Origin: Taxillus chinensis
Taxonomy: Eukaryota; Streptophyta; Magnoliopsida; Santalales; Loranthaceae
NCBI GenBank assembly: GCA_023512835.1
Contig: CM042092.1
Coordinates: 41,682,258-41,746,257, forward strand
Length of the DNA: 64,000 bases
Direction: 5' to 3'
Part shown: piece by piece, positions 1 through 64,000 of the stretch
How the letters are laid out: every line of letters starts with the position of its first letter
Position numbering within the stretch: the stretch's first letter is position 1
Program-made: the position numbers and the translations under genes
The notes under the pieces: model-generated
Database searches by the model: none
What the model was told of the DNA's origin: nothing
The model's input: the letters and a program-made list of their open reading frames with translations, nothing else

Positions 1-204
1 CACTTCAGGAGGGAGTGTCCAAAGAAAGACTGGAAATGCAACAGCTGTGGGCAAGAGGGCCACTTGAGCCGAGTGTGCAGGAGTGGCAACAGGGGAGCAG
101 GAGGCGTGATATCCAGCATGAGGAGTGATGCTAGCTTCCGTGCACCAGTTGAGAGGCCAGCTCGTCAGTGGCAGGCCAGCCAGGCAGGATCTAGCCAGAC
201 CTGA
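1..204 (+). pseudogene. gag: gag C-terminal part with CCHC zinc knuckle (element A)
   Basis: The frame is open from position 1 to a TGA at 202-204. It encodes a zinc knuckle CNSCGQEGHLSRVC (C-X2-C-X4-H-X4-C; first Cys at 37-39, last Cys at 76-78), followed by a basic, Arg/Gln/Ser-rich tail. Such knuckles bind element RNA during packaging in the nucleocapsid. The same frame continues beyond the TGA into protease, so gag and pol were one polyprotein and the TGA is a disabling mutation rather than a natural gag end. The N-terminal gag is outside the window. Confidence 0.85.
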
Positions 205-1322
205 CCACAGGGGAGGCCAGAGCGACAACAGACTGAAGCTAGAGGCAGTCTTGGCGGGAAGCGCCCAGTGAGTGAGCCGACCAGTGGCACAGGCCAAGGG
301 AGGATGTTTGCGCTGGAGGCGACGTACCAGGAGGAGGCTGAGCTACCACCCCCACCGGCGGAGGGTGGGGCAGGACCATCTGTGGTTAGAGGTACCCTTC
401 TGATCTCCCGTACATTAGCTTCTGTTCTTTTCGATACGGGTGCATCGTGTTCTTTTGTTACTGAGCTTGTGATAGATAGCTTGGGGTTGACTTGTGTGGA
501 GGCAGCGAAGCCCCTAGTTGTTGAGTCTCCAGTGGGAGGTATGATTGAAGTGTGGCGTGTTTGCCGTGACTGTGTGTTAACCATAGGAAGTGTGGAGCTA
601 AGCTTCGATTTGCATGTAATGCCATTGCGTGTTTTTGACTTGATCTTGGGTATGGATTGGCTTATGGCTTTCCAGGCCAAGATAGACTGTTATTGGCGGC
701 GTGTATCCTTCGTGACACCTGCAGGGACCTCTTGCACCCTGCAGGGGGAGTGGGACTGTGAGGCGAGTCGGGCTGGGCCAGTGTTGGACCAGTGGGGTGC
801 CATCACCCACAGGTTGGCAGCCCTGACCTTTGCTGAGGAGAGAAAAGTGGAAAAGAGAGTGTGGCCAGTAGTTGTTGACCCATTTCAGGATGTCTTTCTT
901 GACCAGTTGAGGAGTTTACCTCCTAAGAGGAGTGTAGAGTTCACCATTGAGTTGGTACCGGGGACTGGCCCAATCTCCCAAGTAGCATATCGTATGGGGC
1001 CAGCCGAGCTGAGGGAGCTGCAGAGGCAAATAGAGGAGTTGGGGGACCAGGGGTATATCAGACCGAGTACCTCACCCTGGGGTGCTCCGGTGCTCTTTGC
1101 AAAGAAGGCAGATGGCACGCTATGCCTTTGCATCGACTATAGGAAGCTGAACTCGGTGACTGTAAAAAACAAGTACCCTTTGCCTCGGATAGATGACCTG
1201 TTTGACCAGTTGAGTGGAGCCCGGTGGTTTTCCAAGATAGACCTACGGTCAGGGTATCATCAGTTGAGGGTTAGGGAGGAGGACGTCCCTAAGACTGCTT
1301 TTCGCTCTAGGTATGGGCACTA
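205..1322 (+). pseudogene. pol: pol: aspartic protease and first half of reverse transcriptase (element A)
   Basis: The reading frame (open from about 205, first ATG at 268) holds a retropepsin-like segment with the active site [12 protein letters not shown] near 423-458. It then runs into the RT N-terminus, with the conserved strings [19 protein letters not shown] and [13 protein letters not shown]. The protease would cleave the Gag-Pol polyprotein and the RT would copy element RNA. The frame stops being RT at 1322, where the solo LTR is inserted; homology resumes at 3651 in the same register. The final 28 codons of the apparent open frame (to 1407) are LTR sequence, not pol. Confidence 0.9.
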
Positions 1323-3645
1323 TGTCACGCCCCCAAATTCCAAGAAAACCCAGAACCAGGAACATGACTTCCCCTTGCCCGCACCCGAAAGGTCAAGGGG
1401 TTGGTGACTAGCACCAATAGAGACTACATCGCGGGTGCTGTCTCAAATATGCAACCCTGTACAGTCATACATCAAGGGTAATCCTGTACTTTCCCATACA
1501 TCATCATGCATACAATAAGTCAAACAGTCATACAGACATCACATCACAAACAGTATGCAAATACAACTGTCCACAGACCCATGTCCGAGATACAAACATA
1601 ATACAATACACAATACAGAATACAGTACTGTATCGTACATCAGAGTAGTGGGCACGTCCTCCTGGAAGAAAGTCCTCCACTAGTCTCGGGTCACACCTGA
1701 AAAAGGTAGACAACAAGTAGGGGTGAGCGACAAGCTTAGTAGGTGACCCCAACACTCTACATCATGCAGACATACAAGTCTATACTACATGCTCTGTGTA
1801 CTCATGCACTGTGTAGTGTGCACAATCATCAGGACTCAGCCTGCAAACAAACATCAGGACCTAGCCTACCCACACAGGACAGCTTGTCCACGATCCTCAA
1901 CAGGATCCCAACTCAGGGCACTCAGCCCTACCACAACACTATATGCCCGGACACAGTCGCCACACCAGCCTGCCATCGGCGGATATGCCTGCCACGGCAC
2001 AGCACAATATGCCTGGCCACAGTCGCCACACAGGCCTGCCATCGATGCATATGCCTGCCACGTCAACCACATAGCACCATTGGTGCATCACGGTGAGAAC
2101 CCAAACAAGTCACGGAGTTCATGCCCCAATACCTCACACCAACATACTAACATTAGTATGACATGTCATTCTCAACATTTCCTTTGGAACTGTAGCCAGT
2201 CTTCACAAGTAAAACCTCAATCCTTGATTTATGAAGGAAGTACCCATAGCAGCTATTTTCTTGAAATCAAAAGTCCCGGCATTGGGTTCCCATATCATAA
2301 ATAAGATAATCTGATTTTTGGGGATTTTTCTAAGATGTCTAACCCCACTTTCCAAAAATTCACCACTACGAACTTTTGGGTTTTTCTGAGATTTTACACT
2401 AAATCTCAATTTTCACATTTTGAAATAGTGGGAATTAACTTTTCTAGTATTTTTATTTGAATCCAAATGGGGGGTATTTCGTTATTTACATTGTAACTTA
2501 AGTTAAATGTGGAGAGGCATAATGGTTTACAATGTAAATGTCCAGTGGAGTGCAGTTGCACTGCTGCAGAACACTGCTGTGGAAACACTACTGCAGAACA
2601 CTGCTGCGGAACGATGCTACGGATCACTGCTGCTGATCCGAACTACTGATCTGGACTAACTACTCCGGACTACTGCTCCGAACTAACTGCTCCGGACTAC
2701 TGCTCCGAACTAACTACTCCGGACTACTGATCCGGACTAACTACTCCGGACTAACGAAGTTGCTGACTCCATAGCTGCTGACTCCACAACTGCTGACTAT
2801 GAAGCTGCTGACTCCATAGCTGCTGACTCCACAGCTGCTGACTACGAAGCTGCTGACTCCACAGTTGCTGACTACGAAGCTGTTGACTACGAACTTCGAC
2901 CTTACAGTTCGCCCAGGATACTGTTCATCATCGTTTTTGGCCTGGTTTTCGTCTGGAATCAACCCAGCAACCCCCCAGGCACTCGCAAACACGCGTTTTA
3001 CTAAACAGAGTACCAAATTACGTACCCAAACTGATATAAATCAGTTCTTAACCACAGATTTTATGCTAAATCATCATATCTAACCCCAAAATTAGGTTTT
3101 TCCCAAAACCTAGGGTTCATGCTCAAATTCAAATTCACGCATATTCCAAGACAGAATCAAGATAAGAGGTTCAAGGACACCTACCTGGAAGATTATTTGC
3201 GATCCACAAGCTCCAATCGCCCCAAAATCGCCAAGTGAAGCTCTTCACCTTCTCTCTTTCTCTCTCTTGCTCAAACACACACGCACCAAGCAAAATTAAA
3301 TGGATAATGCAGTTTCTTAATTATTTATACTGCTGCCAATAATTGGCCTCCCAGCAATAATTGACCTCCCGAGGTCACGAACTCCAAATTTAGCCCAATT
3401 ACTGTCAAAACGCTCGAAATGATGAGCACAACACTAAACAGATATTATTACACCCAAAAGACTTTCCAAATGCAAAGTCAACCAATAAACCCCAAAAAGT
3501 CAATAATCGGGTCAAACGGGGCCCCAACTCGAAATCGGGCCCAAGTACAGTCAAAATGCTCACATCGACGACTACACTACCGTCCAGATAGTTGCATTCC
3601 CATAGAATGACTATCTCTCAAAACTACCCAATACGAGTCTTTACA
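1323..3645 (-). mobile_element. Solo LTR of gypsy family B inserted in RT of element A
   Basis: The 2323-bp insertion begins TGTCACGCCCCC and ends TCTTTACA. It is flanked by a perfect 5-bp target duplication CACTA (1318-1322 and 3646-3650), and RT homology resumes right after it. The ends match the LTRs of the minus-strand element B at 42397-44638 and 51131 onward. Read in that element's coding direction the LTR is on the minus strand, antisense to element A. No internal region is left, so this is a solo LTR produced by LTR-LTR recombination. Inside are a roughly 72-bp direct repeat near 1936-2070 and a variable minisatellite at 2552-2905. Confidence 0.93.
2552..2905. repeat. Hypervariable minisatellite inside the solo LTR
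   Basis: Degenerate short units occur in succession: a CTGCTG..GAACA type, then units with the core ACTACTCCGGACTA, then units with the core GCTGCTGACTCCA or GCTGCTGACTACGA. The equivalent place in the other family B LTRs (about 43690-43860, 52440-52620, 53905-54090) holds a different unit with the core CTGCTCGAGAC. The long open frames here are an effect of the repeat and are not proteins. Confidence 0.8.
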
Positions 3646-3650
3646 CACTA

Positions 3651-4779
3651 TGAGTGGGTAGTGATGCCTTTCGGGCTCACTAATGCGCCGGCAGTGTTTA
3701 TGCATTTGATAAACCAAGTCTTTGCTCCATACTTAGATTCTTTCGTGGTGGTGTTTATTCACGATATCTTGGTATATTCCGAGACCGAGAGGGAGCATGT
3801 GGAGCATCTGGCAACAGTGTTGCAAAGCTTGAGGGACCAGTAGTTATTTGCTAAATTTAGCAAATGTGAGTTTTGGATGTAGGAGGTTCATTTCCTTGGC
3901 CATGTGGTGTCCGCTGAGGGAGTTAGGGTGGACCCAGCCAAGATTGAGGCTGTCGCATCGTGGGAGAGGCCAACTAATGTTTTCGAGATTCGTAGCTTTC
4001 TTGGCTTGGCGGGATATTACCGTCGTTTTCTAATGGGATTCTCCCGTTTGGCAGCGCCTATGACGGCGTTGACTTGGAAGGGAGTGAAGTTTGAGTGGAC
4101 TGACAAGTGTAAGCAGGCGTTTGAGGCTCTCAAAACCCGTTTGACCACTGCACCGGTGTTGAGGTTACCTCGGGAGGATATCCCATATGAGGTATACTGT
4201 GATGCGTCCAGGGTTGGTTTGGGTTGTGTGCTTATGCAGGAGCACAGTGTGGCAGCTTATGGGTCAAGGCAGCTGAAGCCTCATGAGCAGAATTACCCTA
4301 CCCATGATCTTGAGCTGGCGGCTGTCATCTTTGCCTTGAAGAGTTGGCAACATTACCTTTTGGGGGAGAAGTTCGTAGTGTTTTCTGATCACAAGAGCCT
4401 TCAGTACATCTTTACTCAGAAGGACTTGAATTTGAGGGAGAGGAGATGGGTGGAATATTTGCAGACCATTGACTTTACTCTTGCCTATACCCCGGGCAAG
4501 GGTAATGTTGTGGCTGACGCGTTGAGCAGAAAAGGGAAAGCTGAGGTGGCCGTGAGAGAGTGGAAGCTGATGGAGCAGTTGGCGATGTTGCAGCAGCAGC
4601 CTGTTGTTCATGATGGTGGGACAGTCCTGAGTCCTTTGGTGGTTGTGCCTGAGTTGTACCAGCGCGTCCGGGAGGGACAGTTGGGTGACCTTGAGTGTGA
4701 AGTTCTCCGTGCCCGTATTAAGACTGGTGAGCTATCTGCGGATTGGACAGAGGATCCTGAGCATGAGTTGTCTTTTTAG
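3651..4779 (+). pseudogene. pol: pol: second half of RT and RNase H (element A)
   Basis: RT resumes with [13 protein letters not shown], then the active-site block reads FIHDILVYS at about 3754-3780. The usual family sequence is FIDDILVYS, as kept in element B, so the first catalytic Asp is replaced by His (CAC at 3760-3762). TAG codons interrupt the frame at 3841-3843 and 3880-3882. RNase H follows with [13 protein letters not shown], the THDLELAAV block, SDHKSLQY and NVVADALSR. The frame ends at a TAG at 4777-4779. RNase H would remove the RNA strand during reverse transcription. The copy cannot encode active RT. Confidence 0.92.
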
Positions 4780-5447
4780 GGGCGGCTAGTAGTGGCTTCT
4801 TCTCTTCAGGACGAGGTGATGAGGGAGTTTCATTAGTCTAGGCTTGCCGTGCATCCAGGGGGTACGAAGATGCATCATGCGCTTCGGGGACACTTTTGGT
4901 GGTCTGGGATGAAACGAGATGTCGTTGCATTTGTTTCGAGGTGCCTCACATGTCAACAGGTGAAGGCTGAGCACCAGCGGCCAGCGGGCATGTTACAGTC
5001 GTTGCCAGTAGCCGAGTGGAAGTGGGACCACATAGCGATGGACTTTGTAACTGGACTTCCACCCACCGCTGGGCTAAAGGACATGATTTGGGTGATTGTG
5101 GACCGGCTGACTATTTTCTTGTTGTCCGTGAGCGGGATTCCATCGGGGCCTTAAGTTAGCTGTATGTGAATGAGGTGGTGCGACTGCATGGGGTACCATC
5201 ATCAATTGTGTCCGACAGGGATTCGCGGTTTACTTCTCGTTTTTGGGCAGGCTTGCAGGAGGCTATGGGGACAACGCTTAACTTGAGTACAGCCTTTCAC
5301 CCTGAGACTGACGGCCAGACAGAGAGGACGAATCAGACTTTGGAGGACATGTTACGGGCCTGTGTGTTAGATTTTGGGGGTTCGTGGGCAACTCACCTTC
5401 CTTTGGTGGAGTTTTCCTACAACAACAGTTATTAGGCATCCATTGGG
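4780..5447 (+). pseudogene. pol: pol: integrase zinc-binding domain and catalytic core (element A)
   Basis: After a TAG at 4834-4836 comes the integrase N-terminal HHCC region, ending RCLTCQQVKAEHQRPAG. The catalytic core follows with the first Asp in AMDFVTGLP, the second in [13 protein letters not shown] and the Glu in [16 protein letters not shown], so all three DDE residues are visible. A frameshift lies between about 5110 and 5123. Further TAG codons are at 5157-5159 and 5433-5435. Integrase joins the element cDNA to the host chromosome. The protein cannot be made whole from this copy. Confidence 0.92.
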
Positions 5448-6047
5448 ATGGCTCCTTTTGAGGCGTTGTATGGGCGGCCGTGTCGCTCACCTTTGTGTTG
5501 GACCGACGTGGGGGAGACAACTCTCTTGGGACCACAGTTGGTTCAAGAGGCTACCGAGAAGGTTAAGTTGATTCGCCAGCGGTTATTATCAGCTCAGAGT
5601 CGGCAGAAATCCTATGCGGACCAACGGCGGCGACCTTTGGAGTTTTCTGTGGGCGATCATGTGTTTCTCCGTGTCTCTCCACGACGTGGACATCGGCGCT
5701 TTGGGAGAGGTTCCAAACTCTCTCCCTGGTTCATTGGTCCTTTTGAAGTTCTAGCTCGTGTGGGACCTATCGCTTACCGGTTAGCATTGCCACCGCGATT
5801 GAGTCGCGTGCACAATGTGTTCCACGTGTCCCAGTTGAGGAAGTACCATCCTGACCCCACTCATGTGATCGATTGGGGGACATTGGATATTGAGGATGAC
5901 ATGTCCGTTGTTGAGGCCTTTATCCGTATCCTAGATCGGCGGGCGAAGCTTTTGCGTGGTCGTGCTATTCCTTTGGTTCGCGTACTGTGGCAGCACCGTG
6001 GCATTGAGGAGGAGACTTGGGAACGGGAGTCTTCGATACGTGAGTAA
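5448..6047 (+). pseudogene. pol: pol: integrase C-terminal domain and chromodomain (element A)
   Basis: This is 199 codons in the same frame as the integrase core, after the TAG at 5433. It contains MAPFEALYGRPC, the integrase C-terminal stretch with VGDHVFLRVSP and LSPWFIGPFEVL, the linker [18 protein letters not shown], and a chromodomain-like end (RILDRRAKLLRG, then VRVLWQHRG and EEETWERES). Chromodomains of this group steer integration towards heterochromatin (family knowledge). The natural stop TAA is at 6045-6047, followed by about 300 bp of non-coding DNA to the PPT. Confidence 0.92.
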
Positions 6048-6348
6048 CACCCAGAATTTTTCGAGGACGAACACTCTTAAGGGTGGAGGGGTGGCTGTTG
6101 GCTGGTGTATTTATGTTTCTTTCTGACTTTTGACTTTTATTTGTATTGAATGTGTTAATAGAATGTGATTGAGATGGGTATTTGTAACGTGGATGTTTCC
6201 ATGGATTATAATACATATGGTTATAGATTGTAGTGGCACTGTGTTATGTGCTATTGTGTACAATGGGCGGTGTATGACCCATTTGGGTGTTGTGGCTTTC
6301 TGTGTGGTTTTCCTTGCATGTTATTTCTTTTCAAGGACAAAAAGTCTT
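6048..6348 (+). other. 3' untranslated spacer of element A
   Basis: This is non-coding DNA between the pol stop and the polypurine tract. A second purine run (AAGGGTGGAGGGG near 6079) resembles a weaker PPT. Nothing else is recognised. Confidence 0.6.
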
Positions 6349-6361
6349 AAGGGGGAGAGGA
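6349..6361 (+). promoter_or_regulatory. Polypurine tract (plus-strand primer) of element A
   Basis: The 13-base purine run AAGGGGGAGAGGA directly abuts the TG start of the 3' LTR at 6362. This is the standard position for the RNase H-resistant plus-strand primer. Confidence 0.88.
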
Positions 6362-6520
6362 TGTAATGACCCATATTTTGGATGTGAGGAATTAGTCAGT
6401 TTTGCCTTCTTAGGTGGAAATTGTTGGGTTTTAGGGAGTTTTCTTTCCACACACTTTGGCTTAATCATCTTGTATGTTGATGAGCAAGCAAGAGACAAAG
6501 TTTGAGCCCAATAGGGAGTG

Positions 6521-6667
6521 CACGTGAGAATGCATGTGAGAATGCTTTTCACGTGCAAGGAGATTTTTGCATGAGAGCCTTCCTGATGTTGTTCCAAGGC
6601 TTGTGGTGAAATTCTAGAGCTTTTGGAGGTGCCCGTGAGAATGCACGTGAGAATGCTTTCTCACGTG
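6521..6667 (+). promoter_or_regulatory. Cluster of four G-boxes (CACGTG) in U3 of LTR A
   Basis: Exact CACGTG hexamers occur at 6521-6526, 6550-6555, 6644-6649 and 6662-6667. They form two pairs, each within a repeated GCACGTGAGAATGC-type context, and lie 180-325 bp upstream of the TATA-like box. G-boxes bind bZIP and bHLH factors in light, ABA and stress responses (established). Control of this LTR by them is inferred. Confidence 0.65.
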
Positions 6668-6773
6668 CAGCCTCCATTACCTTTGTTTTGTTGTTCTGAT
6701 CCTCTTTTGCTAAAGGACCATGGGGAAATTATGAGTGCTTTGTCCTGTATGTTGCAAAAAGGTTGTAGTCTAT

Positions 6774-6797
6774 CATCAAAACTACGTCGTTTTGATG
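6774..6797 (+). promoter_or_regulatory. Inverted repeat around an ACGT core upstream of the TATA box
   Basis: The 9-bp arms CATCAAAAC and GTTTTGATG flank TACGTC. A second TACGTCA-type motif follows at about 6820-6825. Reversed it reads TGACGTA, which resembles as-1/CRE-type bZIP sites. Both are within 75 bp of the TATA-like box. Confidence 0.5.
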
Positions 6798-6845
6798 ATG
6801 GGATTCATTTAATCAAAACTACGTCATTTTGGGGTTTGAGTTGTC

Positions 6846-6854
6846 TATATAAAG
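6846..6854 (+). promoter_or_regulatory. TATA-like box of LTR A
   Basis: TATATAAAG is followed about 60 bp later by a GA-rich leader (GAGAGAGAGAG). This is the usual U3/R layout of a plant LTR promoter. The duplicate is at 23838-23846. Confidence 0.6.
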
Positions 6855-7460
6855 ATGTGAAGACTCCTTGTTTTAGGTTTAGGGTTCTCTTCAGCTGCTG
6901 CAGCCGTCGTAGAGAGAGAGAGAGAGCTTGAGAGAGGGAAGGAAGGGGAGCTGCTGGTTGCTGCCAGAGCGTCTTGCGTGGGGAGGACGGCATCTAGTGC
7001 GGGAGCAAGGAGGATCTGCTTTAAGGTAGGGGTTTTGTCCTTCTTGATCTCTCTCTGTTCTAGGGTTCTTGGGTAGATTATGGTTTATACCTGCTTGTAT
7101 ATATATTATATATGTAAATCCATATAGGTGTGATCTCCTATATGGATGTTGGCCTTTAATGACATTTTTGGTTTGTTTCTGGTGTTAGTGTGATGCATGT
7201 AAAGTGTTCGATAAAATGCCTATGTGACATGCCTGTTACATGTTTAACAAAATGACTGTGTGTATATGCCCGTTACATGTTTGAGAAAATGCCTGTGCGG
7301 CTGGGTTCACGAGCCTGTGAATGTATGCACGCTACATGTTCGATACTGTGTCTGTGAAGTTATGCACACCAAGTGTTTGGTTTTATACCTGTGAGGCTAT
7401 ACATGCTAAGTGTTTTATGTTATGTCTGTGTGACTATGTGTGGCTATGTGTGCTGTGTTT

Positions 7461-7755
7461 TGTGAAACCCGGTAGCTGTGGAAGCTCGGGACTGTTTTGT
7501 GAAACCCGGTAGTTGTGGAAGCTCGGGACTGTTTTGTGAAACCCGGTAGCTGTGGAAGCTCGGGACTGTTTTGTGAAACCCGGTAGTTGTGGAAGCTCGG
7601 GACTGTTTTGTGAAACCCAGTAGCTGTGGAAGCTTGGTACAGTTCTGTGAAACCCAGTAGCTGTGGAAGCTTGGGACAGTTCTGTGAAACCCGGTAGTTG
7701 TGGAAGCTCGGGTCTATTTCATAGAACCCGGTGGCTGTGGAAGCCCGAAATTGTA
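7461..7755 (+). repeat. 37-bp tandem repeats in LTR A
   Basis: Seven near-identical 37-bp units start at 7461, 7498, 7535, 7572, 7609, 7646 and 7683, with a decayed eighth. The core is TGTGAAACCCGGTAG followed by TGTGGAAGCTCGGGAC. The same array is in the duplicated block at about 24453-24740, with small changes. Confidence 0.9.
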
Positions 7756-8272
7756 AATGTTACCTTGTGTGGCTATGGACATGATAGCCTGTGTGGCTGT
7801 GGCAAAGGTTGTACATGTGACTTGTGTGTTGATGTTTGACCGGATTATAAACTGCTTGTACCTTGTTGTCACTACACTGCACTTGTGCACGTCCACATGT
7901 AGATGATAGGAGCATGGGATGGGTCGGGGAGACATGATCCCTACTGAGCTGTGGTTGCTCACCCCTCCTACCGTGTTATTTTCTTACAGGGACCTACATG
8001 CGTTAGGTGGGAACACCAAGTTGGGAGACTTGCTTATGGCTTGCTTATTGTTCTTGAATTTTGTTGTTTTTATGAACTTTGTAGCCCCAGTGGGGAGATC
8101 TTGTAATGTGGAGCTTAATGTAATAAATGTAATGTTTGAACTTAATAAATATTTGGTTTTGTCTCTGAATATAAAATGTGATGTGTACATTGTATTCTAA
8201 CCCCTTTATTCAAACCCGAGTAAAGGGAGGGTCACATTCCGGTCTCCTCGGGTTGGAAATCCGGGCGTGACA

Positions 8273-8421
8273 AGACCACTTGTCATGACCCAAAGCCACT
8301 AGAAAGGAAAGGGTGGTATAAATGATAAGAAGATAGAGAGACATCCGAAGGTCTCCAAGACTACTAAAGTGAACAAATACACTCAGAAGTCTAATCATTC
8401 CAAGCATTTGAGGAAATATAA
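8273..8421 (+). other. Internal 3' region of a family C copia element, upstream of the Ulp1-like segment
   Basis: The sequence right after LTR A belongs to the element that A entered. It has stops in all frames (for example TAA at 8419-8421) and no recognised domain. Confidence 0.5.
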
Positions 8422-8889
8422 TACCTATGTCATTTCTACAAATGTGCGGATTCCAAGACTACTGTCCTCATTACGTACCAGGTCTTGACGCCGCACTTTA
8501 TGTTGGTTGCTTTTCTGATTCCGTCCAAGCAGTTGATCTTGATTGATTCTCATCAGGTTGTGGATAACAACATTAGAAAGAATCAATGGGAACCATTACA
8601 TCTTCGACTGACCAAAACAGTAAAGCAATCCAGGCTTTATGAAGAAATGGGCCAGACTCCCTTGGCTCCAACTGAAAAGCTGAAGGCGGCAGTCCGGAGC
8701 AAGAAGCAAGTGCCACAACAGCCCGATGGAGATAGTTGCGGAGCCTTTGTCTGCTTCTTCATCAAATCATTTATAAAGGTGGATAAAAATGTGAACAACA
8801 TCCGCAACTATACATTGGAGCAGACAATGGAGCTTAGAGAGAGGGCAGTGACAATGATCTTCAAGTATAGTAAGCCTTATGTACCTTAA
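8422..8889 (+). CDS. Ulp1/C48-like cysteine protease C-terminal domain carried by retrotransposon family C (partial)
   Basis: The frame is open from 8422 to TAA at 8887-8889, with no clear ATG. Visible catalytic set: His in TPHFMLVAF (8494-8496), Asp in LILIDSHQ (8545-8547), Gln in QQPDGDSCGAFVCFF, and nucleophile Cys in DSCGAF (8737-8739). The His-Asp gap (17 residues) and Gln-Cys gap (6) match those I recall for yeast Ulp1. C48 enzymes process SUMO or remove it from proteins. The N-terminal part is missing. It ends 145 bp before the family C LTR. A related C-terminus with the same DGDSCGAFVCFFIKS block sits in the same place next to another family C LTR (63810-64000), so it belongs to the element. 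Whether it is expressed is unknown. It could be a captured host gene tail. Confidence 0.75.
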   Translation, partial: YLCHFYKCADSKTTVLITYQVLTPHFMLVAFLIPSKQLILIDSHQVVDNNIRKNQWEPLHLRLTKTVKQSRLYEEMGQTPLAPTEKLKAAVRSKKQVPQQPDGDSCGAFVCFFIKSFIKVDKNVNNIRNYTLEQTMELRERAVTMIFKYSKPYVP

Positions 8890-9020
8890 TGTAAAATTCA
8901 TGTATTAAGGCAAGATTGTACTTTGTTGTTGATATAATGAAAATGGAAGTTATCTTTATTCTGTATATTATCTTTGTGCTTCGCTTACCAGATTAGATTA
9001 CAAAGGGTTTTGACATATCC

Positions 9021-9034
9021 ATAATTGGGAAGAT
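9021..9034 (+). promoter_or_regulatory. Polypurine tract of family C (copy at 9035)
   Basis: ATAATTGGGAAGAT directly precedes TGTTGG. The equivalent tract at 63667-63680 (minus) reads TAATTGAGGGAGAT, which supports this position as the plus-strand primer. Confidence 0.7.
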
Positions 9035-10447
9035 TGTTGGATCAAACCCCGAATTTGGATGATGCGGATAAAACCCTATGTAATTTGATTTGAGACATTG
9101 CATGTTTTATCTTAAGTTGTTGCAGAAGATATGAGCTTAATCCGGACCTTCAATTGTGAGAGCAAAGCTAAGGACATGATACATAATCCTGATTCGGACA
9201 AGAGTGAGTGTTGTCAAACACTTGGTAAATAGCCAAGTCTACACTTCATACGGAATAAGGATCATTCGTGCAGACAAAACACTTAAAGCTACAGACTAGG
9301 GAATCTGCGTCTTAGAGTTTTAAACGTCTAAGTCAAATAGATGCGGAATAAGAATCCTAGTCTATAACTCGCACAGAGTAAGAGAAAGTCATCGCGGAAT
9401 AAAAACCTAAGTCTTCCACTCAAGCGGACTAAGGAAAAGAAGACACGGAGTAAGGAATCCGAATCTTCCATACATGCGGAGTAAGGAACGACTTGTGTGG
9501 AATAAGGACCCAAGTCCTTATTCGCACGGAGTAAGGAAAATAGATGCGGAGTAAGAAATCCTAACCTTTTACTCATGTGGAGTAAGGTTGCACTGATACG
9601 GAGTAAGCCATCCGAACTTTTACCTCATGTGGAGTAAGGAAGCGCTGATACAGAGTAAGCCCTCTGGACTTCTCTTTTATACAGAGTAAGGAAGCGCTAA
9701 CACAGAATAAGGATTCCAGTATCAAACTGACACGGAGTAAGCAATCAATGATAGGGAGTAAGGATCCGAGCTTCATTAAAACAAAGTAAGGAACTTTACA
9801 ACGGATTAAGAAGATGCTGCTTCAACTTATCTCTTCGCATTCAAAATAGTCAGCTCGCTGCATCCTGATGTAAGACAAACTCATTGAGAACCTAAAACAT
9901 CTTACACATGGCTCACACGGATAGGTGGACATAACTTTAACTGCACCTCGGAACTCACAAAGACACTTATGCTTTACAAATCCAAGATCTTAAACTCCAC
10001 ATCCGCAGCAATCAAGGTAGAGAAGTTACTGAGGAACAGTCAATGCTGCAAGTTGCTCGGAAGAACAAGTTCCAAGGATGCTCCCAACAAATGGCTATAT
10101 ATTAGACCTTGTATATTTTCATATGAGTTGATGTTAAGCGCGCGAAGTGTAATAGAAGATATATACGTGCATGTATGTACTAGAGCTAAAACAAAGATAT
10201 TGGCTAGTGTGTGAGTGACTTGTAAACAAAGTGTTAGAGAGTTTGTTTAGTATATTGAAAAGCTTTACAAGCTTTAATCTGCTATATTTTGTTGTAATTA
10301 TCATTTGCTAAAAAATAAAATACTTTCACTATCTGTTATCTCACACATTGATCTTATCTCTTAACCAACATTAGTGTTGCGCCTAGAGTAAGAAAAGAGT
10401 TTCGATAAAAGCCTATTCACCTCCCTCTAGGCTTCCAGGGATCAACA
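9035..10447 (+). mobile_element. Family C copia-type 3' LTR
   Basis: The 1413-bp LTR runs from TGTTGGATCAAACC to GGGATCAACA. It is identified by comparison with full copies at 59649-61057 (+) and 62275-63666 (-), which share both ends. The first is followed by a tRNA-Met PBS and a copia gag. It holds an array of the GGAGTAAGG motif (about 9340-9790). Its last 60 bp contain the strongly conserved GCCTATTCAC and CTAGGCTTCC strings. Confidence 0.88.
9340..9790. repeat. Degenerate GGAGTAAGGAATCC motif array in LTR C
   Basis: About 15 copies of a short core, ACGGAGTAAGGAATCC and variants, are spaced roughly 25-40 bp apart. The same core recurs in all family C LTRs and in separate arrays at 21595-21955, 23445-23696, 40403-41060 and (reverse) 62880-63440. 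Confidence 0.8.
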
Positions 10448-11451
10448 AGAAGAATGCCATGCAGGTTACTGAGAAGCGAAAAAAGGAAAAAAAGGAAATT
10501 TTATTATTCTATTTGACAATTTTAACTGATGGTTTTGGTTTTTGGGATCAGTAAAACAATCCAACTTTCAATAAAATGCGAAAAAATGAGTTTTGGACTC
10601 GGAGCGTCACGAGTAGCAATCCCGTATCTTTTTTTTTCTTGAAAATGAGTTTATTTTTATGTCATGACTGCACTACATGTCCCGAAATCGCTTTATTACT
10701 GAAAAGGTTTTTTTTTTTGAAATTAAGCTCTGTGAGCAAAGATATGCAATATATACATCAAAATTCTCAAAATGATAAAAGGAGTAAGAAGATGAGGTTT
10801 TTGACCTGATTCGGAGTGCCATTTTGAATATGGGCCGCTAATTGACCATTATTAGCGGTCCAAATATGGTTTTGATCATAACTTCCTCGTTTGACCTCGG
10901 ATTTGAGCATGGTCAAAGGCGTTGATACTCAAATTTGATTCTCTATCACATCAGACTAGCTCATAGGCATTTGAAAGTCTTTTTAAAGAAGTCATTGAAG
11001 CTGCACCCTTCGAATCGATGATCACATCTCTTTATTTATCTATACAAAGTGAGTAACGAATATAAAAAGTATAAAGCAAAAAAATAAATGTATATGTCCA
11101 ACCCTGACAAAATAAGGTCCAACAGATATGTAGGTATTAAAAAAAATCACTGGGTGGCAACTTGGGCGCGTGATATTTTTGATGCGCGGCATATTTTGGA
11201 TGAAATGTAAGTGTTACCGGCAACAAATTAAATCCCTCTTTGATGCTTATACCAAATAAAGAAAAAACAAAAACAAATACACACACTCTTATTTATCAAC
11301 GACACCACACACACTCTCCCTCATTCATTGACGAACCTTAGAACAGTTTTACACTTCCTTCTCTCACGTACCCACCGGGCCAAAACAGGGAAAGAGAGAG
11401 AGATCTCTGATCACAGCTAGATTCCCTGGCGCTTGAGACAGACAAAACTCG
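10448..11451. other. AT-rich spacer with a dispersed repeat piece
   Basis: No gene is seen. The stretch 10872-10974 (TTGATCATAACTTCCTCG onward) and 11096-11131 (TCCAACCCTGACAAAATAAG) are recognisably related to 22166-22256 with 22447-22484, and to 57030-57233. They look like fragments of one repeat family. The segment 11290-11440 is pyrimidine-rich then GA-rich and could be a leader for the frame at 11452. Confidence 0.5.
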
Positions 11452-11839
11452 ATGATGGTCGCCAGATGTGGATGGTTGGTTGGTGGATGCTCGTGGATAA
11501 CCATAGGAGGAGCGTCGAGAGTTGTCAGAGAGCTATTAAGGTCATGGGATGAGATTCGCTTCTTCTTCTTCTTTTATGATACGTCTTGGCTCTTGAGGCT
11601 TTGGGATGACATTGAATCTGCTAGCAGTGGAGATGGAGAATCGGTCAAGGAGGGGGAGCCTAAGAATGCTCTTCGGCTAGGGGAGTTAATCAAGAGGTTG
11701 ATAGTTTTATCTTGTGAATCTATTGCCGAAGTTGGTTCTTGCAATGTGTTCTTGGTTGGGACTAGACAAGTTTCCCTGGCAAGTGTTTCATTTGATCTTG
11801 TTCTTAAAACTACTTATTTGTTTGGTTTTGATGAAGTTG

Positions 11840-11892
<53 letters not shown>
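11452..11892 (+). CDS. Hypothetical frame ending in an AT microsatellite
   Basis: This is an open frame of 146 codons from an ATG-ATG pair. It has a Trp/Arg-rich start, a Phe run, a Glu/Lys-rich middle (about residues 60-80) and a Val/Leu-rich end. No domain is recognised. The C-terminus is read from a (TA)n microsatellite (Ile-Tyr repeats), so the real end, if any, is earlier, perhaps a splice donor. The frame is kept in the duplicate at 28449-28865 apart from two residues and the microsatellite length. It may be the first exon of a former gene or chance. Confidence 0.25.
11844..11891. repeat. (TA)n microsatellite
   Basis: The dinucleotide run is about 48 bp. The duplicate at 28841-28864 has only about 24 bp, one of the larger length differences between the two 17-kb copies. 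Confidence 0.95.
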
Positions 11893-11895
<3 letters not shown>

Positions 11896-13056
11896 TTATG
11901 CTTGTTCATGACAAAACTGTTAGTATATCAATGCGCTGACATCATGTTTGCATTTCGTAAGAATACATTGGTTTGCAAAGGAATAGTAAAGCTTTTATTT
12001 GTCTAGTGTTCTTCGAATAAGATGGGAATGAGAAATTCTAAATTCTATTCCTTTATTTGGTAAATGACAAATTGTTATGGAATGACGAGGTATTAGATTT
12101 AGATGATATAACTGATAGTAGCTTTCTTGGATGGACCAATCCCATAAAGAAGTTCAGGCCGTGATAAGCTATTTGAAATAGCATGTCAGATAATTTCTAC
12201 AAGTCAGCTACCTGCTTTTAATTTTCGGCCTACTGTAGTAATGTTTGCATCCTTTATCTTATAATATGTTTCTCCTACTATAGGTTATTTTCTTGGAGTT
12301 ATGTTCAAGTCGGGTGGCTCGTGGCTTTATTGACTCCTCAAAATTTGATGGTTCGACTTCTTTGGTTTAGAACTCTTTCTAAGAATACATTTTAGTTGCT
12401 GTTGTATAATTTAAGAAACACCAGAAATGACCTTGTAAAGTAAAAAATTGAAAGTCCCTCTAGGATGGACTTCAAAATAATTTTAAGTATACATATTATA
12501 TTAATAATTCATATCAGTGTGGTCGATCTTTTGGGCATTAAAATGTTTGTTTTTTCAGTTTGGCCGATCTTTTGGGTTATGCAATATTTTAATCATGATT
12601 CAGTTTGTTTCATTTGATTTTCAATACAGAATCAAGATCTTGGTGTATATTGTTCTAAATCAAAGTCTGGCTTTGGGTAATTTCATGAAAGTAATAAATC
12701 ATATTGACTATCTGTCCTACAATTTATGTTTCATTGAAGAAAGTAGAAAATTTGTTTTTATGGCATGATCTCTCGACAAACAAGCCCTAAAATAAGTACT
12801 TAGAGGTACTTATGTTTTTATGTTTTTAGAGGTACTTGTTATACTCACCCTAAAATTATATATGTAGTCCAAATGTGTGCCTTCACCCTAATTCTATTAG
12901 TTGGAATAAGTGTAGCAATAAAGGAATTTATATGGTTATTTACAAGTATTAGCATCAACATCAAAAGTCTGTAACACCTTATGTCCTTGTGTTTAATAAT
13001 TTAATTAGATACATATATTGTATTGTAACTTTTAGGTTTTAGAAAGACTTTTTAAT
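11892..13056. other. AT-rich spacer without recognised features
   Basis: Frames are broken throughout. Short open frames such as 12517-12768 resemble no family and are copied unchanged in the duplicate only because the whole block is. Confidence 0.5.
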
Positions 13057-13064
13057 GTAAGTCC

Positions 13065-13859
13065 TAGGGATGGGCAACGAATACCCGTCCCCGTTACCCC
13101 GCCCGCTATCCGCTTCGCCCCCGCTATGCGGGGCGGGTAACCCCGCCCAAGCAAGAGCGGGGTGCGGTTTTTAAACTTGACACCCCGCTCCAGGCGGGGA
13201 CGGGGAGCGATAATAGGTAGCGGGGTACCCCGCCCCGCCCCGGCCCCGCCTAATTTTAATATTGTTTATTTATAATTTTATAATATTTTAAATATGATTA
13301 TTTAACTATTATTTATGATTTTTAATATTTTTGAATGATATTTATTATTGTAAAATTAAATTATTTTTAATAATTTTTTGGTTAAAAATGATGTAGAAAT
13401 TTAATTTAAGCCAAAATTATTGATATGGACATATCTAATAAAAAGCGATAACAAGATGTAAATAAATCGAACCTCATTCGCAGACACATTAAAGAACAGT
13501 ATATCCTATCACGCCTATATATGGAACGAGATATAATCTTAAAATTTAATCTACTACCTAAACGAGGACAGGATGCGGTAATAGGTTGATTCCGACTCTG
13601 ACAGGACTCGAATTACTTCTATCAACTGCTTCGTGGAGCCTCTAAAAAGCAAGATTGTATTAAGAAATAAATCAATAAAAGTCGATAGCGGGGTGCGGGC
13701 GAATGAAGCCTCCCCCCGCTTACCCCGCCATAGGACGGGGTACCCCGCCCCGCCTACACATGGGGCGGGGTACGGTTTTAAAAAATTTTACCCGCCTAGG
13801 CGGGGGCGAGGTACGGTAATAAGTAGACCCCGCCCCCGCTATGGCGGGTAGCACCCCTA
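13065..13859. mobile_element. Non-autonomous hAT-like element, GC-rich ends
   Basis: The 795-bp element is bounded by a perfect 8-bp target duplication GTAAGTCC (13057-13064 and 13860-13867). The ends read TAGGGATGGGCAA and, reversed, TAGGGGTGCTACC, which fits the (T/C)AGGG(A/G)TG start of hAT elements. The first and last 200 bp are rich in GCGGGG/CCCCGC blocks that can pair. The middle (13260-13680) is AT-rich. No transposase is encoded. Confidence 0.85.
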
Positions 13860-13867
13860 GTAAGTCC

Positions 13868-14143
13868 TTATCATATGTATTCGTAAATTTGGTCCCTAAA
13901 GTTATTACTTTCAGTATGTGACTTTCAATTGCTATTTATTTATTTTTCCAGTGGGTGGAACCATAATTGTTTCAATATGTGACTTTTAGTATGTGACTTT
14001 CAATTGTTATAAAGATAATATATTATTTTATTATACTTGTCTGATAAAAAAAAAATTGTCCTTTCAAATTCCACATACTTTTCAGCTGTGTTAGTTCCCA
14101 TAATTTCTCACAATTTATATGTCACATTTTCCTTACTATATAG
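13868..14143. other. AT-rich spacer, probable intron of the ATPase remnant
   Basis: No coding features are seen. The end of this stretch (CTTACTATATAG) looks like a splice acceptor for the exon at 14144. Confidence 0.4.
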
Positions 14144-14692
14144 TGTTGAGCCCTCTCATAAAGGATGCTTGTTGAAGCATTGCAATGCCATAATGAAGTG
14201 GTCGGTCAGTCTCTTATTCAACTTAACCATTGATGATTATATTTGCAATAATCTTGAATGACTTTTAGTTCTTCTGTACTAACATTTTTACATGGGTCTG
14301 ATCATGTTGGATTATTTTAGTCTGATTGGGATATTGCTCTAATATTTTGGCCAACCTTTAAAATGTTCTTTTTTTGGTTAATAAAACACTTTCTCCTGCT
14401 CGTGCGAAGATAAGCCATCGAATTGCAGGCCCATAGTTTATTTTAATATTTGATTATAAAGCTCAAAATTTATTAATATTTTATTTTTAATTAGGCTTCT
14501 CAACTACTTCTAGAATCTTTCATATTTTCATGTAACCTCCATACATCATTGCATTCTTGTAATTGATATTAAATTTGCACCTTCACGTTTTCTTATTACA
14601 ATTTTTTGTGGTTCATTATTGTTGGATGCATCATGGTTTTCCTAGAATCATTTTGAAAATTTCCTTACAGTTCTTGGTAAACTTAATGGCCA

Positions 14693-14747
<55 letters not shown>

Positions 14748-14847
14748 TCATAAGGTTGATATGGCTGGTGATGGAGTCAACGATGCGCATGTGCTAAAGA
14801 AAGTAAGCATTGGAGTTGCAATAGCTTTTGGAACTGTTGTTGCCAAG
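14144..14847 (+). pseudogene. ECA3-like P-type Ca2+-ATPase remnant: two exons and an intron
   Basis: Exon A, 14144-14200, begins after TATAG. It reads VEPSHK, then, after loss of one base, MLVEALQCHNEV. Exon B, 14755-14847, is flanked by AG and GT. It reads VDMAGDGVNDA then LKK, and ends GTVVAK. Joined by phase, they match the conserved hinge of type IIA pumps (VEPSHK..., then the GDGVNDA motif that coordinates Mg2+). They are closest, from memory, to plant ECA3, an endomembrane Ca2+/Mn2+ pump. The frameshift in exon A, the missing phosphorylation and transmembrane exons, and substitutions (His for Pro after GDGVNDA) show it is dead. It could be a gene fragment captured by a transposon or a relic of a resident gene. 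The intron holds an ATT microsatellite. Confidence 0.72.
14692..14748. repeat. (ATT)n microsatellite in the ATPase intron
   Basis: The trinucleotide run is about 57 bp. The duplicate run at 31650-31713 is longer by about three units. Confidence 0.95.
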
Positions 14848-14859
14848 GTCCTGTCCTAG

Positions 14860-15191
14860 TGGCCTTCTCATTTATTTTACTTGTTTATGTTGTGATTGTG
14901 AAAGTCCATAAATTAAACCAATCATTGGGAAAAATTCAAGAAATAAAACATGAAAAACTAACTACTAGACTACATCGAATACACGTACGTAACACAGAGA
15001 GTGCTAGTCCACCTCAATGAAGTTCCCAAGAAACAACTTTGCTTCTTAACTTTTGAAAACTGAATATATAAGGAACTAGGTTATTTGTGCAACAAGTTTA
15101 AAAGTTTTATATTCATTATATTTCTTTTTTTTTTTCCCATTTTTTATGCTTGGTTATTTTATATTCATTATATTCATTTTATTTTTTTATT
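14860..15191. other. AT-rich spacer
   Basis: Nothing is recognised between the ATPase exon and the truncated family C LTR. It ends in a T-rich run. Confidence 0.5.
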
Positions 15192-15634
15192 CTTGAGCTC
15201 CACATCTGTAGCAGTTATAGCAGATGTATTGTCTGAGAAGTCTTCAATGCTACACACTGCTCGAAAAATGCTATTCCAAGAATGTTTCCTAGGGATGTCT
15301 ATATATACTTAGTCCTGTATATTTTCATAAGAGTGCGTACATGTGAAAGAGCTTAAAGAATTTCATTTTTGGCTAGTGTGTGCGTTACTGTAAAACAGAG
15401 TGCTACTGTAAACAGAAGAGAGATACACTTTCAGTAGATCCAAAAGCTTGTACTCAGCTTTAATCTGCTACAATCTGTCGTAATTATCTTGTGATAATAA
15501 TATAAATTACTTTCACTATCTGGTTGTCTTTCGCATTAATTTTGTCATTAACTAGATCAAGTGTTGCGCCAAAGAGAGTGAGAAGAGTTTTTAAAAAGCC
15601 TATTCACCCCCCTCTAGGCTTCCTGAAACCAACA
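15192..15634 (+). mobile_element. Family C 5' LTR, 3' portion only
   Basis: It starts at CTTGAGCTCCACATC, which corresponds to about 420 bp before the end of the full LTR at 59649-61057, and ends CCAACA at 15634. The first ~1 kb of the LTR is missing, so the truncation is on the left side. Confidence 0.85.
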
Positions 15635-15636
15635 AG

Positions 15637-15649
15637 TGGTATCAGAGCA
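15637..15649 (+). promoter_or_regulatory. Primer binding site (initiator tRNA-Met type)
   Basis: TGGTATCAGAGCA begins 2 bp after the LTR end. It is complementary to the 3' end of plant initiator tRNA-Met, the usual primer for copia elements. Confidence 0.92.
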
Positions 15650-15703
15650 CGTTCTACCTACTCAACGTAGAGATTCCTCTCTCTCTCTCTCTCTAATGCT
15701 TAA

Positions 15704-18406
15704 ATGGCCGAAGAAAGCGACGATACTATTCAACGCTCGCATCAACTCCAGGTAGTGCTCAATAGCCTATCCCCGACCCCAGTAGCAATGACAATGTTGA
15801 TCTGAGCACAAGTGCTGAAACCACTGTTGCTCCTCAACAACGGAGTTCTGGATTCACTCTTACCAAACCGCCAAAATTCACACCTGAGCTTTTCTCCCAA
15901 TGGAAAGCTCGCATGCGCATGTTCATGATGTGCCATGATTATCTCATATGGCCCTATCTTCATCAGGAGAATCCTATTCCAATGACTATCAAAGGCAATG
16001 GAGTAATAAGAAGGCCAAAGACTGACATTGAACTCACTAATGAGGAAAGAGCCTGGCGATGCGAAACGAAAAGGCTCTAGCCTATGTTACGTCATCGTTG
16101 GATTCCAAAGCTTTCACGGACATCCAGTGCTGCACAATAGCGAATGCTATCTGGGATAAACTGGCAATCCTCTTTGAGGGAAGTTAGTCTCAAATGCAGA
16201 ACGTTATTTGTGCTCTCAGATAGGACTTTGAGAGCTTTACACACAAACCTGGTGAGTCCCTTGAGAGCATATACCGAAGATTCTTCAAGCTCATTCTAGA
16301 ATTGAAAACTGTTAATGAGCGTTATTCTGACTTTCAGATAAATGACAAGTTCTTTCGTTCCTTGCCGGATTGTTACTACTCCAAACAGCTCCAGATGCAG
16401 GCCAATAACAATTGGCAATGTGCTTCCCCGGAAGAAATCTACGAAGAGCTACAAACTCATAAGATCATGTTTAAATACTCTGACCGAGATGAGAAAATAG
16501 CTCGGAAAGAAAGGGGAGTAGCTCTTAAAGCTACAGAGTGTTTAAACACTTAGCACGAGGATGAAGAGGAAGAGTCAGACAACACTGACTCAGATGCTGA
16601 ATAGAAGATAACCCTTCTTGTCAAATTGTTTGAACGATTTCTGAGAAAGAGCAAAAGGGGAAGCAAAATAGGATCATCCTCATCCTCCAGAAGGAAAGAG
16701 TGATCGGAGTTTACTTCCCAAGGACTACAAAGCTAAACCCAAGGCGGCCGACAAGAGTGACAAGGTTAAACCCCAGCGCTCTACCTCGGATTATAATAAG
16801 AATAAGAGGAAGGCGTTCGTCTCAAAGTACAGAAGTGGCTCAGAAGAAGAGGAGGAATCCTTTGATGACGAACCAACAGAGAAGCCGAACATCTGCCTCA
16901 TGGCAAACACTGAGGTACCTTCTACCTTTGAGCTCATGAGTAGATTAGAATCTCTTACTGTTGAACGTGATCATAAAAAGAATGAGAGATTAATAATTAC
17001 TCAAATGTACCATGACATAAGTGGTCAAACTAAGCGTCTTGAATTCACTATTTCTAATCATGGAACTGACTTAGCCAATTTAAGGAGTAAAGAGGTTTGG
17101 TATCACAATCATAGAGCCGAGAATCATTTACTGAACACCAACCTAAATGGCCTAACTGTAATCTTAAAAGACTCGAAGATGAGCTTGACAAGGAAAAGGA
17201 AACAAACCGTAAGTGGCTAAAATTAGGAGAAATAGTTTCTACGTTTAGGACTGATCCGGATGATACTCGAGTCAAACCTGGCCTAGGCTCCGAAGCATCT
17301 ACTTCCACGTTTGTCATTGAGTGCCCCTCAGATTTCACTTCCAAACTAACAAACCTATATCCTGTTAGTACATCTAAACCATTGGATGGATTTGTTTCAG
17401 CTGGCACCATAGTTTATGATTGTGCAAGTGAGGCTGTTACTGCTAATCTCGAAGTAGTAGCACCCGTACCTAAAGATAAAGGGAAAGCTACTACAGTTAA
17501 ATCCGATACTGTAGCACCCAGAAAGAAAGGAAAGGCTAAGGCTGATGCATCTAGGGCCAAGAGCACGTCACCCAATTGCAAAGGATTAGGCCATAGGGAA
17601 CATAGTAGAAAAAATGTTAAACCAAAAAAACTAGTATCCCCAGTTTGTACTCTGCATCATAGTGTCTATTCTATCTATAGAGAAATAGGCCATTATCATT
17701 ATGAGTGTTTGAGTCTATATGATGACTGGCTTTGTAATCAAGTTCACATTAATAAGGATCAGTTCATCAAAAAGGGTTCTTCTAGCAAATCAAAGTCTAA
17801 ATCTCAAAGCAGTAACTCTCCCAAGAAAACTGAAGTAAAAGAAGCAACTGACACTAACAAAGTAAAGTCAACATGGAAAGCTAAAGTTCCTAACAAAGCT
17901 AAATCTGGAACTATTGACTCTGTCACTGCTTCTCCTAACCGCCCGAAACAAGTTTTGGCACCAAAAGTGTAATCTATTGTCTTGCAGGAGAATCTATGGA
18001 ATTCACTCCCAGCCCACTTGAAGTCAAAGATAAATCAAAGTAAGTGGATACTCGATAGCGGATGCTTCGGACATATGATGGGTGATAAGAGTTTGCTCGT
18101 GGACATCACTGAGAAATGAGGACCATTCATATCATATGGCGATAATAGCACAAGTAAGACTATGGGGTATGGCACTCTAACTAACGGTTGTGTATCAATT
18201 ACAAAAGTTGCACTAGTCGAAGGTTTGAAGCATAATCTGCTGAGTGTCAGTAATTTATGTGACAAGGGATTCACTGTTTTATTCCTGTCCAATACCTGCA
18301 CAGTTAGGGAAAACCTATCCGGAGATATTAAGTTATCTGGATCAAGAGATGGGGACATATATTCAGTGATCTTAAGAAATAATTCTTTTGGTCCTATATG
18401 CTTCCT
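15704..18406 (+). pseudogene. gag-pol: Copia-type gag, protease and pre-integrase remnant (family C, copy 1)
   Basis: It begins ATGGCCGAAGAAAGC at 15704. A UBN2-type gag follows (PPKFTPELFSQWKARM, then CHDYLIWPYLHQE, AIWDKL, ESIYRRF, INDKFFRSLP). The first zinc knuckle present in the copy at 61118 is removed by a deletion of about 38 bp near 16715. A degenerate second knuckle remains (CKGLGHREHS). Then come a Ser/Lys-rich stretch, the protease site ILDSGCFGHMMGDKS (about 18050) and the GAG-pre-integrase block VALVEGLKHNLLSVSNLCDKG. The coding sequence stops at about 18406 where LTR sequence takes over, so integrase, RT, RNase H and the Ulp1-like segment are deleted. Frameshifts and stops are frequent; some differ between the two 17-kb copies and may be base-call errors. 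Confidence 0.88.
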
Positions 18407-19041
18407 TACAACGGACTAAGACGACACTGCTCCTACTAATCAGCTCCACATTCAAAGTCATCAGCTCACTGTGTCCCAATGTAAGAAAGATCCATTGAAC
18501 ATTTGTCATCTTACATGTGGATCACTAGGATGCGTGGACGAAGCCAATAATGTAGTTGGAATCATGCGAAGCAATTCATTACACTTATACTTCCAACATC
18601 TTGAGCTCTACATCCGCTGCAGTTATAGCAGGTGTATTTTCCGAGAAGTCTTCAATGCTACACACTGCTCAGAAAATACTGTTTCAAGAATGTTTCTTAG
18701 GGATGTCTATATATACTAAGTCTTATATATTTTCATAATAGTGCATACATGTGAAAGAGATTAGAGGATTTCATTTTTGGCTAGTATATGCATTACTATA
18801 AAACAGAGTGCTACTGTAAAGTAAGAGAGATACACTTTTTGTAGATCCAAAAGCTTGTACTTAGCTTTAATTTGCTACAATTTATTGTAATTATCTTGTG
18901 ATAATAATACAAATTACTTCCACTATCTAGTTGTCTTCCGCATTGATTTTATCATTAACCAGATCAAGTGTTGCGCCAAAAAGAGTGAGAAGAGTTTTTC
19001 AAAAGCCTATTTACCCCCCTCTAGGCTTCCCGGGACCAACA
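18407..19041 (+). mobile_element. Family C 3' LTR, 3' portion only
   Basis: The join to protease sequence is at CTTCCTTACAACGGACTAAG. In full LTRs the matching string is ACTTTACAACGGATTAAG, so a short shared TTACAACGGA may have guided the deletion. The LTR ends CCCGGGACCAACA at 19041. Confidence 0.85.
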
Positions 19042-21594
19042 ACATTGACTGCTAAAAATATACCATTCACTGAAGGATAAATTTAGCTATAGGGTTCACT
19101 TCAGATTTGGGAAGAATAATAAGATTATTAGATTTAATGCTAATTGAGAAAGTGCATAAGTATTGGGTGCTCAAGAATTGTGTCATCTTCTTGGTAACAT
19201 TGTGAAGAAGCAAATTGGAAAGTAACCGGGCAGAATTTAAGTAATCATTGTGAATATTTTTCTCTAGGTTCTCATTCAGGATGTTAACTGAATAAGTCCT
19301 GATTTGCGCTTGGAGTTCAATAGAATTAGTGCATTGAAGTTTAGATCTTGGTACTAGCCTAATTTCAAAATGTTATTCCAAATTTATATTTTCCCCATCA
19401 TTTATCAAATTCCCATTTGAAGGGTGCCTAATTTTTTGTTAAAAGTTCATGAGAATGGTTTCTTGTGTTACTTTGCTTTTTCTCAGGCTCATTTGATTTT
19501 GCTCCTATTCCCATTTTCTTTTTCTCAATTCTAATTTTTAAATATGAAATATGAATGTTTGGTTAATCGTTTTCCAAATAATTAGGAGTGGGATCAAAGA
19601 AGGGTTTAAAAGTGGGGTTCTAATTTTTACGATTCCACTGTTCCCATAACGTGTATTTGATTTTCTTCCTAAAATCCTATGAAAAATAACTCTTAAAATC
19701 CCATGAAAAATAATATAAAATGCAATATTTTGCTGGAGCTTTTGAATGTATATTTAAATATTGTTGTTATTTTGTTCCTTGGTCTTTTTTTTTTTGAAAT
19801 GCTTTGGGTATTTTAATGGTATTCATTAATTATAGCCCAATATGGGCATTGTTTAGACATTATGGCTTTTGTGCTTTGCCCCCATGTGGGCTTATTCTAT
19901 TTGGCCTTATGGCCACTTATTTCCCTTTATTAGGTTTTCTTTCTATGGTCACTGTCATCACTGGTCTTTGTCCGGGCCCATTTGGGGTGGGCTCAACCGA
20001 AACCAATGGTGAGAAATTTAGAGTCGCCACCAACTGTTTTGGGGTACAGTTGGATACCCTCTACTTTGAGTAGTTTAAGATATGGTCAGCGTTATCAGAG
20101 AAGGGTTCAGGAGTTGGTTACGTGTAGGAAAGGATTAGCACCTCTATAATGCCCTTTCGGTATCTATTTTCGGAGGAGGAGGTTTCTACTTATTTTCACT
20201 GCTGTGATTGGGTTGAGTTTCCTAGAAAGTCTATGCTTTTTATTTAGCTAAGTTATTTGTTAAAGTTATGGTTAAAATTGATTTACCCTAAATCTCTAAA
20301 GGGAATCCAACATGTTTTGTTTTGCTTTTGCTATGGAAAAAGAAATCCTAAGATTTTTTTTGTTTTATTTTGTTTTGTTTTTTTGAAAAGTGAAGTTCTA
20401 AAAAAAATTAAAATTAAAAATAAAATAAAAAAAAATTGAAAAGTTTTTTTGTTTTGGTTTTTTGGTTGGAATTTTTTTTTTGTTTTTTTGAAAGAATTAA
20501 AACTAAGAACTAATACATGTTTTTTTTGTTTTTTCAAAATGTGTTTTTTTTGTGAAAGGATAAAACTATGAACTAACACAGGTTAAACAATAATATATAA
20601 AGTTGTATGTGTAATTGTGGCATCCACAAATCAAATAACAATTCAGTCTTTTTTTTTCTTCATCTTCTCTTTTTTTTTTTTTGCCTCTCTTTACTCTCCT
20701 TTTTTTACTATATTTTACATATTACAACGTACAACATAAAAAGAAAAATATAACATACACCCACAACATAAAAAAAATACATATAATATAAATATAAATA
20801 AGCTAAAAATAAAGACTAGAAAAATACTAAAAATTACATCAAATATAAATACAAATAAGTTCAAAAATAAAGACACAAATGCAAATTCAACACTGGACTT
20901 TTGTTTGAATTACCCTATTCGCACTGAAAGTCACCTGCTCACCCAAATCACCAAATTGTAGTGGCGCAAATTATGAAAATCAGCTGGGGTTTAATCTGAA
21001 GATGGTAGGGGTATGTTAGAGTTGAGAGAAATTGATGAAAAGGATTTAAATGTGATAGAGAGAGGGAAGATATATCTTTTGGGCTGAAACTATGAGAGAG
21101 ATTTTTATTTTGGGTGAGAGAACCCGTACAAGAGAGGAGTGAGAGAAGGAGGATTTTTGGAAAGGGAACTCGTAGGAGAGAGAGAGAATATGGGAAGGAG
21201 AGTTTTATTTTATTTTTTTATTTTGGGAAAAGGAGAGAATTAGGCAAACATCTGGATATTCCTCTCTGGGCGTAAGTCTCAGGCGAAGGGAAAGAGTTTG
21301 GGGGTAAGTCTTCTTGTGCGAGGGGAAGGACCTCCTTTTTAATTCCTTTGGACGTAGCCTCATTATTGCTGCATTTATTGATGTATTATTCATGCCAACA
21401 TTTTTTATTTTTGGATTCCATCTTATGTTGGGTGGACTGACGACCTATGATTGCCCTTTTTGGTTTCATATGAGCACATGTGACCGACAGGCATTGAAAA
21501 GCATCTGCACAGCTAATACAAACACATCCCATGAAGAAACAGTGAATGAGCGAAGGTCAAAGGTTGGTGGGGTCGAAGTTAGTGGAGGCTTGGA
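19042..21594. other. Long AT-rich spacer with remnants of an unidentified LTR element
   Basis: No coding region is found. The stretch 19990-20070 contains GAGAAATTTAGAGTCGCCACC-like sequence, a type I recall from leader regions of plant Ty3/gypsy elements. 20330-20560 is dominated by T runs, 20730-20880 by A runs, and 21010-21300 by purine (GAGAG) runs. Small open frames here have no family resemblance. Confidence 0.45.
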
Positions 21595-21955
21595 TCCGGA
21601 TCATTGAAAGGCTATTATGGATGATTGGAGCTTATTTCGGATGATTGGAAGGCTCAGATCCTTACTCCGTGTCAATGGGGACTTAGTCCGGATCAATAAA
21701 AGGCTCGGATGCTTACTTCGTGTTAGTGGGAGCTTAGTCCGGATCAATGGAAAGCTCGGATCCTTACTTCGTGTTAGCGGAAGCTTAGTCCGGATCAATG
21801 GAAGACTCAGATCCTTACTCCGTATCATTGGAAGCTTAGTTCGGATCAATGAAGGCTTGGATCCTTACTCCGTATCGGTGGAAGCTTAGTCTGGATCAAT
21901 GAAGGCTCGAATTCTTACTCTGTGTCAGTGGAAGCTTAGTCCGGACTAGTAATGT
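21595..21955. repeat. ~51-bp tandem repeats containing the GGATCCTTACTCCG core
   Basis: About six units of the form CTTAGTCCGGATCAATGG then CTCGGATCCTTACTTCGTG follow one another. The core is the reverse complement of the GGAGTAAGGATCC motif seen in LTR C. Open frames on both strands (repeats of SLVRINGRL and LPLIRTK) are by-products of the repeat. Confidence 0.85.
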
Positions 21956-23093
21956 TTCAGATTTGACCATTTTTTTAACTTTTAATTACCTTTTTATCCT
22001 TACCCAAAATGCCAAAATGGACGAACTTTGGGGGATTGTTTGGGAAGTCCTATATTTGCCTAAATAATCATTTTGGAGAATCCCGCATGGACACATTTCC
22101 GGGCCCTTTGACCAGGGGCATTGACCGTCTTTTGGCAAGTTTAACTTTTTCCGATGTATATTATTTTGACCACAACTTCTTCGTTTTAAGTCAGAATTGG
22201 GCTCGGTCAAGTGCGTTAATCTCCAAATTTCGTCCTCTATCACTTGGTGTTGGTCTTGGGGCACTCTAGGGGCTTGCAATAGAGGTAATCAATTTCAGGC
22301 TTCCTTATTCGTGTCAATGTATCTATCTTGTGCAAATTGGGGTTAACATCAACTCCAAACCATTCCTTGGTAGTGGGGAATCCTTAAGGACCTGTTCAAC
22401 AAGGTATATGGCATTGGTAGACAAATATATACAAATAGGGTTAGTATGTCTAGCCCGGACAAAATGGGATCCAACGGTTTACCACTGGTATACTATATTT
22501 TTCTGTTGTTGATACTTCTATATGAGGCTGCACAATATGCTATTTAAGTTTGACTAAGATTATGAATTATTGAATATTTGTCGCTGCATAATCTGCTATT
22601 TAAGTTTGATTTGCAAGTGTGGACTTAATTTTACTAGGGACTTTATTATTGTATATTTATATCATTGCTTTAAACCCAGTTGCACCCATATACTTTTTAA
22701 GTAGCTGAAAATTCTTTAAATAATATTAATTATATAGATATATAATAATACTGATAGATTGATTATTGGTTTTTTCGTGCAACATGATAGATTGCTTGCA
22801 ATTTATTTTGGCATGGAATGAAGATAACATTACTAGGTTTTTTTTGAGACAATTAGTATTTATATTATGGTTTTAAAGAGATAGATGTTAACTTTTATTT
22901 GGACATGGTTATTTTGGATTGTAACATTTCAGAATACTATTTATTAATGTATGTGAATGAAATTAGTGGTGCAATTTAGATAGTTTGGTTTTTTTTGAAA
23001 ATTTGGTTGTTTTTGTAATATATTTGTGAAATTTTAACTAATGATTGTAAGCATTTGAAAAGGCTTACTATATTTTTGTGTGATCTATCATAA
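21956..23093. other. AT-rich spacer with dispersed repeat pieces
   Basis: 22166-22256 and 22447-22484 are relatives of 10872-11131 and 57030-57233. The remainder to 23093 is AT-rich without recognised features. It could be internal sequence of the CACTA-like element that ends at 23444. Confidence 0.4.
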
Positions 23094-23444
23094 GCCTTTT
23101 TGGTGTGTTAGGTCTGCTTGGCTTATAATATGTATCCCACTTTCTGTAACACGAAAAATGTAATATTGTATGATTTTTTGCATCATATAACTGTAGCATA
23201 AGAAAAAGTGTTATGTAAAGAGTACTATAGTAAGCTTAAAAAATCTTACGAAAATGATTTATAAAGCAAGAACATGTGTTACCGTATGATCTACAAAGAA
23301 CATTAAAATCATAATACAAACTAAAGTGTTACCAAAAGGTGGGGGACATTCCATAGGGCAAGCAGACCTAACACCCCAAAAAGTGTTACGGTATCCTACA
23401 GTAACACATTTTATGTCTTACTAAATGTCTGATTTCTTGTAGTG
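23094..23444. mobile_element. CACTA-like right end with fold-back arms
   Basis: The right terminus ATTTCTTGTAGTG (23432-23444) is, reversed, CACTACAAGAAAT, the En/Spm-type inverted repeat. Inside it are several GTGTTAC motifs and an imperfect inverted repeat: GCCTTTTTGGTGTGTTAGG (from 23094) against CCTAACACCCCAAAAAG (to about 23383). No matching left terminus was found, so the element is truncated or its left end has diverged. Confidence 0.55.
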
Positions 23445-23696
23445 GGAGTAAGGAATCCAAGCCTTCTACTAGCAAGGAGTAAGGAATCCGAGTGATCATT
23501 GATACGGAGTAAAGATCTGACTGTTCCACTAGCCTAGAGTAAGGAATCCGAGTGATCATTGACACGGAGTAAGGCATTCGAGCTGCCCACTAGCATGGAG
23601 TAAGGAATTCGAGTGATCATTGACACAGAGTAAGAAATCCAAGCCTTCCTTGGCACGGAGTAAGGAATCCGAGTGATCATTGACACGAAGTAAGGA
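23445..23696. repeat. GGAGTAAGGAATCC motif array (end of duplication copy 1)
   Basis: Alternating ~31-bp units carry GGAGTAAGGAATCCGAG and TGATCATTGACACGG. The array is cut at 23696 by the duplication join. The uncut continuation is at 40403-41060. Confidence 0.85.
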
Positions 23697-25267
23697 CTTT
23701 TGCTAAAGGACCATGGGGAAATTATGAGTGCTTTGTCTGTATGTTGCAAAAAGGTTGTAGTCTATCATCAAAACTACGTCGTTTTGATGATGGGATTCAT
23801 TTAATCAAAACTACGTCATTTTGGGGGTTGAGTTGTCTATATAAAGATGTGAAGACTCCTTGTTTTAGGTTTAGGGTTCTCTTCAGTCTGTGCGCCGTCG
23901 TAGAGAGAGAGAGAGCTTGAGAGAGGGAAGGAAGGGGAGGCTGGTTCTTGCGCGAGCGTCTTGCGTGGGGAGGACGGCATCTAGTGCGGGAGCAAGGAGG
24001 ATCTGCTTTAAGGTAGGGGTTTTGTCCTTCTTGATCTCTCTCTCTGTTCTAGGGTTCTTGGGTAGATTATGGTTTATACCTGCTTGTATATATATTATAT
24101 ATGTAAATCCATATAGGTGTGATCTCCTATATGGATGTTGGCCTTTAATGACATTTTTTGGTTTGTTTCGGTGTTAGTGTGATGCATGTAAAGTGTTCGA
24201 TAAAATGCCTATGTGACATGCCTGTTACATGTTTAACAAAATGACTGTGTGTATATGCCCGTTACATGTTTGAGAAAATGCCTGTGCGGGCTGGGTTCAC
24301 GAGCCTGTGAATGTATGCACGCTACATGTTCGATCTTGTGTTGCGTGAAGTTATGCACACCAAGTGTTTGGTTTTATACCTGTGAGGCTATACATGCTAA
24401 GTGTTTTATGTTATGTCTGTGTGACTATGTGTGGCTATGTGTCTTTGTGTTTTGTGAAACCCGGTAGCTGTGGAAGCTCGGGACTGTTTTGTGAAACCCG
24501 GTAGTTGTGGGAAGCTCGGGACTGTTTTGTGAAACCCGGTGGTTTGTGGAAGCTCGGGACTGTTTTGTGAAACCCGGTAGTTGTGGAAGCTCGGGACTGT
24601 TTTGTGAAACCCGGTAGCTGTGGAAGCTTGGTACGGTTACCGTGAAACCCAGTAGGTGTGGAAGCTTGGGACAGTTCCGTGAAACCCGTAGTTGTGGAAG
24701 CTCGGGTCTATTTCATAGAACCCGGTGGTCGTGGAAGCCCGAAATTGTAAATGTTACCTTGTGTGGCTATGGACATGATAGCTTGTGTGGCTGTGGCAAA
24801 GGTTGTACATGTGACTTGTGTGTTGATGTTTGACCGGATTATAAACTGCTTGTACCTTGTTGTCACTACACTGCACTTGTGCACGTCCACATGTAGATGA
24901 TAGGAGCATGGGATGGGTCGGGGAGACATGATCCCTACTGAGCTGTGGTTGCTCACCCCTCCTACCGTGTTATTTTCTTACAGGGACCTACATGCGTTAG
25001 GTGGGAACACCAAGTTGGGAGACTTGCTTATGGCTTGCTTATTGTTCTTGAATTTTGTTGTTTTTATGAACTTTGTAGCCCCAGTGGGGAGATCTTGTAA
25101 TGTGGAGCTTAATGTAATAAATGTAATGTTTGAACTTAATAAATATTTGGTTTTGTCTCTGAATATAAAATGTGATGTGTACATTGTATTCTAACCCCTT
25201 TATTCAAACCCGAGTAAAGGGAGGGTCACATTCCGGTCTCCTCGGGTTGGAAATCCGGGGCGTGACA
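23697..25267 (+). mobile_element. LTR A, 5'-truncated (duplicate)
   Basis: It corresponds to 6704-8272. It lacks the first 342 bp of the LTR, including the four G-boxes, but keeps the ACGT inverted repeat, the TATA-like box (23838-23846) and the 37-bp repeats (about 24453-24740). Confidence 0.92.
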
Positions 25268-25417
25268 GAAGACCACTGTCATGACCCAAAGCCACTAGAA
25301 AGGAAAGGGTGGTATAAATGATAAGAAGATAGAGAGACATCCGAAGGTCTCCAAGACTACTAAAGTGAACAAATACACTCAGAAGTCTAATCATTCCAAG
25401 CATTTGAGGAAATATAA

Positions 25418-25846
25418 TACCTATGTCATTTCTACAAATGTGCGGATTCCAAGACTACTGTCCTCATTACGTACCAGGTCTTGACGCCGCACTTTATGTT
25501 GGTTGCTTTTCTGATTCCGTCCAAGCAGTTGATCTTGATTGATTCTCATCAGGTTGTGGATAACAACATTAGAAAGAATCAATGGGAACCATTACATCTT
25601 CGACTGACCAAAACAGTAAAGCAATCCAGGCTTTATGAAGAAATGGGCCAGACTCCCTTGGCTCCAACTGAAAAGCTGAAGGCGGCAGTCCGGAGCAAGA
25701 AGCAAGTGCCACAACAGCCCGATGGAGATAGTTGCGGAGCCTTTGTCCGCTTCTTCATCAAATCATTTATAAAGGTGGATAAAAATGTGAACAACATCCG
25801 CAACTATACATTGGAGCAGACAATGGAGCTTAGAGAGAGGCGGTGA
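25418..25846 (+). pseudogene. Ulp1/C48-like protease domain (duplicate, frameshifted at the end)
   Basis: This is the duplicate of 8422-8889. The His, Asp, Gln and Cys positions and the DSCGAF block are kept. One residue after the nucleophile region is changed (Arg in place of Cys in GAFVRFF). The C-terminus shifts frame at GAGAGGCGGTGAC, where copy 1 has GAGAGGGCAGTGAC. The change sits on a CAG triplet and may be a base-call error rather than a mutation. Confidence 0.72.
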
Positions 25847-26027
25847 CAATGATCTTCAAGTATAGTAAGCCTTATGTACCTTAATGTAAAATTCATGTAT
25901 TAAGGCAAGATTGTACTTTGTTGTTGATATAATGAAAATGGAAGTTATCTTTATTACGTATATTATCTTTGTGCTTCGCTTACAGTTAGATTACAAAGGG
26001 TTTTGACATATCCATAATTGGGAAGAT

Positions 26028-27440
26028 TGTTGGATCAAACCCCGAATTTGGATGATGCGGATAAAACCCTATGTAATTTGATTTGAGACATTGCATGTTT
26101 TATCTTAAGTTGTTGCGAAGATATGAGCTTAATCCGGACCTTCAATTGTGAGAGCAAAGCTAAGGACATGATACATAATCCTGATTCGGACAAGAGTGAG
26201 TGTTGTCAAACACTTGGTAAATAGCCAAGTCTACACTTCATACCGAATAAGGATCATTCGTGCGGACAAAACACTTAAAGCTACGAGACTAGGGAATCTG
26301 CGTCTTAGAGTTTTAAACGTCTAAGTCAAATAGATGCGGAATAAGAATCCTAGTCTATAACTCGCACGAGTAAGAGAAAGTCATCGCGGAATAAAAACCT
26401 AAGTCTTCCACTCAAGCGGACTAAGGAAAAGAAGACACGGAGTAAGGAATCCGAATCTTCCATACATGCGGAGTAAGGAACGACTTGTGTGGAATAAGGA
26501 CCCAAGTCCTTATTCGCACGGAGTAAGGAAAATAGATGCGGAGTAAGAAATCCTAACCTTTTACTCATGTGGAGTAAGGTTGCACTGATACGGAGTAAGC
26601 CATCCGAACTTTTACCTCATGTGGAGTAAGGAAGCGCCGATACGAGTAAGCCCTCTGGGACTTCTCTTTTATACCAGGTAAGGAAGCGCTAACACGAATA
26701 AGGATTCCGGTATCAAACTGACACGGAGTAAGCAATCAATGATAGGGAGTAAGGATCCGAGCTTCATTAAAACAAAGTAAGGAACTTTACAACGGATTAA
26801 GAAGATGCTGCTTCAACTTATCTCTTCGCATTCAAAATAGTCAGCTCGCTGCATCCTGATGTAAGACAAACTCATTGAGAACCTAAAACATCTTACACAT
26901 GGCTCACACGGATAGGTGGACATAACTTTAACTGCACCTCGGAACTCACAAAGACACTTATGCTTTACAAATCCAAGATCTTAAACTCCACATCCGCATC
27001 AATCAAGGTAGAGAAGTTGCCGAGGAACAATCAATGCTGCAAGTTGCTCGGAAGAACAAGTTCCAAGGATGCTCCCAACAAATGGCTATATATTAGACCT
27101 TGTATATTTTCATATGAGTTGATGTTAAGCGCGCGAAGTGTAATAGAAGATATATACGTGCATGTATGTACTAGAGCTAAAACAAAGATATTGGCTAGTG
27201 TGTGAGTGACTTGTAAACAAAGTGTTAGAGAGTTTGTTTAGTATATTGAAAAGCTTTACAAGCTTTAATCTGCTATATTTTGTTGTAATTATCATTTGCT
27301 AAAAAATAAAATACTTTCACTATCTCATTATCTCACACATTGATCTTATCTCTTAACCAACATTAGTGTTGCGCCTAGAGTAAGAAAAAGAGTTTCGATA
27401 AAAGCCTATTCACCTCCCTCTAGGCTTCCAGGGATCAACA
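26028..27440 (+). mobile_element. Family C LTR (duplicate of 9035-10447)
   Basis: It has the same 1413-bp length and the same ends (TGTTGGATCAAACC to GGGATCAACA), and it includes the GGAGTAAGG array at about 26330-26785. Several CAG sites differ from copy 1. Confidence 0.88.
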
Positions 27441-28448
27441 AGAAGAATGCCATGCAAGTTACGAGAAGCGAAAAAAAGGAAAAAAAGGAAATTTTATTAT
27501 TCTATTTGACAATTTTAACTGATGGTTTTGGTTTTTGGGATCAGTAAAACAATCCAACTTTCAATAAAATGCGAAAAAATGAGTTTTGGACTCGGAGCGT
27601 CACGAGTAGCAATCCCGTATCTTTTTTTTTCTTGAAAATGAGTTTATTTTTATGTCATGACCGCACTACATGTCCCGAAATCGCTTTATTATTGAAAAAG
27701 GTTTTTTTTTTTTAAATTAAGCTCTGTGAGCAAAGATATGCAATATATACATCAAAATTCTCAAAATGATAAAAGGAGTAAGAAGATGAGGTTTTTGACC
27801 TGATTCGGAGTGCCATTTTGAATATGGGCCGCTAATTGACCATTATTAGCGGTCCAAATATGGTTTTGATCATAACTTCCTCGTTTGACCTCGGATTTGA
27901 GCATGGTCAAAGGCGTTGATACTCAAATTTGATTCTCTATCACATCAGACTAGCTCATAGGCATTTGAAAGTCTTTTTAAAGAAGTCATTGAAGCTGCAC
28001 CCTTCGAATCGATGATCACATCTCTTTATTTATCTATACAAAGTGAGTAACGAATATAAAAAGTATAAAGCAAAAAAATAAATGTATATGTCCAACCCTG
28101 ACAAAATAAGGTCCAACAGATATGTAGGTATTAAAAAAAATCACTGGGTGGCAACTTGGGCGCGTGATATTTTTGATGCGCGGCATATTTTGGATGAAAT
28201 GTAAGTGTTACCTGGCAACAAATTAAATCCCTCTTTGATGCTTATACCAAATAAAGAAAAAACAAAAACAAATACACACACTCTTATTTATCAACGACAC
28301 CACACACACTCTCCCTCATTCATTGACGAACCTTAGAACAGTTTTACACTTCCTTCTCTCACGTACCCACCGGGCCAAAACAGGGAAAGAGAGAGAGAGA
28401 TCTCTGATCACAGCTAGATTCCCTGGCGCTTGAGACAGACAAAACTCG
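27441..28448. other. AT-rich spacer (duplicate of 10448-11451)
   Basis: It has the same dispersed repeat pieces as copy 1 and no genes. Confidence 0.5.
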
Positions 28449-28865
28449 ATGATGGTCGCCAGATGTGGATGGTTGGTTGGTGGATGCTCGTGGATAACCA
28501 TAGGAGGAGCGTCGAGAGTTGTCAGAGAGCTATTAAGGTCATGGGATGAGATTCGCTTCTTCTTCTTCTTTTATGATACGTCTTGGCTCTTGAGGCTTTG
28601 GGATGACATTGAATCCGCTAGCGGTGGAGATGGAGAATCGGTCAAGGAGGGGGAGCCTAAGAATGCTCTTCGGCTAGGGGAGTTAATCAAGAGGTTGATA
28701 GTTTTATCTTGTGAATCTATTGCCGAAGTTGGTTCTTGCAATGTGTTCTTGGTTGGGACTAGACAAGTTTCCCTGGCAAGTGTTTCATTTGATCTTGTTC
28801 TTAAAACTACTTATTTGTTTGGTTTTGATGAAGTTGAGTTTATATATATATATATATATATATAA
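28449..28865 (+). CDS. Hypothetical frame (duplicate of 11452-11892)
   Basis: It matches copy 1 except for Gly in place of Ser at two positions and a shorter Ile-Tyr tail from the shorter microsatellite. No domain is recognised. Conservation is explained by the duplication and is not evidence of function. Confidence 0.22.
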   Translation: MMVARCGWLVGGCSWITIGGASRVVRELLRSWDEIRFFFFFYDTSWLLRLWDDIESASGGDGESVKEGEPKNALRLGELIKRLIVLSCESIAEVGSCNVFLVGTRQVSLASVSFDLVLKTTYLFGFDEVEFIYIYIYI

Positions 28866-30029
28866 AGTTTATGCTTGTTCATGACAAAACTGTTAGTATA
28901 TCAATGCGCTGACATCATGTTTGCATTTCGTAAGAATACATTGGTTTGCAAAGGAATAGTAAAGCTTTTATTTGTCTAGTGTTCTTCGAATAAGATGGGA
29001 ATGAGAAATTCTAAATTCTATTCCTTTATTTGGTAAATGACAAATTGTTATGGAATGACGAGGTATTAGATTTAGATGATATAACTGATAGTAGCTTTCT
29101 TGGATGGACCAATCCCATAAAGAAGTTCAGGCCGTGATAAGCTATTTGAAATAGCATGTCAGATAATTTCTACAAGTCAGCTACCTGCTTTTAATTTTCG
29201 GCCTACTGTAGTAATGTTTGCATCCTTTATCTTATAATATGTTTCTCCTACTATAGGTTATTTTCTTGGAGTTATGTTCAAGTCGGGTGGCTCGTGGCTT
29301 TATTGACTCCTCAAAATTTGATGGTTCGACTTCTTTGGTTTAGAACTCTTTCTAAGAATACATTTTAGTTGCTGTTGTATAATTTAAGAAACACCAGAAA
29401 TGACCTTGTAAAGTAAAAAATTGAAAGTCCCTCTAGGATGGACTTCAAAATAATTTTAAGTATACATATTATATTAATAATTCATATCAGTGTGGTCGAT
29501 CTTTTGGGCATTAAAATGTTTGTTTTTTCAGTTTGGCCGATCTTTTGGGTTATGCAATATTTTAATCATGATTCAGTTTGTTTCATTTGATTTTCAATAC
29601 AGAATCAAGATCTTGGTGTATATTGTTCTAAATCAAAGTCTGGCTTTGGGTAATTTCATGAAAGTAATAAATCATATTGACTATCTGTCCTACAATTTAT
29701 GTTTCATTGAAGAAAGTAGAAAATTTGTTTTTATGGCATGATCTCTCGACAAACAAGCCCTAAAATAAGTACTTAGAGGTACTTATGTTTTTATGTTTTT
29801 AGAGGTACTTGTTATACTCACCCTAAAATTATATATGTAGTCCAAATGTGTGCCTTCACCCTAATTCTATTAGTTGGAATAAGTGTAGCAATAAAGGAAT
29901 TTATATGGTTATTTACAAGTATTAGCATCAACATCAAAAGTCTGTAACACCTTATGTCCTTGTGTTTAATAATTTAATTAGATACATATATTGTATTGTA
30001 ACTTTTAGGTTTTAGAAAGACTTTTTAAT
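28866..30029. other. AT-rich spacer (duplicate of 11892-13056)
   Basis: Nothing is recognised. Confidence 0.5.
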
Positions 30030-30037
30030 GTAAGTCC

Positions 30038-30829
30038 TAGGGATGGGCAACGAATACCCGTCCCCGTTACCCCGCCCGCTATCCGCTTCGCCCCGCTATG
30101 CGAAGCGGGTAACCCCGCCCAAGCAAGAGCGGGGTGCGGTTTTTAAACTTGACACCCCGCTCCCGGGCGGGGACGGGGAGCGATAATAGGTAGCGGGGTA
30201 CCCCGCCCGCCCGGCCCCGCCTAATTTTAATATTGTTTATTTATAATTTTATAATATTTTAAATATGATTATTTAACTATTATTTATGATTTTTAATATT
30301 TTTGAATGATATTTATTATTGTAAAATTAAATTATTTTTAATAATTTTTTGGTTAAAAATGATGTAGAAATTTAATTTAAGCCAAAATTATTGATATGGA
30401 CATATCTAATAAAAAGCGATAACAAGATGTAAATAAATCGAACCTCATTCGCAGACACATTAAAGAACAGTATATCCTATCACGCCTATATATGGAACGA
30501 GATATAATCTTAAAATTTAATCTACTACCTAAACGAGGACAAGGATGCGGTAATAGGTTGATTCCGACTCGACAGGACTCGAATTACTTCATCAACCTGC
30601 CGTGGAGCCTCTAAAAAGCAAGATTGTATTAAGAAATAAATCAATAAAAGTCGATAGCGGGGTGCGGGCGAATGAAGCCTCCCCCCGCTTACCCCGCCAT
30701 AGGATGGGGTACCCCGCCCCGCCTACACATGGGGCGGGGTACGGTTTTAAAAAAATTTTACCCGCCTAGGCGGGGGCGAGGTACGGTAATAAGTAGACCC
30801 CGCCCCCGCTATGGCGGGTAGCACCCCTA
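30038..30829. mobile_element. Non-autonomous hAT-like element (duplicate)
   Basis: It is the 792-bp counterpart of 13065-13859. The same 8-bp target duplication GTAAGTCC is at 30030-30037 and 30830-30837. Small indels occur in the C/G runs. Confidence 0.85.
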
Positions 30830-31113
30830 GTAAGTCCTTATCATATGTATTCGTAAATTTGGTCCCTAAAGTTATTACTTTCAGTATGTGACTTTCAATT
30901 GCTATTTATTTATTTTTCCAGTGGGTGGAACCATAATTGTTTCAATATGTGACTTTTAGTATGTGACTTTCAATTGTTATAAAGATAATATATTATTTTA
31001 TTATACTTGTCTGATAAAAAAAAAATTGTCCTTTCAAATTCCACATACTTTTCAGCTGTGTTAGTTCCCATAATTTCTCACAATTTATATGTCACATTTT
31101 CCTTACTATATAG

Positions 31114-31649
31114 TGTTGAGCCCTCTCATAAAGGATGCTTGTTGAAGCATTGCAATGCCATAATGAAGTGGTCGGTCAGTCTCTTATTCAACTTAACCAT
31201 TGATGATTATATTTGCAATAATCTTGAATGACTTTTAGTTCTTCTGTACTAACATTTTTACATGGGTCTGATCATGTTGGATTATTTTAGTCTGATTGGG
31301 ATATTGCTCTAATATTTTGGCCAACCTTTAAAATGTTCTTTTTTTGGTTAATAAAATGCTGGCAAGATAAGCCATCGAATTGCAGGCCCATAGTTTATTT
31401 TAATATTTGATTATAAAGCTCAAAATTTATTAATATTTTATTTTTAATTAGGCTTCTCAACTACTTCTAGAATCTTTCATATTTTCATGTAACCTCCATA
31501 CATCATTGCATTCTTGTAATTGATATTAAATTTGCACCTTCACGTTTTCTTATTACAATTTTTTGTGGTTCATTATTGTTGGATGCATCATGGTTTTCCT
31601 AGAATCATTTTGAAAATTTCCTTACAGTTCTTGGTAAACTTAATGGCCA

Positions 31650-31713
<64 letters not shown>

Positions 31714-31813
31714 TCATAAGGTTGATATGGCTGGTGATGGAGTCAACGATGCGCATGTGCTAAAGAAAGTAAGCATTGGAGTTGCAATAGCTTTTGGAAC
31801 TGTTGTTGCCAAG
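31114..31813 (+). pseudogene. ECA3-like P-type Ca2+-ATPase remnant (duplicate)
   Basis: Exon A is 31114-31170 and exon B 31721-31813. The coding parts and the one-base loss in exon A are the same as in copy 1, so the frameshift predates the duplication. The (ATT)n run in the intron is longer (31650-31713). The intervening intron also differs near 31358, where copy 1 has extra bases around 14392-14407. Confidence 0.7.
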
Positions 31814-32156
31814 GTCCTGTCCTAGTGGCCTTCTCATTTATTTTACTTGTTTATGTTGTGATTGTGAAAGTCCATAAATTAAACCAATCATTGGGAAAAA
31901 TTCAAGAAATAAAACATGAAAAACTAACTACTAGACTACATCGAATACACGTACGTAACACGAGAGTGCTAGTCCACCTCAATGAAGTTCCCAAGAAACA
32001 ACTTTGCTTCTTAACTTTTGAAAACTGAATATATAAGGAACTAGGTTATTTGTGCAACAAGTTTAAAAGTTTTATATTCATTATATTTCTTTTTTTTTTT
32101 CCCATTTTTTATGCTTGGTTATTTTATATTCATTATATTCATTTTATTTTTTTATT

Positions 32157-32600
32157 CTTGAGCTCCACATCTCGTAGCGGTTATAGCAGATGTATTGTCC
32201 GAGAAGTCTTCAATGCTACACACTGCTCGAAAAATGCTATTCCAAGAATGTTTCCTAGGGATGTCTATATATACTTAGTCCTGTATATTTTCATAAGAGT
32301 GCGTACATGTGAAAGAGCTTAAAGAATTTCATTTTTGGCTAGTGTGTGCGTTACTGTAAAACAGAGTGCTACTGTAAACAGAAGAGAGATACACTTTCAG
32401 TAGATCCAAAAGCTTGTACTCAGCTTTAATCTGCTACAATCTGTCGTAATTATCTTGTGATAATAATATAAATTACTTTCACTATCTGGTTGTCTTTCGC
32501 ATTAATTTTGTCATTAACTAGATCAAGTGTTGCGCCAAAGAGAGTGAGAAGAGTTTTTAAAAAGCCTATTCACCCCCCTCTAGGCTTCCTGAAACCAACA
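32157..32600 (+). mobile_element. Family C 5' LTR, 3' portion (duplicate)
   Basis: It corresponds to 15192-15634 and ends CCAACA. The PBS TGGTATCAGAGCA follows at 32603-32615. Confidence 0.85.
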
Positions 32601-32602
32601 AG

Positions 32603-32615
32603 TGGTATCAGAGCA
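32603..32615 (+). promoter_or_regulatory. Primer binding site (initiator tRNA-Met type, duplicate)
   Basis: TGGTATCAGAGCA lies 2 bp after the LTR end. Confidence 0.92.
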
Positions 32616-32668
32616 CGTTCTACCTACTCAACGTAGAGATTCCTCTCTCTCTCTCTCTCAATGCTTAA

Positions 32669-35366
32669 ATGGCCGAAGAAAGCAGCATACTATTCAACGC
32701 TCGCATCAACTCCGGTAGTGCTCAATAGCCTATCCCCGACCCCAGTAGCAATGACAATGTTGATCTGAGCACAAGTGCTGAAACCACTGTTGCTCCTCAA
32801 CAACGGAGTTCTGGATTCACTCTTACCAAACCGCCAAAATTCACACCTGAGCTTTTCTCCCAATGGAAAGCTCGCATGCGCATGTTCATGATGTGCCATG
32901 ATTATCTCATATGGCCCTATCTTCATCAGGAGAATCCTATTCCAATGACTATCAAAGGCAATGGAGTAATAAGAAGGCCAAAGACTGACATTGAACTCAC
33001 TAATGAGGAAAGAGCCTGGCAGTACGCAAACGAAAAGGCTCTAGCCTATGTTACGTCATCGTTGGATTCCAAAGCTTTCACGGACATCCAGTGCTGCACA
33101 ATAGCGAATGCTATCTGGGATAAACTGGCAATCCTCTTTGAGGGAAGTTAGTCTCAAATGCAGAACGTTATTTGTGCTCTCAGATAGGACTTTGAGAGCT
33201 TTACACACAAACCTGGTGAGTCCCTTGAGAGCATATACCGAAGATTCTTCAAGCTCATTCTAGAATTGAAAACTGTTAATGAGCGTTATTCTGACTTTCA
33301 GATAAATGACAAGTTCTTTCGTTCCTTGCCGGATTGTTACTACTCCAAACAGCTCCAGATGCAGGCCAATAACAATTGGCAATGTGCTTCCCCGGAAGAA
33401 ATCTACGAAGAGCTACAAACTCATAAGATCATGTTTAAATACTCTGACCGAGATGAGAAAATAGCTCGGAAAGAAAGGGGAGTAGCTCTTAAAGCTACGA
33501 GTGTTTAAACACTTAGCACGAGGATGAAGAGGAAGAGTCGACAACACCGACTCGGATCCTGAATAGAAGATAACCCTTCTTGTCAAATTGTTTGAACGAT
33601 TTCTGAGAAAGAGCAAAAGGGGAAGCAAAATAGGATCATCCTCATCCTCCAGAAGGAAAGAGTGATCGGAGTTTACTTCCCAAGGACTACAAAGCTAAAC
33701 CCAAGGCGGCCGACAAGAGTGACAAGGTTAAACCCCAGCGCTCTACCTCGGATTATAATAAGAATAAGAGGAAGGCGTTCGTCTCAAAGTACAGAAGTGG
33801 CTCAGAAGAAGAGGAGGAATCCTTTGATGACGAACCAACAGAGAAGCCGAACATCTGCCTCATGGCAAACACTGAGGTACCTTCTACCTTTGAGCTCATG
33901 AGTAGATTAGAATCTCTTACTGTTGAACGTGATCATAAAAAGAATGAGAGATTAATAATTACTCAAATGTACCATGACATAAGTGGTCAAACTAAGCGTC
34001 TTGAATTCACTATTTCTAATCATGGAACTGACTTAGCCAATTTAAGGAGTAAAGAGGTTTGGTATCACAATCATAGAGCCGAGAATCATTTACTGAACAC
34101 CAACCTAAATGGCCTAACTGTAATCTTAAAAGACTCGAAGATGAGCTTGACAAGGAAAAGGAAACAAACCGTAAGTGGCTAAAATTAGGAGAAATAGTTT
34201 CTACGTTTAGGACTGATCCAGGATGATACTCGAGTCAAACCTGGCCTAGGCTCCGAAGCATCTACTTCCACGTTTGTCATTGAGTGCCCCTCGATTTCAC
34301 TTCCAAACTAACAAACCTATATCCTGTTAGTACATCTAAACCATTGGATGGATTTGTTTCAGCTGGCACCATAGTTTATGATTGTGCAAGTGAGGCTGTT
34401 ACTGCTAATCTCGAAGTAGTAGCACCCGTACCTAAAGATAAAGGGAAAGCTACTACAGTTAAATCCGATACTGTAGCACCCAGAAAGAAAGGAAAGGCTA
34501 AGGCTGATGCATCTAGGGCCAAGAGCACGTCACCCAATTGCAAAGGATTAGGCCATAGGGAACATAGTAGAAAAAATGTTAAACCAAAAAAACTAGTATC
34601 CCCAGTTTGTACTCTGCATCATAGTGTCTATTCTATCTATAGAGAAATAGGCCATTATCATTATGAGTGTTTGAGTCTATATGATGACTGGCTTTGTAAT
34701 CAAGTTCACATTAATAAGGATCAGTTCATCAAAAAGGGTTCTTCTAGCAAATCAAAGTCTAAATCTCAAAGCAGTAACTCTCCCAAGAAAACTGAAGTAA
34801 AAGAAGCAACTGACACTAACAAAGTAAAGTCAACATGGAAAGCTAAAGTTCCTAACAAAGCTAAATCTGGAACTATTGACTCACATTGCTTCTCCTAACC
34901 GCCCGAAACAAGTTTTGGCACCAAAAGTGTAATCTATTGTCTTGCAGGAGAATCTATGGAATTCACTCCCAGCCCACTTGAAGTCAAAGATAAATCAAAG
35001 TAAGTGGATACTCGATAGCGGATGCTTCGGACATATGATGGGTGATAAGAGTTTGCTCGTGGACATCACCGAGAAATGAGGACCATTCATATCATATGGC
35101 GATAATAGCACAAGTAAGACTATGGGGTATGGCACTCTAACTAACGGTTGTGTATCAATTACAAAAGTTGCACTAGTCGAAGGTTTGAAGCATAATCTGC
35201 TGAGTGTCAGTAATTTATGTGACAAGGGATTCACTGTTTTATTCCTGTCCAATACCTGCACGATTAGGGAAAACCTATCCGGAGATATTAAGTTATCTGG
35301 ATCAAGAGATGGGGACATATATTCAGTGATCTTAAGAAATAATTCTTTTGGTCCTATATGCTTCCT
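32669..35366 (+). pseudogene. gag-pol: Copia-type gag, protease and pre-integrase remnant (family C, copy 2)
   Basis: Domains are as in 15704-18406. Here the gag segment 32876-33151 is open through RAWQYANEKALAYV, where copy 1 is shifted (GGCGATGCG in place of GGCAGTACG). Conversely, the acidic stretch near 33530-33560 is damaged here and intact in copy 1. The copy at 61118 agrees with whichever version has the intact CAG. The first zinc knuckle is deleted as in copy 1. The frame at the Ser/Lys-rich stretch ends at 34898. Confidence 0.87.
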
Positions 35367-36001
35367 TACAACGGACTAAGACGACACTGCTCCTACTAAT
35401 CAGCTCCACATTCAAAGTCATCAGCTCACTGTGTCCCAATGTAAGAAAGATCCATTGAACATTTGTCATCTTACATGTGGATCACTAGGATGCGTGGACG
35501 AAGCCAATAATGTAGTTGGAATCATGCGAAGCAATTCATTACACTTATACTTCCAACATCTTGAGCTCTACATCCGCTGCAGTTATAGCAGGTGTATTTT
35601 CCGAGAAGTCTTCAATGCTACACACGCTTCGGAAAATCTGTTTCAAGAATGTTTCTTAGGGATGTCTATATATACTAAGTCTTATATATTTTCATAATAG
35701 TGCATACATGTGAAAGAGATTAGAGGATTTCATTTTTGGCTAGTATATGCATTACTATAAAACAGAGTGCTACTGTAAACAGAAGAGAGATACACTTTTT
35801 GTAGATCCAAAAGCTTGTACTTAGCTTTAATTTGCTACAATTTATTGTAATTATCTTGTGATAATAATACAAATTACTTCCACTATCTAGTTGTCTTCCG
35901 CATTGATTTTATCATTAACCAGATCAAGTGTTGCGCCAAAAAGAGTGAGAAGAGTTTTTCAAAAGCCTATTTACCCCCCTCTAGGCTTCCCGGGACCAAC
36001 A
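35367..36001 (+). mobile_element. Family C 3' LTR, 3' portion (duplicate)
   Basis: It corresponds to 18407-19041 and ends GGGACCAACA. Confidence 0.85.
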
Positions 36002-38555
36002 ACATTGACTGCTAAAAATATACCATTCACTGAAGGATAAATTTAGCTATAGGGTTCACTTCAGATTTGGGAAGAATAATAAGATTATTAGATTTAATGC
36101 TAATTGAGAAAGTGCATAAGTATTGGGTGCTCAAGAATTGTGTCATCTTCTCAGTAACATTGTGAAGAAGCAAATTGGAAAGTAACCGGGCAGAATTTAA
36201 GTAATCATTGTGAATATTTTTCTCTAGGTTCTCATTCAGGATGTTAACTGAATAAGTCCTGATTTGCGCTTGGAGTTCAATAGAATTAGTGCATTGAAGT
36301 TTAGATCTTGGTACTAGCCTAATTTCAAAATGTTATTCCAAATTTATATTTTCCCCATCATTTATCAAATTCCCATTTGAAGGGTGCCTAATTTTTTGTT
36401 AAAAGTTCATGAGAATGGTTTCTTGTGTTACTTTGCTTTTTCTCAGGCTCATTTGATTTTGCTCCTATTCCCATTTTCTTTTTCTCAATTCTAATTTTTA
36501 AATATGAAATATGAATGTTTGGTTAATCGTTTTCCAAATAATTAGGAGTGGGATCAAAGAAGGGTTTAAAAGTGGGGTTCTAATTTTTACGATTCCACTG
36601 TTCCCATAACGTGTATTTGATTTTCTTCCTAAAATCCTATGAAAAATAACTCTTAAAATCCCATGAAAAATAATATAAAATGCAATATTTTGCTGGAGCT
36701 TTTGAATGTATATTTAAATATTGTTGTTATTTTGTTCCTTGGTCTTTTTTTTTTTGAAATGCTTTGGGTATTTTAATGGTATTCATTAATTATAGCCCAA
36801 TATGGGCATTGTTTAGACATTATGGCTTTTGTGCTTTGCCCCCATGTGGGCTTATTCTATTTGGCCTTATGGCCACTTATTTCCCTTTATTAGGTTTTCT
36901 TTCTATGGTCACTGTCATCACTGGTCTTTGTCCGGGCCCATTTGGGGTGGGCTCAACCGAAACCAATGGTGAGAAATTTAGAGTCGCCACCAACTGTTTT
37001 GGGGTACAGTTGGATACCCTCTACTTTGAGTAGTTTAAGATATGGTCAGCGTTATCAGAGAAGGGTTCAGGAGTTGGTTACGTGTAGGAAAGGATTAGCA
37101 CCTCTATAATGCCCTTTCGGTATCTATTTTCGGAGGAGGAGGTTTCTACTTATTTTCACCGGCTGTGATTGGGTTGAGTTTCCTAGAAAGTCTATGCTTT
37201 TTATTTAGCTAAGTTATTTGTTAAAGTTATGGTTAAAATTGATTTACCCTAAATCTCTAAAGGGAATCCAACATGTTTTGTTTTGCTTTTGCTATGGAAA
37301 AAGAAATCCTAAGATTTTTTTTGTTTTATTTTGTTTTGTTTTTTTGAAAAGTGAAGTTCTAAAAAAAATTAAAATTAAAAATAAAATAAAAAAAAATTGA
37401 AAAGTTTTTTTGTTTTGGTTTTTTGGTTGGAATTTTTTTTTTGTTTTTTTGAAAGAATTAAAACTAAGAACTAATACATGTTTTTTTTGTTTTTTCAAAA
37501 TGTGTTTTTTTTGTGAAAGGATAAAACTATGAACTAACACAAGGTTAAACAATAATATATAAAGTTGTATGTGTAATTGTGGCATCCACAAATCAAATAA
37601 CAATTCGATCTTTTTTTTTCTTCATCTTCTCTTTTTTTTTTTATGCCTCTCTTTACTCTCCTTTTTTTTACTATATTTTACATATTACAACGTACAACAT
37701 AAAAAAGAAAAATATAACATACACCCACAACATAAAAAAAATACATATAATATAAATATAAATAAGCTAAAAATAAAGACTAGAAAAATACTAAAAATTA
37801 CATCAAATATAAATACAAATAAGTTCAAAAATAAAGACACAAATGCAAATTCAACACTGGACTTTTGTTTGAATTACCCTATTCGCACTGAAAGTCACCT
37901 GCTCACCCAAATCACCAAATTGTAGTGGCGCAAATTATGAAAATCAGCTGGGGTTTAATCTGAAGATGGTAGGGGTATGTTAGAGTTGAGAGAAATTGAT
38001 GAAAAGGATTTAAATGTGATAGAGAGAGGGAAGATATATCTTTTGGGCTGAAACTATGAGAGAGATTTTTATTTTGGGTGAGAGAACCCGTACAAGAGAG
38101 GAGTGAGAGAAGGAGGATTTTTGGAAAGGGAACTCGTAGGAGAGAGAGAGAATATGGGAAGGAGAGTTTTATTTTATTTTTTTATTTTGGGAAAAGGAGA
38201 GAATTAGGCAAACATCTGGATATTCCTCTCTGGGCGTAAGTCTGTGCGAAGGGAAAGAGTTTGGGGGTAAGTCTTCTTGTGCGAGGGGAAGGACCTCCTT
38301 TTTAATTCCTTTGGACGTAGCCTCATTATTGCTGCATTTATTGATGTATTATTCATGCCAACATTTTTTATTTTTGGATTCCATCTTATGTTGGGTGGAC
38401 TGACGACCTATGATTGCCCTTTTTGGTTTCATATGAGCACATGTGACCGACAGGCATTGAAAAGCATCTGCACAGCTAATACAAACACATCCCATGAAGA
38501 AACAGTGAATGAGCGAAGGTCAAAGGTTGGTGGGGTCGAAGTTAGTGGAGGCTTG
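36002..38555. other. Long AT-rich spacer (duplicate of 19042-21594)
   Basis: It has the same T-rich, A-rich and GA-rich runs as copy 1 and no coding region. Confidence 0.45.
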
Positions 38556-38916
38556 GATCCGGATCATTGAAAGGCTATTATGGATGATTGGAGCTTATTT
38601 CGGATGATTGGAAGGCTCAGATCCTTACTCCGTGTCAATGGGGACTTAGTCCGGATCAATAAAAGGCTCGGATGCTTACTTCGTGTTAGTGGGAGCTTAG
38701 TCCGGATCAATGGAAAGCTCGGATCCTTACTTCGTGTTAGCGGAAGCTTAGTCCGGATCAATGGAAGACTCAGATCCTTACTCCGTATCATTGGAAGCTT
38801 AGTTCGGATCAATGAAGGCTTGGATCCTTACTCCGTATCGGTGGAAGCTTAGTCTGGATCAATGAAGGCTCGAATTCTTACTCGTGTCGGTGGAAGCTTA
38901 GTCCGGACTAGTAATG
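38556..38916. repeat. ~51-bp tandem repeats with GGATCCTTACTCCG core (duplicate)
   Basis: It corresponds to 21595-21955. The last unit differs at CTG and CAG positions. Confidence 0.85.
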
Positions 38917-40053
38917 TTTCGATTTGACCATTTTTTTAACTTTTAATTACCTTTTTATCCTTACCCAAAATGCCAAAATGGACGAACTTTGGGGGATTGT
39001 TTGGGAAGTCCTATATTTGCCTAAATAATCATTTTGGAGAATCCCGCATGGACACATTTCCGGGCCCTTTGACCAGGGGCATTGACCGTCTTTTGGCAAG
39101 TTTAACTTTTTCCGATGTATATTATTTTGACCACAACTTCTTCGTTTTAAGTCAGAATTGGGCTCGGTCAAGTGCGTTAATCTCCAAATTTCGTCCTCTA
39201 TCACTTGGTGTTGGTCTTGGGGCACTCTAGGGGCTTGCAATAGAGGTAATCAATTTCAGGCTTCCTTATTCGTGTCAATGTATCTATCTTGTGCAAATTG
39301 GGGTTAACATCAACTCCAAACCATTCCTTGGTAGTGGGGAATCCTTAAGGACCTGTTCAACAAGGTATATGGCATTGGTAGACAAATATATACAAATAGG
39401 GTTAGTATGTCTAGCCCAGACAAAATGGGATCCAACAGTCACCACTGGTATACTATATTTTTCTGTTGTTGATACTTCTATATGAGGCTGCACAATATGC
39501 TATTTAAGTTTGACTAAGATTATGAATTATTGAATATTTGTCGCTGCATAATCTGCTATTTAAGTTTGATTTGCAAGTGTGGACTTAATTTTACTAGGGA
39601 CTTTATTATTGTATATTTATATCATTGCTTTAAACCCAGTTGCACCCATATACTTTTTAAGTAGCTGAAAATTCTTTAAATAATATTAATTATATAGATA
39701 TATAATAATACTGACAGATTGATTATTGGTTTTTTCGTGCAACATGATAGATTGCTTGCAATTTATTTTGGCATGGAATGAAGATAACATTACTAGGTTT
39801 TTTTTGAGACAATTAGTATTTATATTATGGTTTTAAAGAGATAGATGTTAACTTTTATTTGGACATGGTTATTTTGGATTGTAACATTTCAGAATACTAT
39901 TTATTAATGTATGTGAATGAAATTAGTGGTGCAATTTAGATAGTTTGGTTTTTTTTGAAAATTTGGTTGTTTTTGTAATATATTTGTGAAATTTTAACTA
40001 ATGATTGTAAGCATTTGAAAAGGCTTACTATATTTTTGTGTGATCTATCATAA
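38917..40053. other. AT-rich spacer (duplicate of 21956-23093)
   Basis: It has the same dispersed repeat pieces and no genes. Confidence 0.4.
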
Positions 40054-40402
40054 GCCTTTTTGGTGTGTTAGGTCTGCTTGGCTTATAATATGTATCCCAC
40101 TTTCTGTAACACGAAAAATGTAATATTGTATGATTTTTTGCATCATATAACTGTAGCATAAGAAAAAGTGTTATGTAAAGAGTACTATAGTAAGCTTAAA
40201 AAATCTTACGAAAATGATTTATAAAGCAAGAACATGTGTTACTGTATGATCTACAGCAACAGAAAATCATAATACAAACTAAAGTGTTACCAAAAGGTGG
40301 GGGACATTCCATAGGGCAAGCAGACCTAACACCCCAAAAAGTGTTACGGTATCCTACAGTAACACATTTTATGTCTTACTAAATGTCTGATTTCTTGTAG
40401 TG
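40054..40402. mobile_element. CACTA-like right end with fold-back arms (duplicate)
   Basis: It corresponds to 23094-23444 and ends TTTCTTGTAGTG at 40402. Confidence 0.55.
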
Positions 40403-41060
40403 GGAGTAAGGAATCCAAGCCTTCTACTAGCAAGGAGTAAGGAATCCGAGTGATCATTGATACGGAGTAAAGATCTGACTGTTCCACTAGCCTAGAGTAA
40501 GGAATCCGAGTGATCATTGACACGGAGTAAGGCATTCGAGCTGCCCACTAGCATGGAGTAAGGAATTCGAGTGATCATTGACACAGAGTAAGAAATCCAA
40601 GCCTTCCTTGGCACGGAGTAAGGAATCCGAGTGATCATTGACACGAAGTAAGGATCTGAGCCTTCCACTACCATGGAGTAATGAATATGAGCTATCTCTT
40701 AACACGGAATAAGGTCCCTTACCACAGAGTTTGGATCTGAGCCTTCCTTTAGCACGGAATAAGGATCCTTGACATGAAGTAAGGCATCCGAGCTGCCAAC
40801 TAGCACGGAATAAGGAATCCGAGCAACCATTGACACAGAATAAGAAATTCAAGCCATTCTTAATATGGATCTGAGCCTTCCACTAGCACGAAGTAAGGAA
40901 TCCGAGCTATCTCTTAACACAGAATAAGGCCTCTTAACACGGAGTAAGGATCCGAGCCTTCCACTAGCATGGAATAAGGAATTAAAGCCAGTCTTAATAC
41001 GGAGTAAGGAATCTGAACCTTCCACTAGTTTGGAACAAGGCTCTAATGATACGGAACAAA
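40403..41060. repeat. GGAGTAAGGAATCC motif array (full extent)
   Basis: About 20 degenerate units of ~31 bp carry cores GGAGTAAGGAATCCGAG, ATCTGAGCCTTCCACTAG and GATCATTGACACGG. The first 252 bp are the duplicated part. The array then goes on past the duplication edge at 40654. Confidence 0.85.
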
Positions 41061-41159
41061 CATCAATAATCCACATAAGCCTTGGCTCCTTGTACCGCAA
41101 CATCCATGATCTGATTGCTCCTTATGATGTAGCATCCATGATCCGCAGCTTCAACAATT

Positions 41160-41345
41160 CGGATTGATCCACAGCATCAATAATTTGGAATGGTTCGCAG
41201 CATCAATAATCCGAAATTTAGCTTCCAATTATAAGGATTGATCCGTAGCTTCAATAATCCGGATTGATCCACAACATCAATAATATGGAATGGTTCGTAG
41301 CACCAATAATCCGGATTTAGCTTTTAATTATCAGTATTGACTTTC
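41160..41345. repeat. ~102-bp tandem repeat pair
   Basis: GATTGATCCACAGCATCAAT, then GGAATGGTTCGCAGC and ATTTAGCTTCCAATTAT, recurs about 102 bp later with small changes. GGATTGATCCGTAGC sub-repeats lie between. Confidence 0.7.
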
Positions 41346-42396
41346 GATTACTTCCAAAATTCGGATTTAATATCACCATGCCGTATGCACTCCCTCGGGC
41401 CTCTTGGGATGCATTTTTTTCAGGAAAAAACCTCTTTTCGATGTTCCAGAACTCTCATTTTTAAATAGTGGCGGCCGACCGGACATTTAATAGTAGACTC
41501 CTCGAATAGTGTGGGAGACATCTGAAGTTTTGAGGCATTTAATGGAAATACGCCCCCCATTTCCAAGAGAGACGTATGTATCCTCCTAAACCTCTATAAA
41601 AGGCCTTGCTCACCCAACAAAGAGAGAGGGTCCCAGCGGGTAGAGCATCCAAAAAAAAAAAACAGTCAGGAGCATAATACAAGATTCTGAAAAAGAAAAA
41701 GTCTTGATAGAAATAGGCGGCATTCTGGGCTGAGTTGAGGGCATTTCTTGCTATTCTTAATTGGAAACTACAAGTCTTTCACAACCCTTTGTCGGATCTT
41801 CCTCCACTATTCCTCAAGCACTCCAAGGAGCCAAGTATAGCAAGAACATTAACCTCAATACCTCTAGGTTCTTTCCGCCTTTCTTTTTTTATCTTCTTGT
41901 TTTCCTAGACAAAACACCAAGATAAACCCCAAATCTCTTTTTAGAAACCAAGGCCCTAATGGCCGTTGGATTGAGCTCTATGCTCATATCCTCGCCACCT
42001 GGCCAACATCGACTGTGCTAATGAATTCGAGCTCCATGCTGTGGTGTTCATGATACTAGCTTTCTTTCTGTTTTCCTAGATAAAATAAAAGAATAACATT
42101 CAAACCTTTTCTAGAAAACATGTGGATTGAGTGTCATACTCACATCCCTACTATTCAGGCCTATATCAATTGTGGCAACGATCTTTTTATTTTATTAAAA
42201 TCCTTTTCTATCTCTTTGCCACTAGGGATCAACTCCCACATTTGGTTTTTCTAAATAAAAACACCTCCATTTTGAAACATAATAAAAAATGAAAACAAAA
42301 CGATTTAAAACAAGCAAGCACCTATAGACAAAGACTATGTACCAATTTTGTGTGTTGTGGGGGTGCAAGAGTTCTTCTTCCTTCCCCACACATAAA
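41346..42396 (+). other. LTR-like promoter and leader region of an unidentified element
   Basis: CTCTATAAAAGGCCTTGC contains a TATA box (41595-41602), preceded by short direct repeats and followed by GAGAGAGGG. This resembles the U3/R part of an LTR, but the LTR ends were not located. Element B inserted at 42396/42397. The sequence resumes at 54841 as another leader-like stretch. Confidence 0.4.
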
Positions 42397-44198
42397 TGTC
42401 ACGCCCCCAAATTCCAGGGAACCCAGAACCAGGAACATGACTTCCCCTTGCCCGCACCCGAAGGGTCAAGGGGGTTAGTGACTAGCACAAATAGAGACTA
42501 CACCGCGGGTGCTATCTCAATCATCCAACCCTGTACAGTCATACATCAAGGGTAATCCTATACTTTCCCATATATCATCATGCATACAATAAGTCAAACA
42601 GTTATAAAAATATCACATCATAAACAGTATGCAAATACAATTGTCCACGGACCCATGTCCGAGATATCACACAAAACAATACAGAATATAATACTGTATC
42701 ATACATTAGAGTGGTGGGCGTCCTCTTGGAAAAAAGTCCTCTACTAGTCTCGGGTCACACCTGAAAAAGGCAAACAACAAGTAGGAGTGAGCGACAAGCT
42801 CAGTAGGTGACCCCAAAACTCCACATCATGCAAACGTACAAGTCTATACTATATGCTTAGTGTACTCGTGCACTGTGTAGTGTGCACAATCATCAGGACA
42901 CAGGCTGTAAACAAACATCAGGACCTAGCCTGCCCACACAGGATAGCTTGTCGATGATCCTCCACGGAATCCCAGCTTAGGGCACTTTGCCCTAGCTCCA
43001 CGAGCTCAACGGCTCAACACAATCCTCAACGGGATTTCAGCTCAGGGCACTCAGCCCTACCACAGCGCTATATGCCCAGACACAGTGCCACACAGGCCTG
43101 CCATCGACGTATATGCCTGCCATGGCCACAGCGCAATGTGCCCAGCCACAGTGCCACACAGGCCTGCCATCGGCGCATATTCCTGCCCCGTCGACCACAT
43201 AGCATCATCTGTGATTCATGGTGAGAACCCAAAAAACCCCAATTCCTCAAACCAACATACCAACAGCAATATGGCATTAAGGTTCCATACTCCCTTTATA
43301 ATTGAAGCCAATCTTCACAAATCGATCGTCATTCCTTGACCAAGGAAGGAGATACCCATAGGAGTTGTTTCCTTGAAATAAAAAGTCCCGTCATTAGGTC
43401 TCCATATCATAACTAAGATAATCTAATTTTTAGGGATTTTTCTGAGATGTCTAACCCCATTTTCCAAAAATTCACCACTACAAAAAACTGAATTTTTCCT
43501 AGATTTTGCACTAAATCCCAATTTTCACATTTTGAAGGATTGGGAATTTAATTTTCTCGTATTTTTCTTTCAATCCAAATGGGGGGTATTTTGCTATTTA
43601 CATTGTAACTTAAGTATTACAATGTAAATGTGGAGAGGCATAATGGTTTACAATGTAAATGGTGTAGTCCAGTCAAACTGCAACTGCACTGTCCAACTGC
43701 TCGAGACACTGCTCGAAACTGCCTGCTCGATACTGCTAGAAACACCTGCTCGTTGCTACATTCTGCTCGACGCTCCTTGCTCGAAGCCTCTGCTCGAGAC
43801 TGCTTGAGACACTTGCTCGAGGCTACATTCTGCTCGAAGCTAGCCTCGAGCAATTCCCGGGTCGCAAACCGTCAATTGCGTTCTTCCCGATTTCGTCCCA
43901 AAACCCAATTAACTCATTAAATCTTCATTTTTAAGCAACAATTCATCCCTATTGAGGGTTTCTAACATCATCTAGCCATATTAGGCTACCAAACAACCTA
44001 AATCATCTAGGTTTCATGCTCAATTTCCATTTTTCCCCAACTCCTAGGGTTCATCACGAATTTTCATGATTTCATCTAATTCTTACATGTTAATCCAATG
44101 AAACAACAAGAAAAGCGTGAAGAATCAATGAAACACCTACCTGGAATGATTCTTGATGATCAAACAAGCTTAAAACGCCCCACGGCGAAGGCTCCAAG

Positions 44199-44201
<3 letters not shown>

Positions 44202-44258
<57 letters not shown>
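44202..44258. repeat. (CT)n microsatellite in the LTR B leader
   Basis: The pure dinucleotide run of about 56 bp reads as (GA)n in the element's sense direction, downstream of its TATA box. Shorter versions are at about 52949-52982 and 54434-54459. Confidence 0.95.
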
Positions 44259-44303
44259 ACGCTCGAACACAGAAATGTAAAGTGGAAGCTCCTACTCTCA
44301 TCC

Positions 44304-44311
44304 TATTTATA
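44304..44311 (-). promoter_or_regulatory. TATA-like box of LTR B
   Basis: TATAAATA on the minus strand lies upstream (in element sense) of the GA-rich leader at 44258-44202. Confidence 0.55.
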
Positions 44312-44638
44312 TTTCTGTATTTTCTTTTATTAATAAATCCCAAAAATATTAATTGACATTCCGAGGTCACGAACTCTAAATTGAGCCCAAGTACAGTCAA
44401 AACGCTCAAAATAACAAGCACATGACTATCCAGATATTTTTCAACCCAATTGACTGCTCAAATGCAAGGTCAACCAATAAACCCCAAAAAGTCAACAATC
44501 GGGCCACTCGGGGGCCCGACCCGGAATTGGGCCCAATTACAGTCAAAATGCTCACATTGACGAACACAATATTGTCCAGATGTTTTTTGCAACAGGGAAA
44601 GACTATCTCTCAGTCCTACCCAAATACGGGTCTTTACA

Positions 44639-44652
44639 TCCTCCCCACCTTA
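44639..44652 (-). promoter_or_regulatory. Polypurine tract of element B
   Basis: On the minus strand, AAGGTGGGGAGGA abuts the 3' LTR. This is equivalent to the tract of element A at 6349-6361. Confidence 0.85.
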
Positions 44653-44949
44653 GGACTTTTCGTCCTCAAAAATAAAACACATGCCTAAATGACATAACAA
44701 AATTCTAGCTCAAGCACTGTACAACAACAAGACACAAACACATGATCATCAACATGATCACCAACCATACATGTGCAATGCAACTCACAACAAGCCAAAA
44801 AGGCTCACAAGATTTAACAACAACAAGCTAAACTAAGCTTAACCACATCTCAAGCATAACCACATAAGGGTACAAAACATATGCAAAACGAATGCATAAA
44901 ATATAACTCATACCACAGGGAAGGCCCTCACATCCTCCCCACCTCAGGA
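44653..44949 (-). other. 3' untranslated spacer of element B
   Basis: This is AT-rich non-coding sequence between the end of pol and the PPT. A second purine tract is at about 44934-44945 (GGTGGGGAGGATG on the minus strand). Confidence 0.6.
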
Positions 44950-45635
44950 CTGATCATCCTCGAACAGCTCAGGATGAAGAACCCGAATCTGGCTCTCTTT
45001 CTCCCAAGTCTGCTCCTTCATGCCTCGGTGTCACCATAACACCCGGACCAGTGGGATCGTCTTGCCCTACAAGACCTACTCCCGCATATCCAAAATCTGT
45101 GCCAGCATCTCAACAACGGCACCATCATCAGCCAAGTCTATCTCGCGATAGTCCAACACATGAGAAGGATCTGGGTGATACCGTCTTAACTGAGACACAT
45201 GGAACACATCATGTACTCGCGCCAACTCCTGTGGCAAAGTTAATCGGTAAGCCACTGCACCTACAGTGGCAATAATCTCAAATGGCCCCACAAAACGAGG
45301 GGAGAGTTTGGATCCATGCCCAAACCTCTAATGCCCTTGACGCGGCGAAACCTGTAAAAATACACGATCACCCACCTCAAACTGCAAAGGTTGACGCCTC
45401 TGATCCGCGTAGGACTTCTGCCTACTCTGCACTATCAACATACGCTGTCGAATCAACTGCACTGTCTCCGTGGTCTCTCGAACCAATTGAGACCGAGAAC
45501 CGCTGTGTCTCTCGTCTGTGCCCAACACAAAGGTGACCTACAAGGCCGCCCATACAGCGCCTCATACGGAACCATCCCAATTGTGGCCTGATAACTGTTG
45601 TTGTAAGAGAACTCCACCAAAGGAAGATGAGTCTC
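44950..45635 (-). pseudogene. pol: pol: integrase C-terminal part and chromodomain (element B)
   Basis: The minus strand reads [58 protein letters not shown], a TAG, then [19 protein letters not shown] and [21 protein letters not shown] chromodomain-like end follows (QILDMRE, IPLVRVLW, HRGMKEQTWEKES) with two or three stops, and finally HPELFEDD. Frames change near 45530. The chromodomain is homologous to that of element A and supports the same clade. Confidence 0.88.
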
Positions 45636-46136
45636 CTAACAACCTCCAAAATCTAGGACACAAGCACGCAACATATCCTCGAGCATTTGAATTGTCCGCT
45701 CCGACTTACCATCCGTCTGCGGATGAAAGGCTGTACTGAGGTTCACCCTGGTATCCAAAGCGTGCTGCAACTGTCTCCAAAACTGAGAGGTGAACCTAGC
45801 ATCCCGATAAGATACAATAGATAATGGAAATCCATGCAACCGCACAATCACATCAAGATACCTCTGTCCCAAAGTCCTCACTGGGTCTGTCTCTCGAATT
45901 GGAATAAAATGCACCGATTTGGTCAATCGCTCCACAATAACCCATATAGTGTCGTGTCCCCTGGAACGAGGAAGTCTAGTGACAAAATCCATAGTTACGT
46001 GGTCCCATTTCCATTCTGGCACTGGAAATGACTGTAACTCACTAGCTGATCTCAGGTTCTCTGCCTTGACCTGCTAACAAGTCAAACACCTCCTCATATA
46101 ATTAGCAACGGCCTTCTTCAGGCTTGGCCACTAATA
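45636..46136 (-). pseudogene. pol: pol: integrase zinc-binding end and catalytic core (element B)
   Basis: The zinc-binding end has a TAG (46074-46076) where element A has Gln in CLTCQQVKAE. The core keeps the first Asp (VTMDFVTRLP) and the Glu (TDGKSERTIQMLEDML). The second catalytic Asp is replaced by Tyr: IVSYRDARFTSQFW, with TAT at 45809-45807, where element A has [18 protein letters not shown] follows at the GGC-ETHLP position. Integration activity would be lost even if the stops were read through. Confidence 0.9.
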
Positions 46137-46859
46137 CTACCTCCTCATGGCATGGTATATCTTGGTCCCACCAGGATGTATAGCTAACCATGACTGGTGA
46201 AATTCCCAAACAACCTCCTCCTGAAGAGAAGTGGGAACTATCAGTCGACTCCTGTACCTCAATATATGCTTTGCATCTTCAATCCAATCAGAAGATGTCT
46301 GACCTGTCTGAATCCTATCCCTGATGACCTCACAGCCAACGCCCCCCAACTGATCCTCTATGATACGGTGCTGCAACTCTAGGACTGCTACAACAACACT
46401 GAGCATCCCTCGCCCATCACTGGTCACCATCTGCAACCTCATCGCCGCCAACTGTCCCATCATTTCCCATTCCTTAATGGCACAATGGGCCACCACGGCC
46501 CTACTCTTCTTACTTAGAGCATCTGCCACCATATTACCCTTGCTAGGGGTATATAGCATATCAAACTGAAACTGCTGTAAGTACTCCACCCACCGCCTCT
46601 GCCTAAGGTTCAGGTCTCTCTGAGATAAGATATACTGTAAGCTCTTGTGGTCCGTATATACCACAAATTTCTCCCCAAAGAGATAATGCTGCCAGCTCTT
46701 TAAAGCAAAGATCACTGCAACCAACTCCAATTCATGTGTGGGATAGTTCTGTTCATGTGGTCTCAACTGTCTAGACTCATAAGCAACCACCTGCCAAGTC
46801 CGCATCAACACACAACCAAGCCCCACCCTAGAGGCATCACAATACACCTCAAAAGTCAC
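46137..46859 (-). pseudogene. pol: pol: RNase H and start of integrase (element B)
   Basis: This is an open frame of 240 codons. RNase H signatures are [41 protein letters not shown] and NMVADALSKK. The frame goes on through a linker into the integrase zinc domain (FHQSWLAIHPGGTKIYHAMRR), where it stops. It is the longest intact pol stretch in element B. The Gln in FHQSW is a TAG in element A (4834-4836). Confidence 0.9.
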
Positions 46860-46865
46860 ACCCTC

Positions 46866-47660
46866 CTATGGGAGGATCAAGATAGGTGCTGAGGTCAATC
46901 GTGCCTTTAGCTCCAAGAAAGCACTCTCACACGCATCAGACCAAACAAAAGGAAATCCCTTCCTGGTCAGGTTCGTCATAGGTGCTACCAACCTGGAAAA
47001 ATCCTCCACGAACCTCCGATAGTAGCCTGCCAAACCAAGGAAGCTACGAACCTCAAACACATTCGTGGGCCTCTTCCACGACATAACTGCTTCGATCTTC
47101 ACAGGATCCACTGTGATACCCTCCAAAGATATCACATGTCCCAAGAAGTTCACCTGTTGTAACCAGAAGTCACATTTTATAAACTTCACGTACAGCCGGT
47201 GCTCTCGCAAGGTCTGCAACACAACCTGCAAATGCTCCTCATGTTCCCTCTTGGTCGCTGAATAGACCAAAATATCGTCGATGAACACCACGACAAACAT
47301 ATCTAAATATGGAGCAAACACCTAGTTTATAAATCCCATAAACACTGCTGGAGCATTCGTGAGCCCAAACGGCATCACAAGCCACTCATAATGCCTATAA
47401 CGACAACTAAACGTGGTCTTAGGGATATCTGCCTCCCTAACCCTCAACTGATGGTATTGAGATCTCAAGTCTATCTTGGAAAACCATCTCGCACCTCGAA
47501 ACTGATCGAACAAATCGTCGATCCTTGGTAATGGATACCTGTTCTTCACAGTCACCTAGTTTAGCTTCCAATAGTCTATATACAACCGAAGCAAACCATC
47601 CGCCTTCTTGGCGAACAACACTGGAGCGCCCCATGGTGAGCTACTCCACCTGATAAAGCC
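46866..47660 (-). pseudogene. pol: pol: reverse transcriptase (element B)
   Basis: It reads [22 protein letters not shown], a [47 protein letters not shown] and then FIN-TAG-VFAPYLD (TAG on the minus strand at 47324-47322; element A has Gln here). The catalytic block FIDDILVYS is intact, followed by [10 protein letters not shown] and [14 protein letters not shown]. Two stops split it into pieces. RSQYHQL differs from the usual RSGYHQL. Confidence 0.92.
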
Positions 47661-48398
47661 TCATGCTAGAAGATCATCTATCTGCCCCTTGAGCTCTCTA
47701 AGCTCTGTCGGCGCCATCCGGTAGGCCGCTAACTTAATAGGTGTTGTCCCTAGCAACAACCCAATCAAAAACTCCACCTCCCTCACAGGTGGCAGACTGA
47801 TTAAGTCCTCGGGAAACACATCCGAAAACTGATCCACAATGGGTGGCAAAACAGCCTTCCCCTCTGTGCTCCTGTCAACCAATGTCAAGCTGGCTAACTG
47901 GTGGGTCACATCACCCCACCCATGCCTCAAAGGTCCCAACCTGCATGCTTCCTCGGTCCACTCACCTAGAAAGACACCCCGCATGCCCTCTGGCATCAGG
48001 AACATCATACGCCGTCGAAAACAATCAATCTTGGCCTCCACGATAACCAACCAATCCATGATGTACAAATCACACAACAGGTTAACACCCCCAAGTGTTA
48101 CCTGACAAGCACGACAGATACTCTCAAGTATCACAATTCCACCCAAAGGTGAAGCAACCGTCAGAGACTGACTAATTGTCTCCTGGTCTAACTCCAATCC
48201 AACCACCGTAGCATACGAAATAAAAGAATGGGTAGCACCAGTATCAATCAAAACTGAATAGATAGTATGAGAAATGATGATGGTACCTCTCACCACTAAA
48301 GGTCCTGGTCCTGCCTCGTCCACTGGTGGAACCTTTGCCTCTCTGCTGGTAAGGGCAAAAGTTCTTCCTCGTGGCCCACTACCACTAGCCTGGCGCAT
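47661..48398 (-). pseudogene. pol: pol: aspartic protease and linker to RT (element B)
   Basis: This is an open frame of 245 codons. The protease site is VLIDTGATHSFIS, with a downstream hydrophobic block. The usual GMDWL motif is reduced to an IMDWL string by a short in-frame loss (DLYIMDWLVIVEAKIDC). The frame goes on into the RT thumb-side approach (AAYRMAPTELRELKGQIDDLLA) and ends at TGA. It would cleave the polyprotein if expressed. Confidence 0.9.
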
Positions 48399-48476
48399 TG
48401 GGGCTTTGCCCCGCTGATCAACCTGACCCTACACCTCCTGCTGAGGCTGCTGCATCGTAGGTCGCGTCTGCGTGCT

Positions 48477-49339
48477 CTATGTCGATGGCACCGACCTCTG
48501 AGACGGAGCCCTACTCCTCTGCCCCTGCTCTCTCGAATGAGGGCCTACATTGCTGGTCGAGCTAAGGGTAACACATTCCCTAGCTCCATGTCCCACCTTC
48601 CCGCATCGGAAACATGTCATCTTTTTCCTCGGGCAGTCTCTCATACATGCCCGGTTAAACCACAACTCCAACATGTACCTAGCCTCCTGCTGGTTGAACT
48701 CTCTCGGGGTCCCACCACCTGGCTGGAAACCCTCTGCACCTGCCTCCTCTTTGGCTAAACTGTACTGCTCTCCCCACTCTGCCTCTTCCTGCTCGGACCT
48801 GCCGAACCGCCCGGTCTCTGGGCTCTCACCTGATCCTGACCTCGCTCAATAATGAGTGCCTTGTCGACCGCCTCCCTATAGCTGGTCAACTGCATCGGTT
48901 CCGGCTTGTTTTTCAAAGATGGCCTCGAGCCCTGAATAAAATCCTGGGTCTTACGGGTTTCCTTTCCCAAGCCTCAAGAGCAAACCACCCTAAATCTGTG
49001 AAGGCTTGCACATACTCACCCACCGTCTGGCTACCTTGCTGAAGCTCATAATACTCTCTTCGTCGGGCGTACTATACTGAGCTGGGAAAATACTCCCCAA
49101 AGAAGCGCTCCACAAACTCCCTTCATCCCATCTGACTGCCATGGACAGCTCTAGTGGACTCCCACCACCTACGTGGGATACCTAACAGATAGTGCGTCGC
49201 CACTCGCACCTGCTCCTCATCTGGCACCCCAATCATCTCAAAGATGTCCTCTATCCACCTAATCCAGTCCTCAGCTGCCTCTGACCGTGAACTATCCTCA
49301 AAAGTCCTGGGTGCATGTTTGAAAAACTGTGCAACCCAG
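48477..49339 (-). pseudogene. gag: gag: Retrotrans_gag domain and CCHC zinc knuckle (element B)
   Basis: From right to left the minus strand reads TFEDSSRSEAAEDWIRW, RRWWESTRAVH, REFVERFFGEYFP, YYELQQGSQTVGEYVQAF, typical of the gag capsid-like domain. It then passes through PEPMQLTSYREAVDKALIIE to a zinc knuckle CFRCGKVGHGAREC (about 48630-48589). Several frames are used, so shifts and stops are present. The TRIM cuts it off from its N-terminal part at 49340. Confidence 0.87.
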
Positions 49340-49753
49340 TGTCACGACTAGAGCAGCATGGTGCTGGCGGGACGTTTCTCAGTGGCACGATTCAGGAATG
49401 TATTCGTGCTACGTAAAGGAGAGGGGTTGGTTGAAAGCGTAGATGGTGCGCAGCGGAAGGTTCCAGGCAGTTCTTGGAGGAAAACGGATGAAACCCCTTC
49501 GGAGTTCAGACGTGCCGACCCGGTTCAATGCGGGGAGCACGCCGCTAGTCGAGGACTTGACGTTGAAGAAGGGATTTGGTGATCCTTACACAAATTGGTC
49601 GGGAATTGGAGCCGTTCTCCTGATGAGCCCAGTGGCAGGGCGAAACCAGTCTACGTGCGCTTCAACCCTCAAAGGCTAAACTTAGCGGACCGTGGATAGA
49701 GAAGCTAAGTGCTGCAATGGGTTGAGAGGCGCAGGGAACCTAACCCCGTGACA
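49340..49753 (+). repeat. 5' LTR of the TRIM
   Basis: It runs TGTCACGAC to GTGACA and is nearly identical to the 3' copy; differences are scattered, for example GACTAG against GACCCG at the start. Confidence 0.93.
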
Positions 49754-50147
49754 AGTGGTATCAGAGCCGAACTGGCCCGTATCCTAAAGGCTCGCCGAGC
49801 ACTCTAGCGAGTAGCGTGATCCCAAGGTGGGAGCTCACAGAGGTGAGTCGACCGGTAGTGTTTTGCACGCCTCACGTCCATAGAGTTGGAGTATCCTAGA
49901 GTGTGATATAGAGTTGGGCAAGGGAGTACGAAGGAGCGTGTCGGAGCGATCTTGGAAGCCTCCTATCCTTTGGACATTGGGCGAGTGGGCGAGCATCTTG
50001 GTAAAGGTGTTGCAACCTGCGGGGAAGTGATGTCCAAGCTGTTGACATTGGCGAGTGGGAGGGCGTCGAGGTAATGATGCCATCGCCTGCGGGGAAGTGA
50101 TGTTGACAAGCGTAACGAAGACGTTGTGAGGATTGGGTGGAGGAGAA

Positions 50148-50561
50148 TGTCACGACCCGAGCAGTGTTGTGCTGGCGGGACGTTTCTCAGTGGCACAATT
50201 CAGGAATGTATTCGTGCTACGTAAAGGAGAGGGGTTGGTTGAAAGCGTAGATGGTGCGTAGCGGAAGGTTCCAGGAAGTTCGTGGAGGAAAATGGATGGA
50301 ACCCCTTCGGAGTTTAGACATGCCAACCCGGTTGAATGCGGGGAGCACGCCGCTAGTCGAGGACTTGACGTTGAAGAAGGGATTTGACCATCCTTACACA
50401 AACTGGTCGGGAACTGGAGCTGTTCTCCTGATGAGCCCAGTGGCAGGGCGAAACCAGTCTACGTGCGCTTCAACCCTCAAAGGCTAAACTTAGCGGACCG
50501 TGGATAGAGACGCTAAGTGCCGCAATGGGTTGAGAGGCATAGGAAACCTGACCCCGTGACA
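50148..50561 (+). repeat. 3' LTR of the TRIM
   Basis: It has the same length and ends as 49340-49753 and directly follows the purine tract. Confidence 0.93.
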
Positions 50562-51114
50562 CTAGTCTACTCCTCGTCGTGCTGGCTCTATCATGACCTC
50601 CTGCTAGTGCACATCCTGCACCACCCTCGCCTCCTGCTGCTGAGGCTGTGGCGTCTGTTGAGGCTACTGCTGCCTCTTCAGCTCATCCACCTCTCTAGCC
50701 ATATCCCTCATCGAGCCCTGCATACTCTGCATGGCCTCCTGCAACTGAATCAACACCTGAGCCAAATCAAGTCCCACAACGGGAGTTGATGACCAGTAGG
50801 TCCACAACCATGCATATAGCATCGTTTCACCCCTCAGGGTACACCACACACAAGTCCGGGCTCTCACGGCCATGTGCCATCCAGGCACCACAGACAAGCA
50901 CATCACACATAAAGACAATCTAGTGCCCTATATGCACACAATCATACCACTAAAGATGCATCCATGCCTACATATGCTCCTAGGATGATCTAACTGACAC
51001 CAACATAACCTAGAATACATGTAAGGACTGCGTTGATCAGGCGCCCTCCCTACAGTTTTCCAAGGCACATGGAATCAATTAACCACCCCTCACTAACCTA
51101 GGTCCGCTAGACCA
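50562..51114 (-). pseudogene. gag: gag N-terminal part and leader (element B)
   Basis: On the minus strand this lies between the PBS and the TRIM. The frame 50918-50664 contains a coiled-coil-like segment (LAQVLIQLQEAMQSMQG, then MAREVDELKRQQ), as expected for the start of this type of gag. The real start codon is not clear. The remainder to 51114 is untranslated leader. Confidence 0.65.
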
Positions 51115-51127
51115 CGCTCCGATACCA
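51115..51127 (-). promoter_or_regulatory. Primer binding site of element B
   Basis: The minus strand reads TGGTATCGGAGCG, starting 3 bp from the 5' LTR. It matches the initiator tRNA-Met type with one G in place of A. Confidence 0.88.
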
Positions 51128-51130
51128 ACT

Positions 51131-52949
51131 TGTCATGCCGCCAAATTCTAGGGAACCCGGAACCAGGAACATGACTTTCCCTTGCCCGCACCCGAAGGGT
51201 CAAGGGGGTTAGTGACTAGCACAAATAGAGACTACACCATGGGTGTTGTCTCAATCATCTAACCCTGTACAGTCATACATCAAGGGTAATCCTGTACTTT
51301 CCCATATATCATCATGCATATAATAAGTCAAACAGTCATACAGACATCACATCATAAACAGTATGCAAATACAACTGTCCATGGACCCATGTTCGGCATA
51401 TCACACAAAATAATGCAGATAATATTGTATCATACATTAGAGTGGTGGGCGTCCTCTTGGAAAAAAGTCCTCTACTAGTCTCGGGTCACACCTGAAAAAG
51501 GCAAACAACAAGTAGGGGTGAGCGACAAGCTCAGTAGGTGACCCCAAAACTCCACATCATGCAAATGTACAAGTTTATACTATATGCTCAGTGTACTCGT
51601 GCACTGTGTAGTGTGCACAATCATCAGGACACAGCTTGCAAACAAACATCAGGACCCAGCCTACCGACACAGGATAGCTTGTCCATGATTCTCCACGGGA
51701 TCCAAGCTTAGGGCACTTAGCCCTAGCTCCACGAGCTCAACGGCTAACGAGCTCAACGACTCAACACAATCCTCAACGGGATTTTAGCTCAGGGCACTCA
51801 GCCCTACCACAGTGCTATATGCTCGAACACAGAGCCACACAGGCCTACCATCGGCGTATATGCCTGCCAGGGCCACCGCGCAATATGCCCAGCCATAGCG
51901 CCACAAAGGCCTGCCATCGGCGCATATGCTTACCCCGTCAACCATATAACATCATTTGTGCTTCACGGTGAGAACCCAATAAGCCCCAATTCCTCAAACC
52001 AACATACCAACACCAATATGGCATAAGGTTCCATACTCCCTTTATAACTGAAGCCAGTCTTCACAAATCGACCATCATTCCTTGACTAAGGAAGGAGATA
52101 CTCATAGGAGTTGTTTCCTTGAAATAAAAAGTCCCGGCATTGGGTCTCCATATCATAACTAAGATAATATGATTTTTGGAGATTTTTCTGAGATGTCTAA
52201 CCCCACTTTCCAAAAATTCACCACTACGAAAAACTAGATTTTTCGAGATTTTGCACTAAATCACAATTTTCACATTTTGAAGGAGTGAGAATTTATTTTT
52301 CTAGTATTTTTCTTTGAATCCAAATGGGGGGGGGGGTATTTCGTTATTTACATTGTAACTTAAGTATTACATAAATGTGGAGAGGCATAATGGTTTACAA
52401 TGTAAATGGTCTAGTCCAGTCAAACTGCAATTGCACTGTCCAACTACTCGAGACACTGCTCGAAACTGCCTGCTCGAGACTACTCGAAACACCTGCCTCG
52501 ATGCTACATTCTGCTCGACGCTCCTTGCTCGAGACTGCTCGAGACACTTGCTTGAGGCTACATTGTGCTCGAAGCTCTGCTCAAAACTAGCCTCAAGCAA
52601 TTCCCGAGTCGCGAATTGCCGATTACACTCTTCCCGATTTCGTCCCAAAACCCAATTATACTCGTTAAATCTCCATTTTTAAGCAACAATTCATCCCTAT
52701 TAAGGGTTTCTAACATCATCTAGCCACATTAGGCTACCAAACAACCTAAATCATCTAGGTTTCATGCTCAATTTTCATTTTTCCCCAATTCCTAGGGTTC
52801 ATCACGAATTTTCATGATTTCATCTAATTCTTACATGTTAATCCAATGAAACATCAAGAAAAGGGTGAAGAATCAATGGAACACCTACCTGGAATGATTC
52901 TTGATGATCGAACAAGCTTAGAATGCCCCAAAGCAAAGGCTCCAAGCTC

Positions 52950-52983
<34 letters not shown>

Positions 52984-54428
52984 AACGCACGAACACAGAA
53001 ACGTAAAGTGGAAGCTCCTACTCTCATCCTATTTATATTTCTATATTTTTTTTATCATTAAATCCAAAAAATATTAATTGACCTCCCGTGGTCACGAACT
53101 CCAAATTGAGCCCAAGTACAGTCAAAACACTCAAAATGATGAGCACATCACTATCCAAATATTTTCCAACCCAATTGACCGCTCAAACGCAAGGTCAACC
53201 AAAAAACCCCAAAAAATCAATAATCGGGCCACTCGGGGCCCCGACCCAGAATTGGGCCTAATTACAGTCAAAATGCTCACATTGACGAACACAATATTGT
53301 CCAAATATTTTTAGCAACAGAGAAAGACTATCACTCAGCCCTAACACGGTGTTATATCCACGGACACGCTTCACACGAGCTCGCCATCGGCGCATATGCT
53401 TACCCCGTCAATGACATAGCATCATTTGTGCTTCACGGTGAGAACCCAATAAGCACCAATTCCTTAAACCAACATACCAACACCAATATGGCATTAAGGT
53501 TCCATACTCCCTTTATAACTGAAGCCAGTCTTCACAAATCGACCATCATTCCTTGACTAAGGAAGGAGATACCCATAGGAGTTGTTTCCTTGAAATAAAA
53601 AGTCCCGGCATTGGGTCTCCATATCATAACTAAGATAATCTGATTTTTGGGGATTTTTCTGAGATGTCTAACCCCACTTTCCAAAAATTCACCACTACGA
53701 AAAAGTGGATTTTTTCGAGATTTTGCACAAAATCCCAATTTTCACATTTTGAAGAAGTGGGAATTTAATTTTCTAGTATTTTTCTTTTAATCCAAATGGG
53801 GGGGGTATTTCGTTATTTACATTGTAACTTAAGTATTACATAAATGTGGAGAGGCATAATGGTTTACAATGTAAATGGTCCAGTCCAGTCAAACTGCAAC
53901 TGCACTGTCCAACTGCTCGAGACACTGCTCGAAACTGCGTGCTCGAGACTGCTCGAAACACCTGCCTCGATGCTACATTCTGCTCGGCGCTCCTTGCTTG
54001 AAGCCTTTGCTCGAGACTGCTCAAGACACTTGCTTGCGGCTACATTCTGCTTGAAGCTCTGCTTGAAGCTAGCCTCGAGCAATTCCCAAGTCGCGAACTG
54101 CCGACTGCGTTCTTCCCAATTTCGTCCCAAAACCCAATTATACTTGTTAAATCTCCATTTTAAGCAACAATTCATCCTTATTAATGGTTTCTTACATCAT
54201 CTAGCCACATCAGAGCTACCAAACAACCGAAATCATCTAGGTTTCATGCTCAATTTTCATTTTTCCACAATTCATAGGGTTTATCATGAATTTTCATGAT
54301 TTCATCTAATTCTTACATGTTAATCCAATGAAACATCAAGAAAAGGTTGAAGAATCAATGGAACACCTACCTGGAATGATTCTTGATGATCGAACAAGCT
54401 TAAAACGCCCCAAAGCAAAGGCTCCAAG

Positions 54429-54460
<32 letters not shown>

Positions 54461-54840
54461 ATGCACGAACACAGAAACATAAAGTGGAAGCTCCTACTCT
54501 CATCCTATTTATATTTCTGTATTTTCTTTTATTATTAAATCCAAAAAATATTAATTGACCTCCCGAGGTCACAAACTCCAAATTGAGCCCAAGTACAATC
54601 AAAACGCTCAAAATGACGAGCACATCACTATCCAGATATTTTCCAACCCAATTGACCGCTCAAACGCAAGGTCAACCAATAAACCCCGAAAAGTCAATAA
54701 TCGGGCCACTCAGGGCCCCGACCCAGAATTGGGCCCAATTACAGTCAAAATGCTCACATTGACGAACACAATATTGTCCAGATATTTTTAGCAACAGAGA
54801 AAGACTATCTCTCAGCCCTACCCAAATACAAGTCTTTACA
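51131..54840 (-). mobile_element. 5' LTR of element B with a 1.5-kb partial tandem duplication
   Basis: The first part, 51131-53343, is an LTR lacking only its last ~20 bp. At 53332-53343 the string CACTCAGCCCTA joins to LTR sequence that belongs after the same 12-mer at 51795-51806. A second LTR part (53344-54840) then runs to the true end TCTTTACA. Minisatellites, the CT run and the TATA region therefore occur twice. Confidence 0.87.
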
Positions 54841-56214
54841 ATAACTGACTCCTAAACCTATTCTCTGGAATCGTAGACCCTTGTAGGTGGCCAAGCACAC
54901 CTTCATTTTTGTTTGGTGGTGACTCTGTGTTTTTCTATCTCTCTTTTTGGTTTTGTGTGAGGCGTGTCAATGATGGCTCAATGACCAAATCTCCAACTAA
55001 AAGAGTGTCTCGCACCAATCTCCGAGCGCGGACGAAAACGAGTGATGACACCCACAACGCCCATTATTGGTACCTAGTTTTAATCTATGAGTGTTTGTTT
55101 GGTTTAGAAGGGAAAACAAAATTTTATGATCTAGACCTTGAAAATTGAAAGAGAAAAAACTTTAAACTAAATAAAAAGGGAACATTTTAATTTTAGGAAA
55201 ACAAAAGGATTTTTTTTTTGAAAAATAAAATAAAAAATATTTTAATTAGATGGATAAAACATTGCCACAATTAATATTGGCCCAGGTAGAATAGGATATG
55301 AGCATTAAGGGCTCTACCCTCATGACTACCTGGGTCTTTAATTTTATTTTTTCTACAAAATATGAGTTTTATGTTTTTTTGTGTTTTTATTATTTTTAAA
55401 AATAAAATAATAAAGGAAAATAGCAATAATTTTTTTTTTATGTTCTTGTCTTTTTTAAAAAAAATTGAGGAAACAATAAAAAAAGAAATAGTTACTTTCG
55501 GATTTTACGCTAAAAAACTACACAAGGGAAGAATAATTACAAAAATAATTTCATAAACAAAAGAGAAGTAATGAACCTGGAGAAATTGAGATGACACAGA
55601 CGTTAACTTTCTATTTCACGGCTTTCCTTTGAAAAAAGATACTGCAAAAATAAAAAACGTTGAGAAAAGAAAGCTTAGTTGGACGTCTTTCTAGCTCCTT
55701 TTCCATCGAGACCTTTGGCAATCATAATGGGAGATATCCCGCTATTTAAGAAAACAAAGGTCCTCCTCAGAAAATATCAAAACTCTCTCAAAATTCCTCT
55801 CCTAAAAAATCTGTCCTCCTTTTTGCATCGTGGAGCAGTCTGTTTATAGGATTTTAGGGGAGGATAGCCATTATTTTGAAATACAGGAGTTGTTGATATA
55901 TGAATTGGATTTTGGAATTCCAATGGGTTAGCCATCATGTCTGAGTAAATTGAATATGGCTCTCTATTCCATGCTTTGAAAATAGAGTCCCAACGTCACC
56001 GCTAGAAAATAATTCTGTGTTTAACCATTTTAAATCTCCACACTGTCTGAGGTGAGATTAATCATGTTGTATATGGACGCTTTAATGGGTAAAGATTAAA
56101 TTTTGCTTCTTTTCTAATTTTATAGTCCCAATGCTGCACTGGTCACTCTTTTAATATTAAGAAAGGTTTTTTTAAGTCCCAAACTCATTTAATGCACTTT
56201 AGAAAAGCGCCAAA
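54841..56214. other. AT-rich spacer, leader-like remnant of another LTR element at its start
   Basis: 54900-55080 (TTGTTTGGTGGTGACTC, later GCGCGGACGAAAACGAG) resembles the leader between PBS and gag of Ty3/gypsy elements. The remainder is A/T-run rich. The left partner of this element may be 41346-42396, separated by insertion of B. No genes are recognised. Confidence 0.4.
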
Positions 56215-56303
56215 CATGGGGCATGGGCTACTGGTGAGGATAGAAGCTGTTGGTGCTGGTGGGGACAGAAGCTACTGGTGTTGGTGAGGACAGAAGCTGC
56301 GGG
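56215..56303. repeat. Minisatellite GAGGACAGAAGCTACTGGTG, left part
   Basis: Three to four ~27-bp units occur here, and two more at 56763-56820 on the far side of the MITE. The MITE therefore landed inside the array. Confidence 0.75.
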
Positions 56304-56762
56304 TGGGGGTGTAAAATGGACCGCCGGTCTAGGGATCAGCATGTGGTCCATGTGGACTAGAGCATACTGGACTAGAAAAATTCTAGTTCATTTCAATCGC
56401 GGGCCTAACGGATCGATCTGTGCAGACACATACCAGTCCGCAAATCAGTTTTTTTCTAAATAAGTTTTTTTAAAACTATTACCTATCCTACCTAGTATAT
56501 TAGTATTTAGAGCCTAAACCTACTAATTTTAAAATTAAAGTTTAGAAATATAAACTTTTAAATATGATTTTAAAAAATATTTAATAAAATTAACTTATAA
56601 TAATTTTTTAAAATAAATAAATATATATTGGTCCGTGTTTGCATGCGAATCGGACCGGACCAGTAAATTCCTAGTCCATTAAAAGTGGGGGCCTAAACGG
56701 GCAATCCCATTTAGGCCTGCTCCGCCATGGACCGAACCAGACCGATCCGTTTTACACCCCTA
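56304..56762. mobile_element. hAT-like MITE (459 bp)
   Basis: The terminal repeats are TGGGGGTGTAAAATGGA and, reversed from the right, TAGGGGTGTAAAACGGA. The flanking octamers are GCTGCGGG (56296-56303) and GCCGGGGG (56763-56770), an imperfect 8-bp target duplication (6 of 8). The interior is AT-rich with a repeated GGACCG/CGGTCC theme. It has no coding capacity. Confidence 0.75.
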
Positions 56763-56829
56763 GCCGGGGGTGTTGGAAGAGACAAAAGCTACTGGCGCTA
56801 GCGAGGACAAATGCTGCTGATGGCTGAAA

Positions 56830-56990
56830 AAAACCGTTAATGACTTTAAAAACCTGATGATGACATCATCAACCTCATGATGACGTCAAAAAGCTATTGG
56901 AAGTTCAAAAACCCGGTAATGACCTTTAAAAACCAAATGATGACATCAGCAACCTCATGATGACATTAGTTTTTTTTTCGAAGACCCCAT
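56830..56990. repeat. Tandem repeat with TGATGACATCA/TGACGTCA cores
   Basis: Two to three degenerate units of about 70 bp carry ATGATGACATCA, AACCTCATGATGAC and AATGACYTTWAAAACC. TGATGACGTCA is palindromic and CRE-like. No adjacent gene is seen. Confidence 0.6.
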
Positions 56991-57019
56991 GACGTCACAA
57001 ACTCTAAGATAATCTATTT

Positions 57020-58482
57020 ATAAGCTTGATCAAATCTAACTTGGCAATAACTTTTTTGGTTTTGCTTGGAATCCAGTGCGGTGAAGTGCATTGTCATCCA
57101 AATTTCAGGCTTTATCATCTGGTGTTATCCTTTGGAAATTGGAGGTCTTTTCATAGGGGTCCTCTCTTGAGGTCTTTTCGCAAAGTACGGTTGCAATCTG
57201 ACCTGGTAAAAATGGGGTCCAACAAGAAGAATGGTCATAGCATGCTTATGAGTCTATAAACTCAAAGATCCAAAGGGTCAAAGGGTCAAAGATATCTCAA
57301 AGTAGTGGATGTTATCAAGAACAACGGGGAAACTAGAGTGTCTCGCTGTATATGAAGGCTTCGACTTAATCAAAGCTTTGAGGCTTTGAAGCTTCAAAGC
57401 TACCTACTTCGAAGGAAAGCATCATCTAGAGAGTGTTAGTTGTATCTCTAAAACACGGATCTTCAAGGCAGAGCCTAGAAAACCTTAATAGGAACTGACC
57501 TCATGAAGCCCTTTGAAAAAGAGCTTTGAGGCAATGACCTTCGAGACAACCACACCTAAAACTCAGAGATACATTCTATTGTTATCTTCAAGTCAGACCA
57601 CAGCTTCGAGGTAGACATACCTAAAACATGAAAGTAACTTAATACTTAGTGAAATTATTAGTTAAGGTTTCTGTGTCTTTGCCATTTCGTTCTCCATAGT
57701 TAAGTGCATTTATTATTGCATTAGTGATGGTAACCTACGAGCAATAGATAAACAGATGAGATTAAAAAAAGAAAGTATGAGCACATTATTTGTAGTATTT
57801 AAGTGGCATAAAGTCAAATTGTCAGGGATGGAATGTGTGTGTACATGTACTATACACTAAAATATGCACACTCACGGAAATCGATGAGGGGGACTCCAAG
57901 AAAGATATAAAACAACTCTAATGGATTGAATGAATAACTTTTAAGAGTTTGAATCAAGAGTTCCCAACATTGAGATCTTCAACTACTAAGCATGAAAATA
58001 CTTCCAAGTGTTGTGTGTGCGTGAGACCAAAATCAAAGAACAATCATTGAAGATTCAATCATTGTTTTTTCGAGATTCGGCATAAACCAATCACTAGACA
58101 CTCTATTGGAAAACTAAAATGAAAAAAAAGCTTGAAGAACATTCCATAAATTGTTTTCTCTCACATAGTTTGTATTACAGTCATAATTCTCATGCATTAA
58201 CTTCATGTAACCTTGTAGGAATATTATTCACTCAATTTGAGTTGCCATAGTATGTCTTCTCATAACCACTCAGATTGCTTGTCTGATAGTTCATTATCAT
58301 TCTTGTATTTTTTGTCTATTTCTCATTTATTATAGAAGCATATTTATGTTATTTCCCTATCTTTCATTAAACCATATGAGTCTACCTTTTCGTTTAGCTT
58401 TCGTGAAAATCATCTATTCAGCACCCTCTAGATTCACTTTGGGATCTACATACTTGTATACAAGTTTGCACCACAAGGCATT
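57020..58482. other. Spacer with dispersed repeat piece and palindrome
   Basis: 57030-57233 is related to 10872-11131 and 22166-22484. 57250-57660 holds many AAAGCTTTGAGGC and CTTCGAGG motifs and a perfect 18-bp palindrome, GCTTTGAAGCTTCAAAGC (57383-57400). 57660-58482 has no recognised features. Confidence 0.45.
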
Positions 58483-59648
58483 AGTTAGGCTTTTCCTAAG
58501 GGTCATCATCTGAGGATTCTTCCACTTGCTTACCCTTTGTTTGGTTGGATATAGAAAAGGGGTGGAAAAATTTTAGGTAGAAAAAAATAGATGGAAAGAA
58601 AAAGCATGGAAAAGAGGTGGAAATTGTTGTTGTTTGGTTGGTGTAGAAAAGAGGTGGAAAACTATTATTTTTATAATTTAAAAAATTTAAAACAAAAAAT
58701 AAGAAGAAATAAAATATCATAATTAACCCTTACCTCTACCCTCAGAAAACCCTACCTCATATTCACGCAACCCACCTCCCATCCCTCAGCACTGCAGCGC
58801 TGCCTCCCATCCCTTTGCAGCGACACCCCACCTCCAAGCCGCCACCCGTCCCTCCGCCGCGCTGCCTCCCATCCACACCACCCCACCTAGGATGCATGCT
58901 CTGCCATATCGCCGTTGCTGCCTCCAATCCTCCCATCTGTGCGATGCCGATCTGTTCGATGCCGATCTATTCCATACCAGCCCCATTCGGCTGTCTGTTC
59001 CACACCACCCCGCAGCAAAGATCTTACTATGCACGCTGACGGCAAGGAAGCGCAGCGACGTGCACATGGTAGATGTGAAGAAGGCTGAGGGTAATTTCGG
59101 TAAATATCGATTACTGTACATTTTTCATGGAAAATTATAACGTTTTCAATGTCATAAAAAAGTAACCGTTAAGGTATTCATTTTCCACAGTTACTGTTGG
59201 TTTTCTAGCCTTTCCAAATGCTGAAAGACTAAAATTCTACCCATTTTCTATACCCGTTTAGTTTTCTATGGTTTTTCTATAATAACCAAACAGAGGGTTA
59301 GTGTCACTGATTTACTTGGTTGCTACGAACACCAACTTTTTCCTTTCTCTTTTGCTCTGAAGTTAGGATTCTTCTTTGTGTCCTTATTTTCCTTTGTAGC
59401 CTCCTTCTTATTAACAATGTGGTAGTCGGCTATAAAGTAGCCAAGCTTCCCGTAGCCTTAGCATTATGGCTCACTTGATTTAGCCCGTGATGATGATTCT
59501 CCCCTTCGCTAATTTTTGTCCTTTTTAAGAACTTGTGAAATTTCTTCATGAAGAATGCAATCTTGGGGTCATCACTATAAAAGTCCTCTTCGCCATTATC
59601 CTCATCGTAGGATGACTTGCTATGTTGTATGAGAATAATTGCCCTATA
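58483..59648 (-). pseudogene. gag: Copia-type gag remnant of another family, split by a MITE
   Basis: On the minus strand, 59648-59298 encodes SSYDEDNGEEDFYSDDPKIA, then FFMKKFHKFLKRTK. It goes on through shifted frames that recall a knuckle and linker (ADYHIVNKKEATKENKDTKK), as in copia gags between capsid and protease. The string KQVEESSDDD at 58531-58500, beyond the MITE, looks like its continuation. The upstream part is cut off by the family C LTR at 59649. It is short, broken and not functional. Confidence 0.65.
58533..59297. mobile_element. PIF/Harbinger-like MITE with GC-rich interior (765 bp)
   Basis: The ends are CCCTTTGTTTGGTTGG and, reversed from the right, CCCTCTGTTTGGTTAT, each flanked by TTA (58530-58532 and 59298-59300), the target site of this superfamily. 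ATAGAAAA follows the repeat at both ends. The middle (about 58740-59060) is sharply GC-rich, with CCTCCCATCC repeats, unlike the AT-rich arms. This suggests an acquired segment, but I recognise no gene in it. Confidence 0.75.
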
Positions 59649-61057
59649 TGTTGGATCAAGCCTAGAATTTGGATGATGCAAATAAAACCCTGTATAGTTT
59701 GATTTGAGATCTTGCATGTTTATTCTTAAGTTGTTGCAGAAGATATGATCTTAATTCGGACCTTCACTCATGAGAGAAAAGCTAAGGACATGATATATAA
59801 TCCTGATCTGGACCATCGTGAGTGTCGTCAAACAATTGATAAATAACCAAGTCTTCATACGGAATAAAGATCACTCGTGCGGACCAAATGTTTAAAGTTA
59901 TGGACTAAGGAATCCGCATCTTACAATTTAAATGGACTAAGTCAAATAAATGCGGCATAGGAATCCTAGTCTACATCTTGCACGGAGTAAGAGAAAGTTA
60001 TCACAAAATAAAAAGCTAAGTTTTCTACTCAAGCGGACTAAGGCCAAGAAGACACGGAGTAATGAATCTGAGTCTTTCATACATGCGGAGTAAGGAATGA
60101 CTTGTGTGGAATAAGGACTCAAGTTCTTTAGTCACGCGGAGTAAGGAATCCAAACCTTATACTCAAGTGGAGTAAGGATGTGCTAATACAGAGTAAGCCA
60201 TCCGGACCTTTTAACTCATGCAGAGTAAGGAACTCATGTGGAGTAAGGAAGTCGTGCGGAGTAAGGAACTTGTGTGGAGTAAGGAAGCGCTGATACAGAG
60301 TAAGCTCTCTGGACTTCTCGTTCATATAGAGTAAGGAAGCGCTGACACGGAATAAGGATTCCAGTATCAAACTGACACGGAGTATTCAACTACTGACACG
60401 GAGAAAGGATCCGAGCTTCATTAACATGGAGTAAGGAACTTAACGACAGATTAAGAAGACCCTACTTCAACTTATCAGCTTCGCATTCAAAGTCATCAGC
60501 TCGTTGTGTCCCAATGTAAGACAAACTCATTAAAAACCTAAATCATTTTACATGTGGATCACATGGATATGTGGACATAACTTTAATTGCATTTGGAATC
60601 ATGCAAAGTAATTCAAAGTTTAAAGACCCAAGATCTTGAGCTCCACATCCGCAACAATTGAGGTAGAGAGATTTCCGAGGAACAGTCAATGCTACATGTT
60701 GCTCGGAAGAACAAGTTCCAAGAATGTTTTCTAACGGATGACTATATATATTAGCACTTGTATATTTTCATATATGCACGTACATGTACAAGAGCTTTTA
60801 GAGATCATATTGGCTAGTGTGTGAGTCATTGTAAACAGAGTGTAAGAGAGTTACAGTAGATCGAAAAGCATTATTAGCTTTAATCTGCTATTGTTTTGTT
60901 GTATTTATCTTTTAATAATAAGAACAAAATACTTCCACTATCTAGTTATCTTTCGCACTGATTTTATCATTTAACGAGATAAGTATTATACCAGAGACGA
61001 TCAAAAAGTTTTCAACTAGAGCCTATTCACCCCCCTCTAGGCTCCTAGGGACCAACA
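59649..61057 (+). mobile_element. Family C 5' LTR (full length)
   Basis: The 1409-bp LTR runs TGTTGGATCAAGCC to GGGACCAACA and is followed by a PBS and gag. The GGAGTAAGG array is at about 59985-60430. It is inserted in the copia gag remnant on its left. Confidence 0.92.
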
Positions 61058-61059
61058 AG

Positions 61060-61072
61060 TGGTATTAGAGCA
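61060..61072 (+). promoter_or_regulatory. Primer binding site of the family C element at 59649
   Basis: TGGTATTAGAGCA is one C-to-T change from the tRNA-Met complement seen at 15637. Confidence 0.88.
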
Positions 61073-61117
61073 AGTCTACCTGCTCAAAGTAGAGATCCCA
61101 CTCTTTCTCTATTAACA

Positions 61118-62274
61118 ATGGCCGAAGAAAGCAGTATGTTGTTTAATGCTCGCCTTAACTCTAGAGGTGCACAAGAGCCCCTCCCCAACTGCAGTAGCAA
61201 CGAAAATGTCGATCCGAGCACAAGTGCTCAACCCGCTGCTCCCACTGCTCCTCAACAACGGAGTTCTGGCTTCACTTTGATTGTACCGCCAAAATTCACA
61301 CCTGAGCTTTTCTCCCAATGGAAAGCTCGCATGAGAATTATCATGATATGTCATGATCACCTCATGTGGCCGTGTCTTCATCAGGAGCTACCTATTCTGA
61401 TGAGATGGCCAAAGACTGATGCTGAACTCACCAATGAGGAAAGAGCCTAGCAGTATGCTAGTGGAAAGGCTCTAGCATACGTGGTATCATTTTTGGACTC
61501 CGAAGCTTTCACAAATGTCCAGGGCTGCACGATAGTGAAAGCTATCTGGGATAAACTAACACAATCCCCTATGAGGGAAGTCAGTCCCAAATGCAAAACG
61601 TTATTTGTGCTCTCAAACAGAACGTTCAGTGCTTTTCTCATAAGCCTGGCGAATCCTTTGAAAGCATCTATCAGAGATTCCGCAAGCTCATACTAGACCT
61701 GAAAACTGTCAATGAGTATTACATGCAATTCCAAATCAATGACAAGTTCTTTCGCTCATTGCTGGATCGCTACTACTCCAAACAGCTCCATATGTAAGCC
61801 AACAGCAACTAGTAGTATGCTCACCTCGAAGAACTATATGGAGAGCTACGGACTCACGAGGTTAAGTTTAAATACTCTGACGGACATGAGAAAATAGCTC
61901 GGAAAGAAAAGGGGGTAGCTTTTAAAGCTATGGAATGTCTAAGCATCCAACGGGATGATAATACGGAAGAGTCAAAGAACTCTGACTCGGACGTGGAAGA
62001 AGAAATAGCTCTTCTGGTCAAATCTTTCAAGCAATTCCTAAAGAAAAGCAGAAAAGGATTTAGAAGAGGCTCCTCATCATCCAGAAAGAAGGAGCGATCA
62101 AAGTCTACTTCCCAAGACTGCTACAACTGTGGGAAACCTGGTCACTGGGCCAAGGATTGTAAATCCAAATCAAAGACAGCCGATAAAAGTGACAAGGTTA
62201 AACCCCGATGCTCCACCTCAAAAAATAGCAAGAACAAGAGGAATGCGTTCGTTACAAAGTACGTCAGTCGCTCA
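61118..62274 (+). pseudogene. gag: Copia-type gag with intact zinc knuckle (family C)
   Basis: ATG is at 61118 (MAEESSMLFNARLN). The UBN2-type gag is recognisable from PPKFTPELFSQWKARMR through AIWDKL, ESIYQRFRKLILDLKTV and INDKFFRSLLDRYYSKQL to a Glu/Asp-rich and then Lys/Arg/Ser-rich stretch. The zinc knuckle is CYNCGKPGHWAKDC (about 62119-62160). TAG at 61448-61450 replaces the Trp in RAWQYA of the copy at 32669; a frameshift lies near 61575 and two more TAGs near 61795-61815. The frame 61930-62274 is then open until sequence homology ends at the inverted LTR. This is the best copy for the zinc knuckle, which is deleted in the two duplicated copies. Confidence 0.88.
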
Positions 62275-63666
62275 TGTTGGTCCCTGGGAGCCTAGAGGGG
62301 GGTGAATAAGCTCTTATCTAAAACTCTTTTATTACTATTTGGCACAACACTAATCTAGTTAAGAGATAGAATCACTTTGGAAGACAACCAGATAGTGGAA
62401 GTATTTTGTTTTATTATCAACTGATAAGTACAACAAAATAGAAGCAAGACTCTCTTACACTTTGTTTACAAAATGACTCACACACTAGCCTCTTTGATCT
62501 CTATGAGCTCTTGTACAAATACACTTATTTCAAACTCACGAACAATCACCCTTTTTTAATGTACAAGTGTTACAATATATATATAAATATCCTTGAGAGA
62601 CAATCTTGGAACTTGTTGTTCCGGACTATGTGCACATTGACTGTTCCTCAGGAATCTCTTTGCCTTGAATGCTGTTGCGGATGTAGTCTTCAAGATCTTG
62701 GGTTTGTAAAGCATAAGTGCCTTTGTGAGTCCCCAAGTGCAGTTAAAATTATGTCCACATATCCGGGAGATCCACGTGTAAGGTTCTTTAGGTTCTCAAC
62801 AAGTTTGTTTTACATCGGGACTCGGCGAGCTGGTGACTTTAAATGCGAAGAGATAAGTTGAAGCAGCGTCTTCTTAATCCGGTGTAAGGTTCCTTACTCT
62901 GAGTTAACTAAGCTCGGATCCTTACTCCGTGTCAGTGATTGTTTACTCCGTATCAATACAGTACTAGAATCCTTATTCCATGTCAGCGCTTCCTTACTCC
63001 GTATGAATAAGAAGGTCGGAGTGCTTACTCCGCATCAGCGCTTTCTTACTCCGCGAGAGTTCCTTACTCCGCATGAGTTAAAGGAATGGATTGCTTACTC
63101 CGTGTCAGCACATCCTTACTCCGCATGAGTGAGTAGTTCAGATTCCTTACTCCGCATCTAGTTTTTTTACTCCATGCGAACAAAGGACTCGGGTCCTTAT
63201 TCCGCACAAGTACTTCCTTACTCTGCATCTATGAAAGACTTGGATCCTTATTCCGTGTCTAGTTTCCTTAATCCGCTTGAGTGGAAGACTTAGCTATTTA
63301 ACTCCGTGACGACTATCCCTTACTCCGTGTGACTTAGTAGACTAGGATTCTTACTCCGCATCTATTTGACTTAGTCCGTTTAAAATGTTAGGCGCAGATT
63401 CCTCAATCCGTAGCTTTAAGTGATTAATCTGCATGAATAATCCTTATTCAGTATGAAGCAGAGACTTGGTTATATACCAAGTGTTTGACGACACTCACTC
63501 ACATCCGGATCAAGATTATGTATCCTGTCCTTAGCTTTGCTCACACGAGTGTAGGTCCAGATTAAGATCATATCTTCTGCAATAACTTAAGATAAACAAC
63601 GAAAGTCTCAGATCAAATTACATAGGGTTTTATCCGCATCATCCAAATTCTGAGCTTGATCCAACA
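62275..63666 (-). mobile_element. Family C 3' LTR of a second element in reverse orientation
   Basis: The 1392-bp LTR runs TGTTGGTCCCTGG to GATCCAACA on the + strand, the reverse complement of the family C LTR. It cuts the gag of the forward element at 62274. The possible target string GCTCA (62270-62274) cannot be checked because the far end is outside the window. The motif array is at about 62880-63440. Confidence 0.92.
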
Positions 63667-63680
63667 ATCTCCCTCAATTA
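63667..63680 (-). promoter_or_regulatory. Polypurine tract of the reverse family C element
   Basis: On the minus strand TAATTGAGGGAGAT directly precedes TGTTGGATC. Confidence 0.78.
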
Positions 63681-63809
63681 TGAATATACCAAAACCCTTT
63701 GTAATCTGATCTGGTAAGCAAAGCAAAAAGATAGTATACGGAAAAGAAATAACTTCCATTTTCATTAAGCAGTAATATAGTACAATACATCCTTTAGACA
63801 AAATTTTCA

Positions 63810-64000
63810 CTAAGGTACATAAGGCTTACTATACTTGAAGATCATCGTTGATGCTTTCTCCCTTAGCTCCATTGTCTGCTCCTTCGTATAGGCTTGGATA
63901 GTTTTCCAGCTTTTATCCATGTTTATAATAGATTTGATGAAGAAACAAACAAAGGCTCCGCAGCTATCTCCATCGGGTTGTTACGGCACTTGCTTCTTGC
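63810..64000 (-). pseudogene. Ulp1/C48-like protease C-terminus (reverse family C element, cut by window edge)
   Basis: On the minus strand the frame runs from the window edge to a TAG at 63812-63810. It reads QPDGDSCGAFVCFFIKS, with the nucleophile Cys, then a diverged stretch (MDKSWKTIQAYTKEQ) and the conserved end MELREKA..TMIFKYSKPYVP. A TAA stands for the first Gln of the QQPDGD string. The arrangement (protease tail, ~140 bp, PPT, LTR) is the same as at 8422-9035, but the sequence is clearly diverged, so this is an independent element and not part of the 17-kb duplication. Confidence 0.75.

Follow-up and report, generated by a model that had tools for sequence, protein, structure and literature searches.

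We read the feature described here as the 3' end of a Sirevirus-type Ty1/copia retrotransposon of Taxillus chinensis, in which the extra 3' gene, standing in the place of the envelope-like ORF, encodes an N-terminus with a weak PF20167 resemblance, a linker and a Ulp1-like protease domain of family C48 (probability about 0.85). This reading draws on the position of the gene, its recurrence across the genome, its collinearity with copia pol, a catalytic triad present in most copies and constraint at the level of codons. The 3' gene is integral to the element, and was formerly or is still under selection.

The window, the whole 64,000-nucleotide stretch that was analysed, is C9:41682258-41746257 of a 521-Mb assembly of 264 contigs. 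On its forward strand the open frame at 8422-8889 matches PF02902 (Peptidase_C48) with E 5.4e-6 and 26.8 bits, above the cut-off of 20.7. The catalytic codons are His 8494-8496, Asp 8545-8547, Gln 8719-8721 and Cys 8737-8739. The spacings of 17 from His to Asp and 6 from Gln to Cys are, we take it, those of yeast Ulp1. The initial annotation had proposed a C48 catalytic domain with these spacings lying directly before an LTR, and both the domain and its placement were borne out (Table 1). Homology to other family copies begins only at 8461, and positions 8262-8470 used as a query matched nothing in 21 oriented stretches, so that the forward copy is what is left, after rearrangement, of a longer gene. 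The gypsy LTR that truncates it contains 37-bp tandem units.

The unit recurs on the reverse strand at the far end of the window. There the initial annotation had the arrangement right and the coordinates wrong: 63810-63666, which it gave for the unit, is the spacer, and the Ulp1 part, with one in-frame stop, occupies 63810-64000 and is truncated by the window end. Aligned with the forward unit, the reverse one is 87.7% identical in Ulp1, 85.1% in the spacer and 84.4% in the LTR. Beyond the LTR end (10447/62275) the homology breaks off, so both strands share the unit but not its flank. The shared C-terminal frame, at first put at about 35 residues, extends over at least 62 codons and the stop. 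Following the reverse element past 64000 into an extended stretch (L030), as had been suggested, revealed recognisable copia pol collinear with Ulp1.

A third Ulp1 copy, at 25418-25846, had been overlooked. It is part of a 17-kb tandem duplication (6704-23696 against 23697-40654; 98.8% identical, with 118 substitutions and 60 indel events), which rules it out as an independent insertion. The duplication may be either biological or an assembly artefact. The gag of the deleted element at 15191-19042 was recognised through its duplicate, where Retrotran_gag_2 matches 32729-33148 (E 1.5e-8). Other repeats also occupy the window. Degenerate CGGAGTAAGGA-type repeats occur on both strands, in LTRs and elsewhere, at 9300-9800, 21570-21960, 23440-23700, 40400-41030 and 60000-60450. 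Repeat copies at 42397-44638, 51131-53343 and 53372-54840 share about 89-93% identity among themselves and 81-87% with parts of 1322-2563. The short stretch VDMAGDGVNDAHVLKKVSIGVAIA at 14755-14850, translated by eye, resembles a P-type ATPase exon.

Table 1. Features of the Ulp1-bearing family and neighbouring elements in the window, and the second C48 lineage in two fetched stretches
Feature	Position	Strand	Basis or remark
3' LTR of Ty3/gypsy element, truncating the 5' part of the Ulp1-bearing copy	6361..8271	+	bounds by eye
Stretch between gypsy LTR and Ulp1 homology	8272..8460	+	matchless in 21 oriented stretches
Ulp1-like (C48) gene, C-terminal part	8461..8889	+	PF02902, triad spacing, start of family homology; open frame 8422-8889
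Spacer, with decayed polypurine tract at about 9026-9032 and AT attachment dinucleotide 9033-9034	8890..9034	+	alignment with reverse copy, 85.1%
3' LTR of Ulp1-bearing element, TGTTGG...CAACA	9035..10447	+	alignment with reverse copy, 84.4%
Deleted related element: LTR remnants, gag, protease-like region (last by eye)	15191..19042	+	Retrotran_gag_2 on duplicate
Second Ulp1 piece, in 17-kb tandem duplication	25418..25846	+	98.8% identity; PF02902 E 3.2e-4, 21.0 bits
5' LTR of related element, with AGTGGTATTAGAGC primer site and then gag behind it	59649..61057	+	sequence comparison
Primer-binding site and gag region with CCHC zinc knuckle	61058..62274	+	zf-CCHC E 8e-9 in 61816-62292
3' LTR of reverse-strand element, inserted in gag of another element	62275..63666	-	alignment
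Ulp1 C-terminus, independent insertion	63810..64000	-	alignment; continued in L030, as far as RNase H-like sequence of copia type
Second, divergent C48 protein lineage	L012 629-2867		sequence comparison
Second, divergent C48 protein lineage	L022 8989-9999	-	sequence comparison

The Ulp1-carrying copia family is very abundant. With the window ORF as query, the genome returned at least 150 scored places among 7,638 candidates, 72-100% identical. We examined 80 copies (ranks 3-82, of 148 outside ranks 1-2), fetched as 20 stretches of 10 kb and 60 of about 780 bp; L numbers denote fetched stretches. An LTR lies downstream of Ulp1 in 73 of the 80, at a spacing of 144-157 bp in 66, while no LTR start was found within 330 bp downstream in the other seven (L012, L025, L035, L040, L042, L072 and L085). 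The stop falls right behind residue 155 in 78 copies. The junction is exactly TGGGGGAG/AT/TG in 39, and GGGGGAG/AT/TG or TA in 44. Four further LTR starts of the family were present in the fetched stretches: two belong to 5' LTRs, with a primer site following, one to a 3' LTR with the polypurine tract and Ulp1 before it, and one shows neither feature.

The initial annotation had called for whole units with LTRs on either side of Ulp1, and one of the copies is such a complete element. It spans 13,150 bp (C1:57676151-57689300) and holds a 5' LTR, copia integrase domains, Ulp1 and a 3' LTR. Pol_BBD, gag_pre-integrs, rve and SH3 of copia type lie upstream of Ulp1 on the same strand in L014, and the 5' LTR, 93.8% identical to the 3' LTR, is in L029, directly upstream of L014. 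Its 5-bp flanks read GAGAT on one side and GAGAC on the other, a single-base difference. The two LTRs have diverged by a K2P distance of 0.0658, corresponding to 2.5 Myr at 1.3e-8 substitutions per site per year and 4.7 Myr at 7e-9.

Copia integrase, RT or RNase H was collinear with Ulp1 in six of the 20 long stretches (L010, L014, L017, L018, L024 and L027; RVT_2 is present in L017) by translated search at E 1e-8. The same search detected no recognisable copia pol of this kind upstream of Ulp1 in the other 14. Among these, collinearity of L011 sets in at the RNase H end and holds at the DNA level only. L021 and L022 are collinear with L014 only from behind pol, L022 by way of a neighbouring second copy, and L028 from the linker onward, with gaps. 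Nine others are cut off inside the gene or are missing more; one of these is L026, where another RT, 47% identical, adjoins the Ulp1 piece. A genome search with RNase H returned mostly residues 1-107, and thus other families too; among the 150 places listed, by eye, Ulp1 lies 3.5-4.1 kb downstream of at least three, apart from the window element, and the N-terminal domain of the gene lies 1.6-1.8 kb downstream on the same strand at no fewer than five. The limited pol collinearity leaves our confidence unchanged, since the complete element carries the argument. The proposal that Ulp1 is an extra 3' gene of a copia-type LTR retrotransposon therefore stands, on that element, the collinear pol and the LTR behind most copies.

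The longer open frames (L031-L034) encode an N-terminal region, a long linker of low complexity rich in Ser, Pro and Ala and a C-terminal C48 domain. The N-terminal region weakly resembles PF20167, a domain of plant transposons, in L032 and L034 (E 1e-4, 22.7 bits, cut-off 45). The linker contains a basic PKRSRF stretch, which could be a nuclear signal, and a coiled-coil-like stretch recognised by eye. The N-terminal domain was found at 150 or more scored places of 7,529 candidates, and the C48 domain follows 1.8 kb further on at at least seven of the 150 listed, one of them the query itself (by eye). Scores against PF02902 are above the cut-off of 20.7 bits in L021 (28.1), L027 (28.2), L033 (26.8) and L034 (22.9), and below it in L012 (16.0), L022 at 1501-2256 (15.0) and L031 (20.5). 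Among the 80 copies His is kept in 79, Asp in 75, Gln in 62 and Cys in 66. By these sequence features the domain is of the Ulp1 family (C48) and its product a putative protease; the label of deSUMOylase is speculative. A protein database search with the Ulp1-like protein gave no match at E 0.001 (four candidates), scans of viral contigs found no relative, and NCBIfam had none. Solved proteases matched this first Ulp1 lineage weakly (best E 0.078; E 0.74 in a profile search of solved structures), and the fold predicted for the domain from a single sequence was uninformative (pLDDT 36).

Codon patterns point to selection. Pairwise dN/dS across copies, a comparison proposed in the initial annotation, had a median of 0.233 and was below 1 in all 2,926 pairs, which are non-independent (77 of the 80 copies; three of other length were dropped and stops skipped). 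In 600 sampled pairs the true frame gave 0.237 and the other five frames 0.40-1.27. Mean differences at the three codon positions were 0.144, 0.092 and 0.211. The window pair alone had dN 0.12 and dS 0.61 over 61 codons, a stop-bearing codon being dropped. Overall divergence of the coding sequence equals that of the LTR start (0.149 against 0.146, 68 copies), so the signal of selection lies in the codon pattern and not in greater overall conservation. Distances in Ulp1 and in the LTR were weakly correlated (Mantel r 0.18, 24/2,000; 68 copies).

Many copies are decaying. An in-frame stop occurs in 57 of 80, the Gln position is lost to a stop in 16, and the catalytic Cys has become Tyr in 14, among them six of the 23 stop-free copies. 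Losses of Gln and Cys are scattered over a tree of 77 copies. The Tyr substitution requires 12 changes on this tree against a mean of 12.3 when shuffled, so the Cys losses look like decay, and a catalytically dead clade is ruled out.

Non-coding signatures, compared with those of PMC2829016, probably place the Ulp1-bearing element among the Sireviruses (SIRE lineage). The PBS junction CA/A(T or G)TGG/TATCAGAGC is present without mismatch at window 15633-15648 and likewise in L023 (reverse); it has one mismatch at window 61058-61071 and two in L029 (AGTAG/TATCAAAGC), and in L019 the PBS is exact and the LTR end altered. The terminal polypurine octamer matches AGGGGGAG at seven of eight positions, with AT/TG kept, in 39 of 80 copies; that of the window copy itself has decayed. 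At least one exact AGGGGGAG octamer occurs in the linker in eight of the nine stretches that hold it (none in L014), mostly just after pol. Around the polypurine tract the seven copies scanned have an inverted repeat with arms of 19-20 bp in three, 16 bp in one and 11-13 bp in three, counted without a shuffled control. C-rich integrase signals, judged by eye against the published description only, stand some 20-30 bp from the end of the LTR: TTCACCCCCCT near window 15600 and 61020, and TTCACCTCCCT at window 10416. The window LTR has two CGGA-N-TCCG motifs (null mean 0.03) and the L029 LTR none; repeated CGG-CCG motifs in LTRs were found in 13 elements of the Sirevirus set cited.

The element thus resembles the Sireviruses with an eORF-3'F or ENV-like gene, as described in PMC2829016 and PMC6317226, in its PBS junction, its AT/TG site, the octamers of the linker, the inverted repeat around the polypurine tract, the C-rich signal, an LTR of near 1.4 kb, the 13-kb size and an extra ORF 3' of pol. 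It differs in that a recognisable Ulp1-like protease forms the end of this ORF, the terminal octamer begins with T, and the extra octamers precede the ORF, whereas those described sit near the 3' LTR. According to PMC6317226, 74% of SIRE elements have a 3' extra ORF; these ORFs fall into 19 groups that share little similarity, and the paper raises the question of whether they function at all. The main text of that paper has no occurrence of Ulp1; its Additional file 4, on the domains of such ORFs, may hold this case. Among the titles, abstract openings and passages covered by our literature search, Ulp1 in a plant LTR retrotransposon was not found.

Ulp1-like domains are known from DNA transposons. 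The Kaonashi/KIU VANDAL MULEs and other Ulp1-bearing MULEs, in the passages of PMC13317346, likewise carry a C48 domain, and related VANC proteins have a candidate anti-silencing role; these MULEs are DNA transposons without LTRs, and the Taxillus chinensis gene has a PF20167-like N-terminus. The grapevine CACTA elements with ULP1 (PMC2528002) and the Ginger1 transposons (PMC2836005) are alike in linking a C48 domain to a mobile element, but are DNA transposons, and the C48 domain of Ginger1 forms part of a fusion with its transposase.

The same genome also holds a second, divergent and abundant C48 lineage, at 119 or more scored places. The copy in L022 shares 28% identity with the first lineage (E 4e-16) and matches SENP1 across the catalytic triad and core (E 1.1e-4). 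The copy in L012 stands behind a weak PF20167 match and lies 1.35 kb before GTGTGGGGGAATT/TGATAACG, which resembles a gypsy-type polypurine tract with the LTR start after it. Through the second lineage the His-Asp-Gln-Cys C48 core is seen to be like that of SENP/Ulp1 SUMO proteases (PDB 2iyc, 1euv), to which the first lineage is weakly similar. A genome search with PF02902 brought up 4,308 candidates, of which 150 or more were scored, with every scored place over the cut-off; by eye two or more of the 150 listed belong to the second lineage. C48 domains look hugely amplified in this assembly.

The Ulp1-like protein would be made from the RNA of the element and may be a nuclear protease that acts in trans, its targets being ubiquitin-like or SUMO-like modifiers. 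Its likeliest use, which we hold tentatively and as a matter of judgement, would be to remove SUMO or a related modifier from the chromatin or silencing factors of the host, allowing the element to be transcribed. Both SUMO removal and the countering of host silencing are speculation. An anti-silencing use has an analogy in the VANC proteins of VANDAL MULEs, which strip silent marks according to passages of PMC10398659; some VANC genes carry Ulp1, as stated in part of the review PMC13317346. Against such a use, a section heading of PMC6084981 states that the MOM1-SUMO interaction is not required for silencing.

In our judgement the idea that ranks next, possible but rather doubtful, is that the protease serves the element itself by processing or de-modifying Gag, integrase or the particle. 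That the gene shares its element with pol fits this, but C48 enzymes act on ubiquitin-like modifiers, and copia elements encode an aspartic protease of their own. We find it improbable that a Ulp1 fragment was captured once, as in transduplication, and has been copied since as a functionless passenger. Passages of PMC13317346 and PMC2528002 describe Ulp1 capture by MULE and CACTA transposons and attribute captured gene sequences to maize Sireviruses; the stops in 57 of 80 copies and the equal divergence of coding sequence and LTR start point the same way. However, the median dN/dS of 0.23, an in-frame value below those of all five other frames, an N-terminal domain kept at 150 or more scored places and the similar layout of the second lineage in L012 argue against a passenger. 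Equally hard to favour, and if anything more improbable, is a pseudo-enzyme whose C48 fold binds the modifier and can dispense with catalysis. The Tyr in six of 23 stop-free copies would suit it, but the Tyr copies form no clade, His, Asp and Gln are mostly kept, and G-to-A decay explains the change from TGC/TGT to TAC/TAT.

Finally, the elements of the family might have inserted in or beside a Ulp1-bearing DNA transposon, the explanation that the initial annotation had named as the one to exclude. Seven of 80 copies have no LTR start in the 330 bp downstream and many other C48 loci exist, but 66 of 80 copies share the same spacing, 39 have the exact polypurine junction, and one element holds both LTRs, pol and Ulp1. 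LTRs, a polypurine tract and copia pol surround Ulp1, where a MULE or CACTA element would have terminal inverted repeats and a transposase. The complete element and the collinear copies rule out chance insertion, and we give an accidental neighbour virtually no weight.

The preferred reading, an extra 3' gene of a Sirevirus-type element, provides one SIRE extra ORF with a domain and a catalytic site and shows the mark of selection on it, so that its function can be assayed and need not be guessed. The long-debated extra genes of copia-type retrotransposons thereby gain a testable identity. It is conceivable, and on present evidence unlikely, that the genes called 'envelope-like' in several lineages of plant LTR retrotransposons encode, in place of envelopes, nuclear Ulp1-like proteases whose N-terminus is PF20167-like, selected to undo modifier-based silencing by the host and taken up by more than one superfamily in the same genome. 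If the protein is a modifier protease that aids its element, ideas discussed so far for DNA transposons with Ulp1 would apply to retrotransposons as well.
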